A DNA stretch of 44,259 nt from Syntrophaceae bacterium (GTDB lineage Bacteria; Desulfobacterota; Syntrophia; Syntrophales; Smithellaceae): positions 1 through 44,259 of the forward strand of contig WRPE01000024.1 in assembly GCA_009773315.1 (NCBI GenBank). Reading direction: 5' to 3'. A model generated the notes under the pieces. It saw nothing but the letters and a program-made list of their open reading frames with translations. It was not told the DNA's origin and made no database searches. Positions within the stretch are counted from its first letter, which is position 1. Each line of letters opens with the position of its first letter. The translations under genes were made by a program, and so were the position numbers. Positions 1 to 44,259 of the stretch are shown here, one piece after another.

Positions 1-99
1 CACAACCAAAATCCTCAAGTGTTTGTTTGGAGTGCTTCGGTGGAGAAAATATTAGGAAAGATCAACAAATGTAAAGAAGCGTTAGACGCACTACACTAG
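1..99 (+). mobile_element. IS630-type transposase, C-terminal end (partial)
   Basis: The first 32 codons are an open frame running in from the window edge and stopping at TAG 97-99. The residues include NPQVFVW near the start and SVEKILGKI after it. This matches the usual tail of IS630-family transposases, in which an NP-x-PFxW stretch is followed by a short helix and the stop. The catalytic DDE core lies outside the window. An SMP-30-like frame begins immediately after, so the IS appears to sit inside that gene, perhaps at the TA of 97-98, the target dinucleotide of this family. The family call rests on a short tail only. Confidence 0.6.
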
Positions 100-326
100 C
101 CGTCAATCCATTTATGCGCAAGCTCACCCTGCGCCTGCCGCGCTCACTGTGGCCGGTTCCGAAAGCTTACGGACATGTGATAGCGTTCACGGAAGACGGC
201 GAGGTGGTGGCTGATTTGCAGGATCCAAGCGGTGCTTACCCGGAAACGACAGGTGTGACGGAGGCCAAAGACCGGCTCTACATCCAGAGCCTGCACGCTA
301 AGGGGTTGGGTTGGATGTCCAAATGA
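99..326 (+). pseudogene. SMP-30/strictosidine-synthase-like protein, 3' remnant
   Basis: An open frame of about 75 codons resembles the C-terminal part of bacterial strictosidine-synthase/SMP-30 beta-propellers. It has NPFMRKL and a PxPKAYGHVIAF strand, then the DGEVVADLQDPSG turn, then LYIQSLHAKGLGWM. The frame is open back to the IS630 tail at position 99, so the ATG at 114 is probably an internal Met and not a start. The N-terminal roughly three quarters of the propeller, including metal ligands, is missing, so the fragment is most likely non-functional. Its last 17 codons lie in the 164-bp repeat and recur at 13341. Confidence 0.6.
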
Positions 327-435
327 ATTTTCCATTTTCCATTAAGGGCAGGATCAGAAGCTGGAAAGTGCCATTTTTGAGGGAACCGGTCACAATTTGG
401 TTACAAAAGAAGAAAAGGGGCAAGCCGTAAATGGC
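272..435. repeat. 164-bp direct repeat, left copy
   Basis: Positions 272-435 match 13341-13504 at a constant offset of 13,069 bp. There are two differences (T318 versus C13387, G389 versus A13458). Similarity stops sharply at both ends. The copy contains the last 17 codons of the SMP-30-like frame and about 110 bp of its downstream sequence. The left copy keeps the longer SMP-30 context and the right copy keeps the tRNA-Val context. Their ancestor was therefore probably a single locus, SMP-30 gene then tRNA-Val, split by the island. Confidence 0.9.
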
Positions 436-784
436 CGGCATCAGAGTCTTGCGACGGATCAGATTCCAGCGTAATCCGCCCTTCAGACTGCTTGCGTTTC
501 GGATTGCCCAGCCAGGGATTCAAAACCTCTTTGAGAGCATCCATCAGCGATCCGATTGGACCCGGATGCACATGAACCAGGTCAATGTCTTCGGAATAGC
601 GAACGGGTTTTAAATATAATTTATACAGAGCCGTCCCACCGCAGAAAGCGAGATTTTTGGCCACGACAGAATGTCGAAATATTTCCACCAGCGCCCGGCT
701 GATCAGCAAATCCTGCTCGACCTGATCAGTTTCCGGCCAGGGTGCAATTTTTTTCCATTCTGAAATAAAATCAAGTGGTATCAA
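401..784 (-). pseudogene. AbiEii/AbiGii-type nucleotidyltransferase toxin, C-terminally truncated
   Basis: The protein is the toxin of an AbiE-type system; the family consists of nucleotidyltransferase-fold proteins that cause growth arrest. The TTG at 784 is chosen as start. It overlaps the antitoxin stop as TTGA, and from it the protein begins LIPLDFISEWKK, like intact family members. Visible signatures are QVEQDLLISRALVEIF, then FCGGTALYKLYL and RYSEDIDLV, the nucleotide-binding GG and the metal-binding D-x-D. The frame stops after 127 residues, whereas family members usually have about 250-300. The last residues, from about HLRLAP, are encoded by the 164-bp repeat, so the gene was cut at the island boundary. 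The downstream half of the fold is gone and the toxin is probably inactive. Confidence 0.8.
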
Positions 785-1563
785 ACCTCCGCCTCCACTT
801 TGGCATTGACCCAAATGCGCCAGCGTTTCAAACAACTGATTCCACGGAAAGATTGTGCTCGAATCAGCGGCACCGTCACAGGTTTTTTCCGGGCAATATA
901 TTCAGCCAGTGATTCCGTTTTATCCTGCGCACCCACGACATCCAGCAGATAACCAAGCCTTTGCGCCCATGCAATGGGTGAAAGGTCCGCGACTTGTCTC
1001 AACTCTTCTCCGTTTAATTTTTCAGCAAGCTCCGAAAGAACGGTTGCCACATGATCCAGCCCCGCCGCATGGTGAGCATAGCCCACCAGATCGAATGCGG
1101 TTGCGGCAGGTGTTGATACTTTCAGATATCCTCTGGGTGTTTTAAAATCCTGCGTGGGAATCCTTTCCACATTTTTCCTTGCGATGAACTGCACGCGCAC
1201 CTTACCGCAAATCATTTCCGGTTTGTTTCGCCCCACTACCACCTGAAAGACCTGGGGACGTTGGTGCGCCGCACCGGAATATTCGGCGGCGCTGAGCAAT
1301 CCAGCGTAATAACTTTCCTTCAAGTGGTTCATGAGATCGGGGATGAAATGACTTGCGGGAAGACAACCGATATTCCGAAACTCGGGCGGCACAATGACGT
1401 AAAATCCTTTATACGGCATGGCCAACTCGCCTTTTTGCCGCAAACGTCGAAGGGCGGCGCGTGCGGCCACTACTGAAACGCCAAAAGCACTGATCGCCTG
1501 TTCCGTGGTGAAGCTGTAGCGCCCGACAGCCATCAACTCGAATATGAATTTTTGACCGTGCAT
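781..1563 (-). CDS. AbiEi-type antitoxin (winged-helix transcriptional repressor)
   Basis: The product is the 260-residue antitoxin partner of the AbiEii-like toxin that overlaps it by 4 bp. Residues of roughly 5-55 form a winged helix-turn-helix (FTTEQAISAFGVSVVAARAAL, interrupted by a wing). The middle and C-terminal parts follow the AbiEi pattern, with YYAGLLSAAEYSGAAHQ, then the TPAATAFDLV stretch. Family members neutralise the toxin without binding it and repress their own promoter. The start at 1563 gives a full-length family member, with a purine-rich AAGGTAAGGGAG just before it. A perfect 8-bp inverted repeat lies 30 bp upstream. The gene looks intact although its toxin does not, so it now may act only as a repressor. 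Confidence 0.8.
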   Translation of the reverse strand: MHGQKFIFELMAVGRYSFTTEQAISAFGVSVVAARAALRRLRQKGELAMPYKGFYVIVPPEFRNIGCLPASHFIPDLMNHLKESYYAGLLSAAEYSGAAHQRPQVFQVVVGRNKPEMICGKVRVQFIARKNVERIPTQDFKTPRGYLKVSTPAATAFDLVGYAHHAAGLDHVATVLSELAEKLNGEELRQVADLSPIAWAQRLGYLLDVVGAQDKTESLAEYIARKKPVTVPLIRAQSFRGISCLKRWRIWVNAKVEAEV

Positions 1564-1592
1564 CTCCCTTACCTTGCATCATCTGATTGCAG

Positions 1593-1615
1593 AAAGTAAC
1601 ACTTTTCGTTACTTT
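1593..1615 (-). promoter_or_regulatory. Inverted repeat, likely AbiEi operator
   Basis: AAAGTAAC at 1593-1600 and GTTACTTT at 1608-1615 form a perfect 8-bp inverted repeat around a 7-bp spacer. It lies 30 bp upstream of the antitoxin start. AbiEi proteins are known to repress their operon by binding inverted repeats in the promoter, so this is the obvious candidate operator. The assignment is from position and symmetry only. Confidence 0.55.
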
Positions 1616-1682
1616 AGACGGGTGATTAATGTGATCAACGTATTTAACGGCTGCTTACATAATTCCCATAGTTTGAGTGTTT

Positions 1683-1874
1683 TTATACCGCCACTGGTTT
1701 CTTTCTATAAACGTTCAATCCAACTTTTACGTCTTCCTTATCGGGAATAGAAATATTCCCTTCCGTTGAAGCAATGATAATGGTCTTTCCTGACGATGAC
1801 GGGCCGAATTCTTTGGTCACATCAACCTTGATTGTCAGGATATCGCCGTCCAGTTTCATTTCTACGTTTTTCAT
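1683..1874 (-). CDS. Conserved small hypothetical protein (63 aa)
   Basis: This is a 63-residue soluble protein. It begins MKNVEMKLDGDILTIKVDV, followed by GPSSSGKTIIIASTEGN and a basic tail (GLNVYRKK). The alternation suggests a compact beta protein; there is no signal peptide or membrane segment. The ATG at 1874 is preferred because AAAGGA (1889-1884) sits about 9 nt upstream, whereas the in-frame ATG at 1883 overlaps that site. It follows hsdR on the same strand after a gap of about 80 bp and could be cotranscribed with it. I recall similar short proteins in anaerobic bacteria but cannot assign a function. The SGKT stretch is too short and lacks the context for a nucleotide-binding P-loop. 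Confidence 0.6.
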   Translation of the reverse strand: MKNVEMKLDGDILTIKVDVTKEFGPSSSGKTIIIASTEGNISIPDKEDVKVGLNVYRKKPVAV

Positions 1875-1952
1875 TTCTTTCATCCTTTTATAGTTATTCT
1901 GACATGACTCTGGCAAAGCAGGAATAATTGTACCTGCACATTTTTTGATTCG

Positions 1953-4349
1953 TTAAGCCGCAAATCTGAAAGACTTTTCCATCTCATCAACGATGTCTTG
2001 GAGCCTGCCTTCAAACCTCTGATTGATTTCATCAAACTGCCCAATAAGGCGGCAGTAGATTGGGTTAGCAAAAATTGCATTCAGGTCAAGCTTACCGTGT
2101 GACGAAATATTAACAGCGAATACGTTTTTTATCTTGCGAAGCACTTCAATCTGTTCAGGTGTAAAATTATACATTGAAATATACGTCTCAAAACCGGCTT
2201 CTATCCTTTCCGTCACGGTTGGAATTTTCTTTACCTCAAGCACGGCAAGGAAAAAGTCCCAAATGGAACCGGGTGGAAAGTCATAAATTCTTTGCAGTTG
2301 CTCTTCGCTTAGATATATCTCCGGCTTATTGACCCATTCACGAATGTAGGCAAGTTCTTCTTCCGTAGGTTCATAGTCTTTATCTTCCCATGCCTTGCGT
2401 CGTAAAAGTGCAATTAGCGGGTCTTGTGTTGATTTAACGCCTTCTTCAAAAAGCTTTCTTGCCTGATTTATCGGGATATTGTCGATTATTTTTATGTTGC
2501 CCTCCTTTATAAACACTCGCTGTATGAGATTCCTGGGGTCGGGATTGTCCAGAAGTCCCGTAATGACGCCTGGCCCAGCTCCGCCGCCGCCCCCGCCGCG
2601 ATTGTTTTTACCGTCAACAATTTTGATATTCTCTTTTGGACTTCCTTTACCATTGTCCTGCATCCTTGCGCACAGCCCGACAAAATCAAGAACTGTAAAA
2701 CTGAATTTGCCGGATTTAGGATCAAGCCTTGTTCCACGCCCAATCATTTGAATATATTTGCCCACCGACTTGGTAAGCGCTGCAAAAACTATATAACGAA
2801 CGCACGGCACGTCCACGCCTGTGGTCATTATATCGACTGACACCACAATGCGCGGGTTTTGATAAGGCCGTTCAAACCATTCTTTAATGGTGTAGTTAAG
2901 ATCATCATTTTCAGCGATAACCGCTTCAGCATAGTGGGGGCTATCGCCTTTGTCGTTAAATACTTCATTCAAGGCTTTTACCAGCATCAATGCATGGGCC
3001 TGGCTGGCGGCAAAGAAAATCGCTTTTTCGCCATACTCAGTGCGGCTCCTGACCTCTTCCGCCCATCGCATTGCCTGCTCTTCGGAGAGGATTTTTTTAT
3101 TGAGCTTTTCCAATTCGATTTTTTTCGTTTCATTGAGTTCAATACGCTTACGACTGTCAGGATCAAGCAGATGATCATACTCGATCCCATCCTTCATCGC
3201 CTGTCTGGTCAACTCGGTAATCACCTCTATCTTTGAGTAAGGTGCAAGAAATTCTTCGCGGATACCCCGGTCGAGATCAAATTCATAATCCGGATTTTTG
3301 GTTTCGCACCCAAACAAGCGATAGGTGTCCATGATCGCCAAATCTTCTTCAGGAATCTCAGCTCCTTCTTTAAGCTTGGCGATGCGCGGCGTCGCGGTAA
3401 GACCGATGCGCGGACAGAGAAAATGATCAAAAATCAGTTTGCGGTTCATGGTGATTGACCTATGGCACTCATCCACAATCAGCAGATCGTAGTAATTCTC
3501 CGGTATCCGACTGTAAAGAAGTTCGAGTGTGTCTATGACAACCACATGGACATCTTTATTTTTGTGAGCTCGAAGATTTGAAGAAGTGATCCATGAGGAA
3601 TTGTAAGTCGGGCTGATGAGACTGAACCCTTTTTGAATCGCCTGCCGGGCAAGAAATCGTCTGTCCACCACAAATAGTACGCGCTTGGCCAGCCCATACT
3701 GCAAAAGAGCCTTGACGAGTGCTACAATAACTCTTGTTTTGCCGAGACCTGTCGCCATATGCACAAGCATCTTCATTTTGCCGTTGCGATAGGCGTCCAG
3801 CAACGTTTGAATGCAATCAAACTGATAGTACCGCGCCTTGCCCGCTGTGGGATCATACCCGCCAGCGATATTCGTGTCGATGACAATATCCTGCTCACGG
3901 GTTTTCTGCTGCTCTTGCGCAATTTTGAGCTTCATCTCCTCCAAAGAAAGAAAATTGCCAACCGCCCGGAACTCCCCTGCTTCAATACCGCGCCACGACA
4001 TATCATAATGAAGGATCTTTAATCCTTCGCCTTCACCTTTGGCGCAGGCATAAAGAAAGCGTGGTTTCAGAATGCGGGAGTATTTCAAACGAAGTTTCGG
4101 CAGAGCTTTTGTTGGATATTCAAGTTTGTTTTCAATAACTGCAAGGGGCACGCCCTGGATGTCCTGAAGAACAAAGTCGGGTTTGATAAATTTACTGCCG
4201 GGGTACTCCTCCTGCTGTTCCGGGGTAAGATCATACTTCGGCTGGTATAGAAGCGTGTCTCCCAACTTCCAGTGAAGGTCTTTAAGTTCATCATATGCTT
4301 TTAGATCAACTGCGGATGCTTCATTGTCGAATATCCCGGTAGGTGGCAT
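1953..4349 (-). CDS. hsdR: Type I restriction enzyme R subunit (HsdR, EcoEI-like)
   Basis: The product is the restriction and translocation subunit of a type I system. In the 798-residue protein the N-terminal nuclease domain shows PD (57-58) and ExK (E73, K75). The helicase motor follows, with Walker A ATGLGKT (199-205), DECH (293-296) and TATP (318-321). Helicase motif VI-like IGRGTR comes later, and a glycine-rich linker (NRGGGGGGAGPG) precedes the EcoEI-type C-terminal domain. The start at ATG 4349 is chosen because GGGAG lies 8 nt upstream and it follows the hsdMS stop by only 2 nt. An in-frame TTG at 4364 would overlap hsdMS. The gene appears intact and translationally coupled to the fused methylase/specificity gene. 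Confidence 0.93.
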   Translation of the reverse strand: MPPTGIFDNEASAVDLKAYDELKDLHWKLGDTLLYQPKYDLTPEQQEEYPGSKFIKPDFVLQDIQGVPLAVIENKLEYPTKALPKLRLKYSRILKPRFLYACAKGEGEGLKILHYDMSWRGIEAGEFRAVGNFLSLEEMKLKIAQEQQKTREQDIVIDTNIAGGYDPTAGKARYYQFDCIQTLLDAYRNGKMKMLVHMATGLGKTRVIVALVKALLQYGLAKRVLFVVDRRFLARQAIQKGFSLISPTYNSSWITSSNLRAHKNKDVHVVVIDTLELLYSRIPENYYDLLIVDECHRSITMNRKLIFDHFLCPRIGLTATPRIAKLKEGAEIPEEDLAIMDTYRLFGCETKNPDYEFDLDRGIREEFLAPYSKIEVITELTRQAMKDGIEYDHLLDPDSRKRIELNETKKIELEKLNKKILSEEQAMRWAEEVRSRTEYGEKAIFFAASQAHALMLVKALNEVFNDKGDSPHYAEAVIAENDDLNYTIKEWFERPYQNPRIVVSVDIMTTGVDVPCVRYIVFAALTKSVGKYIQMIGRGTRLDPKSGKFSFTVLDFVGLCARMQDNGKGSPKENIKIVDGKNNRGGGGGGAGPGVITGLLDNPDPRNLIQRVFIKEGNIKIIDNIPINQARKLFEEGVKSTQDPLIALLRRKAWEDKDYEPTEEELAYIREWVNKPEIYLSEEQLQRIYDFPPGSIWDFFLAVLEVKKIPTVTERIEAGFETYISMYNFTPEQIEVLRKIKNVFAVNISSHGKLDLNAIFANPIYCRLIGQFDEINQRFEGRLQDIVDEMEKSFRFAA

Positions 4350-4351
4350 GG

Positions 4352-7300
4352 TCAGCTCTCCCAAATTTGATTTAAGATTGATGATATGCTGTTTTTATTT
4401 ATTTTAGATAGTTTTTTTATGGTCTTTAATGTGTTCAAGTCTGAATCAAGCTTTTGAACAAGTTCATTTTGAAATGCAATTGGGGGAAGGGCAATTTTTA
4501 CTGAATGAAATCCGGTTGCGCTTATATTATAAGTGCCACCGCCCTGCTTAGGGGATAATAATGATCGTCCGTGTTTACTCATTAAGTAATACATGACGTA
4601 ACGAGGATTAACCTGATCTTCTTTAAACCTAAATCGTATCAAATAAGAAGCATAAACAAAATCATCATTTCCCCGCCACACAGCACACTTCCCTACAAGT
4701 GCAGGATTTCCATTTGAACGAACAATGAGAAAATCATTTTCATGTAGTCTGTATTTTTCAGCCTCCTTAGCTGAAAGAGAAACCCGTTTAATATCTGATA
4801 AATCAAAATCACAAAAAGATATATTTCCAATTCTCAATACTTTATAGCCATCCTCGCTGTAATATGCTTTATCAGAAGTTCCATAAAGTGATTCTTCTAT
4901 CAGATTTCCAATTTCAACTTCTGGATAATTACAGGCATTCTCTAAATCAATGGCCCAATTTGCCAATATCATCGCCGCCCCGGTAATAATCGCCTGCTGG
5001 CGCGCAATTTCGGTAACAAGAGCTTCCTGCACATCTAATGGTGGTAATGGAATTTCAAATTCACTTAAAAAATCGGCCCCTTGTTCATTTTTTATTCCTT
5101 TATTTTTTTGTTCGTTCAGTAAATTTTGAAACTGTAATGAGCGAAGCATATTTATTAAGAATGAAGGATGAACATCTAAAGCCTGTATTTCATAAATCTG
5201 ATAATGTGTTGACGCGACAAGATCACAAGGGGCTAATGCTATCGCGCCTTGGTGAATGTTTATTTTAGAAGTTATCAGATTTCCTTTTATCGCCTTGTAT
5301 AAATCCATCCCTGTTTCCCGCGATTCTCGGAAATGCAATACGCCATCACCAAAAGATATTTTTTCGACAACCGGTAATTGTCCATCGTAGTCGATTTTTT
5401 TAATTCGTTCATAGATGGGTTCTATTAAATCCTTTAATTTGATTCGTGGATGTTTCGCCGCTGTGGTAATAATATCTGAAAGGGTCTGCAAATGAGGTTG
5501 ATCTGTGTAAGTTTCCGGAGAAAGATCGTTAAGAAACTGCCGGGCAATATCCAGTTCCAGAGCATTACGCGGATCAAGCGCGGACAGACAGCGGTCAAGC
5601 TTGCCGGGTTTTGCCGCCTGGAGGCGGGCGTATTGGCGGTCAAGCGTTTCATCAGTGACCGTTTCCCGCTCGGCGGCAAATGCCGTCCAGGCGTCAATCT
5701 GTGACTGCGATAGATTGCTCCGGTAATTGGGCAGATTAAAGGAATACAGGTGCGCCCGCTCGATGCGCCGGGCAATTTCATTGCTGATTTTACCCTGCCA
5801 GATTTGGTCATTCTGTACAAGCCTGTCATCAATTTCGCTTTGTGTAATTTTACCGTTTTGCAGGCGGGCTGTCAGCGTTTCCATAAGTTTTGATTTTTCT
5901 TCCGAAGCTTTAAAGGTCAGATCTGCTGTCGTTTCAGTGCGGATACGTTCTTTCACCCGCGGATCGAGCGCCTTGATCCAATCCGCGGGAATGGTGAAAG
6001 AGTGGCGGGTATCGGGCGGAATTTTACCTTTGCCCAGATACCGGTGAAATAGGTCAAGCGCTTCGGTAAGCTGGCAGCCTGGTATGGGCTTTCGGTTTGT
6101 TCCCATGCTGTAACCATCATTAATAACCTTGTAAAACCAGACCTGCCGGGTAGGCTCTCCTTTTTCAAAATACAGGATGGATGTTTTGGGACCCTGCCCG
6201 CCTTTGCTGACAAATAAGCCCTGCGGCAGGCTGATAATGGCTTTGAGGTTGGCATCTTCCAGAAGAGATTTCCGCAAGGCGCGGGCGCTGTTCTGGTCCC
6301 ATGTCATAAAGCCCTCGGAAACAATTACGGCGCAGCGGCCTTTTGTCTTAAGCGTTTCCAGCATCAGCTTAACAAACAGGATGGTTGTTTCCGATTCTTT
6401 TGGATATTCGCTCCAAACGTCGGGGTAGGCTTCTTGATCACGCTCGGCGCCGAATGGCGGATTTGCCAGAATGGCAGTTTTGCTTTCCGGGTAGAAATCT
6501 TTTTTAAAACGCGCCAGCGAATCACCCTGAATAATATTGGCCGGATTAAGATTCCGGATATAGAAATTGATAGAAGCCATCTTGCGAATCATGCCGAGAT
6601 ATTCGATACCCGTGACACCGGTGCGGTAAAAATCCGTTGTCAATTCAACCGTCGGCATCGGAATATTTTTCTTTATAAAATATTCTTTAAACCAAGCCGC
6701 CATTTCCGGATGAGCTTTCACACCCGGCCATTTACTATCCTTGTTTACCGCTTCCATGACATATTCAAAAGCGTCAAATAGAAAACCTGCTGTGCCGCAT
6801 GCCGGATCTAAGATCAGGTCGCTAAATTGCGGTTCAACCAGAGCAACCATAAAATGACGAATATGTTCCGGTGTGCGGAAAAGGCCAATGTCTTTAGTGC
6901 CGCCGGTTTCCGAAAGCGCCGATTCAATGGCGTCACCCAGCAAATCGGTCTTCAACAGCCGCTCTTCGTCCAGTTCGCCAACGAGGCTGATGACTTCCTG
7001 TAAATTGCCGCTCGTTACGTTGTTGGTGAAGTTGGAATTGCTGAATACTTCTTCAATCAGCACAAGCTGATCCTGCACCTTGATGGAAGGATTGCCCTTG
7101 ATAACTTTCCGGGCTTCACTAAGAATGCGGGCATAAAATGGGAAAAAGTCACTGTTAAGTTTTGGTAGTATCTGATCGTTAGGAACCGCAAAAAGAGAAG
7201 AAAATAGTAGCGACTCGTTTTCATTGCGGAACAACGGGCGCAGTTGCTCAAATTCTGCGTCATGCTTTAGTTTTGCTTCAAAGATGCGCAAAAGCAGAAG

Positions 7301-7417
7301 CTCGATGATATATTCGACACGCTGAACTGGCGTGCCTGCGGGGCGTAATTTGTTGTGAAGCTTTCTGAGGATGTTGTTTGTGGCGTTATCCGAATAGTGA
7401 ACAGTTGATCGTGCCAT
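4352..7417 (-). CDS. Fused type I modification methylase and specificity subunit (HsdM-HsdS)
   Basis: This 1021-residue protein joins two subunits that are usually separate. Residues 1 to about 560 are an N6-adenine methylase: a helical N-terminal domain, SAM motif DPACGTAGF (204-212) and catalytic NPPFG (319-323). Residues from about 640 form two target-recognition repeats. The first ends in FEIPLPPLDVQEALVTEI and the second, from about 829, ends in VKIALPPIAFQNELVQKL. Each is followed by a helical conserved region, the normal HsdS layout. The complex should methylate adenines in a bipartite target and direct HsdR. AGAAGGA precedes the ATG at 7417. No separate hsdS is present next to it, which supports a genuine fusion rather than an annotation artefact. 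Confidence 0.9.
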   Translation of the reverse strand: MARSTVHYSDNATNNILRKLHNKLRPAGTPVQRVEYIIELLLLRIFEAKLKHDAEFEQLRPLFRNENESLLFSSLFAVPNDQILPKLNSDFFPFYARILSEARKVIKGNPSIKVQDQLVLIEEVFSNSNFTNNVTSGNLQEVISLVGELDEERLLKTDLLGDAIESALSETGGTKDIGLFRTPEHIRHFMVALVEPQFSDLILDPACGTAGFLFDAFEYVMEAVNKDSKWPGVKAHPEMAAWFKEYFIKKNIPMPTVELTTDFYRTGVTGIEYLGMIRKMASINFYIRNLNPANIIQGDSLARFKKDFYPESKTAILANPPFGAERDQEAYPDVWSEYPKESETTILFVKLMLETLKTKGRCAVIVSEGFMTWDQNSARALRKSLLEDANLKAIISLPQGLFVSKGGQGPKTSILYFEKGEPTRQVWFYKVINDGYSMGTNRKPIPGCQLTEALDLFHRYLGKGKIPPDTRHSFTIPADWIKALDPRVKERIRTETTADLTFKASEEKSKLMETLTARLQNGKITQSEIDDRLVQNDQIWQGKISNEIARRIERAHLYSFNLPNYRSNLSQSQIDAWTAFAAERETVTDETLDRQYARLQAAKPGKLDRCLSALDPRNALELDIARQFLNDLSPETYTDQPHLQTLSDIITTAAKHPRIKLKDLIEPIYERIKKIDYDGQLPVVEKISFGDGVLHFRESRETGMDLYKAIKGNLITSKINIHQGAIALAPCDLVASTHYQIYEIQALDVHPSFLINMLRSLQFQNLLNEQKNKGIKNEQGADFLSEFEIPLPPLDVQEALVTEIARQQAIITGAAMILANWAIDLENACNYPEVEIGNLIEESLYGTSDKAYYSEDGYKVLRIGNISFCDFDLSDIKRVSLSAKEAEKYRLHENDFLIVRSNGNPALVGKCAVWRGNDDFVYASYLIRFRFKEDQVNPRYVMYYLMSKHGRSLLSPKQGGGTYNISATGFHSVKIALPPIAFQNELVQKLDSDLNTLKTIKKLSKINKNSISSILNQIWES

Positions 7418-7567
7418 GGTTTATTAAATCCTTCTCGTATTGTTATGTGAGCGGCGAGCAGTATAGAAAGCGCATTTTCTTATTCTTAGTATTCTTTAGG
7501 TTAGGTCTTGAAATATAAGCATTCCGACATTCTGCCATATCATTGTCTTCCGTTATCATCATGTCTA

Positions 7568-8917
7568 TCAGCCTGTGTTTTCGGTCTTCCAGTAACCACC
7601 TTTTGCAGGCCCAACTCGCAGGATAGCTCCTTTGCTTTTTAATTTCTTCAAATTGTTTTCCACGGCAGTTGTACCGATACCGATTTTTTCAGATAAGCCA
7701 TTGATTGTAACGTGCGGGTCGGCGGCAATTGCATCCAAAATCCTTGTTTCACTCTGACTGAAATTTTCTCCCCACTTTCTCCCCACTTTCTCCCCATTTT
7801 CACTGACCTTTTCACCCACCGGCGCTTTCCGGAAACGGACGGACAATCCCCCAAATTCTTCTTTAAAGTCCGGCTCCGGCAACCCGGCCTTTTTGCATTC
7901 GTCCACAATCTTGATGGTGCCGCGGCCCCAGGCTTCAATCATGCCCGCCTTGAAAAAAACGTCAGCCAGAAGCTCATTTCGCGGACGGGACAAATGCCAT
8001 TTCTTTAAATCTTCCACGGCAATGCCGGGCGGCAGCCCACCTTCATTCCAGAGGTTGAGGCTGTCGGGATCGATCCGCAGCTGGGTGTGCGCACCCATGT
8101 AATTGCGGTGAATCACGGCGTTGATGATGGCTTCGCGCAGGGCCTCTTCCGGATATTCCATATTGTCTTTGCGGTAAATGCCTTCATACGTGATGTTGGA
8201 AAGCAGGTATTTGATCCGCAACATTTCAATGGCCTTATCCACCTGATCAAAGAGGTTGCCTTCAACATCGTCCGTGCTGATCAGATCGGTAGCGCTGATA
8301 AATTTGCCGATCTTGATGTAGGCTGTTACGTGGAATTTCTTCGGGTTTTTACCGAACAGCAAAACGGCGGCGCGGCGCAGTTTGCCCTTTTCCAGAAGGT
8401 TTAATTTCTGGAGGATCGCCTGGACGTTTTTTTCCGCTGCAATTTGCGGGATTTTTTTGGCGGCCAGTTTCCGAAATTTGTTAATAGCGGATGTGTCAAT
8501 GTCTTTGAGGGTTGCGCCCTCTTCGATAAATCCATCCCAGGAGCGTCCGGATTTCTGCATCAGCAGATCGACCAATTCATGTCCCTTAATTTCAATCGAG
8601 GAACTGCCGCTGCGCGTAAAAAACCGGCCATGATAGGAAATCGGCGCGGACGACGGGGACACCGATACTTCAATAATATCCTTGCCTGTTTTCTTGTTGA
8701 TGCTGACGTCGGGCGTAATGCCCAGGATGTCTTTGGTTTTATTGGGGATGTCGTCGAGGAAGCGAGCGGCGTCTTTCACGCCCACCGGTTTGCCTTCATC
8801 ATCAATGCCGATATAGAGCTTTCCGCCGCCGGTATTGGCAAAAGCGCAAATAGTTTTCAAACAGTTATCATTCCAAGTCTGCTTGAATTCTTTATTTTGA
8901 TTCTCAACCTTGCGCAT
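7568..8917 (-). CDS. AlbA_2 (Schlafen-like) / RecG-like ATP-binding domain transcriptional regulator
   Basis: This is a 449-residue member of the family often labelled putative DNA-binding or RecG-like protein. The N-terminal AlbA_2 domain has EFKQTW, CAFANTGGGKLYIGID and a GVKDA turn. The middle (about 230-370) is the HATPase_c_4-type domain, with REAIINAVIHRNY, LWNEGGLPPG and EAWGRGTIKI. A charged linker with repeated GEKVxxxWGE precedes a C-terminal winged helix (TRILDAIAADPHVTINGLSEKIG). The ATG at 8917 is preferred because AAAGGG lies 5 nt upstream; an ATG at 8932 has none. Relatives are common beside restriction-modification genes. Whether this one defends, regulates or binds RNA/DNA cannot be told here. 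It has its own spacing (150 bp) from hsdMS. Confidence 0.8.
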   Translation of the reverse strand: MRKVENQNKEFKQTWNDNCLKTICAFANTGGGKLYIGIDDEGKPVGVKDAARFLDDIPNKTKDILGITPDVSINKKTGKDIIEVSVSPSSAPISYHGRFFTRSGSSSIEIKGHELVDLLMQKSGRSWDGFIEEGATLKDIDTSAINKFRKLAAKKIPQIAAEKNVQAILQKLNLLEKGKLRRAAVLLFGKNPKKFHVTAYIKIGKFISATDLISTDDVEGNLFDQVDKAIEMLRIKYLLSNITYEGIYRKDNMEYPEEALREAIINAVIHRNYMGAHTQLRIDPDSLNLWNEGGLPPGIAVEDLKKWHLSRPRNELLADVFFKAGMIEAWGRGTIKIVDECKKAGLPEPDFKEEFGGLSVRFRKAPVGEKVSENGEKVGRKWGENFSQSETRILDAIAADPHVTINGLSEKIGIGTTAVENNLKKLKSKGAILRVGPAKGGYWKTENTG

Positions 8918-9138
8918 GATGACCCTTTGCATGCTTCAAATTGGCATAAAAGAAAACTTAATGATTTATCGGCATCTTACAATTTTACCAAGACATTGCA
9001 AGGATAAAATGTCATTGGTAAAGCGCCACCGACGGCCATTCATCGAATTCAAGACGTGCAGACAAAGCAGCTAATTCAATGTTCGGGCCAGCCTTTGGCA
9101 GCGTTTGTGCGCTTAAAATCGTCATTCGATTGAACCAT

Positions 9139-9312
9139 TTATTTTCCAGTGCGAACTAAAGTATTATCTCTGCATAATTCACTTTGCTTTTTCTTTTTTT
9201 GAGCGAATTCCTTTTGAAAGAAGTCGTTCGCGTCTCTCGCGGATTGATGCAGTTGCTCTATTTCGGAGGGTGTCAGCATCTCGGAAACCGTAATGATTTC
9301 TGGTTTTCTCAT
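9139..9312 (-). CDS. Small hypothetical protein (57 aa)
   Basis: A 57-codon frame starts MRKPEIITVSEMLTPSEIEQ and continues with a lysine-rich stretch (QKEFAQKKKKQ). It looks like a short helical, soluble protein. I do not recognise a family. If one copy of the 34-bp tandem duplication just upstream is removed, the preceding gene would end in TAA immediately before this ATG (TTGTAAATG). That is the arrangement of a coupled pair and is the main support for this frame. No strong ribosome-binding site is seen. Confidence 0.5.
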   Translation of the reverse strand: MRKPEIITVSEMLTPSEIEQLHQSARDANDFFQKEFAQKKKKQSELCRDNTLVRTGK

Positions 9313-9360
9313 TTACAAACCCAAATACCAGATTACCTTTGTTGTCTTCAGTTCATTCTC

Positions 9361-9428
9361 GACCCAACCAGTAAATTCATTTATCAATTTTAGCGACCCA
9401 ACCAGTAAATTCATTTATCAATTTTAGC
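9361..9428. repeat. Perfect 34-bp tandem duplication
   Basis: Positions 9361-9394 and 9395-9428 are identical 34-bp units with no spacer. The unit length is not a multiple of three. It lies at the 3' end of the minus-strand gene ending at 9377 and shifts its frame. Its perfection suggests a recent event. Confidence 0.95.
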
Positions 9429-9769
9429 GTACTTCGTTTTCTTCTGGACAAAGATGAAAAATAGAAGTCGTTTCCGCAAAAATAATTTCTGTAATAGTTT
9501 TCCAAATCACCAGTATTGTCATTTTCAATCAGCAACTTAAGACTATTCAATTCTTTGACTATCTTTCTCCAGTTTTTTTCATCAATTCTAATAAAATCAT
9601 AATAATCAAATTTATTAACAAATTTAAATGCTGGTAATATTAATTCTATATCTTCTTCTGAAAGATAAATTGATTCATTATTCCAACATTGACCGCTATA
9701 TTTGCCCGGATAAAATTCTATATAGCAGGTTCCTCTAAGTTTCTTTCGGTTTTTTATAATTATGCTCAT
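9377..9769 (-). CDS. Hypothetical protein with duplicated, frameshifted 3' end (130 aa)
   Basis: The frame from ATG 9769 encodes MSIIIKNRKKL, then an acidic, aromatic-rich protein (ELILPAFKFVNKFDYYDF, YFCGNDFYFSSLSRRKR). As it stands it ends NEFTGWVAKIDK. If one of the two 34-bp repeat units is removed, the frame instead continues NEFTGWVENELKTT and ends IWYLGL with TAA directly before the next ATG. That longer tail (W-x-E then an aliphatic -LGL end) resembles the ends of several small contact-toxin immunity proteins. This is a weak analogy. The duplication therefore replaces about 15 native C-terminal residues by five. The upstream extension to 9844 overlaps the DUF932 relic and is not used. 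Function unknown. Confidence 0.6.
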   Translation of the reverse strand: MSIIIKNRKKLRGTCYIEFYPGKYSGQCWNNESIYLSEEDIELILPAFKFVNKFDYYDFIRIDEKNWRKIVKELNSLKLLIENDNTGDLENYYRNYFCGNDFYFSSLSRRKRSTLKLINEFTGWVAKIDK

Positions 9770-9777
9770 ATATAATG

Positions 9778-10331
9778 CTATGCGGCCATTCTGATCGCCG
9801 TATTCAGCGCCTGCCTGTTGACTTTTGTGCTTTCGCCGAACCACAGGCTGCTCAAAGTGTTATCCTGCGATTTGCCCCGGAAATAATTGAGATATTCGGT
9901 CACGGCGTTGTATGCGCCACAGGGTCTATTTTATTGACATCCATGTTGCCGTCACGGATTCTTGCCAGCGCCCAGACCTGCCTGCCGCCTTTAAGGCTGC
10001 CGGCTGTTTCGAGCGTCGCCTCATTAGCGTCAAGAAAGGGTTGAAACCATTCCAGCGCGTGTTCATTTTGAAGCGGCGTATAATCAGACCCGACAATGCC
10101 CAGAAAAGCATTATCCGAAGTGCGACAGACGGCAAAGTGATCCAGAATGCCCGTGTTGGTAATACCTTCAGGCATTTCGGTAAAGATGCGCCTCAGTTCC
10201 ACCTGCCAGTCCAGTTTTGCCGCTATGATGGCCTCCCGGACGCTTATCTTTTTATCCTCCGGGATCGGCGTACCCAGCCCGTGCCAGGGTGTTTTTCCAA
10301 CATACATCATGCTTTCCACTAAATGCGCCAT
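9778..10331 (-). pseudogene. DUF932-family protein with internal deletion
   Basis: From ATG 10331 (AAGGAGG upstream) the frame gives MAHLVESMMYVGKTPWHGLG and then a DUF932-type N-terminal half with WQVELRR, SDYTPLQNEHALEWFQPF and GRQVWALARI. It stops at 9900. In another frame the typical C-terminus is present (AYNAVTEYLNYFRGKSQ, then SSLWFGEST and QALNTAIRMAA, stop 9778-9780). Intact members have about 300-350 residues, so roughly 130-150 middle residues are deleted and the frame is broken at the scar near 9910-9930. DUF932 proteins are typical of phages and plasmids. The relic points to a mobile origin for this part of the island. Confidence 0.8.
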
Positions 10332-10368
10332 GATTGCCTCCTTTTTAGGCCTTCTATGCCATGAATCT

Positions 10369-12735
10369 CTATAACGATATCAGCTTTTCTTTCATGAACT
10401 TCTTTGCCCAATCAAGCAAAGGTGCGCCGTCTATTATCGGTTTGAAATCCTTGATCCGATCTTCCAATTCTCTCCGGCTTTTCGACACAACCGCTTCCCA
10501 TTCATCCCTTCTGTTTCCAAACTTCAATTCCAGAAACGCCAGAATGATCGCCGTGGTCAATATATCCAGGCAATCCGCTCTTTTTTTCATCTGCATGTCG
10601 TCAGCGATGGAACGCAATTTTGAATCAGATATTTTTAAAATATCGCATACTCTTCTATTAATATTAAATCCGCCTCCGATCCTTTGTTGTGCAAGGATGT
10701 CCATAAGTGGATCACGTTTGCTCCTTTGCGACAGCACATTCCGGATTCCCGCCGCAGCCTTTCTGAAGGGCATGCAAAGAGTATGGCCCGAAATCAGGTG
10801 ACTCAGAAAATCGGGTGCTGGATCAGCCACCTGTCCACTTTGATGGCTTTCCGAAACATCTATGATGGAATATTGCACCGTGCTTTTTCTTAGAAACGCT
10901 GGCTGGCTGCTTGTGCCGTGCCACCCTTTGGTCACATTGGCAGGAACAACCCGCAAAACCATGTCTGAAGTTTCAGTTTTTCCGTCGGTTTTTTTCTCTA
11001 TACCCACAAAACTGGTTGATCTGCTGAGAATTCCATATTGCAGGGAAATGCTCGTAACGGTTTCATGTTTCTTTTCATCAATCCTCTGGCGTTGCTGTGA
11101 GCCTTTCCGCAAACCGCTGCCTTCTTCAAGATCCCGGATTTTTTCCCGCGCCCATAGTTTTGATATGGGCATTACCTCGCCATTTACTTTTTCCAGATCA
11201 ATATCCCACTTTCTTGATATCGTCCCTTGATGATTATATTGCTTAACGGTGACGCCTTTACCCTGGAAGTCACTCTTTTTTATTTTGACGAATATGCTGG
11301 TTGCCTGTCGCATGAAGGCAACGGGACAAGCAGGAGTCTGGTCAATATCGCTGCCGCAGTCAATTTCCAGTTTGCTGATGCGTCCGGCCATGACTTTTTG
11401 AAAGAGACGCAGGATTTTCGGTTCAATCCTTTCCTGTGGCGCAATCAGCTCCGACGCACCGCCGGCAACTCTTGCCACTGCCTTGATGAGAAACTCGTTC
11501 GGACCGCTGCCAATGCCGACTGTGGATAGTTTAGCTTTATTATCATGGCGTTGAACCAATTCCATTATTTCGTCTTCGTTGCTGATTTGGCCATCGGTTA
11601 TCAGGATAACATCCCTGCGGAATCCGCCCGCCGGTTCTTCTTTGTATATGTCCGCCAGTGGAGGCAGGATTTGTGTGCCGCCCATCGAGGCATCCGTTTT
11701 AGAAAGATATTTCAGGGCTTCCTTCATTGTTTTTTCATTGTATGGCTTGCTCGATTTATACAGATGATCAAATTCATTTCCAAAACGATAGATATTGAAC
11801 ATCATGTCCGTACTTAGTGCTTTGATAAGAATCTCCAGGGCTTTTTTGGCTTCCTCAATGGAGTCGCCTTGCATGGAGCCGGAACAATCAAGAACAAAAA
11901 CGATTTCTCTGCCCTTGGGCAAATCATTGTCTTGGTTTTCTTCTGTTTTTTCATCCGGTGTCAGGTCGATCTGTAGAAAGGTTTCACCAGCGGCTTGGGA
12001 AGTATAGGCTCTATTGGTAAAGTTCTTTTTATAAGTGATGGTCAGAATAAAGTCTCGATCCATCGAAATTTTGTCGGCGGAAAAGATAACGTGAGTTTCA
12101 TCGTTTTTGAAACTGGTCTTGATTGTATGAGACGGTGATTCAATGGATGCAATGGCTTTCTTGTCGGCAATATTCACATTGATTGTCAGACCATAGGAAA
12201 CCTTAAAGGCAAAAGGCGGATTGACCAGAGCGCTTGCAGGTATGCCGTTTTCATCTTTTTGAGATGCCGGCGTGAATCGCGGTGATATGGTTGTGGGTAA
12301 AAAGAACCGCACTTCCGAATTGTAAGAGTCCAGAAGGGTAATATAGGTTATTTCAATAATCACATTGCCGCCGGGCTTTATATTACCGACAGAAAGGGTG
12401 AAAATATTCGGGCGCTCTTCATCCATAAGCTGAGCATTATGCCCGTCAGCCAAAGCCTTGTCGTAAAGTTCAAAGGCCTTTTCCTTTTCTTCAATTCTGC
12501 CTTCAACGATTCTGCCGTCGATTAGAGCCCTGAACCCGCAAATGGCGGCATTTTCCGGCACGGGGAATTTATAAACGGCTTCGATTGATTTTTTCTCTGT
12601 GTTCTTGAATTGTTGGGAAACTTTAACTTTGGCCCCGCGCCCGGCTATGTCCGCCTGAATATCTACTCCGGCAAGCGGTACCGCTTCGCCGTTTTGCTGA
12701 GTTAAAATTCCTTCGGTCTCACTGCTGTCATTCAT
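10369..12735 (-). CDS. VIT and VWA domain protein
   Basis: This is a 788-residue protein. The N-terminal VIT (inter-alpha-trypsin) domain spans about 10-140, with FKNTEKKSIEAVYKFPVPE and AICGFRALIDGRIVEGRI. A linker follows, then a von Willebrand A domain from about 275 with the metal-site motif DCSGS (D283, S285, S287). The C-terminal third (about 620-788) is helical and resembles the tail of VWA5A-like proteins. No signal peptide or transmembrane segment is seen, so it is probably cytoplasmic, unlike many bacterial VIT-VWA proteins. It overlaps the MerR gene by 8 bp, with AAAGGGG before the ATG, so the two are cotranscribed. Its partner and role are unknown. Confidence 0.88.
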   Translation of the reverse strand: MNDSSETEGILTQQNGEAVPLAGVDIQADIAGRGAKVKVSQQFKNTEKKSIEAVYKFPVPENAAICGFRALIDGRIVEGRIEEKEKAFELYDKALADGHNAQLMDEERPNIFTLSVGNIKPGGNVIIEITYITLLDSYNSEVRFFLPTTISPRFTPASQKDENGIPASALVNPPFAFKVSYGLTINVNIADKKAIASIESPSHTIKTSFKNDETHVIFSADKISMDRDFILTITYKKNFTNRAYTSQAAGETFLQIDLTPDEKTEENQDNDLPKGREIVFVLDCSGSMQGDSIEEAKKALEILIKALSTDMMFNIYRFGNEFDHLYKSSKPYNEKTMKEALKYLSKTDASMGGTQILPPLADIYKEEPAGGFRRDVILITDGQISNEDEIMELVQRHDNKAKLSTVGIGSGPNEFLIKAVARVAGGASELIAPQERIEPKILRLFQKVMAGRISKLEIDCGSDIDQTPACPVAFMRQATSIFVKIKKSDFQGKGVTVKQYNHQGTISRKWDIDLEKVNGEVMPISKLWAREKIRDLEEGSGLRKGSQQRQRIDEKKHETVTSISLQYGILSRSTSFVGIEKKTDGKTETSDMVLRVVPANVTKGWHGTSSQPAFLRKSTVQYSIIDVSESHQSGQVADPAPDFLSHLISGHTLCMPFRKAAAGIRNVLSQRSKRDPLMDILAQQRIGGGFNINRRVCDILKISDSKLRSIADDMQMKKRADCLDILTTAIILAFLELKFGNRRDEWEAVVSKSRRELEDRIKDFKPIIDGAPLLDWAKKFMKEKLISL

Positions 12736-13117
12736 TATCCATTTCCCCTTTCGCTATGGACTTGGCGAGCCTGATGATTTCGAGAACCTTTTTCGGTTCC
12801 TTGATCTCTATTTCCCTGCTGATGTTGACTTCAATACCCGGTACAATCTCATACCGGATCATGACTTCTCTGGAAGGAAGAACCGCTTCAGGCACTTCCT
12901 TTTTCATCAAAGAAACCATTGCCGTGATCCCGATGCCCTTTTCCTGAAACGATTTAATCCGCAACAACTGCTGGACATGGCTGTCATAATAAAAACCGCC
13001 ACGTCCTCGCCCGGCAGGCGGGTCAATAAGGCCTTCCTGGACATAATAACGTATTGTTCTTCTTGTGTATCCAGTAAGTTCGCCGAGCTCTTCTATAGTG
13101 TATTTTTTTATTTCCAT
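12728..13117 (-). CDS. MerR-family transcriptional regulator
   Basis: The product is a 129-residue regulator. Residues 1-70 are a MerR winged helix: YTIEELGELTGYTRRTIRYY then VQEGLIDPP, with the wing GRGRGGFYYD, and QLLRIKSFQEKGIGI starting the dimer helix. The C-terminal part is short and has no cysteine cluster, so a metal-sensing role is unlikely. The start at 13117 is chosen because a TTGACA-N17-TATTAT promoter ends 6 bp before that ATG. An upstream in-frame ATG at 13156 would lie in front of the promoter. It overlaps the VIT-VWA gene by 8 bp and probably controls that pair. Confidence 0.85.
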   Translation of the reverse strand: MEIKKYTIEELGELTGYTRRTIRYYVQEGLIDPPAGRGRGGFYYDSHVQQLLRIKSFQEKGIGITAMVSLMKKEVPEAVLPSREVMIRYEIVPGIEVNISREIEIKEPKKVLEIIRLAKSIAKGEMDNE

Positions 13118-13123
13118 GGCTTT

Positions 13124-13152
13124 ATAATAACATTCAACTGTCATTATGTCAA
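13124..13152 (-). promoter_or_regulatory. Promoter with MerR-type dyad, likely leaderless transcript
   Basis: On the minus strand TTGACA (13152-13147) and TATTAT (13129-13124) are separated by exactly 17 bp. Between them lies the dyad TAATGACA-N6-TGTTATTA (13146-13125; one mismatch), overlapping the -10. The predicted transcription start falls at or next to the A of the MerR ATG (13117), so the mRNA would have little or no leader. Repression by the MerR protein itself is the natural inference. Confidence 0.6.
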
Positions 13153-13340
13153 GCATGGAGATAAAATAGCAAGCAGAAGGAAAATTATTGAAAGATATTG
13201 ATACTGACAGAGATAATAGTGGATAAAAAAAGAAAAGCCGTGAATGGTTTTTGACCAGAGGGCTTTACTTGCCCAAGGTGAAAACTGCCATTCGCGACTC
13301 AAAGAAACCTCCGATGCAACCAGCAAGGTTTGTGCTCAAT

Positions 13341-13504
13341 CCGGCTCTACATCCAGAGCCTGCACGCTAAGGGGTTGGGTTGGATGCCCAAATGAATTTT
13401 CCATTTTCCATTAAGGGCAGGATCAGAAGCTGGAAAGTGCCATTTTTGAGGGAACCGATCACAATTTGGTTACAAAAGAAGAAAAGGGGCAAGCCGTAAA
13501 TGGC
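13341..13504. repeat. 164-bp direct repeat, right copy
   Basis: This is the second copy of 272-435 (162 of 164 identical). It carries only the last 17 codons of the SMP-30-like gene with no coding sequence before them. It ends 18 bp from the encoded CCA of tRNA-Val. See the left copy for the comparison. Confidence 0.9.
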
Positions 13505-13522
13505 GTAACCCCTTGATATTCA

Positions 13523-13597
13523 TGGTAGGCGGTGCTGGGATTGAACCAGCGACTTCTACCGTGTGAAGGTAGCACTCTCCCGCTGAGTTAACCGCCC
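13523..13597 (-). tRNA. tRNA-Val (anticodon CAC)
   Basis: The reverse complement folds as a complete 75-nt tRNA. The acceptor GGGCGGT pairs with ACCGCCT (first pair G-U), the anticodon stem CTACC/GGTAG encloses TTCACAC, so the anticodon is CAC reading GUG. The T arm is CTGGTTCAATCCCAG. The discriminator A and CCA are encoded (CCA at 13525-13523). The gene lies at the right edge of the island defined by the direct repeats. Confidence 0.95.
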
Positions 13598-13696
13598 AAG
13601 TGCCGTCTGCTATAGCCTAAAGTTTTCAGCAATTCAAGTAAAAAGACTTCCTTTAATTCAGTCATGACAAAATTTGGAAAAGAAGCATTGCCGCTG

Positions 13697-13735
13697 ACCC
13701 TTCCGCCATTCGTTTATCTTAAATGACGGAAGGGT
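13697..13735 (-). terminator. Hairpin downstream of the thiolase gene
   Basis: Positions 13697-13710 and 13722-13735 are 14-bp inverted arms (CCCTTCCG.. and ..CGGAAGGG) with one wobble pair in the minus-strand RNA. It sits 40 bp past the thiolase stop and probably ends or stabilises that transcript. No U-run follows, so it is not a textbook intrinsic terminator. Confidence 0.4.
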
Positions 13736-13776
13736 TCGAGCGACGCTTTCAGCTTGGCGCTGGAGAGGGTTTTGAA

Positions 13777-14970
13777 CTACAACATTTCATAAATACCGGC
13801 TGCGCCCATACCGCCGCCGATACACATGGATACGATACCACGTTTTCCGCCACGACGTTTCAACTCATGCAGCAGCTGAGCGGTCAGTTTGGCGCCGGTG
13901 CATCCCAGAGGATGACCTAGAGCAATCGCGCCGCCGTTGGGGTTAATATCGCCCGCCCAGTAGCGGTCTTCGATACCGACCACGCGGCAGGAATAAATTG
14001 CCTGTGAGGCAAAGGCTTCATTGATTTCATAAACATCAATGTCTTTCGGCGTCAACCCGGCCAGTTTTAAAACTTTCGGAATAGCGTAAGCAGGGCCCAC
14101 TCCCATTTCTTCCGACATACAGCCTGCTACTGCATAATGCGTCATCTTGGCAATGGGTTTCAGTTTCAAGGCCTTTGCTTTTTCTGCCGTCATGATCAAA
14201 GAGAAGGCAGCGCCATCCGTCATCTGCGAGGCGTTACCGGCTGTCACGACACCACCCGCTTTGAAGGGTGATTTCAACTTGCCGAGATCCTCGATCGTCG
14301 TCGGCCAACGTACGCCGTCATCCGTATCAAAAGTAACTGTTTGGCGAATGCGCTTGCCGTTTTTAATCGCATATTTAAATGCTTGGATCGGAATAATCTC
14401 TTCTTTGAATTTACCGGCTTTAATCGCTTCATAAGCACGGCGATTACTTTCCACGCCGAACTTATCCTGATCTTCACGTGAAACGTTGTGATTCATTGCC
14501 ACATTTTCCGCCGTGTTGCCCATGTTGATATAGACATTGGGCATGCTGCCGTCAAATTTCCAATCGGGATTGGGACGCATCGCGGAACCACCCATCGGAA
14601 TGTGGCTCATCGTTTCACAACCACCGGCAATAATAACATCCGACCAACCGGCGCGAACCTTCGCTGTCGCATCGGCAATCGCCTGAATACCGGATGAGCA
14701 GAAACGATTAACCGTCATACCGGAAACGGAAATCGGGAGACCCGCGCCCATCGCCAGAATTCTACCCAAATTCATACCCTGCTCGCACTCGGGGAAAGAA
14801 CAACCAACAATCAAATCATCAATATCTGCAGGATCCAGTTCCGGCACTCTGGCCAATAAACCTTTGAGAACCTGGATACCATAGGCATCCGATCTTGTTG
14901 AGGCAAGACCACCTTTTTTGTAACGACCGCCTGGACTTCTTACTGATTCAACAATTACAGCATCGCTCAT
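13777..14970 (-). CDS. Thiolase (acetyl-CoA C-acyltransferase)
   Basis: This 397-residue thiolase cleaves 3-ketoacyl-CoA with CoA, or runs in reverse, in fatty-acid beta-oxidation. The nucleophile Cys is in NRFCSSGIQAI (about residue 92). The second signature includes NEAFASQA, then the His of GGAIALGHPLGCTGA, and the C-terminal catalytic Cys is in MCIGGGMGAA. AAGGAGG precedes ATG 14970. It follows the dehydrogenase-hydratase gene by 72 bp on the same strand, so the two probably form a beta-oxidation operon. Chain-length preference cannot be read from the sequence. It is intact. Confidence 0.93.
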   Translation of the reverse strand: MSDAVIVESVRSPGGRYKKGGLASTRSDAYGIQVLKGLLARVPELDPADIDDLIVGCSFPECEQGMNLGRILAMGAGLPISVSGMTVNRFCSSGIQAIADATAKVRAGWSDVIIAGGCETMSHIPMGGSAMRPNPDWKFDGSMPNVYINMGNTAENVAMNHNVSREDQDKFGVESNRRAYEAIKAGKFKEEIIPIQAFKYAIKNGKRIRQTVTFDTDDGVRWPTTIEDLGKLKSPFKAGGVVTAGNASQMTDGAAFSLIMTAEKAKALKLKPIAKMTHYAVAGCMSEEMGVGPAYAIPKVLKLAGLTPKDIDVYEINEAFASQAIYSCRVVGIEDRYWAGDINPNGGAIALGHPLGCTGAKLTAQLLHELKRRGGKRGIVSMCIGGGMGAAGIYEML

Positions 14971-15042
14971 GATTTTCCTCCTTCATGTCATGAAAGCGCG
15001 GAGCGCAAATGGATCAACGCCGCGCCTGTGATTTCATAAATA

Positions 15043-17463
15043 TTAGTTACGCAGCGGTTTGCCGCTGCTCAACATGTACATAATGCGTTCCTGTGTCTTC
15101 TTCTCGCCGCACAGACTGACAAAGGCTTCTTTTTCCAGATCCAGAATTTCCTGCTCTGACACAAACGTTCCTTCGGCGCAGTCGCCGCCGGAAAGAATCT
15201 GGGCGATTTTTCTGCAAACAACCAGATCGTAATCGGAAATGAAATTGCCGTATCTCATGTTCATAATGATACCTTCGGCGAAACCGCGTAAGTTTTCACC
15301 CATCACAGGAATCAAAGCGGGTTTAGGCGGTTTGTAACCGGCCATCGCCAGAGAAAGAACAAGCTGTTTAGCCTCATAGATCTGCTGATCACGGCTCATG
15401 TTGATGGTTTCCGTCTTGCGGACATAACCCAGTTCCATGGCTTCCGCCGCGCTGGTGGACACTTTTGCCATCGCGATATTTTCAAAAGCCTTGGCCATGT
15501 GATATTGTAAATTAATACCCATTTCCACAATGCCGTCCGGAATGCCTTCCGTCAATCGCACCAGAAGTTCCTTGCAGCCGCCACCCGCGGGGATCACACC
15601 AACACCAACTTCAACCAGTCCCATGTAGGATTCGCCGTTGGGCAGACAACGAGCGCCGTGCATCGCTATTTCGCAGCCGCCGCCCAGAGCCATTCCGGCC
15701 GGGGCCGTCACAACAGGCTTGGAAAGGTATTTCATCCGCATATTGCCATTTTGTAAACTCTCAATACCTTGCTCAATCAGATCCCAATGCCCTAACTGCG
15801 CAGCTGTGAGTACCTGAAATACGTTGGCGCCTGCGGAGAAAGCACGCGGATCATGATTGGCGACTACCATACCCACGAAATCTTTTTCCACGATATTACA
15901 GGCTTCGGCTTGCATAGTCGTCAGGCCATCATCAATAGAGTTCATCTTGGTATGGAATTCCAGACAGACCACGCCGTCACCGATGTCAATGAGGCTGGCG
16001 CTGGCATTTTCTTTAACAATTTTGTTGCGTTCTTTCAGGGAAGGCAGAATGATGATGCGGGAATTTTCGTCAATTTTGACGTAACCCTTCTTTTCAAAGT
16101 CGTAGTAATACTTTCCGTCGGCTTTTATTGTGTAGAAGGATTCACAACCTTTCTTCAGCATCTCTTCGATCTTCTTGGGAACTTTCAATTTCAGCTTCTT
16201 CATGACTTCAATGGCTTCTTTGACGCCCACGGCATCCCATGATTCGAATGGACCCAGCTGATGATTGTAACCCCACTTCATGGCGTTATCGATGGACATA
16301 ATGTTGTCGCAGATTTCACCGACACGGTTGGCAGAGTAGATGAAGTTTTTGCATAAATATTCGCGAACATAATCTCCGGCCTTGTCCTCACCGTTAAAAA
16401 CGGTTTTCATGGATTCGCAGATGCCATCTTTCTTCTTGGCGGCAGAGACAGAATCAAATTTCGGTTTGCCGGCAGGCACGTATTCCATCGTGTCAATATC
16501 CAGCATCAGTTTAACGGTTTTGCCTTTGGCATCTTTAGTTTTCTTATAATATCCCTGCTTCGTTTTGTTGCCCAGCCATTTATTGGCCAGCATCTTTTCC
16601 AGGAATGGCGCAGGAGCAAACATCTCCCGCGACTCATCATTGGGAACCGCATCATAAAGGTTCTTCGCAACATGACTTCCGATATCGAGGCCAACAAGAT
16701 CCATGGTACCGAAGAGTGCTGTTCCCGGACGGCCGATGACTTTGCTGACAATGGCGTCCACTTCATCAACTTTCAACTTCTTGTCCACCATCAGTCTGGC
16801 TGCATTGGACATATCGAAAACCCCGATACGGTTTCCAACAAAGTTCGGAGAGTCTGAACAAACGACCACGCCCTTGCCCAGCGTTTCCTCGCTGAATTTC
16901 ACCATGTAATCAACGATTTCTTTATCTGTATCCACGCCGGGGATGATTTCCATCAGTTTCATGTAGCGGGGAGGGTTGAAAAAGTGCGTTCCCAGAAAAT
17001 GTTTTTTCAGATTGGCGCTGAATTTTGCGCTGATGTCTTTAATGGGAATACCGGAGGTATTCGTCGAAACAATACAGGTCGGTTTGATAACCTTTTCTAC
17101 TTTTGCAAAAAGGTCCTGTTTGATTTTGAGGTTTTCTACAACAACCTCACAAATCCAATCCACATCGGCCAGCCAATTCAAATTGTCTTCAAAGTTACCG
17201 ATTTTGACCATGGACGCGTTCTTCTTGGTAAAGAAACTGGCGGGTTTTGATTTCGTGACACCGGCCAGACCGTTTGCCGCAAAGCTATTGCGCCATGCGG
17301 GGCTTTTTTCCGTCAGGCCTTTCTTTTTGTCAGCATCCGTCAGTTCAAATGGAATGATATCGAGAAGGTAACACTCGATACCGGCATTAGTCAGATGAGC
17401 CGCGATACCCGCACCCATGACTCCCGCACCTAAAACAGCCGCTTTTTTGATCTTTAATGACAT
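15043..17463 (-). CDS. 3-hydroxyacyl-CoA dehydrogenase / enoyl-CoA hydratase fusion
   Basis: This 806-residue bifunctional enzyme catalyses hydration of enoyl-CoA and NAD-dependent oxidation of the 3-hydroxyacyl-CoA. The N-terminal Rossmann domain starts AAVLGAGVMGAGIA (GxGxxG at 12-17), and the catalytic His is in THFFNPPRYMKL. A second dehydrogenase domain follows at about 320-430. The C-terminal third is a crotonase fold with FSAGANVFQ and GMALGGGCEIAMHG, then MGLVEVGVGVIPAGGG. Domain order is the reverse of E. coli FadB, as in many deltaproteobacteria. The start is ATG 17463, preceded by AGGAGGAG; the longer frame to 17550 has no such site. It is upstream of and probably cotranscribed with the thiolase. 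Confidence 0.92.
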   Translation of the reverse strand: MSLKIKKAAVLGAGVMGAGIAAHLTNAGIECYLLDIIPFELTDADKKKGLTEKSPAWRNSFAANGLAGVTKSKPASFFTKKNASMVKIGNFEDNLNWLADVDWICEVVVENLKIKQDLFAKVEKVIKPTCIVSTNTSGIPIKDISAKFSANLKKHFLGTHFFNPPRYMKLMEIIPGVDTDKEIVDYMVKFSEETLGKGVVVCSDSPNFVGNRIGVFDMSNAARLMVDKKLKVDEVDAIVSKVIGRPGTALFGTMDLVGLDIGSHVAKNLYDAVPNDESREMFAPAPFLEKMLANKWLGNKTKQGYYKKTKDAKGKTVKLMLDIDTMEYVPAGKPKFDSVSAAKKKDGICESMKTVFNGEDKAGDYVREYLCKNFIYSANRVGEICDNIMSIDNAMKWGYNHQLGPFESWDAVGVKEAIEVMKKLKLKVPKKIEEMLKKGCESFYTIKADGKYYYDFEKKGYVKIDENSRIIILPSLKERNKIVKENASASLIDIGDGVVCLEFHTKMNSIDDGLTTMQAEACNIVEKDFVGMVVANHDPRAFSAGANVFQVLTAAQLGHWDLIEQGIESLQNGNMRMKYLSKPVVTAPAGMALGGGCEIAMHGARCLPNGESYMGLVEVGVGVIPAGGGCKELLVRLTEGIPDGIVEMGINLQYHMAKAFENIAMAKVSTSAAEAMELGYVRKTETINMSRDQQIYEAKQLVLSLAMAGYKPPKPALIPVMGENLRGFAEGIIMNMRYGNFISDYDLVVCRKIAQILSGGDCAEGTFVSEQEILDLEKEAFVSLCGEKKTQERIMYMLSSGKPLRN

Positions 17464-18209
17464 TATTCTCCTCCTTCTCTTTCTTATGAACCGCCAATTT
17501 GTTTTACGGCCCATAAATTGTTTGAGGCCAAGCTGCGCCTCCATTAACATTCATACCTCATTCGATATTTCATGAACCGTGCACCGGTTCACATGTCAGC
17601 TTAAGCTATAATGGCGAGCTTATCACATCCTTTCTCCAATATATTTCCGACAGCGAAAAACGCATCGCCATAGAAAATCCAGCGAGGAGTTTTTTTATTT
17701 GTTTTAATAATTTTATTGGGATGAGAAAAAAATGTAAGTCTGGATAAATAATCAGGCTATTGAAACAGTTCGATAAAGCTTTTACTCTTGATGCTATTTT
17801 TCGAACATGAAGCCATGCAACGAAAAATATGATGGTAAAGACTTCAGGCATTCCGTGGCTCCCTTTCCACTTTGAAGAGAAGTCAAAAACAATTATTGAA
17901 ATTGATTTTGCCCTGCGGATAAACCCGGGCATCAATTCCTGACGCTCAAGGGGAAAAAACTCTGAACCCCGAGGGATAAACTTTAGTCACCTGCTGGGTT
18001 TTGGTCAATTACTGACTAAAGGTCAATGTGGGTATTAAACCAAACAAAAACTAAAGTCAAGGCAAATAAGTTATTTTTTGAGTTCTTTCAGATGATTTAT
18101 CCGGCTTTCAGAAAAATGACAATTCGAATGAAGATTTTGGCATTTATCATACGGGATTGCTTCGTCGGCTATTGGCCTTCTAAGAAACTTCACTGCAATT
18201 TGCCAGAAC

Positions 18210-18268
18210 AAGGGGTCTTGCCACCCTTCAGTGGTGGTTGCAACCACCTAAAGATGGCAAGACCCCTT
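18210..18268. terminator. Nested perfect hairpins
   Basis: The outer arms at 18210-18223 and 18255-18268 (AAGGGGTCTTGCCA and its complement) pair over 14 bp. Inside them is a 16-bp perfect palindrome GGTGGTTGCAACCACC (18233-18248). A T-run follows on the plus strand (18265-18271). It could be a bidirectional terminator or part of a structured transcript; no gene ends next to it. Confidence 0.5.
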
Positions 18269-18499
18269 TTTCTAGTGTGGTGTTTCACTATAACCTTGTC
18301 ATATCGACCAGCGGGAGATATCTTTTTATGCAATGATTTTATTAAGATTTCTCACTATGTTCGAAATGACATTATTGTAAAGCTCTTCTGAAACACTACA
18401 CGAGCGGTGCTTGGATTCAGCTTCTTCCATGAATAACCAGCTTGAAGAACCGGTAAATTACTCGCAAAGACAACCGCATCCGGGATAGCTTCCTAAAAA

Positions 18500-18521
18500 A
18501 AGAGGGCGGTTAAGCCCTCTT
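18500..18521 (-). terminator. Intrinsic terminator of pilA
   Basis: AAGAGGGC (18500-18507) and GCCCTCTT (18514-18521) form an 8-bp stem with a 6-nt loop. On the minus strand it is followed by a run of seven U (18500-18494). It lies 58 bp after the pilA stop. It could also act in the other direction, with four U. Confidence 0.8.
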
Positions 18522-18578
18522 TTCTGTAAAGCAATTATGTTGGTGGGTGAGGTCGACAAGAGTGCAGGTTTGACCCCG

Positions 18579-18974
18579 TTATTCAGCTGCAACCTTCTTA
18601 GCAGCCGATGTAATGGTGCCGTTAGCATCAACCGAATAAACCAGTGTCCCGTTAGCAGGAGTAGCGGTCAACGCAAGGCCGGCCATGGTCGCATTTACAA
18701 TCTTTAACGCAACATCAGGGCTTGCCTTGAAACCGCTACTGGTCAAAAGAGCTTCCGTCAAATCTACGGTTGGATTTTGCGAAAAGTGTGCCTGAGCCGC
18801 CGTGTACGCATTTTTCGCATCCGCGTTTGCCTGCGAGTTGAATCCCTTTGCCCTGTAGGCTGAAAATTGCGGGATGGCGATGGCGGCCAGAATACCGATG
18901 ATGGCAATAACGATCATGAGTTCAATCAACGTGAAACCTTTTTGTCCTTTTTTTCTAGTAAATGCTTTTAACAT
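18579..18974 (-). CDS. pilA: Type IV pilin (PilA)
   Basis: This 131-residue major-pilin-like protein starts with a short basic leader [13 protein letters not shown], cut before F14 by prepilin peptidase. The classic hydrophobic N-terminus follows ([20 protein letters not shown]), with Glu5 of the mature protein present. The mature form has about 118 residues. The globular part is alanine- and threonine-rich and lacks the C-terminal cysteine pair of pathogenic pilins. It is longer than the roughly 60-residue Geobacter-type pilin. It is a single gene with its own sigma-54 promoter and terminator; no assembly genes lie in the window. It acts in the cell envelope, for motility, attachment or cell contact. 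Confidence 0.92.
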
Positions 18975-19341
18975 AACAGTCCTCCTTGATTAATGTTGGT
19001 TGTCTATTTGGTTATTTTTGTTGTGATATTGATTACTTATTTATTTTATTTTTTCAATAATCAATTTTCTCCGCTTCGCCTCCCGCATGTTTTCTTTAAA
19101 ATTTCTTTACATCTTGTGTTTATTTGAAAGCAATGGGTGTGCCACATGAAATTATTTTATTTTAAATTATTAGTATCAATGGTTTACAACAATACACCGA
19201 GGACACTGGTTGTTTAAAAGACAGTAAACGAGCAAAACAGCGGGGTATTTTCACCAGTAAGGCGTCAATTTGCGCTATTTCATATAAACTGTTTTCCCCT
19301 TAAGGAAAATATGGTAGGGAAATGAAAGAGGATTGGGAACA
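18975..19341. other. Intergenic region between divergent pilA and queD
   Basis: This 367-bp AT-rich spacer holds the pilA leader and its sigma-54 promoter (19130-19144) and, on the other side, the start region of queD. I see no coding frame. I looked for a preQ1 riboswitch before queD and found no convincing match. Confidence 0.5.
19130..19144 (-). promoter_or_regulatory. Sigma-54 promoter upstream of pilA
   Basis: On the minus strand TGGCAC-N5-TTGC reads TGGCACACCCATTGC (19144-19130), an exact match to the -24/-12 core with correct spacing. Transcription would start near 19118, giving a leader of about 145 nt before the pilA ATG. pilA genes of proteobacteria are commonly driven by RpoN with the PilR activator, which agrees with this. 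A pilR gene is not in the window. Confidence 0.8.
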
Positions 19342-19710
19342 ATGTTTGAAGTCACGATAATTAAATCATTTTCCGCGGCGCATCTGCTGGCGGAAATCGG
19401 CGGAAAGTGCGAAGAATTACATGGCCATAACTTTAAGGTGGAGGTCACCGTCGGCGCCCCGAAGTTGAATTCAGAAGGAATTCTAATAGATTTTCGGCTG
19501 GTTAAAAAATGGCTCAAAGATATTCTCGACGAGATGGATCATCAACACCTCAATGACCTTCCCTTTTTTGCAGGTAAAAATCCTTCTTCGGAAAATATTG
19601 CTTACACTGTCTATAAAGCCATGCAAGCCAAGGTAAAAGGGGAAGAGATCAAAGTGCTTCGCGTAAAAGTATGGGAATCGGAAACCGCAGCGGTAACGTA
19701 TAAAGAATAA
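19342..19710 (+). CDS. queD: 6-carboxytetrahydropterin synthase QueD
   Basis: This 122-residue enzyme of the PTPS fold converts dihydroneopterin triphosphate to 6-carboxy-tetrahydropterin, the second step of queuosine precursor synthesis. Zinc ligands are His in FSAAHLL and the HGH of ELHGHNFKVEV. The catalytic Cys is in GGKCEELHGH. MDHQHLNDL and the Glu of VKVWESETAA are also typical. The ATG at 19342 is chosen because AGAGGA lies about 9 nt upstream; a TTG at 19333 would add three residues. folE2 follows 76 bp downstream on the same strand and supplies the dihydroneopterin triphosphate. Confidence 0.93.
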   Translation: MFEVTIIKSFSAAHLLAEIGGKCEELHGHNFKVEVTVGAPKLNSEGILIDFRLVKKWLKDILDEMDHQHLNDLPFFAGKNPSSENIAYTVYKAMQAKVKGEEIKVLRVKVWESETAAVTYKE

Positions 19711-19786
19711 GTTTTAAGTAATTAAGATTTAAGTATTTCAAGCAAGAAACTTAAAATTTAAAATTTAAAATTTAAAACTGTCTATT

Positions 19787-20554
19787 ATGATTGATATTCA
19801 AAACCAGAAAGATTTTCGCAATATTGATATTAAAAAGGTCGGGGTGAAAAACATCAAGTATCCGATCATCGTGTTGGATCGCGCGCGCGGCACACAGCCG
19901 GTTAACGCGACAATCAACATGTATGTCAACTTGCCGCACCATTTTAAGGGCACCCACATGAGCCGGTTTGTGGAAGTGCTTAATGATTTCAAAGGCCAGA
20001 TCAGCATCAAGACGTTTCAAACCATCCTGGAAAAGATGCGCCAGAAACTGCACGCCCATTCCGCGCATATGGAAATCGACTTTCCCTATTTTCTGGAAAA
20101 GACAGCCCCTGTCTCCAAAGCCAAAAGTCTGATGGAATACCGCTGCCTTTTTACCGGCGAAAACAATGCTGAGCAGACTGATTTTCTTGTCGGCGCAGTC
20201 GTTCCGGTGACCACACTATGCCCCTGCTCTAAGGAAATCAGTGCCTTCGGCGCACACAATCAACGCAGCATCGTCACGGTGAAGGTGCGTTTTAAGAAAT
20301 TTTTCTGGATTGAAGATCTGATAAAAATAGTAGAAGATTCAGCCAGTGGTGAGGTATATTCCCTTCTGAAGCGCGTGGATGAAAAATTTGTCACGGAAAA
20401 AGCTTACAAAAATCCAAAATTCGTCGAAGATGTCGTCCGCAGCGTGGCCGTAAAGCTCAATGCCGATGATAATTTCATCTGGTACAGCATCGAAGCGGAA
20501 AATTTTGAAAGCATCCATAACCACAGCGCTTATGCCTATGTCGAGAAAGGATAG
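19787..20554 (+). CDS. folE2: GTP cyclohydrolase FolE2 (type IB)
   Basis: This 255-residue enzyme forms 7,8-dihydroneopterin triphosphate from GTP for folate and queuosine synthesis. Family marks are [16 protein letters not shown] near residue 45, then HMSRFVEVL, and the metal-binding Cys in [11 protein letters not shown] (about 146), followed by GAHNQRS. Type IB enzymes use metals other than zinc and are common where folE is absent. The order queD-folE2 suggests that queuosine is one of its outlets. An AT-rich stretch of repeated AAAATTT lies just before the start and no strong ribosome-binding site is visible. It is intact. Confidence 0.93.
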
Positions 20555-20558
20555 ACCC

Positions 20559-22625
20559 ATGGCCGCGAAAACCTTTTTTAATCTTTACCATCACGGATTT
20601 ATCCGCACCGCTGTCTGCATTCCTGAAATTAAGGTTGCCGACGTGTCGTTTAATGTCCAAAAAACGATTGAACTGGCGAAAAAAGCGGCACAGCAGAAAG
20701 CCGTTCTGGCCATCTTCCCGGAACTGGGGTTGTCTGCCTATTCTAACGAAGATTTGTTTCACCAGGATGCCTTGCTCGAGAGCGTGGAAGAGGCTCTGGT
20801 CACTATTAAAAAAGCATCTGCCAAATTAAATCTGATTCTGGCTGTGGGCGCGCCGCTGCAAGTGGATTGCCGTCTCTTCAACTGTGCGGTTGTTTTTTAC
20901 CGGGGAATAATCCTCGGCATTGCCGTCAAATCCTATCTGCCGAATTACCGCGAATACTACGAGGCCAGACAATTCTCGCCGGCTTCGGCGGCCCTTTCTT
21001 CAAGCATTACTATTGCGGGACAAAAAGATATTCCTTTCGGCGCTAATCTGATTTTTAAAGCCGCCAATCTTAAAAATTTCAATGTCTTCTTCGAAATTTG
21101 TGAAGATGTCTGGGCACCCATTCCGCCGTCGAGTTTCGCGGCCATGGCAGGCGCGACGGTCATCGGCAATCTATCCGCTTCCAACATCACCATCGGCAAA
21201 TCGGAGTACCGGCATCAACTGGCCGCCAATCAGTCCGCGCGCTGTGTCGCCGCTTATCTTTACGCCGCCGCAGGTTTCGGCGAATCCACGACAGATCTGG
21301 CCTGGGACGGCCACGCGATGATTTATGAAAACGGCAATCTGCTTTCGGAATCCAAACGTTTTTCAACGTCGGCGCAAATAATTTGCGGCGACATCGATCT
21401 GGATCGTCTGGCGCAGGACCGGATGCGGCTCACGACTTTCGGCCAGAATGCGGCGGATCATAAAAATCAGCTTGCCGGATTTCGTTCTGTCGAATTTGAA
21501 GTCGACTGCCCGACGGGACGTTTATTGCCGGATCGTGAAATTCCCCGTTTTCCTTACATTCCCGCCGACCAGGGAAAGCGCGACCAGCGCTGTTATGAGG
21601 CCTACAACATCCAGGTTCAGGGCCTGGCCCAAAGACTCAAATCCTCCGGCATCCCTAATTTGGTGATTGGCGTTTCCGGGGGCTTAGATTCCACGCACGC
21701 CCTGCTTGTAGCGGCCAGAACCATGGATCTGCTGGGCAGGCCTCGCACCCATGTTAAAGCCTATACGATGCCCGCTTTCGGAACAACCAACAAAACGTAT
21801 CGCAACGCCGTCAATCTGATGAACGCCTTAGGCGTGGAGGCCAATGAAGTCGATATCAAACCCGCCTGCCTCCAGATGCTCCAGGACATTAATCACCCTT
21901 TTGCCCGCGGAAAGAAAATTTATGATATCGCTTTTGAAAATGTACAGGCCGGCCAGCGATCGGCGCACCTTTTCCGGTTGGCCAACATGAAAAACGCTCT
22001 GGTCGTCGGCACGGGTGATTTGAGCGAATTGGCGCTGGGGTGGAGCACTTACGGGATCGGTGATCACATGTCACACTACAATGTGAATGCCAGCGTCCCG
22101 AAAACGCTTATTCAGTATCTGATCCGCTGGGTGGCGCAAACGCATCAGTTCTCCGTAGCGGTATCGGAAATTCTTCTGGCTGTTCTGGCAACGGAAATTT
22201 CGCCGGAGCTCATTCCCGGCCGGATCGATGATCAACCGCAGCAGAAAACGGAAGCGACCATCGGGCCCTACGAATTACAGGACTTTAACAATTTCTATAT
22301 AACCCGCTTCGGGTATCTGCCCGTCAAAGTGGCCTTTCTTGCCTATTGCGCCTGGAAGGATAAAACGCAAGGTTCATGGCCGGATGTGCCGCCTGAAAAG
22401 CAAAATAGCTACAGCCTGAAAGAAATCAAGAAATGGCTGCATGTTTATATAAACAGATTTTTTAAACTGTCTCAGTATAAGCGATCCTGCGTTCCCAACA
22501 GTCCCAAAGTGGGTTCGGGCGGTTCGCTTTCCCCGCGCGGCGACTGGCGCGCGCCCAGCGACAGCGAACCAACCGTGTGGCTTGCGAACTGGGAAAAAAT
22601 TCCGGACATGGATGACGAACGATGA
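20559..22625 (+). CDS. nadE: Glutamine-dependent NAD+ synthetase
   Basis: This 688-residue enzyme amidates nicotinate adenine dinucleotide to NAD using glutamine and ATP. The N-terminal nitrilase-like glutaminase domain shows its triad: Glu in [11 protein letters not shown], Lys in [12 protein letters not shown], Cys in FEICEDVW. The C-terminal synthetase domain carries the P-loop VSGGLDST and [12 protein letters not shown]. Length agrees with the long, bacterial and mycobacterial type. The start is ATG 20559 with AAAGGA 8 nt upstream, five bp after the folE2 stop. An upstream in-frame ATG at 20460 lies inside folE2. It is probably cotranscribed with queD-folE2. Confidence 0.94.
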
Positions 22626-22819
22626 AACCATCCTATAAAGACTTTGACGCCACGGAACTATTCTGCCCGCAATGCCGACGGGCTGTGCCGGTGCGAAAAA
22701 GACTGCTGCTGGTTCTTACCGAAGGCGAAAAATATGATTACAGTTGCGTTTACTGCGGAACGTCAGTGGGCGACAAGCTGGTGAAAGAAAACGCCAACTC
22801 AAAAATCCTGCTTCGCTGA
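22622..22819 (+). CDS. Small zinc-ribbon protein (65 aa)
   Basis: This 65-residue protein overlaps nadE by 4 bp (ATGA), so it is translationally coupled. It has two Cys pairs, FCPQCRR and CVYCGTS, about 30 residues apart, as in a zinc ribbon. Between them is a basic-hydrophobic stretch [12 protein letters not shown]. There is no signal peptide. I know no function for it; similar small cysteine-pair proteins occur in deltaproteobacteria. Confidence 0.7.
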
Positions 22820-22833
22820 GACCACCCCCCTAC

Positions 22834-22996
22834 CCCCCCCCAGCAGACTGTGTCGCAACTCCTTTTTTGTCATTCCGTACAAGCGAAGCGCGATACGGAA
22901 TCCAGTATTATCAGCAAGTTCTGGATACCGGCTTTCGCCGGTATGACGGCTTTTATGGCACTTCTTGCTATTGCGACACACTCTCCAGCGGGGGAT
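22834..22996. repeat. Palindromic dispersed repeat (MITE- or REP-like)
   Basis: The stretch is built of nested inverted repeats. The outer arms TGTGTCGCAA (22849-22858) and TTGCGACACA (22971-22980) are perfect, with imperfect flanks extending to the C and G runs at the edges. Inside are ATTCCGTA/TACGGAAT (22872-22879, 22894-22901) and ATACCGGC/GCCGGTAT (22925-22932, 22937-22944). The inner pattern, GTCATTCC...CCGGTATGAC, is the type found scattered in many copies in some bacterial genomes. It does not contain a gene. Confidence 0.7.
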
Positions 22997-23035
22997 AACA
23001 CCCCCAATGCACGACAGCTGGAAACCATTACTGAA

Positions 23036-23494
23036 TTAAGCCTTTTTTTGCAGAGCCTTCCTTAATTTTTGCGCAAGCAGGCTGGATTCGCCGACAGATT
23101 CCGTTTCTCCATAAACAAGAGTAACATCCCGGCTGGAGGATGCATTGCCTCCCAGGTATTCCGCCAATACTTCCCGGCTGTGAACATCCTCATGACAATA
23201 AACGCAAAGGTTTTCCCAGTTGCTGCCGTCGGCGGGGTTATTGTGGTGATTGCCGTCTCTGTGATGAACGGTTAAAAGTTGCCGATTCACACCAGAAAAA
23301 TCCCGGCCGCAACGGCCGCAAACGAGTCCGTGAATGTTCAAAGACTTTTCGCGGTAGTCCTCGCCGCCGGGTGTCTTGGCGGCGTTTTTCATTTCCCGCA
23401 CGGTATCTTCGACGGATTTTTGCGTATCGGTGGTCAAAGGTTTTTTGGAAACGGCAACACGCCCTCCCTTATTGGAAAATGTCATCTTGGCCAT
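23036..23494 (-). CDS. HNH nuclease, YajD family
   Basis: This 152-residue protein has a compact HNH domain in the middle. It shows CGRCGRDF and later CVYC as the zinc-binding pairs, with LTVHHRDGNHHNNP and NWENLCVYCHEDVH carrying the catalytic histidines and Asn. It resembles E. coli YajD. The C-terminal tail (SSLLAQKLRKALQKKA) is basic. The target is not known; such genes are often chromosomal housekeeping-like and not linked to phage. Seven bp separate it from the upstream DUF948-like gene. Confidence 0.82.
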   Translation of the reverse strand: MAKMTFSNKGGRVAVSKKPLTTDTQKSVEDTVREMKNAAKTPGGEDYREKSLNIHGLVCGRCGRDFSGVNRQLLTVHHRDGNHHNNPADGSNWENLCVYCHEDVHSREVLAEYLGGNASSSRDVTLVYGETESVGESSLLAQKLRKALQKKA

Positions 23495-23500
23495 GTCGTT

Positions 23501-23896
23501 CTAAACCTTTTGTTTGCCGGTCAATACATTAAGAAAAACCCTTACCCCTTTGACCACGGCCATTAACTCTATCATTTTTCTAAATAAGGGAGAATTGAGA
23601 GCGCGCGGCGAAATCAATTCTATTCCACTGACCACCTCATGAATCACCGCGTGAACCCTCTGGGCCGTGGCGGCACACTTTTGAACCTCGCCATTGATCG
23701 CCGTCGTCGAATTATTAATATTCGTGGAAATCTCTTCCATGTTTTTCAAGATCGCCGGCAGTCGCTCATTCAAAGCCTGCAAAGTAACCGTGACGTCGCT
23801 CACGGCACGCCAAAGTTTCAGCAGAATCGGAATACAAAATAACACCAGCAACAGCAAGGCAACACTAAAAATTAGCAAACTGATTTCCATATACAT
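23501..23896 (-). CDS. DUF948-like membrane-anchored protein
   Basis: This 131-residue protein has one N-terminal transmembrane helix (about 4-26, LLIFSVALLLLVLFCIPILL) and a predicted coiled segment facing the cytoplasm or periplasm (LNERLPAILKNMEEISTNINN). This is the layout of DUF948 proteins. GAGGAGAAG lies before ATG 23896. It stands beside a YtxH-type gene, a common pairing in bacteria. The role may relate to envelope stress or cell-surface organisation, but this is not established. Confidence 0.72.
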   Translation of the reverse strand: MYMEISLLIFSVALLLLVLFCIPILLKLWRAVSDVTVTLQALNERLPAILKNMEEISTNINNSTTAINGEVQKCAATAQRVHAVIHEVVSGIELISPRALNSPLFRKMIELMAVVKGVRVFLNVLTGKQKV

Positions 23897-23959
23897 AATT
23901 CTTCTCCTCGATAATGTTCACACGATAGCTAAAAAATATTAATAATGGTTCTTGATGGC

Positions 23960-24343
23960 TTAAACCGTTTTTTTATTTTTTTCTTCCCGATACGCTTCCA
24001 TCCCGGCGTCAAGCGCTTTTTTTAAACGGTCTTTACTATCTGCGAGTGTATCAGCGCTCTGATGAGCAAGCTCACTTATTTTTTCTTCTATTTCTTCCAC
24101 TTTTTCTCTGGCGGTTCCTTCGGCATCTTTCAGGCGTCTTACCGCCGTCTCGTAAGCTTCTTTGCTTTTTACCGCCGCCTTTTTATATTCTTCCCTTGCT
24201 TTAACCAAAAGTTCGTCTGCTTTGTCGGCGATATCCTGACGGGTTTCCTTACCGCTTTTTGGCGCAAACAAAATTCCGATGGCTGCACCGATCAGACCGC
24301 CGATCAACAAACCATTTACCAAACCGCAATCTTTCTCTGCCAT
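23960..24343 (-). CDS. YtxH domain protein
   Basis: This 127-residue protein starts with a glycine-rich hydrophobic helix (GLLIGGLIGAAIGILFAPKSG), the YtxH signature with its APxxG end. A long charged helix of about 85 residues with heptad character follows. AAGGAGGTGCC just before ATG 24343 is an excellent ribosome-binding site. It probably sits in the inner membrane with a coiled-coil tail. It lies 63 bp upstream of the DUF948-like gene and is likely cotranscribed with it. Related proteins are stress-induced in Firmicutes; the role here is unknown. Confidence 0.82.
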   Translation of the reverse strand: MAEKDCGLVNGLLIGGLIGAAIGILFAPKSGKETRQDIADKADELLVKAREEYKKAAVKSKEAYETAVRRLKDAEGTAREKVEEIEEKISELAHQSADTLADSKDRLKKALDAGMEAYREEKNKKTV

Positions 24344-24422
24344 ATGGCACCTCCTTAAATTATTTTTCCTTCATTTTTAATCTTTGTATACTTAAGCACT
24401 AAAGACGGACATGTCAAGACGC

Positions 24423-24465
24423 AAAAAAACCGGGTAACCTATGTGCTAACAAAGGTTACCCGGTT
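24423..24465 (-). terminator. Intrinsic terminator of the lipoprotein gene
   Basis: AACCGGGTAACCT (24428-24440) and its complement (24453-24465) form a 13-bp perfect stem with a 12-nt loop. On the minus strand a run of seven U covers 24429-24423. It lies 27 bp after the lipoprotein stop. Confidence 0.88.
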
Positions 24466-24491
24466 CTGTAATCCTGCAATTGATTGTATGA

Positions 24492-24683
24492 TTATTTTGC
24501 CGGTGCAGGGGCCGGTGCTGCCGGTGCTGCTTCGGGTGCTGCCGGTGCTGCAGGGGCTGCCGGTGCTGCAGGGGCTTCAACTTTAGGTGCTTCCTGCTTG
24601 GGTGCTTCCTTGCAGCCGATGGCTGCGATGGATAAAGAAGCCAACAAAAGCACGCTAACAAAAATGGCTAATACCTTCTTCAT
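24492..24683 (-). CDS. Small Ala/Pro-rich lipoprotein (63 aa)
   Basis: The protein has a lipoprotein signal peptide: MKK, a hydrophobic core, and a lipobox-like AAIGC with Cys24 as the modified residue. The mature part is about 40 residues of KQEAPKVEAP followed by AAP repeats, encoded by imperfect repeats of GCCGGTGCTG. AAAGGAGG precedes the ATG. Such Ala-Pro tails usually act as extended spacers at the cell surface or in the periplasm. No homologue with known role comes to mind. The repeat length may vary by slippage. Confidence 0.75.
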   Translation of the reverse strand: MKKVLAIFVSVLLLASLSIAAIGCKEAPKQEAPKVEAPAAPAAPAAPAAPEAAPAAPAPAPAK

Positions 24684-24743
24684 AAGAATATATCCTCCTT
24701 TCAGTAATTTTTAGTGTGTAAACACACCAGTATTTGATGGGTG

Positions 24744-24771
24744 ACATTACGCTTTTTTTTTGCCTTGTCAA
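24744..24771 (-). promoter_or_regulatory. Putative promoter of the lipoprotein gene
   Basis: On the minus strand TTGACA (24771-24766) is a full -35 match and TAATGT (24749-24744) a poor -10, with a 16-bp spacer. Transcription would start near 24737. It overlaps the -35 of the oppositely directed promoter of the hydantoinase-like gene. Confidence 0.4.
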
Positions 24772-24793
24772 GATAAATTTAAACATATATAAG
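24765..24793 (+). promoter_or_regulatory. Sigma-70-type promoter of the hydantoinase-like gene
   Basis: TTGTCA (24765-24770) and TATAAG (24788-24793) are separated by exactly 17 bp. The predicted start is near 24800, 20 bp before the chosen ATG. It overlaps the divergent lipoprotein promoter by 7 bp. Confidence 0.6.
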
Positions 24794-24819
24794 TGAGAAA
24801 ATTTACAAAGGACGCTGCA

Positions 24820-26493
24820 ATGATACTTGGCATTGATGTCGGCGGAACCCATACAGACGCCGTTCTGGTTCAAAATTTTCAACTGGTCAAGAAGGCTAAA
24901 GTACTCACGAATCAAGCGAATATCATGGCCTCGCTTCTGGAAGCGGCAGATCGGCTGATTTCAGGAAATAATACAAATAATATTCATAGGATAGTCTTGA
25001 GCACCACGATCTCGACTAACGCGATTGTCCAGAATAAAACCAATCGCGTGGCAATGGTTTTGCTAAGCGGTCCCGGTCTGTCGCCGGCTACACTAAATCT
25101 GGGCAAAGATACCTACTTCGCCAAAGGTTACGTCAATCATCGCGGCATCCCTATTAAAAACGTGAACAGCCGGGAAATTGAAGATATCAGCAACAAAATT
25201 TCCGAAAGTCAAATTCGTCAGATCGGAATTGTCGGCAAATTTTCCAGCCGTAATCCACAGCAGGAGCTGGATACAGCCGAACTGCTGCAGAATCCTTCCA
25301 GAAATATTTCTTTAGGCCATAGGCTGTCCGGACAATTGAATTTCCCGCGCCGCATCGCCACAACGTATCTCAACGCTGCCATTCATGATATTTATCGGGG
25401 ATTTGTGCAGGATGTTCAGAATTTTGTCACAAGGATCGGTCCGAATATTCCCGTCTATATTTTGAAAGCGGATGGAGGAACCATTCTGATTGATAAATCA
25501 TTGGACTGTCCCGTGCAGACGATTCACTCCGGCCCGGCGGCAAGCATCATGGGGATTCTGGCAACAACCTGCATCAAAGAAGACGCCGTTGCCCTGGACA
25601 TCGGCGGCACCACGACGGATATCTCCATTTTTGCCGACGGTGTTCCTCTTCTGGAACCATCCGGTGTGTCCATTGACGGACGTAAAACGCTTATTCGCGG
25701 TCTTTACACCAAATCAATCGGCGTCGGCGGCGACAGTGTCGTAGGCGTTGAAAATGGAAATATTTTTATCGGACCGCAAAGGGAAGGACCGGCCGCCGCA
25801 CTGGGCGGGCCATTCCCCACTCCCACGGATGCCATGATCGTGCAGGATATCATTACTTTCGGCGACAAACGAAAAGCAGAAGGCGCCATCGCGTTCGTCG
25901 CCGAAAAACTTCACAGAAGTATTCAGGATACGGCGCACGCCATTGTCGAAAAAACAGCCGCGCTGATTTCCGACAACGTCCGACAGATCCTGGCCGAGAT
26001 CAACAATAAACCGGTTTACACCATCCATGAACTTCTGGAGGGGAAAGTTATTCAACCTAAAATGCTCTATGTTGTGGGAGGTCCCGCCGCCATTGCCCCC
26101 TTCGTAGCGGAAAACCTAGGTTATCCTTATTGTATCCCGGATCATTCGGAAGTATCTAATGCTCTTGGCGTAGCCCTCGCCAGAACAACCGCCGAAATAA
26201 CCATCCTCGCCGACACTGAAAAAAGAGAACTCATCATCAGCGAAGAGGGGCATGTTCAAAACATTCCCCACAATTTTTCTCTGGAAGACGCTATCGAAGT
26301 AGGCAAAAAGACTCTTCGGGAAAAAGCCGTCCGGATGGGAGCCAAACCTGATGATATAATTATTGAAATAACTGAATTACAGGAGTTTAATATGATTCGG
26401 GATTTTTACACAACGGGGAAAAATATCCGCGTGAAAGTTCAGATAAAACCCGGATTAATTTCTGCAGGCCAAGCGAGGTCAAATCATGCCTGA
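24820..26493 (+). CDS. Hydantoinase A/oxoprolinase family protein
   Basis: This 557-residue protein is of the actin-like ATPase fold family that includes hydantoinase A, 5-oxoprolinase and acetone carboxylase subunits. The N-terminal phosphate loop is DVGGTHTDAVLV. A second ATP-binding signature, ALDIGGTTTDISIF, follows near residue 260. QTIHSGPAASIMG and GVGGDSVVGVENG are also present. The start is ATG 24820 with AAAGGA about 8 nt upstream; a GTG at 24793 would overlap the promoter -10. No hydantoinase B partner lies next to it. It overlaps the histone-deacetylase-like gene by 8 bp, so the two are cotranscribed. The substrate cannot be told. Confidence 0.85.
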   Translation: MILGIDVGGTHTDAVLVQNFQLVKKAKVLTNQANIMASLLEAADRLISGNNTNNIHRIVLSTTISTNAIVQNKTNRVAMVLLSGPGLSPATLNLGKDTYFAKGYVNHRGIPIKNVNSREIEDISNKISESQIRQIGIVGKFSSRNPQQELDTAELLQNPSRNISLGHRLSGQLNFPRRIATTYLNAAIHDIYRGFVQDVQNFVTRIGPNIPVYILKADGGTILIDKSLDCPVQTIHSGPAASIMGILATTCIKEDAVALDIGGTTTDISIFADGVPLLEPSGVSIDGRKTLIRGLYTKSIGVGGDSVVGVENGNIFIGPQREGPAAALGGPFPTPTDAMIVQDIITFGDKRKAEGAIAFVAEKLHRSIQDTAHAIVEKTAALISDNVRQILAEINNKPVYTIHELLEGKVIQPKMLYVVGGPAAIAPFVAENLGYPYCIPDHSEVSNALGVALARTTAEITILADTEKRELIISEEGHVQNIPHNFSLEDAIEVGKKTLREKAVRMGAKPDDIIIEITELQEFNMIRDFYTTGKNIRVKVQIKPGLISAGQARSNHA

Positions 26494-27796
26494 AAAAGAA
26501 AAAAAGACAGGCCTCATATTCTTTCCGGCATTTGACTGGGCCATATCCGCCAACCACCCGGAGCGTGAAGAGAGGCTGCTCTATACACAGGATCAGGTTT
26601 TTGAAGAAGGCCTGCTGGATTTTCCCAATATTCTGGAATACAAACCGGGCATCGCCACCTACGCCGATATCAATCGCTGCCATATTTGCGTTCCGAATCC
26701 GCAAAACCTGACAACGAATTCCCATCTTATTTCGGCCGGAGGCGCGATCACCGCCGCACAAAAAGTTCTGACAGGCGAAGTCGATAACGCCTTTGCCCTG
26801 GTTCGACCGCCCGGTCATCATTCCATGCTTGTCGCCCACGGTGCGCGCGGCTTCTGTAATATTAATATTGAAGCCGTGATGGTTGAATATATCCGGCATA
26901 AATTCGGCATTAAGAGAATTGCCATTGTCGATACGGATTGTCATCACGGCGACGGCACCCAGGATATTTACTGGAACGATCCGGATGTCCTGTGTATCTC
27001 CATGCACCAGGATGGACGAACGCTTTATCCGGGAACAGGTTTCATCGACGACTTCGGCGGTCCCAATGCGCTGGGCGCGACCATTAACATTCCCCTGCCA
27101 CCCAGCACGTCAGATGAAGGTTTCCTCTTCGCGCTCGATCATGTCATTCTCCCGATACTGGACGATTTTAAACCGGAAATCATCATCAATTCGGCGGGAC
27201 AGGACAACCATTACAGTGACCCGATCACCAATATGAACTTCAGCGCACAGGGATACGCGCTTTTGAATGAAAAACTCGCGCCCGATATTGCCGTGCTGGA
27301 AGGCGGATATTCCATCGAAAAAGCCCTCCCCTACGTCAATGTCGGCATCATCCTCGCCATGGCCGGGCTGGACTACAGCCAGGTGCGGGAACCGGATTAC
27401 GATGCCCAGCGCATCCGTCAATCGCCGGAAGTAACCAGGTTGATTGAAAACGAAGTAAAGGATGTGATGACGCTGTGGAAGAAAAAGAAGAACCTGAAAA
27501 AACAGATCACCGGATCCGCCGCTTATATCCGCCGCGAAAAGAATATCTATTACGACACAGATGATATCACGGAAAAACAAATCGAAACCGTCCGTGTCTG
27601 CAACGATTGCGGTGGTCTGGTCACGATCGAATCGTCCGCCGATACGGGCAAGAAGATCTACGCGGTGATCCTGCCCAATTCCTGCTGCCCGGAATGCCGT
27701 AAAAACGGCGAAATATTTTTCGACCGGGTCAACAGTTCGCAATACAATCATATTTATTTTCAGGACAGGCAGCGAGACGTCTTTATTGTGAAATAA
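26486..27796 (+). CDS. Histone-deacetylase-fold amidohydrolase with C-terminal zinc ribbon
   Basis: This 436-residue member of the arginase/deacetylase superfamily has RPPGHHSM, the zinc-site and catalytic segment DTDCHHGDGTQD, then SMHQDGRTLYPGTG and LEGGYSIEKAL. Family members remove acyl groups from amines, e.g. polyamines or lysines. A C-terminal extension of about 90 residues includes a zinc ribbon (C372-x2-C375 and C401-x2-C404), not found in plain AcuC proteins. It overlaps the preceding hydantoinase-like gene by 8 bp. The pair may handle an amide or cyclic amide together; this is inference only. Confidence 0.88.
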   Translation: MPEKEKKTGLIFFPAFDWAISANHPEREERLLYTQDQVFEEGLLDFPNILEYKPGIATYADINRCHICVPNPQNLTTNSHLISAGGAITAAQKVLTGEVDNAFALVRPPGHHSMLVAHGARGFCNINIEAVMVEYIRHKFGIKRIAIVDTDCHHGDGTQDIYWNDPDVLCISMHQDGRTLYPGTGFIDDFGGPNALGATINIPLPPSTSDEGFLFALDHVILPILDDFKPEIIINSAGQDNHYSDPITNMNFSAQGYALLNEKLAPDIAVLEGGYSIEKALPYVNVGIILAMAGLDYSQVREPDYDAQRIRQSPEVTRLIENEVKDVMTLWKKKKNLKKQITGSAAYIRREKNIYYDTDDITEKQIETVRVCNDCGGLVTIESSADTGKKIYAVILPNSCCPECRKNGEIFFDRVNSSQYNHIYFQDRQRDVFIVK

Positions 27797-27810
27797 CAAA
27801 GGAGAGCAAA

Positions 27811-28206
27811 ATGGACGACCAACAAATCAAAGAAAGAACACAAAAAACGGCAGAAAAACTCTTCTCCGGCGGCGCGAAACTGGATCGCCCCTATTCATTA
27901 TGGCATGAGTTCGATCCGAAACTGGCCAATGATTTTTCCCGCTTTATTACCGGCAATTTATACTCCCGCGACGTTTTGACGATTCAGGAGCGTCAGATGG
28001 CGGCCTGCGCCATGCTGGCGGCGCTTAAGGCTAGAGATGAACTGAAAGTCCATGCCAATGCCGCGTTAAACGTCGGCTGCGATCCCCGAAAGCTTGTCGA
28101 AATTATTTTCCAGACAGCGACGTATGCCGGCATGCCCGCGGTCAATGAGGCGCTCTGCGCTTTCAAGGAAGTTCTGCAAGCGCGCGATGAGTGGCCGCTC
28201 AAATAA
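27811..28206 (+). CDS. Carboxymuconolactone-decarboxylase-like protein
   Basis: This 131-residue helical protein follows the CMD family pattern: LTIQERQMAACAMLAAL, then ELKVHANAALNVGCDPRKLVEI and QTATYAGMPAVNEAL. The AhpD-type CxxC pair is absent (a DELKVH stretch stands in its place), so a peroxidase role is unlikely and it belongs with the decarboxylase-like members. AAAGGAGAG before ATG 27811 is a good ribosome-binding site. It is 14 bp after the deacetylase-like gene and shares its operon. Confidence 0.85.
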   Translation: MDDQQIKERTQKTAEKLFSGGAKLDRPYSLWHEFDPKLANDFSRFITGNLYSRDVLTIQERQMAACAMLAALKARDELKVHANAALNVGCDPRKLVEIIFQTATYAGMPAVNEALCAFKEVLQARDEWPLK

Positions 28207-28211
28207 TCACC

Positions 28212-29003
28212 ATGAACCAAGCCCAAAAGCAATTGCAGGAACTGATCGCGCTTATTAAAAAACTGCGCGCGCCGGACGGCTGCCCCTGGGACCAGAAGCA
28301 GACAAAACAGGATATCGGCAAGTATCTTCTGGATGAGTCCTATGAAGTTCTCGATGCACTGGCCGAAAACAATCCACGGCACATTCAGGAAGAGCTGGGT
28401 GATCTGCTGTTCCAAATCTTATTTATCGCTGAAATTGCATCCGAGTCCGGAGAGTTTTCACTGGCGGAGGTGATGACAGCCATCAAAGAAAAAATGATCC
28501 GGCGGCATCCGCATGTTTTTGGCGACGTAAAAGTTAATTCCGTCCGGGAAGTAAAAGATAACTGGCAGGAAATCAAAAAGCAGGAACGAGGCGGCAACGC
28601 TCTCGAAGACAATCTCTTCGGCAATATTCCCCGTTCGCTCCCCGCATTGAAAAGAGCACAAAAGATCACTGCCGTTGCCGCCCATTATGGATTTGACTGG
28701 CAAAACGCCGACGACGTCCTGGAAAAACTAAAGGAAGAGCTCTATGAGCTCGCGAGAGCACGGGAAAAAGACGATGCCGGAAAAATTGAAGAAGAAATGG
28801 GCGACATCTTTTTCACATTGGTGAATCTGAGCCGCTTTCTATCAGTGGACGCCGAAACGGCGGCAACCGGAACCATCAATAAATTTCTGCGGCGCTTCGC
28901 CTTTGTGACTGAACAACTTTCCGCCCGCAGTCAATCACTGCAAGACGCGACACTCGACGAAATGGATGCGCTCTGGAACGACGCTAAGAAAATGAGGATC
29001 TGA
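28212..29003 (+). CDS. mazG: Nucleoside triphosphate pyrophosphohydrolase MazG
   Basis: This 263-residue all-alpha NTP pyrophosphatase hydrolyses NTPs to NMP and pyrophosphate as housecleaning. It holds two tandem MazG domains. The first has GCPWDQKQT, then EEs of IQEELGDLLFQILF, and the second has ARAREKDDAGKIEEEMGDIFF. The E-x-x-E-x-D pattern needed for Mg binding is kept in both. The ATG at 28212 is chosen, 5 bp after the CMD-like stop. A GTG at 28191 would overlap that gene. Neither has a clear ribosome-binding site, so translational coupling is likely. Confidence 0.9.
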   Translation: MNQAQKQLQELIALIKKLRAPDGCPWDQKQTKQDIGKYLLDESYEVLDALAENNPRHIQEELGDLLFQILFIAEIASESGEFSLAEVMTAIKEKMIRRHPHVFGDVKVNSVREVKDNWQEIKKQERGGNALEDNLFGNIPRSLPALKRAQKITAVAAHYGFDWQNADDVLEKLKEELYELARAREKDDAGKIEEEMGDIFFTLVNLSRFLSVDAETAATGTINKFLRRFAFVTEQLSARSQSLQDATLDEMDALWNDAKKMRI

Positions 29004-29007
29004 ACAA

Positions 29008-29193
29008 GTGGATTATTTCCTTTGTGTGATGGGGATGGTTTTAATTTTTGAAGGCCTTCCCTATCTGGTTTCACCGGAAAAAATGAAAACCTATCTGATT
29101 AAAATCACAACTCTGCCGGATTCCTCCTTACGGTTTGTCGGTATTTCCGCCATTCTTGTCGGTCTGATTCTGCTTTATTTCGGGCGGCGCTGA
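29008..29193 (+). CDS. DUF2065 small membrane protein
   Basis: This 61-residue protein starts at GTG 29008, 4 bp after mazG. It has two hydrophobic helices: MVLIFEGLPYLVSPEKM and RFVGISAILVGLILLYFGRR. The EGLPYLxxP and GLxLLYxG patterns are characteristic of DUF2065. It is an inner-membrane protein whose function is unknown. Confidence 0.8.
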   Translation: MDYFLCVMGMVLIFEGLPYLVSPEKMKTYLIKITTLPDSSLRFVGISAILVGLILLYFGRR

Positions 29194-29263
29194 TGTAATT
29201 GATTGACAGCCGCAGTTTATTCTGATTACTTGTCCAAGATTTTCCACTTTTGTCAGGGACGCT

Positions 29264-30304
29264 ATGAATTTAAAGGATTTTTCATATTTTTTACCCGATG
29301 AGCTCATCGCGCAATACCCCCGTCCACAAAGGGATGCTTCACGCATGATGATGCTTCATCGCCAGGAAAAGACGCTCAAAGACAGCCAATTTTCTTCCTT
29401 ACCGGACTATCTGCAACAAGGCGATGTTCTGGTCGTCAACGACTCCCGTGTCATTCCGGCCAGGATTTACGGCAAAAAAGCCACCGGAGCGATTCTCGAA
29501 ATATTGCTTTTGACCTGCAAAGAAAAGAAAGACGGCTTAGAGTTGTGGGAAGTGCTGGCACGCCCTGGAAAAAGGATAAATGAAAATGACACGATTGATC
29601 TGGGACATTCCTGTGAGGCAAAGGTCGTAGCCCGTCTCTCTGATAAAAAGTGGCTCATGGCATTTAGCGCGGCCAATGGCTTTGGAAATTACCTGGAACG
29701 CTTCGGACGCGCCCCCCTGCCCCCCTATATTAAGCGAAAAAAGAGCGTTGGGCCAGACAATACTAAAGATCGCGAGCGCTACCAGACCATTTATGCAAAA
29801 ACCGCCGGCTCTATTGCCGCGCCAACCGCCGGTTTGCATTTTTCAGCAGATGTCCTCAAAGCTTTACACGCTAAAGGCGTTCAGATCGCGGCTATTACAC
29901 TGCATGTCGGCATTGGCACTTTTTTACCTATTGAAACCGACATCGTTGAAAACCATGTCATGGAGATGGAATTTTTTGAAATTAGCCCTGGTGCGGCGGA
30001 AAAAATCAATAATGCTAAGCGGGTCATTGCCGTAGGCACAACCTCCACCCGAACTTTGGAGAGCGTGGCCGATAAAAACGGATACATCACACCCCAATCG
30101 GGCGAAACTCGTCATTATATCTATCCCGGCTATTCTTTTAAAAGAGTGAATGGACTATTGACCAATTTTCATCTGCCCCAATCATCGTTATTTTTGCTGG
30201 TCTGCGCTTTTGCCGGTACGGATTTTATAAAGAAGGCCTATGCTCAGGCCGTTGAAAACCGTTATTTATTTTATAGCTACGGCGACTGCATGCTGATTAT
30301 TTAG
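29264..30304 (+). CDS. queA: S-adenosylmethionine:tRNA ribosyltransferase-isomerase QueA
   Basis: This 346-residue enzyme transfers and isomerises the ribosyl part of SAM to preQ1-tRNA, giving epoxyqueuosine. Visible marks are YFLPDELIAQYP at the start, VVNDSRVIPARIYG, RFGRAPLPPYIKR, then TAGLHFSADVL and LHVGIGTF. TNFHLPQSSLFLLV and YSYGDCMLI close the protein. Length is typical. A start at ATG 29264 gives the family N-terminus. tgt follows after about 80 bp containing a strong hairpin. Confidence 0.95.
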   Translation: MNLKDFSYFLPDELIAQYPRPQRDASRMMMLHRQEKTLKDSQFSSLPDYLQQGDVLVVNDSRVIPARIYGKKATGAILEILLLTCKEKKDGLELWEVLARPGKRINENDTIDLGHSCEAKVVARLSDKKWLMAFSAANGFGNYLERFGRAPLPPYIKRKKSVGPDNTKDRERYQTIYAKTAGSIAAPTAGLHFSADVLKALHAKGVQIAAITLHVGIGTFLPIETDIVENHVMEMEFFEISPGAAEKINNAKRVIAVGTTSTRTLESVADKNGYITPQSGETRHYIYPGYSFKRVNGLLTNFHLPQSSLFLLVCAFAGTDFIKKAYAQAVENRYLFYSYGDCMLII

Positions 30305-30311
30305 TAAGTTA

Positions 30312-31490
<1,179 letters not shown>

Positions 31491-31539
31491 GATTTTAAAA
31501 AATTCTGATAAAAAAACAAATTTTAAGGAGGAACTAAAA

Positions 31540-31902
31540 TTGATATCAACAGCATACGCAATGGGCGGCAATCAAGGCACACCGGGAGCACAAGGGGCAG
31601 GCGGCTTCGGTGATTGGAGTTTTATCATTATGATGGTGGTCATTTTCGCCATTTTTTACTTTTTGATGATTCGTCCGCAACAAAAAAAGCAGAAAGAACT
31701 CAAAGCGCTGCTGGATAACCTCGCCTACGGCGATACGGTTATGACCACCGGCGGCATTCACGGCAAGATATCCGGTTTGGCCGATGCGGTCGTCACGCTG
31801 GAAATTGCCGACAAAGTACGAATTAAAATCGCGCGAAGCGCTATCGGCGCTGTTATTCAGAAGGCGGGTTCACCGGCCCCCTCACCTGCGACAAAGCCAT
31901 AG
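31540..31902 (+). CDS. yajC: Preprotein translocase subunit YajC
   Basis: This 120-residue inner-membrane partner of SecDF has a single transmembrane helix (WSFIIMMVVIFAIFYFLMI) followed by RPQQKKQKELKALL, then GDTVMTTGGIHGKI. All are typical. The start is TTG 31540: AAGGAGG lies 8 nt upstream and the only other candidate is an internal Met at residue 8. A Pro/Ala-rich tail ends the protein. secD follows after 18 bp. Confidence 0.93.
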   Translation: MISTAYAMGGNQGTPGAQGAGGFGDWSFIIMMVVIFAIFYFLMIRPQQKKQKELKALLDNLAYGDTVMTTGGIHGKISGLADAVVTLEIADKVRIKIARSAIGAVIQKAGSPAPSPATKP

Positions 31903-31920
31903 CATAGAAAGGGGCATTTC

Positions 31921-33522
31921 ATGTTCAAATCTTTAAAGATCAGGCTAGCTATCACGTTAATTGTGTGTCTTGCTGCTTTGTACTTCTTGATACCGACCTT
32001 TATTTCCGATATTCCGTCCCCGTGGAATCAATATCTGCCCAAGGAAAAAATTCATCTGGGTCTGGATTTACAGGGCGGGATGCACCTTGTTCTGGAAATT
32101 GATACGGATAAAGCTTTGGAAGCCATGATGGAAAGAACCTCCAATGATTTAAAAGAATCATTGATGGAAAACAAAGTCCGTTTCCGGAATGTGGAAAAAG
32201 CCAAAGGCGCTACGATTTCACTGGAACTGACCGATGCGGCAGGCAAAACCGCTCTAGAAAAATTATTGAAAGACCAGTTTCCTGATCTGGAAATAGCCTC
32301 AACCACCCCGCGCGAAGGCGGACAATTAATCCATTTAAAAATCAATGACAAAAGAGCGGTCGATCTGAAAAAAATGACCGTTGAACACTCACTGGAAACC
32401 ATCCGTAATCGCGTGGACCAGTTTGGCGTCTCGGAACCGGAAATTATACCGGAAGGCAACGACCGCATATTGATTCAGTTACCGGGTATTAAAGATCCGG
32501 AAAGAGCTAAAAATCTGATCGGCAAAACGGCGCTTTTGGAATTCAAAATCGTTGACGAGGAAAATTCTCTTGACGAAGCACTACGCGGCAATATTCCCGA
32601 AGGCTCCATTATTGCTTACGGCACGCGCGAGGATAAATCCAGCGGTCAAAGAGGTCAGGTGCCTTATTTATTAAAAAACAAAACGCTCCTGACCGGCGCG
32701 TCGCTGGAAACCGCCAAAGTGCAGATTTCCGACCGGTTCGGCGAGCCTCACGTCTCTATTAAATTTAATGCGCAGGGCGCGGCCGATTTTGACCGCATTA
32801 CCAACGAAAACGTCCGCAAACGCCTGGCAATCGTTCTTGACGGCGTCGTCCATTCAGCGCCCGTCATTCAGGAAAGAATATCCGGCGGACAGGCACAGAT
32901 TACCGGCAATTTCACCATGGATGAATCGCGCGATCTGGCCATTGTCTTACGCGCCGGCGCTCTGCCGGCCCCGGTCAATATTCTGGAAGAAAGAACTGTT
33001 GGTCCATCGCTGGGAAGCGATTCGATCCGGCAAGGCATTATGGCCACCATTATCGGCTCGCTTTTAGTTTTTCTGTTTATGCTTGTTTATTACCGGCTTT
33101 TCGGCCTGGTGGCCGATATTGCCCTCGCCATGAATATATTTCTGATCCTGGCTGTTCTGGCGGCCTTTCAGGCAAACCTGACTCTGCCCGGCATCGCCGG
33201 TATGCTCCTCACGATCGGCGTCGCGGTAGATGCAAACATTCTGATCTTTGAAAGAATCCGCGAAGAATTGCGGACCGGGAAGACAGCCCGCCTGTCGCTT
33301 GATACAGGTTATGACAGGGCTCTCATTACAATCATTGACACACATGTCTCGGGTATCCTCGCTGCTCTTGTTCTGTTGTATTTCGGGACAGGCCCGATTA
33401 AGGGATTCGCGGTAACAACGACCATTGGGCTTTGTGTCAGCCTTTTTACCGCCGTCTTTATTACGCGAGTGATTTTCGACTACTTCACCCAGAACTATAA
33501 CATTAAGAAATTGAGCATTTAA
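31921..33522 (+). CDS. secD: Protein-export membrane protein SecD
   Basis: This 533-residue RND-type membrane protein uses the proton gradient to pull secreted proteins across the membrane with SecF. It starts with one transmembrane helix (about 8-27), followed by LGLDLQGGMHLVLEID. A large periplasmic domain follows (SVSEPEII-like FGVSEPEI, GRLAIVLDG-like KRLAIVLDGVVHSAP). Five helices follow, with VGPSLGSDSIRQG and GVAVDANILIFERIREEL. AGAAAGGGG precedes the ATG. The gene is intact. Confidence 0.95.
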   Translation: MFKSLKIRLAITLIVCLAALYFLIPTFISDIPSPWNQYLPKEKIHLGLDLQGGMHLVLEIDTDKALEAMMERTSNDLKESLMENKVRFRNVEKAKGATISLELTDAAGKTALEKLLKDQFPDLEIASTTPREGGQLIHLKINDKRAVDLKKMTVEHSLETIRNRVDQFGVSEPEIIPEGNDRILIQLPGIKDPERAKNLIGKTALLEFKIVDEENSLDEALRGNIPEGSIIAYGTREDKSSGQRGQVPYLLKNKTLLTGASLETAKVQISDRFGEPHVSIKFNAQGAADFDRITNENVRKRLAIVLDGVVHSAPVIQERISGGQAQITGNFTMDESRDLAIVLRAGALPAPVNILEERTVGPSLGSDSIRQGIMATIIGSLLVFLFMLVYYRLFGLVADIALAMNIFLILAVLAAFQANLTLPGIAGMLLTIGVAVDANILIFERIREELRTGKTARLSLDTGYDRALITIIDTHVSGILAALVLLYFGTGPIKGFAVTTTIGLCVSLFTAVFITRVIFDYFTQNYNIKKLSI

Positions 33523-33549
33523 AATTCAAGCGCAAGCAGGAGATAGAGT

Positions 33550-34464
33550 ATGAGCATGGAGTTGATAAAACCAGGTGTTAATATAGATTTTGTCGGAAAA
33601 ATGAAGTACGCGATGGCTTTTTCAGCCATCCTGCTTCTCATCGGTATCGGATCGGTTATCTATCATGGCGGCTTTAATCTTGGCATTGATTTTGACGGCG
33701 GCTCAATCATTCAGGTTAAATTTTCAAAAAATGTTTCCGCCGATCAGATTCGTGCGTCTCTCAAATCAACAAAACTGGGAGACAGCACGATTCAGCAGTT
33801 TGGTGTCAATGAATTTTTAATTCGTACCCATGAGTCTTTTTCCGAGCAGAAGATGTTGGCTGCCAATGTGGAACAACCGCTCTCTGCTGTTTTCAATAAA
33901 GATTATGAGATCAGGCGTGTGGAAGTGGTCGGCGCTAAAGTCAGCTCGGATTTCAAACGCAAAGCGATTGTCGCCATTATCCTTTCCTGGCTGGCTATCC
34001 TGATTTATGTGACCTGGCGCTTTGAATTTCGCTACGCGGCGGGAGGAATTCTTGCTCTGGTTCACGACACCCTGATTGTGGTCGGAGCTGTTTCTCTTAT
34101 GAACATGGAATTCACCATAAACATTCTAGCGGCGCTCATTTTTGTTATCGGTTATTCCATTAATGACACTATTGTTACGCTGGATAGAATTCGGGAAATT
34201 GTAAAACGGAACCCCAAACAAAAACTGAGTGATGTCATCAATTTGGCCATCAATGAAACCCTCAGCAGAACGATCTTAACATCTCTTACTGTATTTCTCA
34301 CGCTTTTGGCGCTGTATATTTTCGGCGGAGCGGTCATCCGCGATTTTGCCTTTGCCATGCTAGTCGGCACTGTCATCGGTTCCTATTCCACAATCTATAT
34401 CGCTTGCACGAGTGTGCTGCTTTTTGAAAATTTGCAGCTTTCAAAATTGAAGAGGGCGAAATAA
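33550..34464 (+). CDS. secF: Protein-export membrane protein SecF
   Basis: This 304-residue partner of SecD has six membrane helices. LGIDFDGGSIIQVKF is the first periplasmic signature, then VEVVGAKVSSDFKRKAI, and the SecF motif INDTIVTLDRIREI on helix 4-5, close to the end. AGGAGATAG precedes ATG 33550, 27 bp after secD. It forms the SecDF-YajC complex with the two preceding genes. Confidence 0.95.
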   Translation: MSMELIKPGVNIDFVGKMKYAMAFSAILLLIGIGSVIYHGGFNLGIDFDGGSIIQVKFSKNVSADQIRASLKSTKLGDSTIQQFGVNEFLIRTHESFSEQKMLAANVEQPLSAVFNKDYEIRRVEVVGAKVSSDFKRKAIVAIILSWLAILIYVTWRFEFRYAAGGILALVHDTLIVVGAVSLMNMEFTINILAALIFVIGYSINDTIVTLDRIREIVKRNPKQKLSDVINLAINETLSRTILTSLTVFLTLLALYIFGGAVIRDFAFAMLVGTVIGSYSTIYIACTSVLLFENLQLSKLKRAK

Positions 34465-34466
34465 AA

Positions 34467-34979
34467 TTGTCATCCTTGGCCACGACGGGATTTGTTGTTT
34501 TTATTTTAATATTGTTTATCGGTATTTATCTGACTTTGTTCAGATTACCCGGAACCGTCATTATTTTCCTGGACGTTTTGCTCTACGCCTTTTTTACCGG
34601 TTTTGCACAAGTCGGGTGGAAAGTTCTTTTGTTCCTCTTTGTCTTTTCCATTCTGGCTGAGAGTCTTGATTTTTTGCCTGGATTGACCCAAGCGCACAAA
34701 GCCCCCGTCATCAAGAAATCCCTCTGGGGCGCCGCCATTGGCGCGGCAGTGGGCATGATTATTTTTACGCCTCTTTTCTGGGGACTCGGCATCTGGGGGG
34801 GGTTTTTCCTCGGAGGATTGGCAGGATTACTCATCATGGAATTATTCCGTCAGTCCAGGTTAAGAGGTCCCCATCAGGTATCCAACCGGGCTTTCTTTGC
34901 CATGATCGGTCAGAGAGTCGTTAAGGGTTTCTTTGCCCTGATCATGATTTTTGTTTCTCTATCCAATATTTACTCTTAG
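34467..34979 (+). CDS. DUF456 membrane protein
   Basis: This 170-residue protein has four or so hydrophobic segments and glycine-rich turns (GAAIGAAVGMIIFTPLFWGLG and GGFFLGGLAGLLIMELF, between them). Both turns are typical of DUF456. The start is TTG 34467, two bases after the secF stop. It lies between secF and lepB in the same operon and has no known function. Confidence 0.82.
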   Translation: MSSLATTGFVVFILILFIGIYLTLFRLPGTVIIFLDVLLYAFFTGFAQVGWKVLLFLFVFSILAESLDFLPGLTQAHKAPVIKKSLWGAAIGAAVGMIIFTPLFWGLGIWGGFFLGGLAGLLIMELFRQSRLRGPHQVSNRAFFAMIGQRVVKGFFALIMIFVSLSNIYS

Positions 34980-34994
34980 GAGTTGGCCCCTGCC

Positions 34995-35681
34995 ATGAAT
35001 GGAAAAAAAATTAATCCCAAAGATATAACCCAGGAAAAGCTGAAGGAATCCAAAAAGGAAACCGCAAAATCAAAAGTTCAAGAATATATTGAAGCGATTA
35101 TTATCGCAATATTAATCGCCGTCTTGATTCGTACCTTCATCATTCAGGCCTATAAAATCCCTTCCCGGTCGATGGTGCCCGCACTGCTCGTCGGCGATCA
35201 TCTTCTGGTCAACAAATTCATTTACGGCATCAAAATACCCATCATCAGAAAAATCATTCTGCCCATCTCCGACCCAAAAAGTGGCGATATTATTGTTTTT
35301 ATTTACCCCAATGACCGCACCAAAGATTATATTAAACGCGTCGTCGGCGTGGGCGGCGATAAAATAGAGATTAAAAATAAAGATATATTTATCAATGACA
35401 AACCCTATAAAGACTCATTCGGCATCTATTCCGACAACGTCACCTACCCGGCGGTCATGCAGCCACGCGATAATTTTGGCCCGGTAAACGTTCCCCAGGG
35501 ATCGCTTTTTGTGATGGGCGACAACCGTGACGAAAGCGCTGACAGCCGCTTCTGGGGTTTCGTTGACTTAAAAGACGTGGAAGGGAAAGCGCTCATTATC
35601 TACTGGTCTTGGAACAGCGAAGAACAAGACAATATCCTTCGGAAAATTCGCTGGGAACGTTTGGGAAATATGCTGCACTAA
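34995..35681 (+). CDS. lepB: Signal peptidase I
   Basis: This 228-residue membrane serine peptidase removes signal peptides. One N-terminal transmembrane helix (about 31-50) is followed by the catalytic Ser59 in IPSRSMVPAL and the Lys114 of DYIKRVVGVGGD. GDNRDESADSRFWG is the third signature. ATG 34995 is chosen because AGGAG lies about 12 nt upstream; a TTG at 34983 touches that site directly. It ends the yajC-secDF-DUF456-lepB group. Confidence 0.94.
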   Translation: MNGKKINPKDITQEKLKESKKETAKSKVQEYIEAIIIAILIAVLIRTFIIQAYKIPSRSMVPALLVGDHLLVNKFIYGIKIPIIRKIILPISDPKSGDIIVFIYPNDRTKDYIKRVVGVGGDKIEIKNKDIFINDKPYKDSFGIYSDNVTYPAVMQPRDNFGPVNVPQGSLFVMGDNRDESADSRFWGFVDLKDVEGKALIIYWSWNSEEQDNILRKIRWERLGNMLH

Positions 35682-35709
35682 TCAGCATTCGCCTTGTCCA
35701 TCTTTTATC

Positions 35710-35738
35710 TTGACAGGCATGACGGCAAGTTGTATTGA
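35710..35738 (+). promoter_or_regulatory. Putative promoter of the pyr operon
   Basis: TTGACA (35710-35715) is a full -35 match, followed after 17 bp by the weak -10 TATTGA (35733-35738). Transcription would start near 35745, just before the PyrR hairpin at 35751. The weak -10 makes this tentative. Confidence 0.4.
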
Positions 35739-35750
35739 CTTTGCAAATAA

Positions 35751-35783
35751 CCTTTTAAATTAATCCGGTGAGATTGAAAAAGG
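35751..35783 (+). promoter_or_regulatory. PyrR-binding hairpin (anti-antiterminator)
   Basis: AATCCGGTGAGATT (35762-35775) matches the PyrR binding consensus ARUCCNGNGAGGYU except for one base, and that base restores a U-A pair. It folds as AAUC/GAUU closing a CGGUGA hexaloop on top of a lower stem CCTTTT/AAAAAGG (35751-35756, 35777-35783). The 3' arm GAAAAAGG can instead pair with CCTTTCTC in the following terminator. This is the layout of the PyrR attenuators. Confidence 0.8.
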
Positions 35784-35791
35784 ACGATGTA

Positions 35792-35878
35792 ATGAAAATA
35801 TTAAAACTAAAGTCAATTAAGGCCTTTCTCCGCAAGGGGAAGGGCCTTTTTTATGTCTGTTCACGAATTTTTAACTAA
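35792..35878 (+). CDS. Possible 28-codon leader peptide overlapping the attenuator
   Basis: The short frame starts MKILKLKSIKAF and runs through the whole terminator hairpin, stopping at TAA 35876-35878. AGGA with 7 nt spacing precedes the ATG and lies in the 3' arm of the PyrR hairpin, so PyrR binding would hide it. It could be translated and influence the attenuator, or be chance. No homology is claimed. Confidence 0.35.
   Translation: MKILKLKSIKAFLRKGKGLFYVCSRIFN
35819..35852 (+). terminator. Attenuator terminator upstream of pyrR
   Basis: AAGGCCTTTCTCC (35819-35831) and GGGGAAGGGCCTT (35836-35848) form a 13-bp stem with two G-U pairs, a GCAA loop and six U (35847-35852). It ends about 105 bp before the pyrR start. 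It also closes any read-through from lepB. Confidence 0.88.
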
Positions 35879-35948
35879 TGGCGCTCCGGATTGCTTTGGC
35901 GACGGAATATCGTTTCAAGGATAACGAAAATTCATAATGAGTAATTGA

Positions 35949-36506
<558 letters not shown>

Positions 36507-36533
36507 TTTTTAAAATATAAACAAGGCAAACCT

Positions 36534-37463
36534 ATGATGAAACTTGAAAAAAAAGATATCCTCGGTATCCGGGAAATGACCGTCGACGAAATTAATCTGA
36601 TTCTGGAAACCGCCGAATCTTTTCTGGAAATTTCGACACGCGATATTAAAAAAGTCCCCACGCTACGCGGCAAAAGCGTGATCAACCTGTTTTATGAAGC
36701 CAGCACACGGACACGAACATCTTTTGAGATTGCCGGAAAAAGACTCAGCGCCGATACCATCAACATATCCGCATCGACCAGCTCCGTCGTCAAAGGCGAA
36801 ACCCTCATAGACACCGCGCGCAATCTCGAAGCCATGAACCCAGACATTATTGTGATCCGGCATAGCGCTGCCGGCGCTCCGCACTTGTTGGCCTCGCTCG
36901 TCTCTCAATCCATCATCAATGCCGGTGACGGCGCACATGAACATCCCTCTCAGGCCCTGCTCGACATGATGACGATTAAAGCCAAAAAAGGTAAAATCGA
37001 CGGATTGAAAATCGCGCTTGTCGGCGATATTCTGCATAGCCGGGTTGCCCGGTCCAATATTTACGGCTTGTCCAAAATGGGCGCCGAGGTAGTCGTGGCC
37101 GGCCCCGCCACCATGATACCGCGCGATATCGAGCGGATGGGCGTGAAGGTTTACACAAAACTTGACGATGCGATTGCAGACGCCGACGTCGTGATGATGC
37201 TGCGTATTCAGTTGGAGCGGCAAAAGCAAAACATCTTCCCATCGCTTCGTGAGTATGCACAGCATTATTGCCTGAATCGCAACAACATTAAACTGGCTAA
37301 AGATGATGTCATCGTCATGCACCCTGGCCCCATGAACCGCGGCGTAGAAATTTCGCCCGACATCGCCGACGATCCGAACTATTCCGTCATTCTTGACCAA
37401 GTCAATAACGGCGTCGCCGTCAGAATGGCGCTGCTTTACCTGCTCTCCGGAGGAAACGAATGA
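36534..37463 (+). CDS. pyrB: Aspartate carbamoyltransferase, catalytic subunit
   Basis: This 309-residue enzyme makes carbamoyl-aspartate, the first committed step of pyrimidine synthesis. Carbamoyl-phosphate motif [15 protein letters not shown] is near residue 55. The aspartate-binding part has [11 protein letters not shown] and [15 protein letters not shown] 36534 or the adjacent ATG 36537 may start it. No pyrI regulatory chain is present; control probably lies in the PyrR attenuator. It overlaps pyrC by 4 bp. Confidence 0.95.
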
Positions 37464-38749
37464 AACTGTTGTTAAAAGGCGCAAGGGTGATTGACCCGTC
37501 ACAAAAAATTGATGCCCGGATGGATGTTTTAATTGAAGAAGGAAAAATCGGCGCATGCGGCACAGCCATCACGGCATCGCCGGACGTCAAAGTCATCGAT
37601 CTGACCGGGATGATTGTCGCACCCGGCTTGATCGACATGCACGTTCATTTGCGCGAGCCGGGTCTGGAATACAAAGAAACCATCGCCAGCGGTTCTGCCG
37701 CCGCTGTGGCCGGTGGTTTCACGTCGATTGCCTGTATGCCCAACACGGAACCGGTAAACGACAATCGTTCGATTACCGAGTTCATCCGTAGAAAGGCCGC
37801 AGAAGCGAACCTGGCCAATGTCTATCCCATCGGCGCGATCAGCATCGGTTCGGAAGGCAGGCAGTTAACGGAATTCTGGGATCTCAAGGAAGCCGGGATC
37901 ATCGCGCTCTCTGACGACGGGAAACCCGTTATGGATGCGGCTCTGCTGCGCCGGGCCCTGGAATATGCCTCATCGCTTGACTTACCTGTTATTCAGCACT
38001 GTGAAGACAAGAATCTTTCCGCAGGCGGTCTGATGAACGAAGGATATTATGCCACCATTCTCGGACTGCCCGGCATTCCCGCCATTGCTGAAGATGTTAT
38101 GGTGGCGCGCGATATCCTGATTGCCGAATATACGCGGACACGGATTCACATCGCGCATGTCAGCACGGCGGGCGCCGTGCTCCTGATTCGCGATGCGAAA
38201 GCACGGGGACTGAACGTCACGGCGGAAACCGCCCCGCATTACTTCACCTTAACTGACGAATCCCTTCAGGCGTATGATACCAACTACAAAGTTAATCCGC
38301 CGCTGCGAAGCGCTGCTGATGTAGCTGCCATTAAAGAAGGCCTCGCCGACGGCACGCTCGACGCCATCGCCTGCGATCACGCGCCGCACGGACGCACGGA
38401 TAAGGAAGTAGAATTCGAATATGCCCTAAACGGGATCAGCGGCCTGGAAACGTCTCTGGGCTTAAGCTTGAACCTGTGGCATGACGGCATCCTCCCCTTA
38501 CCGGAGCTGATCGCTAAAATGAGTTGCAATCCGGCGCGTATTTTAAATTTGGACAAAGGAATGCTTGCGATAGGATATGACGCGGACATCACCGTCATCA
38601 ACCCTGATCTGCCCTGGATAGTTGATGTAAAATCCTTCCACTCGCGCGGGAAAAACTCGCCTTTTCATGGCCTCAAAATGAAAGGACGCGCCGTTTTAAC
38701 CATCGTCGGCGGCGATATTAAATACGACGGACTTGCATCAAAGCCATGA
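37460..38749 (+). CDS. pyrC: Dihydroorotase
   Basis: This 429-residue type I dihydroorotase cyclises carbamoyl-aspartate. The metal site [16 protein letters not shown], then HCEDKNLS, and [12 protein letters not shown] are present, and the Asp of ACDHAPHG is catalytic. It begins with ATG overlapping the pyrB stop (ATGA) and overlaps recO likewise. So pyrB-pyrC-recO are translated in series. It is full-length and unlikely to be the inactive pyrC-like scaffold seen in some bacteria, since all metal ligands are kept. Confidence 0.95.
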
Positions 38750-39519
38750 GTGCCAGAGAAAGCCATAAGACCGCCGGATTTATTCTGAAGAGCCTGACCT
38801 ACGGGGAATCGGATCTAATCGTCACCTTTTACAGCCGTGAGTTCGGCAAGATCAAGGGAATCGCCAAAGGCGCCAAAAGAAGCAAGAAACGTTTCGCCAA
38901 TGTCTTTGAGCCGTTTTCTCTGGCCAACGTCATTTTTTCGCAGAAAAATCGCGACGCGCTGGCTTTCATTGAAGCCTGCGACATTATCGACCATTACGCC
39001 GCCATCCGCCAGGATCTGGAAAAAACACTGACCGCTTCTTATTTCATCGATCTGACCGACCACTTCAGTCCGGAAGGGAAACACCATGAAAATCTTTTTG
39101 CGCTCCTCGCGGATTTTCTGGCCATGTTGACGCGGGAAAGTGTTTCGGACGCAGCCATTCGCTTTTTCGAAATGCGTCTTTTAAAAATCGCCGGGTTTGA
39201 ACCGTCGCTTACAGCCTGTGTACGCTGTAAAAAACCCGTGACCAACGGAGGGACTTACTACTTTTATCCGAAAGAAGGCGGCATTTTCTGCGCCGCTTGC
39301 GCCCGGCCGGAAAGATATGATCAAGGTGTTTCCGCGGGCACCGTCCGCACCCTGCTTCTGGGAAAAGATATGGATATTGAAAAAATAAAAATGGTCTTTC
39401 TTTCGGAAAAGCTCGCTCGCGAATCCCGCAACATCCTCTACGGTTTCATTTCTTACGTGCTGGGAAAGGAAGTCAAATCTCTCAAAGTCATGGAGCAGGT
39501 GCGCAGATATTGTCCTTAA
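38746..39519 (+). CDS. recO: DNA repair protein RecO
   Basis: This 257-residue protein helps load RecA on single-stranded DNA in the RecFOR path. The N-terminal OB fold has GFILKSLTYGESDLIVTFYS and GIAKGAKRSKKRF. A zinc ribbon shows CVRCKK and CAACARPE (about 150-185). It overlaps pyrC by 4 bp, and no other repair gene is next to it. Confidence 0.92.
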   Translation: MSARESHKTAGFILKSLTYGESDLIVTFYSREFGKIKGIAKGAKRSKKRFANVFEPFSLANVIFSQKNRDALAFIEACDIIDHYAAIRQDLEKTLTASYFIDLTDHFSPEGKHHENLFALLADFLAMLTRESVSDAAIRFFEMRLLKIAGFEPSLTACVRCKKPVTNGGTYYFYPKEGGIFCAACARPERYDQGVSAGTVRTLLLGKDMDIEKIKMVFLSEKLARESRNILYGFISYVLGKEVKSLKVMEQVRRYCP

Positions 39520-39530
39520 CGGAGGTTCAT

Positions 39531-40745
39531 ATGCGCCGACCGGAACTCCTTCTCCCCGCCGGCAATCTGGAAAAATTGCGCACCGCTTTGCTTTATGGCG
39601 CAGATGCCGTCTATGTCGGCGTTCCGGGGTTGAGCCTGCGCTCGACATCCGCTGAAATGTCGCTCGGTGATCTGGCCACAGGCGTTTCCGAAGCTCACGG
39701 GCAACGTGTTAAGGTTTATGCCGCCCTCAATACATTCGCCCGCAACACCGATCTGGAACAGACGCGGCTCCTGATTCCCGCGCTGATTGAAACAGGGGTG
39801 GATGCATTGATTCTCAGCGATCCGGGCATGATCCGGCTGATCCGTCAAATCGCGCCCCAGTTGACGCTGCATCTGAGCACTCAGGCCAACACCATGAATA
39901 TCGAAGCGGTCCGCTTCTGGCAGGATCAGGGCATACGGCGGATTATCCTGGCGCGGGAATTGACTTTAAGGGAAGTTGGAGAAATTTCCAAGGCGGCACC
40001 CGGCATGGAACTGGAAATTTTTATCCACGGCGCAATGTGCATGTCTTATTCGGGACGCTGCTATCTGTCGGCCTGGCGCAACCGGAAGAGCGCCAACCAG
40101 GGGGACTGCACGCAGCCCTGCCGCTGGGAATACCTGCTAACGGAAGCAACACGTCCTCACGATCCTCTCATTCTGGAAGAGGATGAACGATTCAGTTATT
40201 TACTGAGTTCAAAAGATTTATGCCTGATTGAGTATCTGCCGGACGTGCTGGCCGCCGGCATCACGAGTGTTAAAATTGAAGGCCGGATGAAATCGTCCTA
40301 CTACGTGACCGTTGTTACCCGAACCTACCGTCAGGCGCTTGACGAACTGACCTCGCACAAAGAAGTCTACCACTGCAATCCGCAATGGCTTGATGAACTA
40401 AAGAAAATTTCTCACCGCGGCTACACCACCGGCTTTGCTTTCAGCAAGGAAAAAATAACGGAAACCAGTCCGGAAATAAAAAATATCCAGACCCACGAAC
40501 CGGCGGGCATTGTTTTGGGCTATGATGATGTTCACAAGCGAATTCTCGTGGAGATCCGTAATTATTTGAAGGCAGGGGATGTTGTTGAACTGCTATTGCC
40601 AAGGGATATTGTGCGGGTGAACACCCAAAGACTTTTCAACAACAATGGCGACGTTGTCCTTCAGGCCCACGCGGGAAATAAAATATTTTTAGACCTACCC
40701 TGCCCAGCACCCCAGGGGGCTCTTCTGCGCAAAAAGATGAAATAA
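39531..40745 (+). CDS. U32 family peptidase (TrhP/RlhA-like)
   Basis: This 404-residue U32 protein has the family signature FIHGAMCMSYSGRCYLSAW, with Cys residues, then GDCTQPCRWEY. These cysteines fit an iron-sulfur cluster. ELLLPAGNLEKLRTALLYGADAVYVG is the TIM-barrel start. Members TrhP and RlhA act in RNA hydroxylation in E. coli, and length here fits TrhP better. ATG 39531 is chosen because GGAGG lies 5 nt upstream; an earlier in-frame start at 39510 overlaps recO. Terminator at 40867-40900. Confidence 0.88.
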   Translation: MRRPELLLPAGNLEKLRTALLYGADAVYVGVPGLSLRSTSAEMSLGDLATGVSEAHGQRVKVYAALNTFARNTDLEQTRLLIPALIETGVDALILSDPGMIRLIRQIAPQLTLHLSTQANTMNIEAVRFWQDQGIRRIILARELTLREVGEISKAAPGMELEIFIHGAMCMSYSGRCYLSAWRNRKSANQGDCTQPCRWEYLLTEATRPHDPLILEEDERFSYLLSSKDLCLIEYLPDVLAAGITSVKIEGRMKSSYYVTVVTRTYRQALDELTSHKEVYHCNPQWLDELKKISHRGYTTGFAFSKEKITETSPEIKNIQTHEPAGIVLGYDDVHKRILVEIRNYLKAGDVVELLLPRDIVRVNTQRLFNNNGDVVLQAHAGNKIFLDLPCPAPQGALLRKKMK

Positions 40746-40948
40746 CTGAAGGCTGACCCCCTTGCAGGGGGCGCGGGGCTGAAGACCAAAGACTGAAAAC
40801 TGCAAGTCTTACCACCTTGCTGGGGACGAGAGACTGTTGACTAAAGGCTTTTGTATTTATAATAAAAATGAACCCCCACAGTAAACTGCGGGGGTTCATT
40901 CATTTTAACCTTCAGCCTCGCGCCCCCAGCAGGGTGGTCGGCCTTCAG
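40746..40948. repeat. 39-bp inverted repeat flanking a terminator
   Basis: Positions 40746-40784 and 40910-40948 are inverted copies of each other with about five mismatches over 39 bp (CTGAAGGC..GGGGGCGCG..GGCTGAAG). The inner part holds a terminator (40867-40900) and a purine-rich stretch. It may be a small non-autonomous element inserted between the two convergent genes. Confidence 0.65.
40867..40900. terminator. Bidirectional terminator between U32 and OmpA genes
   Basis: AATGAACCCCC (40867-40877) and GGGGGTTCATT (40890-40900) form an 11-bp stem, extended by CAG/CTG. U-rich tracts follow on both strands. It serves the convergent genes. Confidence 0.88.
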
Positions 40949-40957
40949 TCTGATTGT

Positions 40958-42043
40958 TTATTTTTTAATGATATATTCAGCTGTTGCTGCTTCTACACGA
41001 CGGTTCTTCGCTCGTCCTTCTTTTGTAGCGTTGGAAGCAACGGGTTTCTCCAGACCGAAACCTACCGCGTTCAGCCGTTTCGCATCAATACCGCCTTTTT
41101 CGACCATGTACTTCTTGATAGCGTCAGCGCGTCTCTGGGAAAGTTTTTTATTGTATGCGGCGCTGCCTTTACTATCCGTATGACCTTCGATTGTTACATT
41201 GAGATCCGTATATTGCTTCATAACGGCGACCAGATCATTAATATCAGCGAAGGCGTTCTTCTTGATGGAGGACTTGTCGAAATCAAACAATACATTTAAT
41301 GTTGTTCTTCCCTTTTCCACGATTTCCTTGGCTACCCTGGGCTGGGGCTTCACTTCCTGAACTACCACGGGAGCTGCCGCCTGGGGCTTAATTTCCTCAA
41401 CTACCACAGGAGCTGCCGCCTGGGGCCTAACTTCCTGAACTACCGGCGGGGGGGGTGCAACAGGTTCCGGGGCAGATGCGACAGCCTTCTTGGCGCCGCC
41501 AAAAGCAAAGGTCAAGCCCACGGTACCCAGAAAATTGTTATGCTTATCCTGGAAAGGAAGGACATGGCGGACATCCGCGCGCAGCGCTATATTGTCCGAA
41601 AGGAAATACTTAAAACCTGCGCCGTAATCCGCAGTAATTTTGTTACGTTTGTTTTCAAATGTGTCCTGCCAGGTCGTAGAATAATGAACACCTCCAACAC
41701 CAGCCGCAACAAAAGGCACAAAAGCGCCATTCGGCAAAATGTGGAAGATACCTTCAATGCCATAACCAAAAACGTTGACATCACTGCCTCTGGACCACTC
41801 CGCCTCGCCTATCGGCCCGGTGGGCGTCCAATGACCGTAACCTTCCACACCAATATACTTGGTAAAATTGTAGCCGGCACGCAAGCCAAGGTTAATTGCA
41901 CTGTTCGTGTCCTCATTGCCTTCAAACTTGTACATGCCTATCGTCGGCGTAACATGAACCGACCCGGCTTTCACCTGCGCGTATCCTGTTGCGACAACTA
42001 ACATGAGCAGCAGAATGACAACCAATGAAGTAATCTTTTTCAT
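40958..42043 (-). CDS. OmpA family outer-membrane protein
   Basis: This 361-residue protein has a Sec signal peptide (MKKITSLVVILLLMLVVATG, YAQ cleavage). An eight-strand beta barrel of about 160 residues follows (GYNFTKYIGVEGYG, YFLSDNIALRADVRH). A Pro/Ala/Val linker has three repeats of VV-x-E-(V/I)-(K/R)-PQAAAP. The C-terminal OmpA domain (about 245-361) binds peptidoglycan: FDFDKSSIKKNAF, then EGHTDSKGSAAYN and LSQRRADAIK, with NRRVE. AAGGAGAG precedes ATG 42043. Outer-membrane structural role. Confidence 0.93.
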   Translation of the reverse strand: MKKITSLVVILLLMLVVATGYAQVKAGSVHVTPTIGMYKFEGNEDTNSAINLGLRAGYNFTKYIGVEGYGHWTPTGPIGEAEWSRGSDVNVFGYGIEGIFHILPNGAFVPFVAAGVGGVHYSTTWQDTFENKRNKITADYGAGFKYFLSDNIALRADVRHVLPFQDKHNNFLGTVGLTFAFGGAKKAVASAPEPVAPPPPVVQEVRPQAAAPVVVEEIKPQAAAPVVVQEVKPQPRVAKEIVEKGRTTLNVLFDFDKSSIKKNAFADINDLVAVMKQYTDLNVTIEGHTDSKGSAAYNKKLSQRRADAIKKYMVEKGGIDAKRLNAVGFGLEKPVASNATKEGRAKNRRVEAATAEYIIKK

Positions 42044-42164
42044 ATTTCTCTCCTTATTATTAATATTTCGATTTTCAATCGACTCTTTTTTTCAAAAAAG
42101 TCAATCACCATTTTGGAGTAAAAAACAGAATCCATGGGACATGAGCTTAACGAATATGTTTTTG

Positions 42165-42412
42165 ATCAACCACCTCGCGAGCTCGCTGTCGAGGTATGAA
42201 ATGAACGTCATTATATCGCAAGCTCGATGCGGAGAATTGACGCTCGTCCCGCAACAGCGGGATTACAAATGACTATAATCACTCACATGGCTGAAGTCAA
42301 TAAATTTTTCTCAATCAACCACCTCGCGAGCTCGCTGTTGAGGTATGAAATGAACGTCATTATATCGCGAACTCGCTGCGGAGAATTGGAGCTCGTCCCG
42401 CAACAGCGGGAT
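42165..42412. repeat. Two 99-bp direct repeats, 149 bp apart
   Basis: Positions 42165-42263 and 42314-42412 match with about six differences. Each holds the palindromic CCTCGCGAGCTCG part followed by CGAGG, then ATGAAATGAACGTCATTATATCGC, and ends in the hairpin CCCGC-AACA-GCGGG. Partial similarity extends between the copies (unit 149 bp). They occupy most of the 407-bp gap upstream of ompA and downstream of the alcohol dehydrogenase. Type: REP-like or part of a small element. Confidence 0.85.
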
Positions 42413-42450
42413 GAAATGGTGTACCGAGTCAGCCAAGCGCAGGCCTGATT

Positions 42451-43608
42451 TCAATGACAGAGCTTCAGTATCTCCCGCATCACGTCGGGCGTGACATCAT
42501 TATTTTCACCCATATTGGACAGGCCGTGCGCTTCCAGTAGTTTAATCACCAGATCGGCATCGACCGTCTCAATACCATAGCCCTTCAGACGGGTTGGCAA
42601 ACCCATACTCTCAAAAAAAGCCCGCGTCCTGTCAATCGTGGTATCGATTCGCGTCGCCTCCGTCCCGGATGAAATACCCCAGATCCGGTCGCCGTACTGA
42701 AGCAGTTTTTCCTTCTTACTTCCGGCACGGACTTTCAGCATGGCCGGCACGATGACGGCCAGGGTCTGAGCATGATCCAATCCGTATAAAACCGTCAATT
42801 CATAGCCCGCCCGGTGAGCCGCCCAATCCTGAGGAACACCCGCGCCGATGAGACCGTTCAGCCCCAGCGTCGCTGCCCACATGAGATTGGCCCGCACATC
42901 ATAATTCTTTGGATCGACAAGCGCTTTCGGCCCCTCTTCAATCAGCAGAAGCAAAAGCCCTTCGGACAGGCGATCCTGAACTTTTCCATTCACTGGATAG
43001 GTCAAATACTGCTCAAGAACATGCACAAACGTATCGACCACGCCATTGCCGATTTGTCTGACCGGCAGGGTAAAGGTCTTCGTTGGATCCAGCGCGGCAA
43101 ATCGGGGAAACAGACAATCATTCATTATAGCGCGCTTCAGCCTGACGGATTTACGTGAGATAATGGCCCGGTTGTTCATTTCCGAACCGCTGGCCGGCAA
43201 CGTCACAACAGCGCCAACCGGCAGTGCCCGGCGAATGTCGGCGCCTTTGTTCTCCAGCAAAAGAAATGGTTCATTGTTAAACGGAATGGCGGCGGCCATA
43301 AACTTGGTTCCGTCAATAACCGAACCGCCGCCGATCGCCAGCAGAAAATCAACATTCTTCTTGCGCGCCAGCTCTATACCCTGCATTAACGTTTCATATT
43401 CGGGATTTGCTTCGATGCCGCCAAATTCAGTGATATCAAAACCTGCAAGGGCCGAGACCACCTCATCCAGCACACCATACTTCCTAGCACTCATCGCGCC
43501 GTAAGTGATCATCACCTTGGCATCGCGCGGAATTTCACCGGCGATCCGCCCTATCGCGTCTTTGCCGAAAATTACTTTAGTGGGATTATGAAATGTAAAT
43601 GAAAACAT
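42451..43608 (-). CDS. Iron-containing alcohol dehydrogenase (YqhD/BDH type)
   Basis: This 385-residue NAD(P)-dependent dehydrogenase has a GGGSVID nucleotide motif (about 97). The metal ligands are in NGVVDTFVHVLEQY (Asp and His) and GLDHAQTLAVIVPAM (His), followed by another His. Similarity to butanol dehydrogenase and YqhD points to NADPH-dependent aldehyde reduction. The ATG at 43608 has no strong ribosome-binding site. It stands alone between repeats and the orphan antitoxin. Confidence 0.9.
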   Translation of the reverse strand: MFSFTFHNPTKVIFGKDAIGRIAGEIPRDAKVMITYGAMSARKYGVLDEVVSALAGFDITEFGGIEANPEYETLMQGIELARKKNVDFLLAIGGGSVIDGTKFMAAAIPFNNEPFLLLENKGADIRRALPVGAVVTLPASGSEMNNRAIISRKSVRLKRAIMNDCLFPRFAALDPTKTFTLPVRQIGNGVVDTFVHVLEQYLTYPVNGKVQDRLSEGLLLLLIEEGPKALVDPKNYDVRANLMWAATLGLNGLIGAGVPQDWAAHRAGYELTVLYGLDHAQTLAVIVPAMLKVRAGSKKEKLLQYGDRIWGISSGTEATRIDTTIDRTRAFFESMGLPTRLKGYGIETVDADLVIKLLEAHGLSNMGENNDVTPDVMREILKLCH

Positions 43609-43760
43609 ATTATTTAAGCAACCATCGTAAAAATCGTCCCTACCGGCGGAATATTTTGCAGAAACATACTATTCCCACCGCTAATTTTCAAGCTCTTTTG
43701 AAAATCACGCTGAATGGATTGACCAGGCATTTTGACCCTGCTTTCATTTGCTGTGGAACG

Positions 43761-44057
43761 TTACAATTTTTCAGGAGTAGCTGGCAGAAAGCATCCCGAA
43801 CCGGAAATATGTTTTTCCCGAGATTGTTTCAAGTCTGCAATAATTTCATCAGCCGTCCTGTCATCTTCCCATGAGCCGGAGAGTTCAAGCAAAACCTGAG
43901 CGGGCATCTTTACGGACTGCGCCTGCTGCCTTTTCAGGAGATATTCCTTTGTCATAAAAAGAATCTGCTGGCTGACAGAGCGGTTTTCCGAACAGGCAAG
44001 CGCCTTGATCTGGGCATAATAATCATCGTTCATGCCTTTTATGTGAAGATTCGCCAT
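43761..44057 (-). CDS. FitA-like ribbon-helix-helix antitoxin (orphan)
   Basis: This 98-residue protein begins MANLHIKGMNDDYYAQIKAL and continues NRSVSQQILFMTKEYL, the pattern of FitA/VapB-type DNA-binding antitoxins. The C-terminal tail contains SWEDDRTADEIIADL, the toxin-binding type. No PIN toxin follows: 43609-43760 has no gene of that length. It is either an orphan repressor or the relic of a lost toxin-antitoxin pair. Confidence 0.75.
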   Translation of the reverse strand: MANLHIKGMNDDYYAQIKALACSENRSVSQQILFMTKEYLLKRQQAQSVKMPAQVLLELSGSWEDDRTADEIIADLKQSREKHISGSGCFLPATPEKL

Positions 44058-44164
44058 ACTTACATCCGATTAATATCATACTCTATCGTGCCCAAAACCC
44101 CGCCGTCTTATTACTGAATTCGCAGCCCATTTTCCAGCCGTTGAATTATTGCTTCTTTGTCTAG

Positions 44165-44259
44165 TACCACGTAACATTAAATCTTTCGTATATTAGCAAA
44201 TTATGATATACTGGCGACAACCCAATGAAGGAGGTCGCCATGTCGCCAAGATATCGAGT
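44165..44259 (+). mobile_element. IS630-type element, left end (partial)
   Basis: The sequence enters an element whose transposase starts at ATG 44240, preceded by AAGGAGG with 5 nt spacing. The first codons read MSPRYR, the usual start of an IS630 transposase. The stretch from 44165 would hold the terminal repeat, but its other end is not in the window. The family call rests on six residues plus the matching tail at the left edge. Confidence 0.4.

What the first reader, a model, noticed from the sequence alone, without database searches (positions are those of the whole stretch)
10369..13152. MerR regulator and cytoplasmic VIT-VWA protein as an overlapping, self-controlled pair
The genes overlap by 8 bp, and the promoter has a near-perfect dyad between -35 and -10. 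Its start point falls at the MerR ATG, so the mRNA may be leaderless. VIT-VWA proteins are seldom linked to a regulator, and this one lacks a signal peptide. Being in an island of defence genes, it may be an undescribed module.
Basis: partly seen in the sequence, partly recalled or inferred. Interest (0 to 1): 0.65.

Follow-up and report, generated by a model that had tools for sequence, protein, structure and literature searches.

The report
Mobile MerR and VIT-VWA gene pair
A small DNA-binding regulator and a large internal scaffold-like protein related to animal PARP4 travel together as a two-gene unit across many bacterial phyla, under a promoter whose predicted start lies at the first codon; what the unit does is not known.

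Summary
MerR (12728-13117, minus) overlaps the VIT-VWA gene (10369-12735) by 8 bp behind TTGACA-N17-TATTAT, 6 nt before the MerR ATG. The pair is not private to this genome: of 40 loci found with the MerR alone, 32 have VIT-VWA directly downstream. The operator ATGACA-N6-TGTYAT starts 27-30 nt before the MerR start in 21 of 23 loci; at up to 2 mismatches the promoter geometry occurs in 15 of 33 MerR genes and 1 of 312 control genes. This supports autoregulation and a leaderless first gene. MerR linkage goes with the cytosolic VIT-VWA class; copies with a secretion-type N terminus lack it. The linked core shares a C-terminal domain with a faint match to PARP4's extreme C terminus. Here the pair is cargo of a 13.07-kb island between 164-bp direct repeats beside tRNA-Val, absent in a sister genome. 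Most likely an autorepressed operon whose product feeds back on its own repressor; repression is inferred, feedback and defence are untested, and no recurrent third gene was found. A new variant of known kinds, not described in the papers searched.

The parts
10369..12735 (-). VIT-VWA protein, 788 aa: VIT (about 20-135), VWA (275-450) with intact MIDAS residues, beta/helical part to about 583, disordered linker 584-673, helical C-terminal domain 675-788; no signal peptide
12728..13117 (-). MerR-family regulator, 129 aa: HTH domain about 1-75, low-confidence stretch 75-81, C-terminal beta-hairpin (86-100) and helices (101-127)
13127..13144 (-). Operator ATGACAGTTGAATGTTAT (family consensus ATGACA-N6-TGTYAT), in the spacer and overlapping the -10
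13147..13152 (-). -35 element TTGACA
   Evidence: sequence; conserved; geometry control
13124..13129 (-). -10 element TATTAT; 6 nt to the ATG of MerR (predicted leaderless mRNA)
272..435 (+). Left copy of the 164-bp direct repeat that bounds the island (begins inside the 3' end of a plus-strand reading frame that ends at 326)
13341..13504 (+). Right copy of the 164-bp direct repeat (99%), 18 nt from tRNA-Val
13523..13597 (-). tRNA-Val (cac) beside the island

Best explanation
A horizontally mobile, autoregulated two-gene operon. A MerR dimer binds ATGACA-N6-TGTYAT, which lies across the 17-bp spacer and the -10 of a strong sigma70-type promoter, and represses it by occlusion (inferred). When repression is relieved, transcription starts at the A of the MerR ATG, so MerR is translated from a leaderless mRNA (inferred from conserved geometry), while VIT-VWA is translated from a Shine-Dalgarno-led start that overlaps the MerR stop (seen in the sequence). 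VIT-VWA is a cytosolic, metal-site (MIDAS) protein-binding scaffold of the PARP4/VWA5A kind (inferred from homology). The most likely signal to MerR is VIT-VWA itself or its client, bound through the short C-terminal hairpin-helix of MerR, as glutamine synthetase signals to GlnR; this step is a guess. The circuit appears to control only its own promoter.
For: Pairing: 32 of 40 loci found by MerR; 9 of 9 MerR hits in 395 genomes of the phylum, of which six were already rows of the query model and three (G247, G254, G331) are new; this genome and all 4 relatives with VIT-VWA of 48% identity or more have MerR upstream. Co-inheritance: distances of the two proteins correlate, r 0.90 over 28 pairs, 0 of 5000 permutations as high. 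Operator and promoter: operator start -27 to -30 in 21 of 23 loci; geometry in 15 of 33 MerR genes vs 1 of 312 control genes at up to 2 mismatches. Repressor rather than MerR-type activator: best-scoring spacer is 17 bp in 20 of 34 pair loci and 19-20 bp in 3 (ties broken towards 17); MerR activators use 19-20 bp (recalled). Single target: a profile of the promoter finds the pair's own promoter at E 1e-12 to 9e-10 in 5 of 5 carrier genomes (four of these promoters are in the model; the window's is not), and nothing above the level (E 0.001-0.006) also seen in genus members G014 and G017, where no pair was found; only 150 candidate sites per genome were scored. Second gene: an in-frame start 8 bp inside the MerR stop in 11 of 32 loci and 4 bp inside in 7, with 4 or more of 6 bases of AGGAGG upstream in those. 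Cytosolic class: 39 of 39 linked rows lack an N-terminal hydrophobic stretch (maximum 1.63), 24 of 25 unlinked rows have one (1.72 or more). Scaffold: VIT-VWA profile matches PARP4 at E 9e-93 and ITIH chains; MIDAS residues invariant in 14. Protein-effector precedent: GlnR and glutamine synthetase, as stated in the CvkR paper.
Against: No transcript or binding data. 12 of 33 MerR genes do not show the geometry even at 3 mismatches. Taking the best-scoring hexamers, 23 of 34 pair loci have 6-9 nt from -10 to start, 4 have 3-10 outside that range, and 7 have 15-29 nt, i.e. a leader or a missed promoter (L036, L047, L050, L058, L063, L070, L080); L128 has about 14 nt and L129 no such promoter (by eye). 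Eight of 40 MerR loci have no VIT-VWA hit (two of them at contig ends), so MerR can live without it, and those MerR proteins keep the C-terminal motif. Nothing here shows contact between the two proteins. The C-terminal domain is absent from one core protein (L037, frame ends at 682) and not detected in the more distant linked proteins.
Confidence: 0.5

Rival explanations
1. Defence or toxin-antitoxin-like module: MerR is an antitoxin-like autorepressor and VIT-VWA the poison or phage sensor that is released on infection.
For: Type II TA-like layout (small DNA-binding gene first, overlapping second gene, autoregulated promoter); patchy, cross-phylum spread; here inside a 13-kb island with AbiEi, type I R-M and a Schlafen/AlbA protein; plasmid copies in Massilia and Aquabacterium, the latter with AbiEii and a DNA methyltransferase upstream.
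Against: VIT-VWA matches no PADLOC family at E 0.01 and MerR matches only the HTH of mad1; no enzymatic effector domain found in VIT-VWA; the 20 adjacent genes scanned one by one elsewhere are mixed and include ordinary metabolism; no VIT-VWA match in 50,697 phage records and no MerR relative confirmed in the viral contigs by the peptide-pattern scan.
Confidence: 0.2
2. Ordinary stress or housekeeping operon: MerR senses a small molecule or metal and activates VIT-VWA, which has some non-conflict role; it is in the island only as passenger.
For: The MerR family is dominated by ligand-sensing activators (recalled); several loci lie among metabolic genes.
Against: Mostly 17-bp spacing and near-consensus hexamers do not need activation; in the model the C-terminal part is short and has no long dimerisation helix directly after the HTH (pTM 0.49).
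Confidence: 0.25
3. The close promoter is not the real one: MerR is translated from an upstream start or from a longer transcript, and the leaderless reading is an accident of spacing.
For: In-frame upstream start codons exist in some copies, including this one at 13156.
Against: In 11 of the 19 core loci L031-L049 there is no in-frame start codon upstream of the one used here; the fixed distance over 21 of 23 loci is unexplained by this reading.
Confidence: 0.05

Closest known systems
CvkR (Alr3614), MerR-type repressor of type V-K CAST, PMC9938897 (abstract passage and other passages read)
   Same: Small MerR-type protein; leaderless mRNA; short palindromic operator with half-sites AnnACA / TGTnnT (CvkR AnnACA-TnA-TGTnnT; here ATGACA-N6-TGTYAT); sits in a mobile element; structure match of the HTH (7xn2, Z 9.7, rmsd 2.3, 77 residues)
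   Different: Half-site spacing 6 instead of 3; controls its own operon, not cas12k/tnsB; partner is VIT-VWA; C-terminal part not shown to be homologous; leaderless is shown for CvkR, predicted here
GlnR/TnrA (MerR family)
   Same: Best sequence match in PDB (GlnR, E 1.4e-7); precedent for a protein as effector (glutamine synthetase)
   Different: NCBIfam TnrA model 28.2 bits vs cut-off 140; no nitrogen-metabolism context seen; different operator (GlnR/TnrA motif recalled)
PARP4, VWA5A and the intracellular VIT-vWFA clade (PMC10539598, passages and section 22 read)
   Same: VIT-VWA order, cytosolic, a C-terminal domain; PARP4 is the top PDB match (E 9e-93), and the C-terminal domain profile finds PARP4 1575-1648 weakly (E 0.9, third hit)
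   Different: No PARP or BRCT domain found; bacterial; operon with MerR; no vault protein was searched for
TIGR03788 marine proteobacterial sortase target
   Same: VIT-VWA homology over 25-606 (354 bits)
   Different: Below the curated cut-off of 551.65; no signal peptide; MerR-linked

Membership tests
MerR family | MerR winged-helix HTH domain | tested here: met
   MerR_1 59.8 bits vs cut-off 21.6; Z 12.8, rmsd 1.6, 76 residues to PbrR691
MerR family, classical activator branch | 19-20 bp spacer between -35 and -10 (recalled definition) | tested here: not met
   17 bp here; best-scoring spacer 17 bp in 20 of 34 pair loci, 19-20 bp in 3
MerR family, classical activator branch | Long dimerisation helix directly after the HTH domain (recalled definition) | tested here: inconclusive
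   Predicted monomer has a loop and hairpin there (pTM 0.49)
CvkR | Leaderless mRNA | tested here: inconclusive
   Promoter geometry predicts it; no 5' mapping
CvkR | Encoded beside cas12k in a CAST element | tested here: not met
   Pfam scans of 20 window proteins, including those next to the pair, show no cas12k or tnsB
GlnR/TnrA | Curated family score | tested here: not met
   NF053740 28.2 bits vs 140
Intracellular VIT-vWFA proteins (PARP4/VWA5A-like) | VIT then VWA with MIDAS, no signal peptide | tested here: met
Intracellular VIT-vWFA proteins (PARP4/VWA5A-like) | Homologous C-terminal domain | tested here: inconclusive
   PARP4 1575-1648 at E 0.9, behind two other hits; VWA5A sequence not compared
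TIGR03788 sortase target | Curated score and secretion | tested here: not met
   354 vs 551.65 bits; no N-terminal hydrophobic stretch
Type II toxin-antitoxin | Overlapping pair with a putative autoregulatory DNA-binding first gene | tested here: met
   layout and operator only; binding not shown
Type II toxin-antitoxin | Toxicity of second gene relieved by first | not testable with these tools
   needs expression in a laboratory strain
MoxR-vWA conflict systems (PMC7159879, search listing only) | MoxR ATPase partner | tested here: inconclusive
   No recurrent third gene by all-vs-all BLAST; only the top 25 Pfam families of 101 neighbours were shown

The most novel reading that the evidence does not exclude
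An undescribed, cross-phylum mobile conflict or stress module in which a leaderless MerR autorepressor holds in check a bacterial homologue of the vault-associated PARP4/VWA5A scaffolds, complete with a C-terminal domain related to PARP4's major-vault-protein-interacting domain; the two proteins form a sensing complex in which VIT-VWA state sets MerR repression.
Probability: 0.2. Interest if true: 0.8.

Novelty: new variant of a known kind. Interest (0 to 1): 0.58.

Why it matters
[quoted passage not shown] A compact bacterial operon that pairs the cytosolic class with its own regulator gives a simple genetic handle: the regulator's signal should reveal what the scaffold responds to. It is also an apparent second case, beside CvkR, of a leaderless MerR-type gene in mobile DNA, here with the promoter-to-codon distance kept across several phyla, which is a natural test of what leaderless translation is for.

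Tried and rejected
Other targets of MerR: a simple pattern is not specific (67 hits in this genome against 37 for the reversed control). A promoter profile in 5 carrier genomes (150 of 350 to 1266 candidates scored per genome) gave only the pair's own site strongly; the next site in this genome (G000:C43:22020-22061, before a DUF4301 gene, E 0.004) was dropped because genus members G014 and G017, in whose fetched VIT-VWA loci no MerR was found, give hits as good (E 0.006, 0.001).

A fixed third gene: none in 40 loci by all-vs-all BLAST of crude ORF calls. Two loose coincidences were not followed: a DUF932 gene near the pair both here and in L044, and an Hsp70-like gene after the pair in L031. 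Defence enrichment: I gave 101 of the 235 neighbours within 6 kb to PADLOC and Pfam and made no matched control, so those counts are used neither for nor against.

Phage or viral origin: no VIT-VWA match in phages, no confirmed MerR relative in viral contigs. Plasmids: 17 records with VIT-VWA at E 1e-20 or better, none covering 80% of the query; I looked at 4 of 17: two have MerR adjacent, one (Pontibacter) has none annotated next to it, one (Nonomuraea) has no annotation.

Structure: the structural second look at MerR covers mainly residues 2-80 and that of VIT-VWA mainly 271-474, so no fold is claimed for either C-terminal part. No complex was predicted.

Literature: searches found no paper on a MerR/VIT-VWA pair. 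One search listed 6 papers that hold both terms once each; I saw only the listing and read none of them. Two vault papers were checked for PARP4 passages without gain. Subscription papers and preprints are not held.
Full report
What is there. On the minus strand a 129-aa MerR-family protein (12728-13117) is followed, with 8 bp overlap, by a 788-aa VIT-VWA protein (10369-12735). The promoter TTGACA-N17-TATTAT ends 6 nt before the MerR ATG. The 18-bp operator ATGACAGTTGAATGTTAT (13144-13127) lies across the spacer and into the -10.

The pair is conserved. Of 119 genomes (this one and relatives), 33 have a VIT-VWA match at E 1e-20. The best match of 30 of them was fetched: the five with 48% identity or more (this genome included) all carry MerR just upstream, and the other 25 (about 26-31%) show no MerR match. 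A scan of species genomes with the five MerR proteins found 40 loci. VIT-VWA lies directly downstream on the same strand in 32 of 40 (in L065 only the VWA part matches); of the 8 others, two end at the contig edge (L066, L067), one is a Chloroflexi MAG (L061), and five are Deltaproteobacteria MAGs with a MerR alone (probably termite gut, recalled from the isolate names). Record titles of the 32 include Deltaproteobacteria and Desulfobacterales, Myxococcales, Chloroflexi, Nitrospirae, Bacteroidota, Acidobacteriota, Spirochaetales, TA06, Lentisphaeria, Delongbacteria and Burkholderiales. In an even sample of 395 genomes of the phylum, 9 have this MerR (E 1e-25) and 9 of 9 have VIT-VWA next to it. 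Six of the nine (the window's genome and those of L003, L033, L036, L037 and L043, judged by identical sequence or place) were rows of the query model; G247, G254 and G331 are new.

Promoter and leader. The operator begins 27-30 nt before the MerR start in 21 of 23 loci, with a loose pattern drawn up after seeing the alignment; the two misses (L052, L055) have altered versions. As a control, promoters with 16-18 bp spacing and 5-8 nt to the start, at up to 1, 2, 3 mismatches, occur in 6, 15, 21 of 33 MerR genes and 0, 1, 3 of 312 other genes in the same loci (the window's own copy is not among the 33). With any start in the first 50 codons the controls give 0, 4, 6 of 312. Taking the best-scoring hexamers at each of 34 pair loci, 23 have 6-9 nt between -10 and start, 4 have 3, 4, 10 and 10, and 7 have 15-29. 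L128 has about 14 nt and L129 no such promoter (by eye). So the leaderless reading is well supported for the core group, is not universal, and is a prediction. The second gene has an in-frame start 8 bp inside the MerR stop in 11 of 32 loci and 4 bp inside in 7, with a Shine-Dalgarno-like site (4 or more of 6 bases); the rest range from 20 bp inside to 32 bp after.

One target. A profile of 20 promoters (the window's own copy left out, four of the other carriers in) finds the pair's own promoter in 5 of 5 carrier genomes at E 1e-12 to 9e-10. The next site in this genome is no better than hits in genus members in which no pair was found. Weaker or different sites would be missed.

Two classes of VIT-VWA. 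All 39 linked rows lack an N-terminal hydrophobic stretch (maximum 1.63 on the Kyte-Doolittle scale, starts chosen by rule; three rows are second copies of the same genome record, and some are fragments), while 24 of 25 unlinked rows have one (1.72-2.96; exception L019). From the VIT-VWA side (31 of 395 genomes at E 1e-90; 30 loci fetched and examined): 12 have MerR adjacent, 1 (L138) is cut by the contig end, 11 have no MerR and a hydrophobic stretch of 1.62 or more ahead of the VIT domain, and 6 have no MerR and 160-451 extra residues ahead of the VIT match, whose location class is unknown; two of these 17 (L142, L156) have too little upstream sequence to exclude MerR. In a tree of 31 linked and 24 unlinked proteins one branch separates them (SH-aLRT 100). 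Fragments or interrupted copies L034, L035, L046, L049, L065 and L029, and duplicates, were left out; the unlinked rows all come from relatives of this genome, and several long branches make the inner order unsure. Chloroflexota, Nitrospirota and Bacteroidota copies nest among the Deltaproteobacteria ones, which fits transfer. MerR and VIT-VWA distances agree (r 0.90, 28 pairs, 0 of 5000 permutations; 0.78 in the 16 core pairs).

The proteins. VIT-VWA is predicted as VIT, VWA, a disordered linker 584-673 and a helical C-terminal domain (mean pLDDT 76). It aligns with ITIH1 over 514 residues (Z 23.5, rmsd 7.3). MIDAS residues are invariant in 14 proteins. A profile of the C-terminal domain, built from 14 core proteins, also finds L048, L050, L052, L055 and L058 outside the training set (E 2e-22 to 2.5e-4), none of 25 unlinked proteins (one of them cut short), and not L037 or the more distant linked ones. 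In PDB its third hit is PARP4 1575-1648 at E 0.9, behind a repeat protein (E 0.003) and an unrelated mycoplasma protein (E 0.18). Alone this is chance level; it gains weight only because PARP4 is independently the top match of the VIT-VWA part (E 9e-93) and the order of parts is the same. PARP4 carries a major vault protein interacting domain (figure legend seen); that it lies at these coordinates is recalled. A paper on Dictyostelium Vwa1 describes a 101-aa C-terminal domain shared with VWA5A and a clade of intracellular VIT-vWFA proteins that includes bacteria.

MerR is closest in sequence to GlnR in PDB and has a short C-terminal hairpin and helix in the model. The nearest functional parallel is CvkR: MerR-type, leaderless, repressor, motif AnnACATnATGTnnT, whose half-sites equal those here with a different spacing.

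The island. A 164-bp direct repeat (99%) at 272-435 and 13341-13504 bounds 13,069 bp. The left copy begins in the last codons of a reading frame that ends at 326; the right copy ends 18 nt from tRNA-Val. In G007, a member of the same genus with no VIT-VWA match, one copy of the repeat continues directly into both flanks (95% to window 96-436, 86% from 13341 on). This is an empty site; whether it is before insertion or after loss cannot be told. Cargo: AbiEii fragment (401-835), AbiEi, type I R and M-S genes, SLFN_AlbA_2, an unassigned 155-aa frame, a TIGR03299/DUF932 fragment (99.9 bits, below the TIGR03299 cut-off of 110.7), then the pair. No recombinase was recognised among the nine island frames scanned. 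Five of 36 other loci have a tRNA gene within 1.5 kb of the pair; no formal test was made.

Verdict. A real, conserved, self-controlled and probably leaderless two-gene module; new as a unit in the papers searched; the mechanism beyond autoregulation is a proposal, and the defence role is open.

Noticed in passing
window 272-13504: 13.07-kb island between 164-bp direct repeats beside tRNA-Val, absent in sister genome G007; no integrase recognised among the frames scanned
   Followed up: partly
window 401-835 (-): AbiEii gene is cut short (matches 1-88 of 238 profile positions) where it runs into the left repeat; AbiEi beside it looks whole
   Followed up: partly
window 9900-10331 (-): Fragment of a DUF932/TIGR03299 phage- or plasmid-like protein next to the pair; a DUF932 gene also lies upstream of the pair in L044
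   Followed up: no
window 9360-9427: Perfect tandem duplication of 34 bp at the end of an unassigned 155-aa frame
   Followed up: no
window 42165-42263 and 42314-42412: 99-bp repeat pair (94%); pieces recur in relatives at 670-780 of L119 and in L102
   Followed up: no
L031 3636-6062: Hsp70-like 808-aa gene directly after the VIT-VWA gene in a close relative
   Followed up: no
L051, L053, L054, L056, L057: MerR relatives with the same C-terminal motif but no VIT-VWA match nearby and no comparable promoter at the start codon
   Followed up: no
window 35747-35854: PyrR binding site (Rfam RF00515)
   Followed up: no
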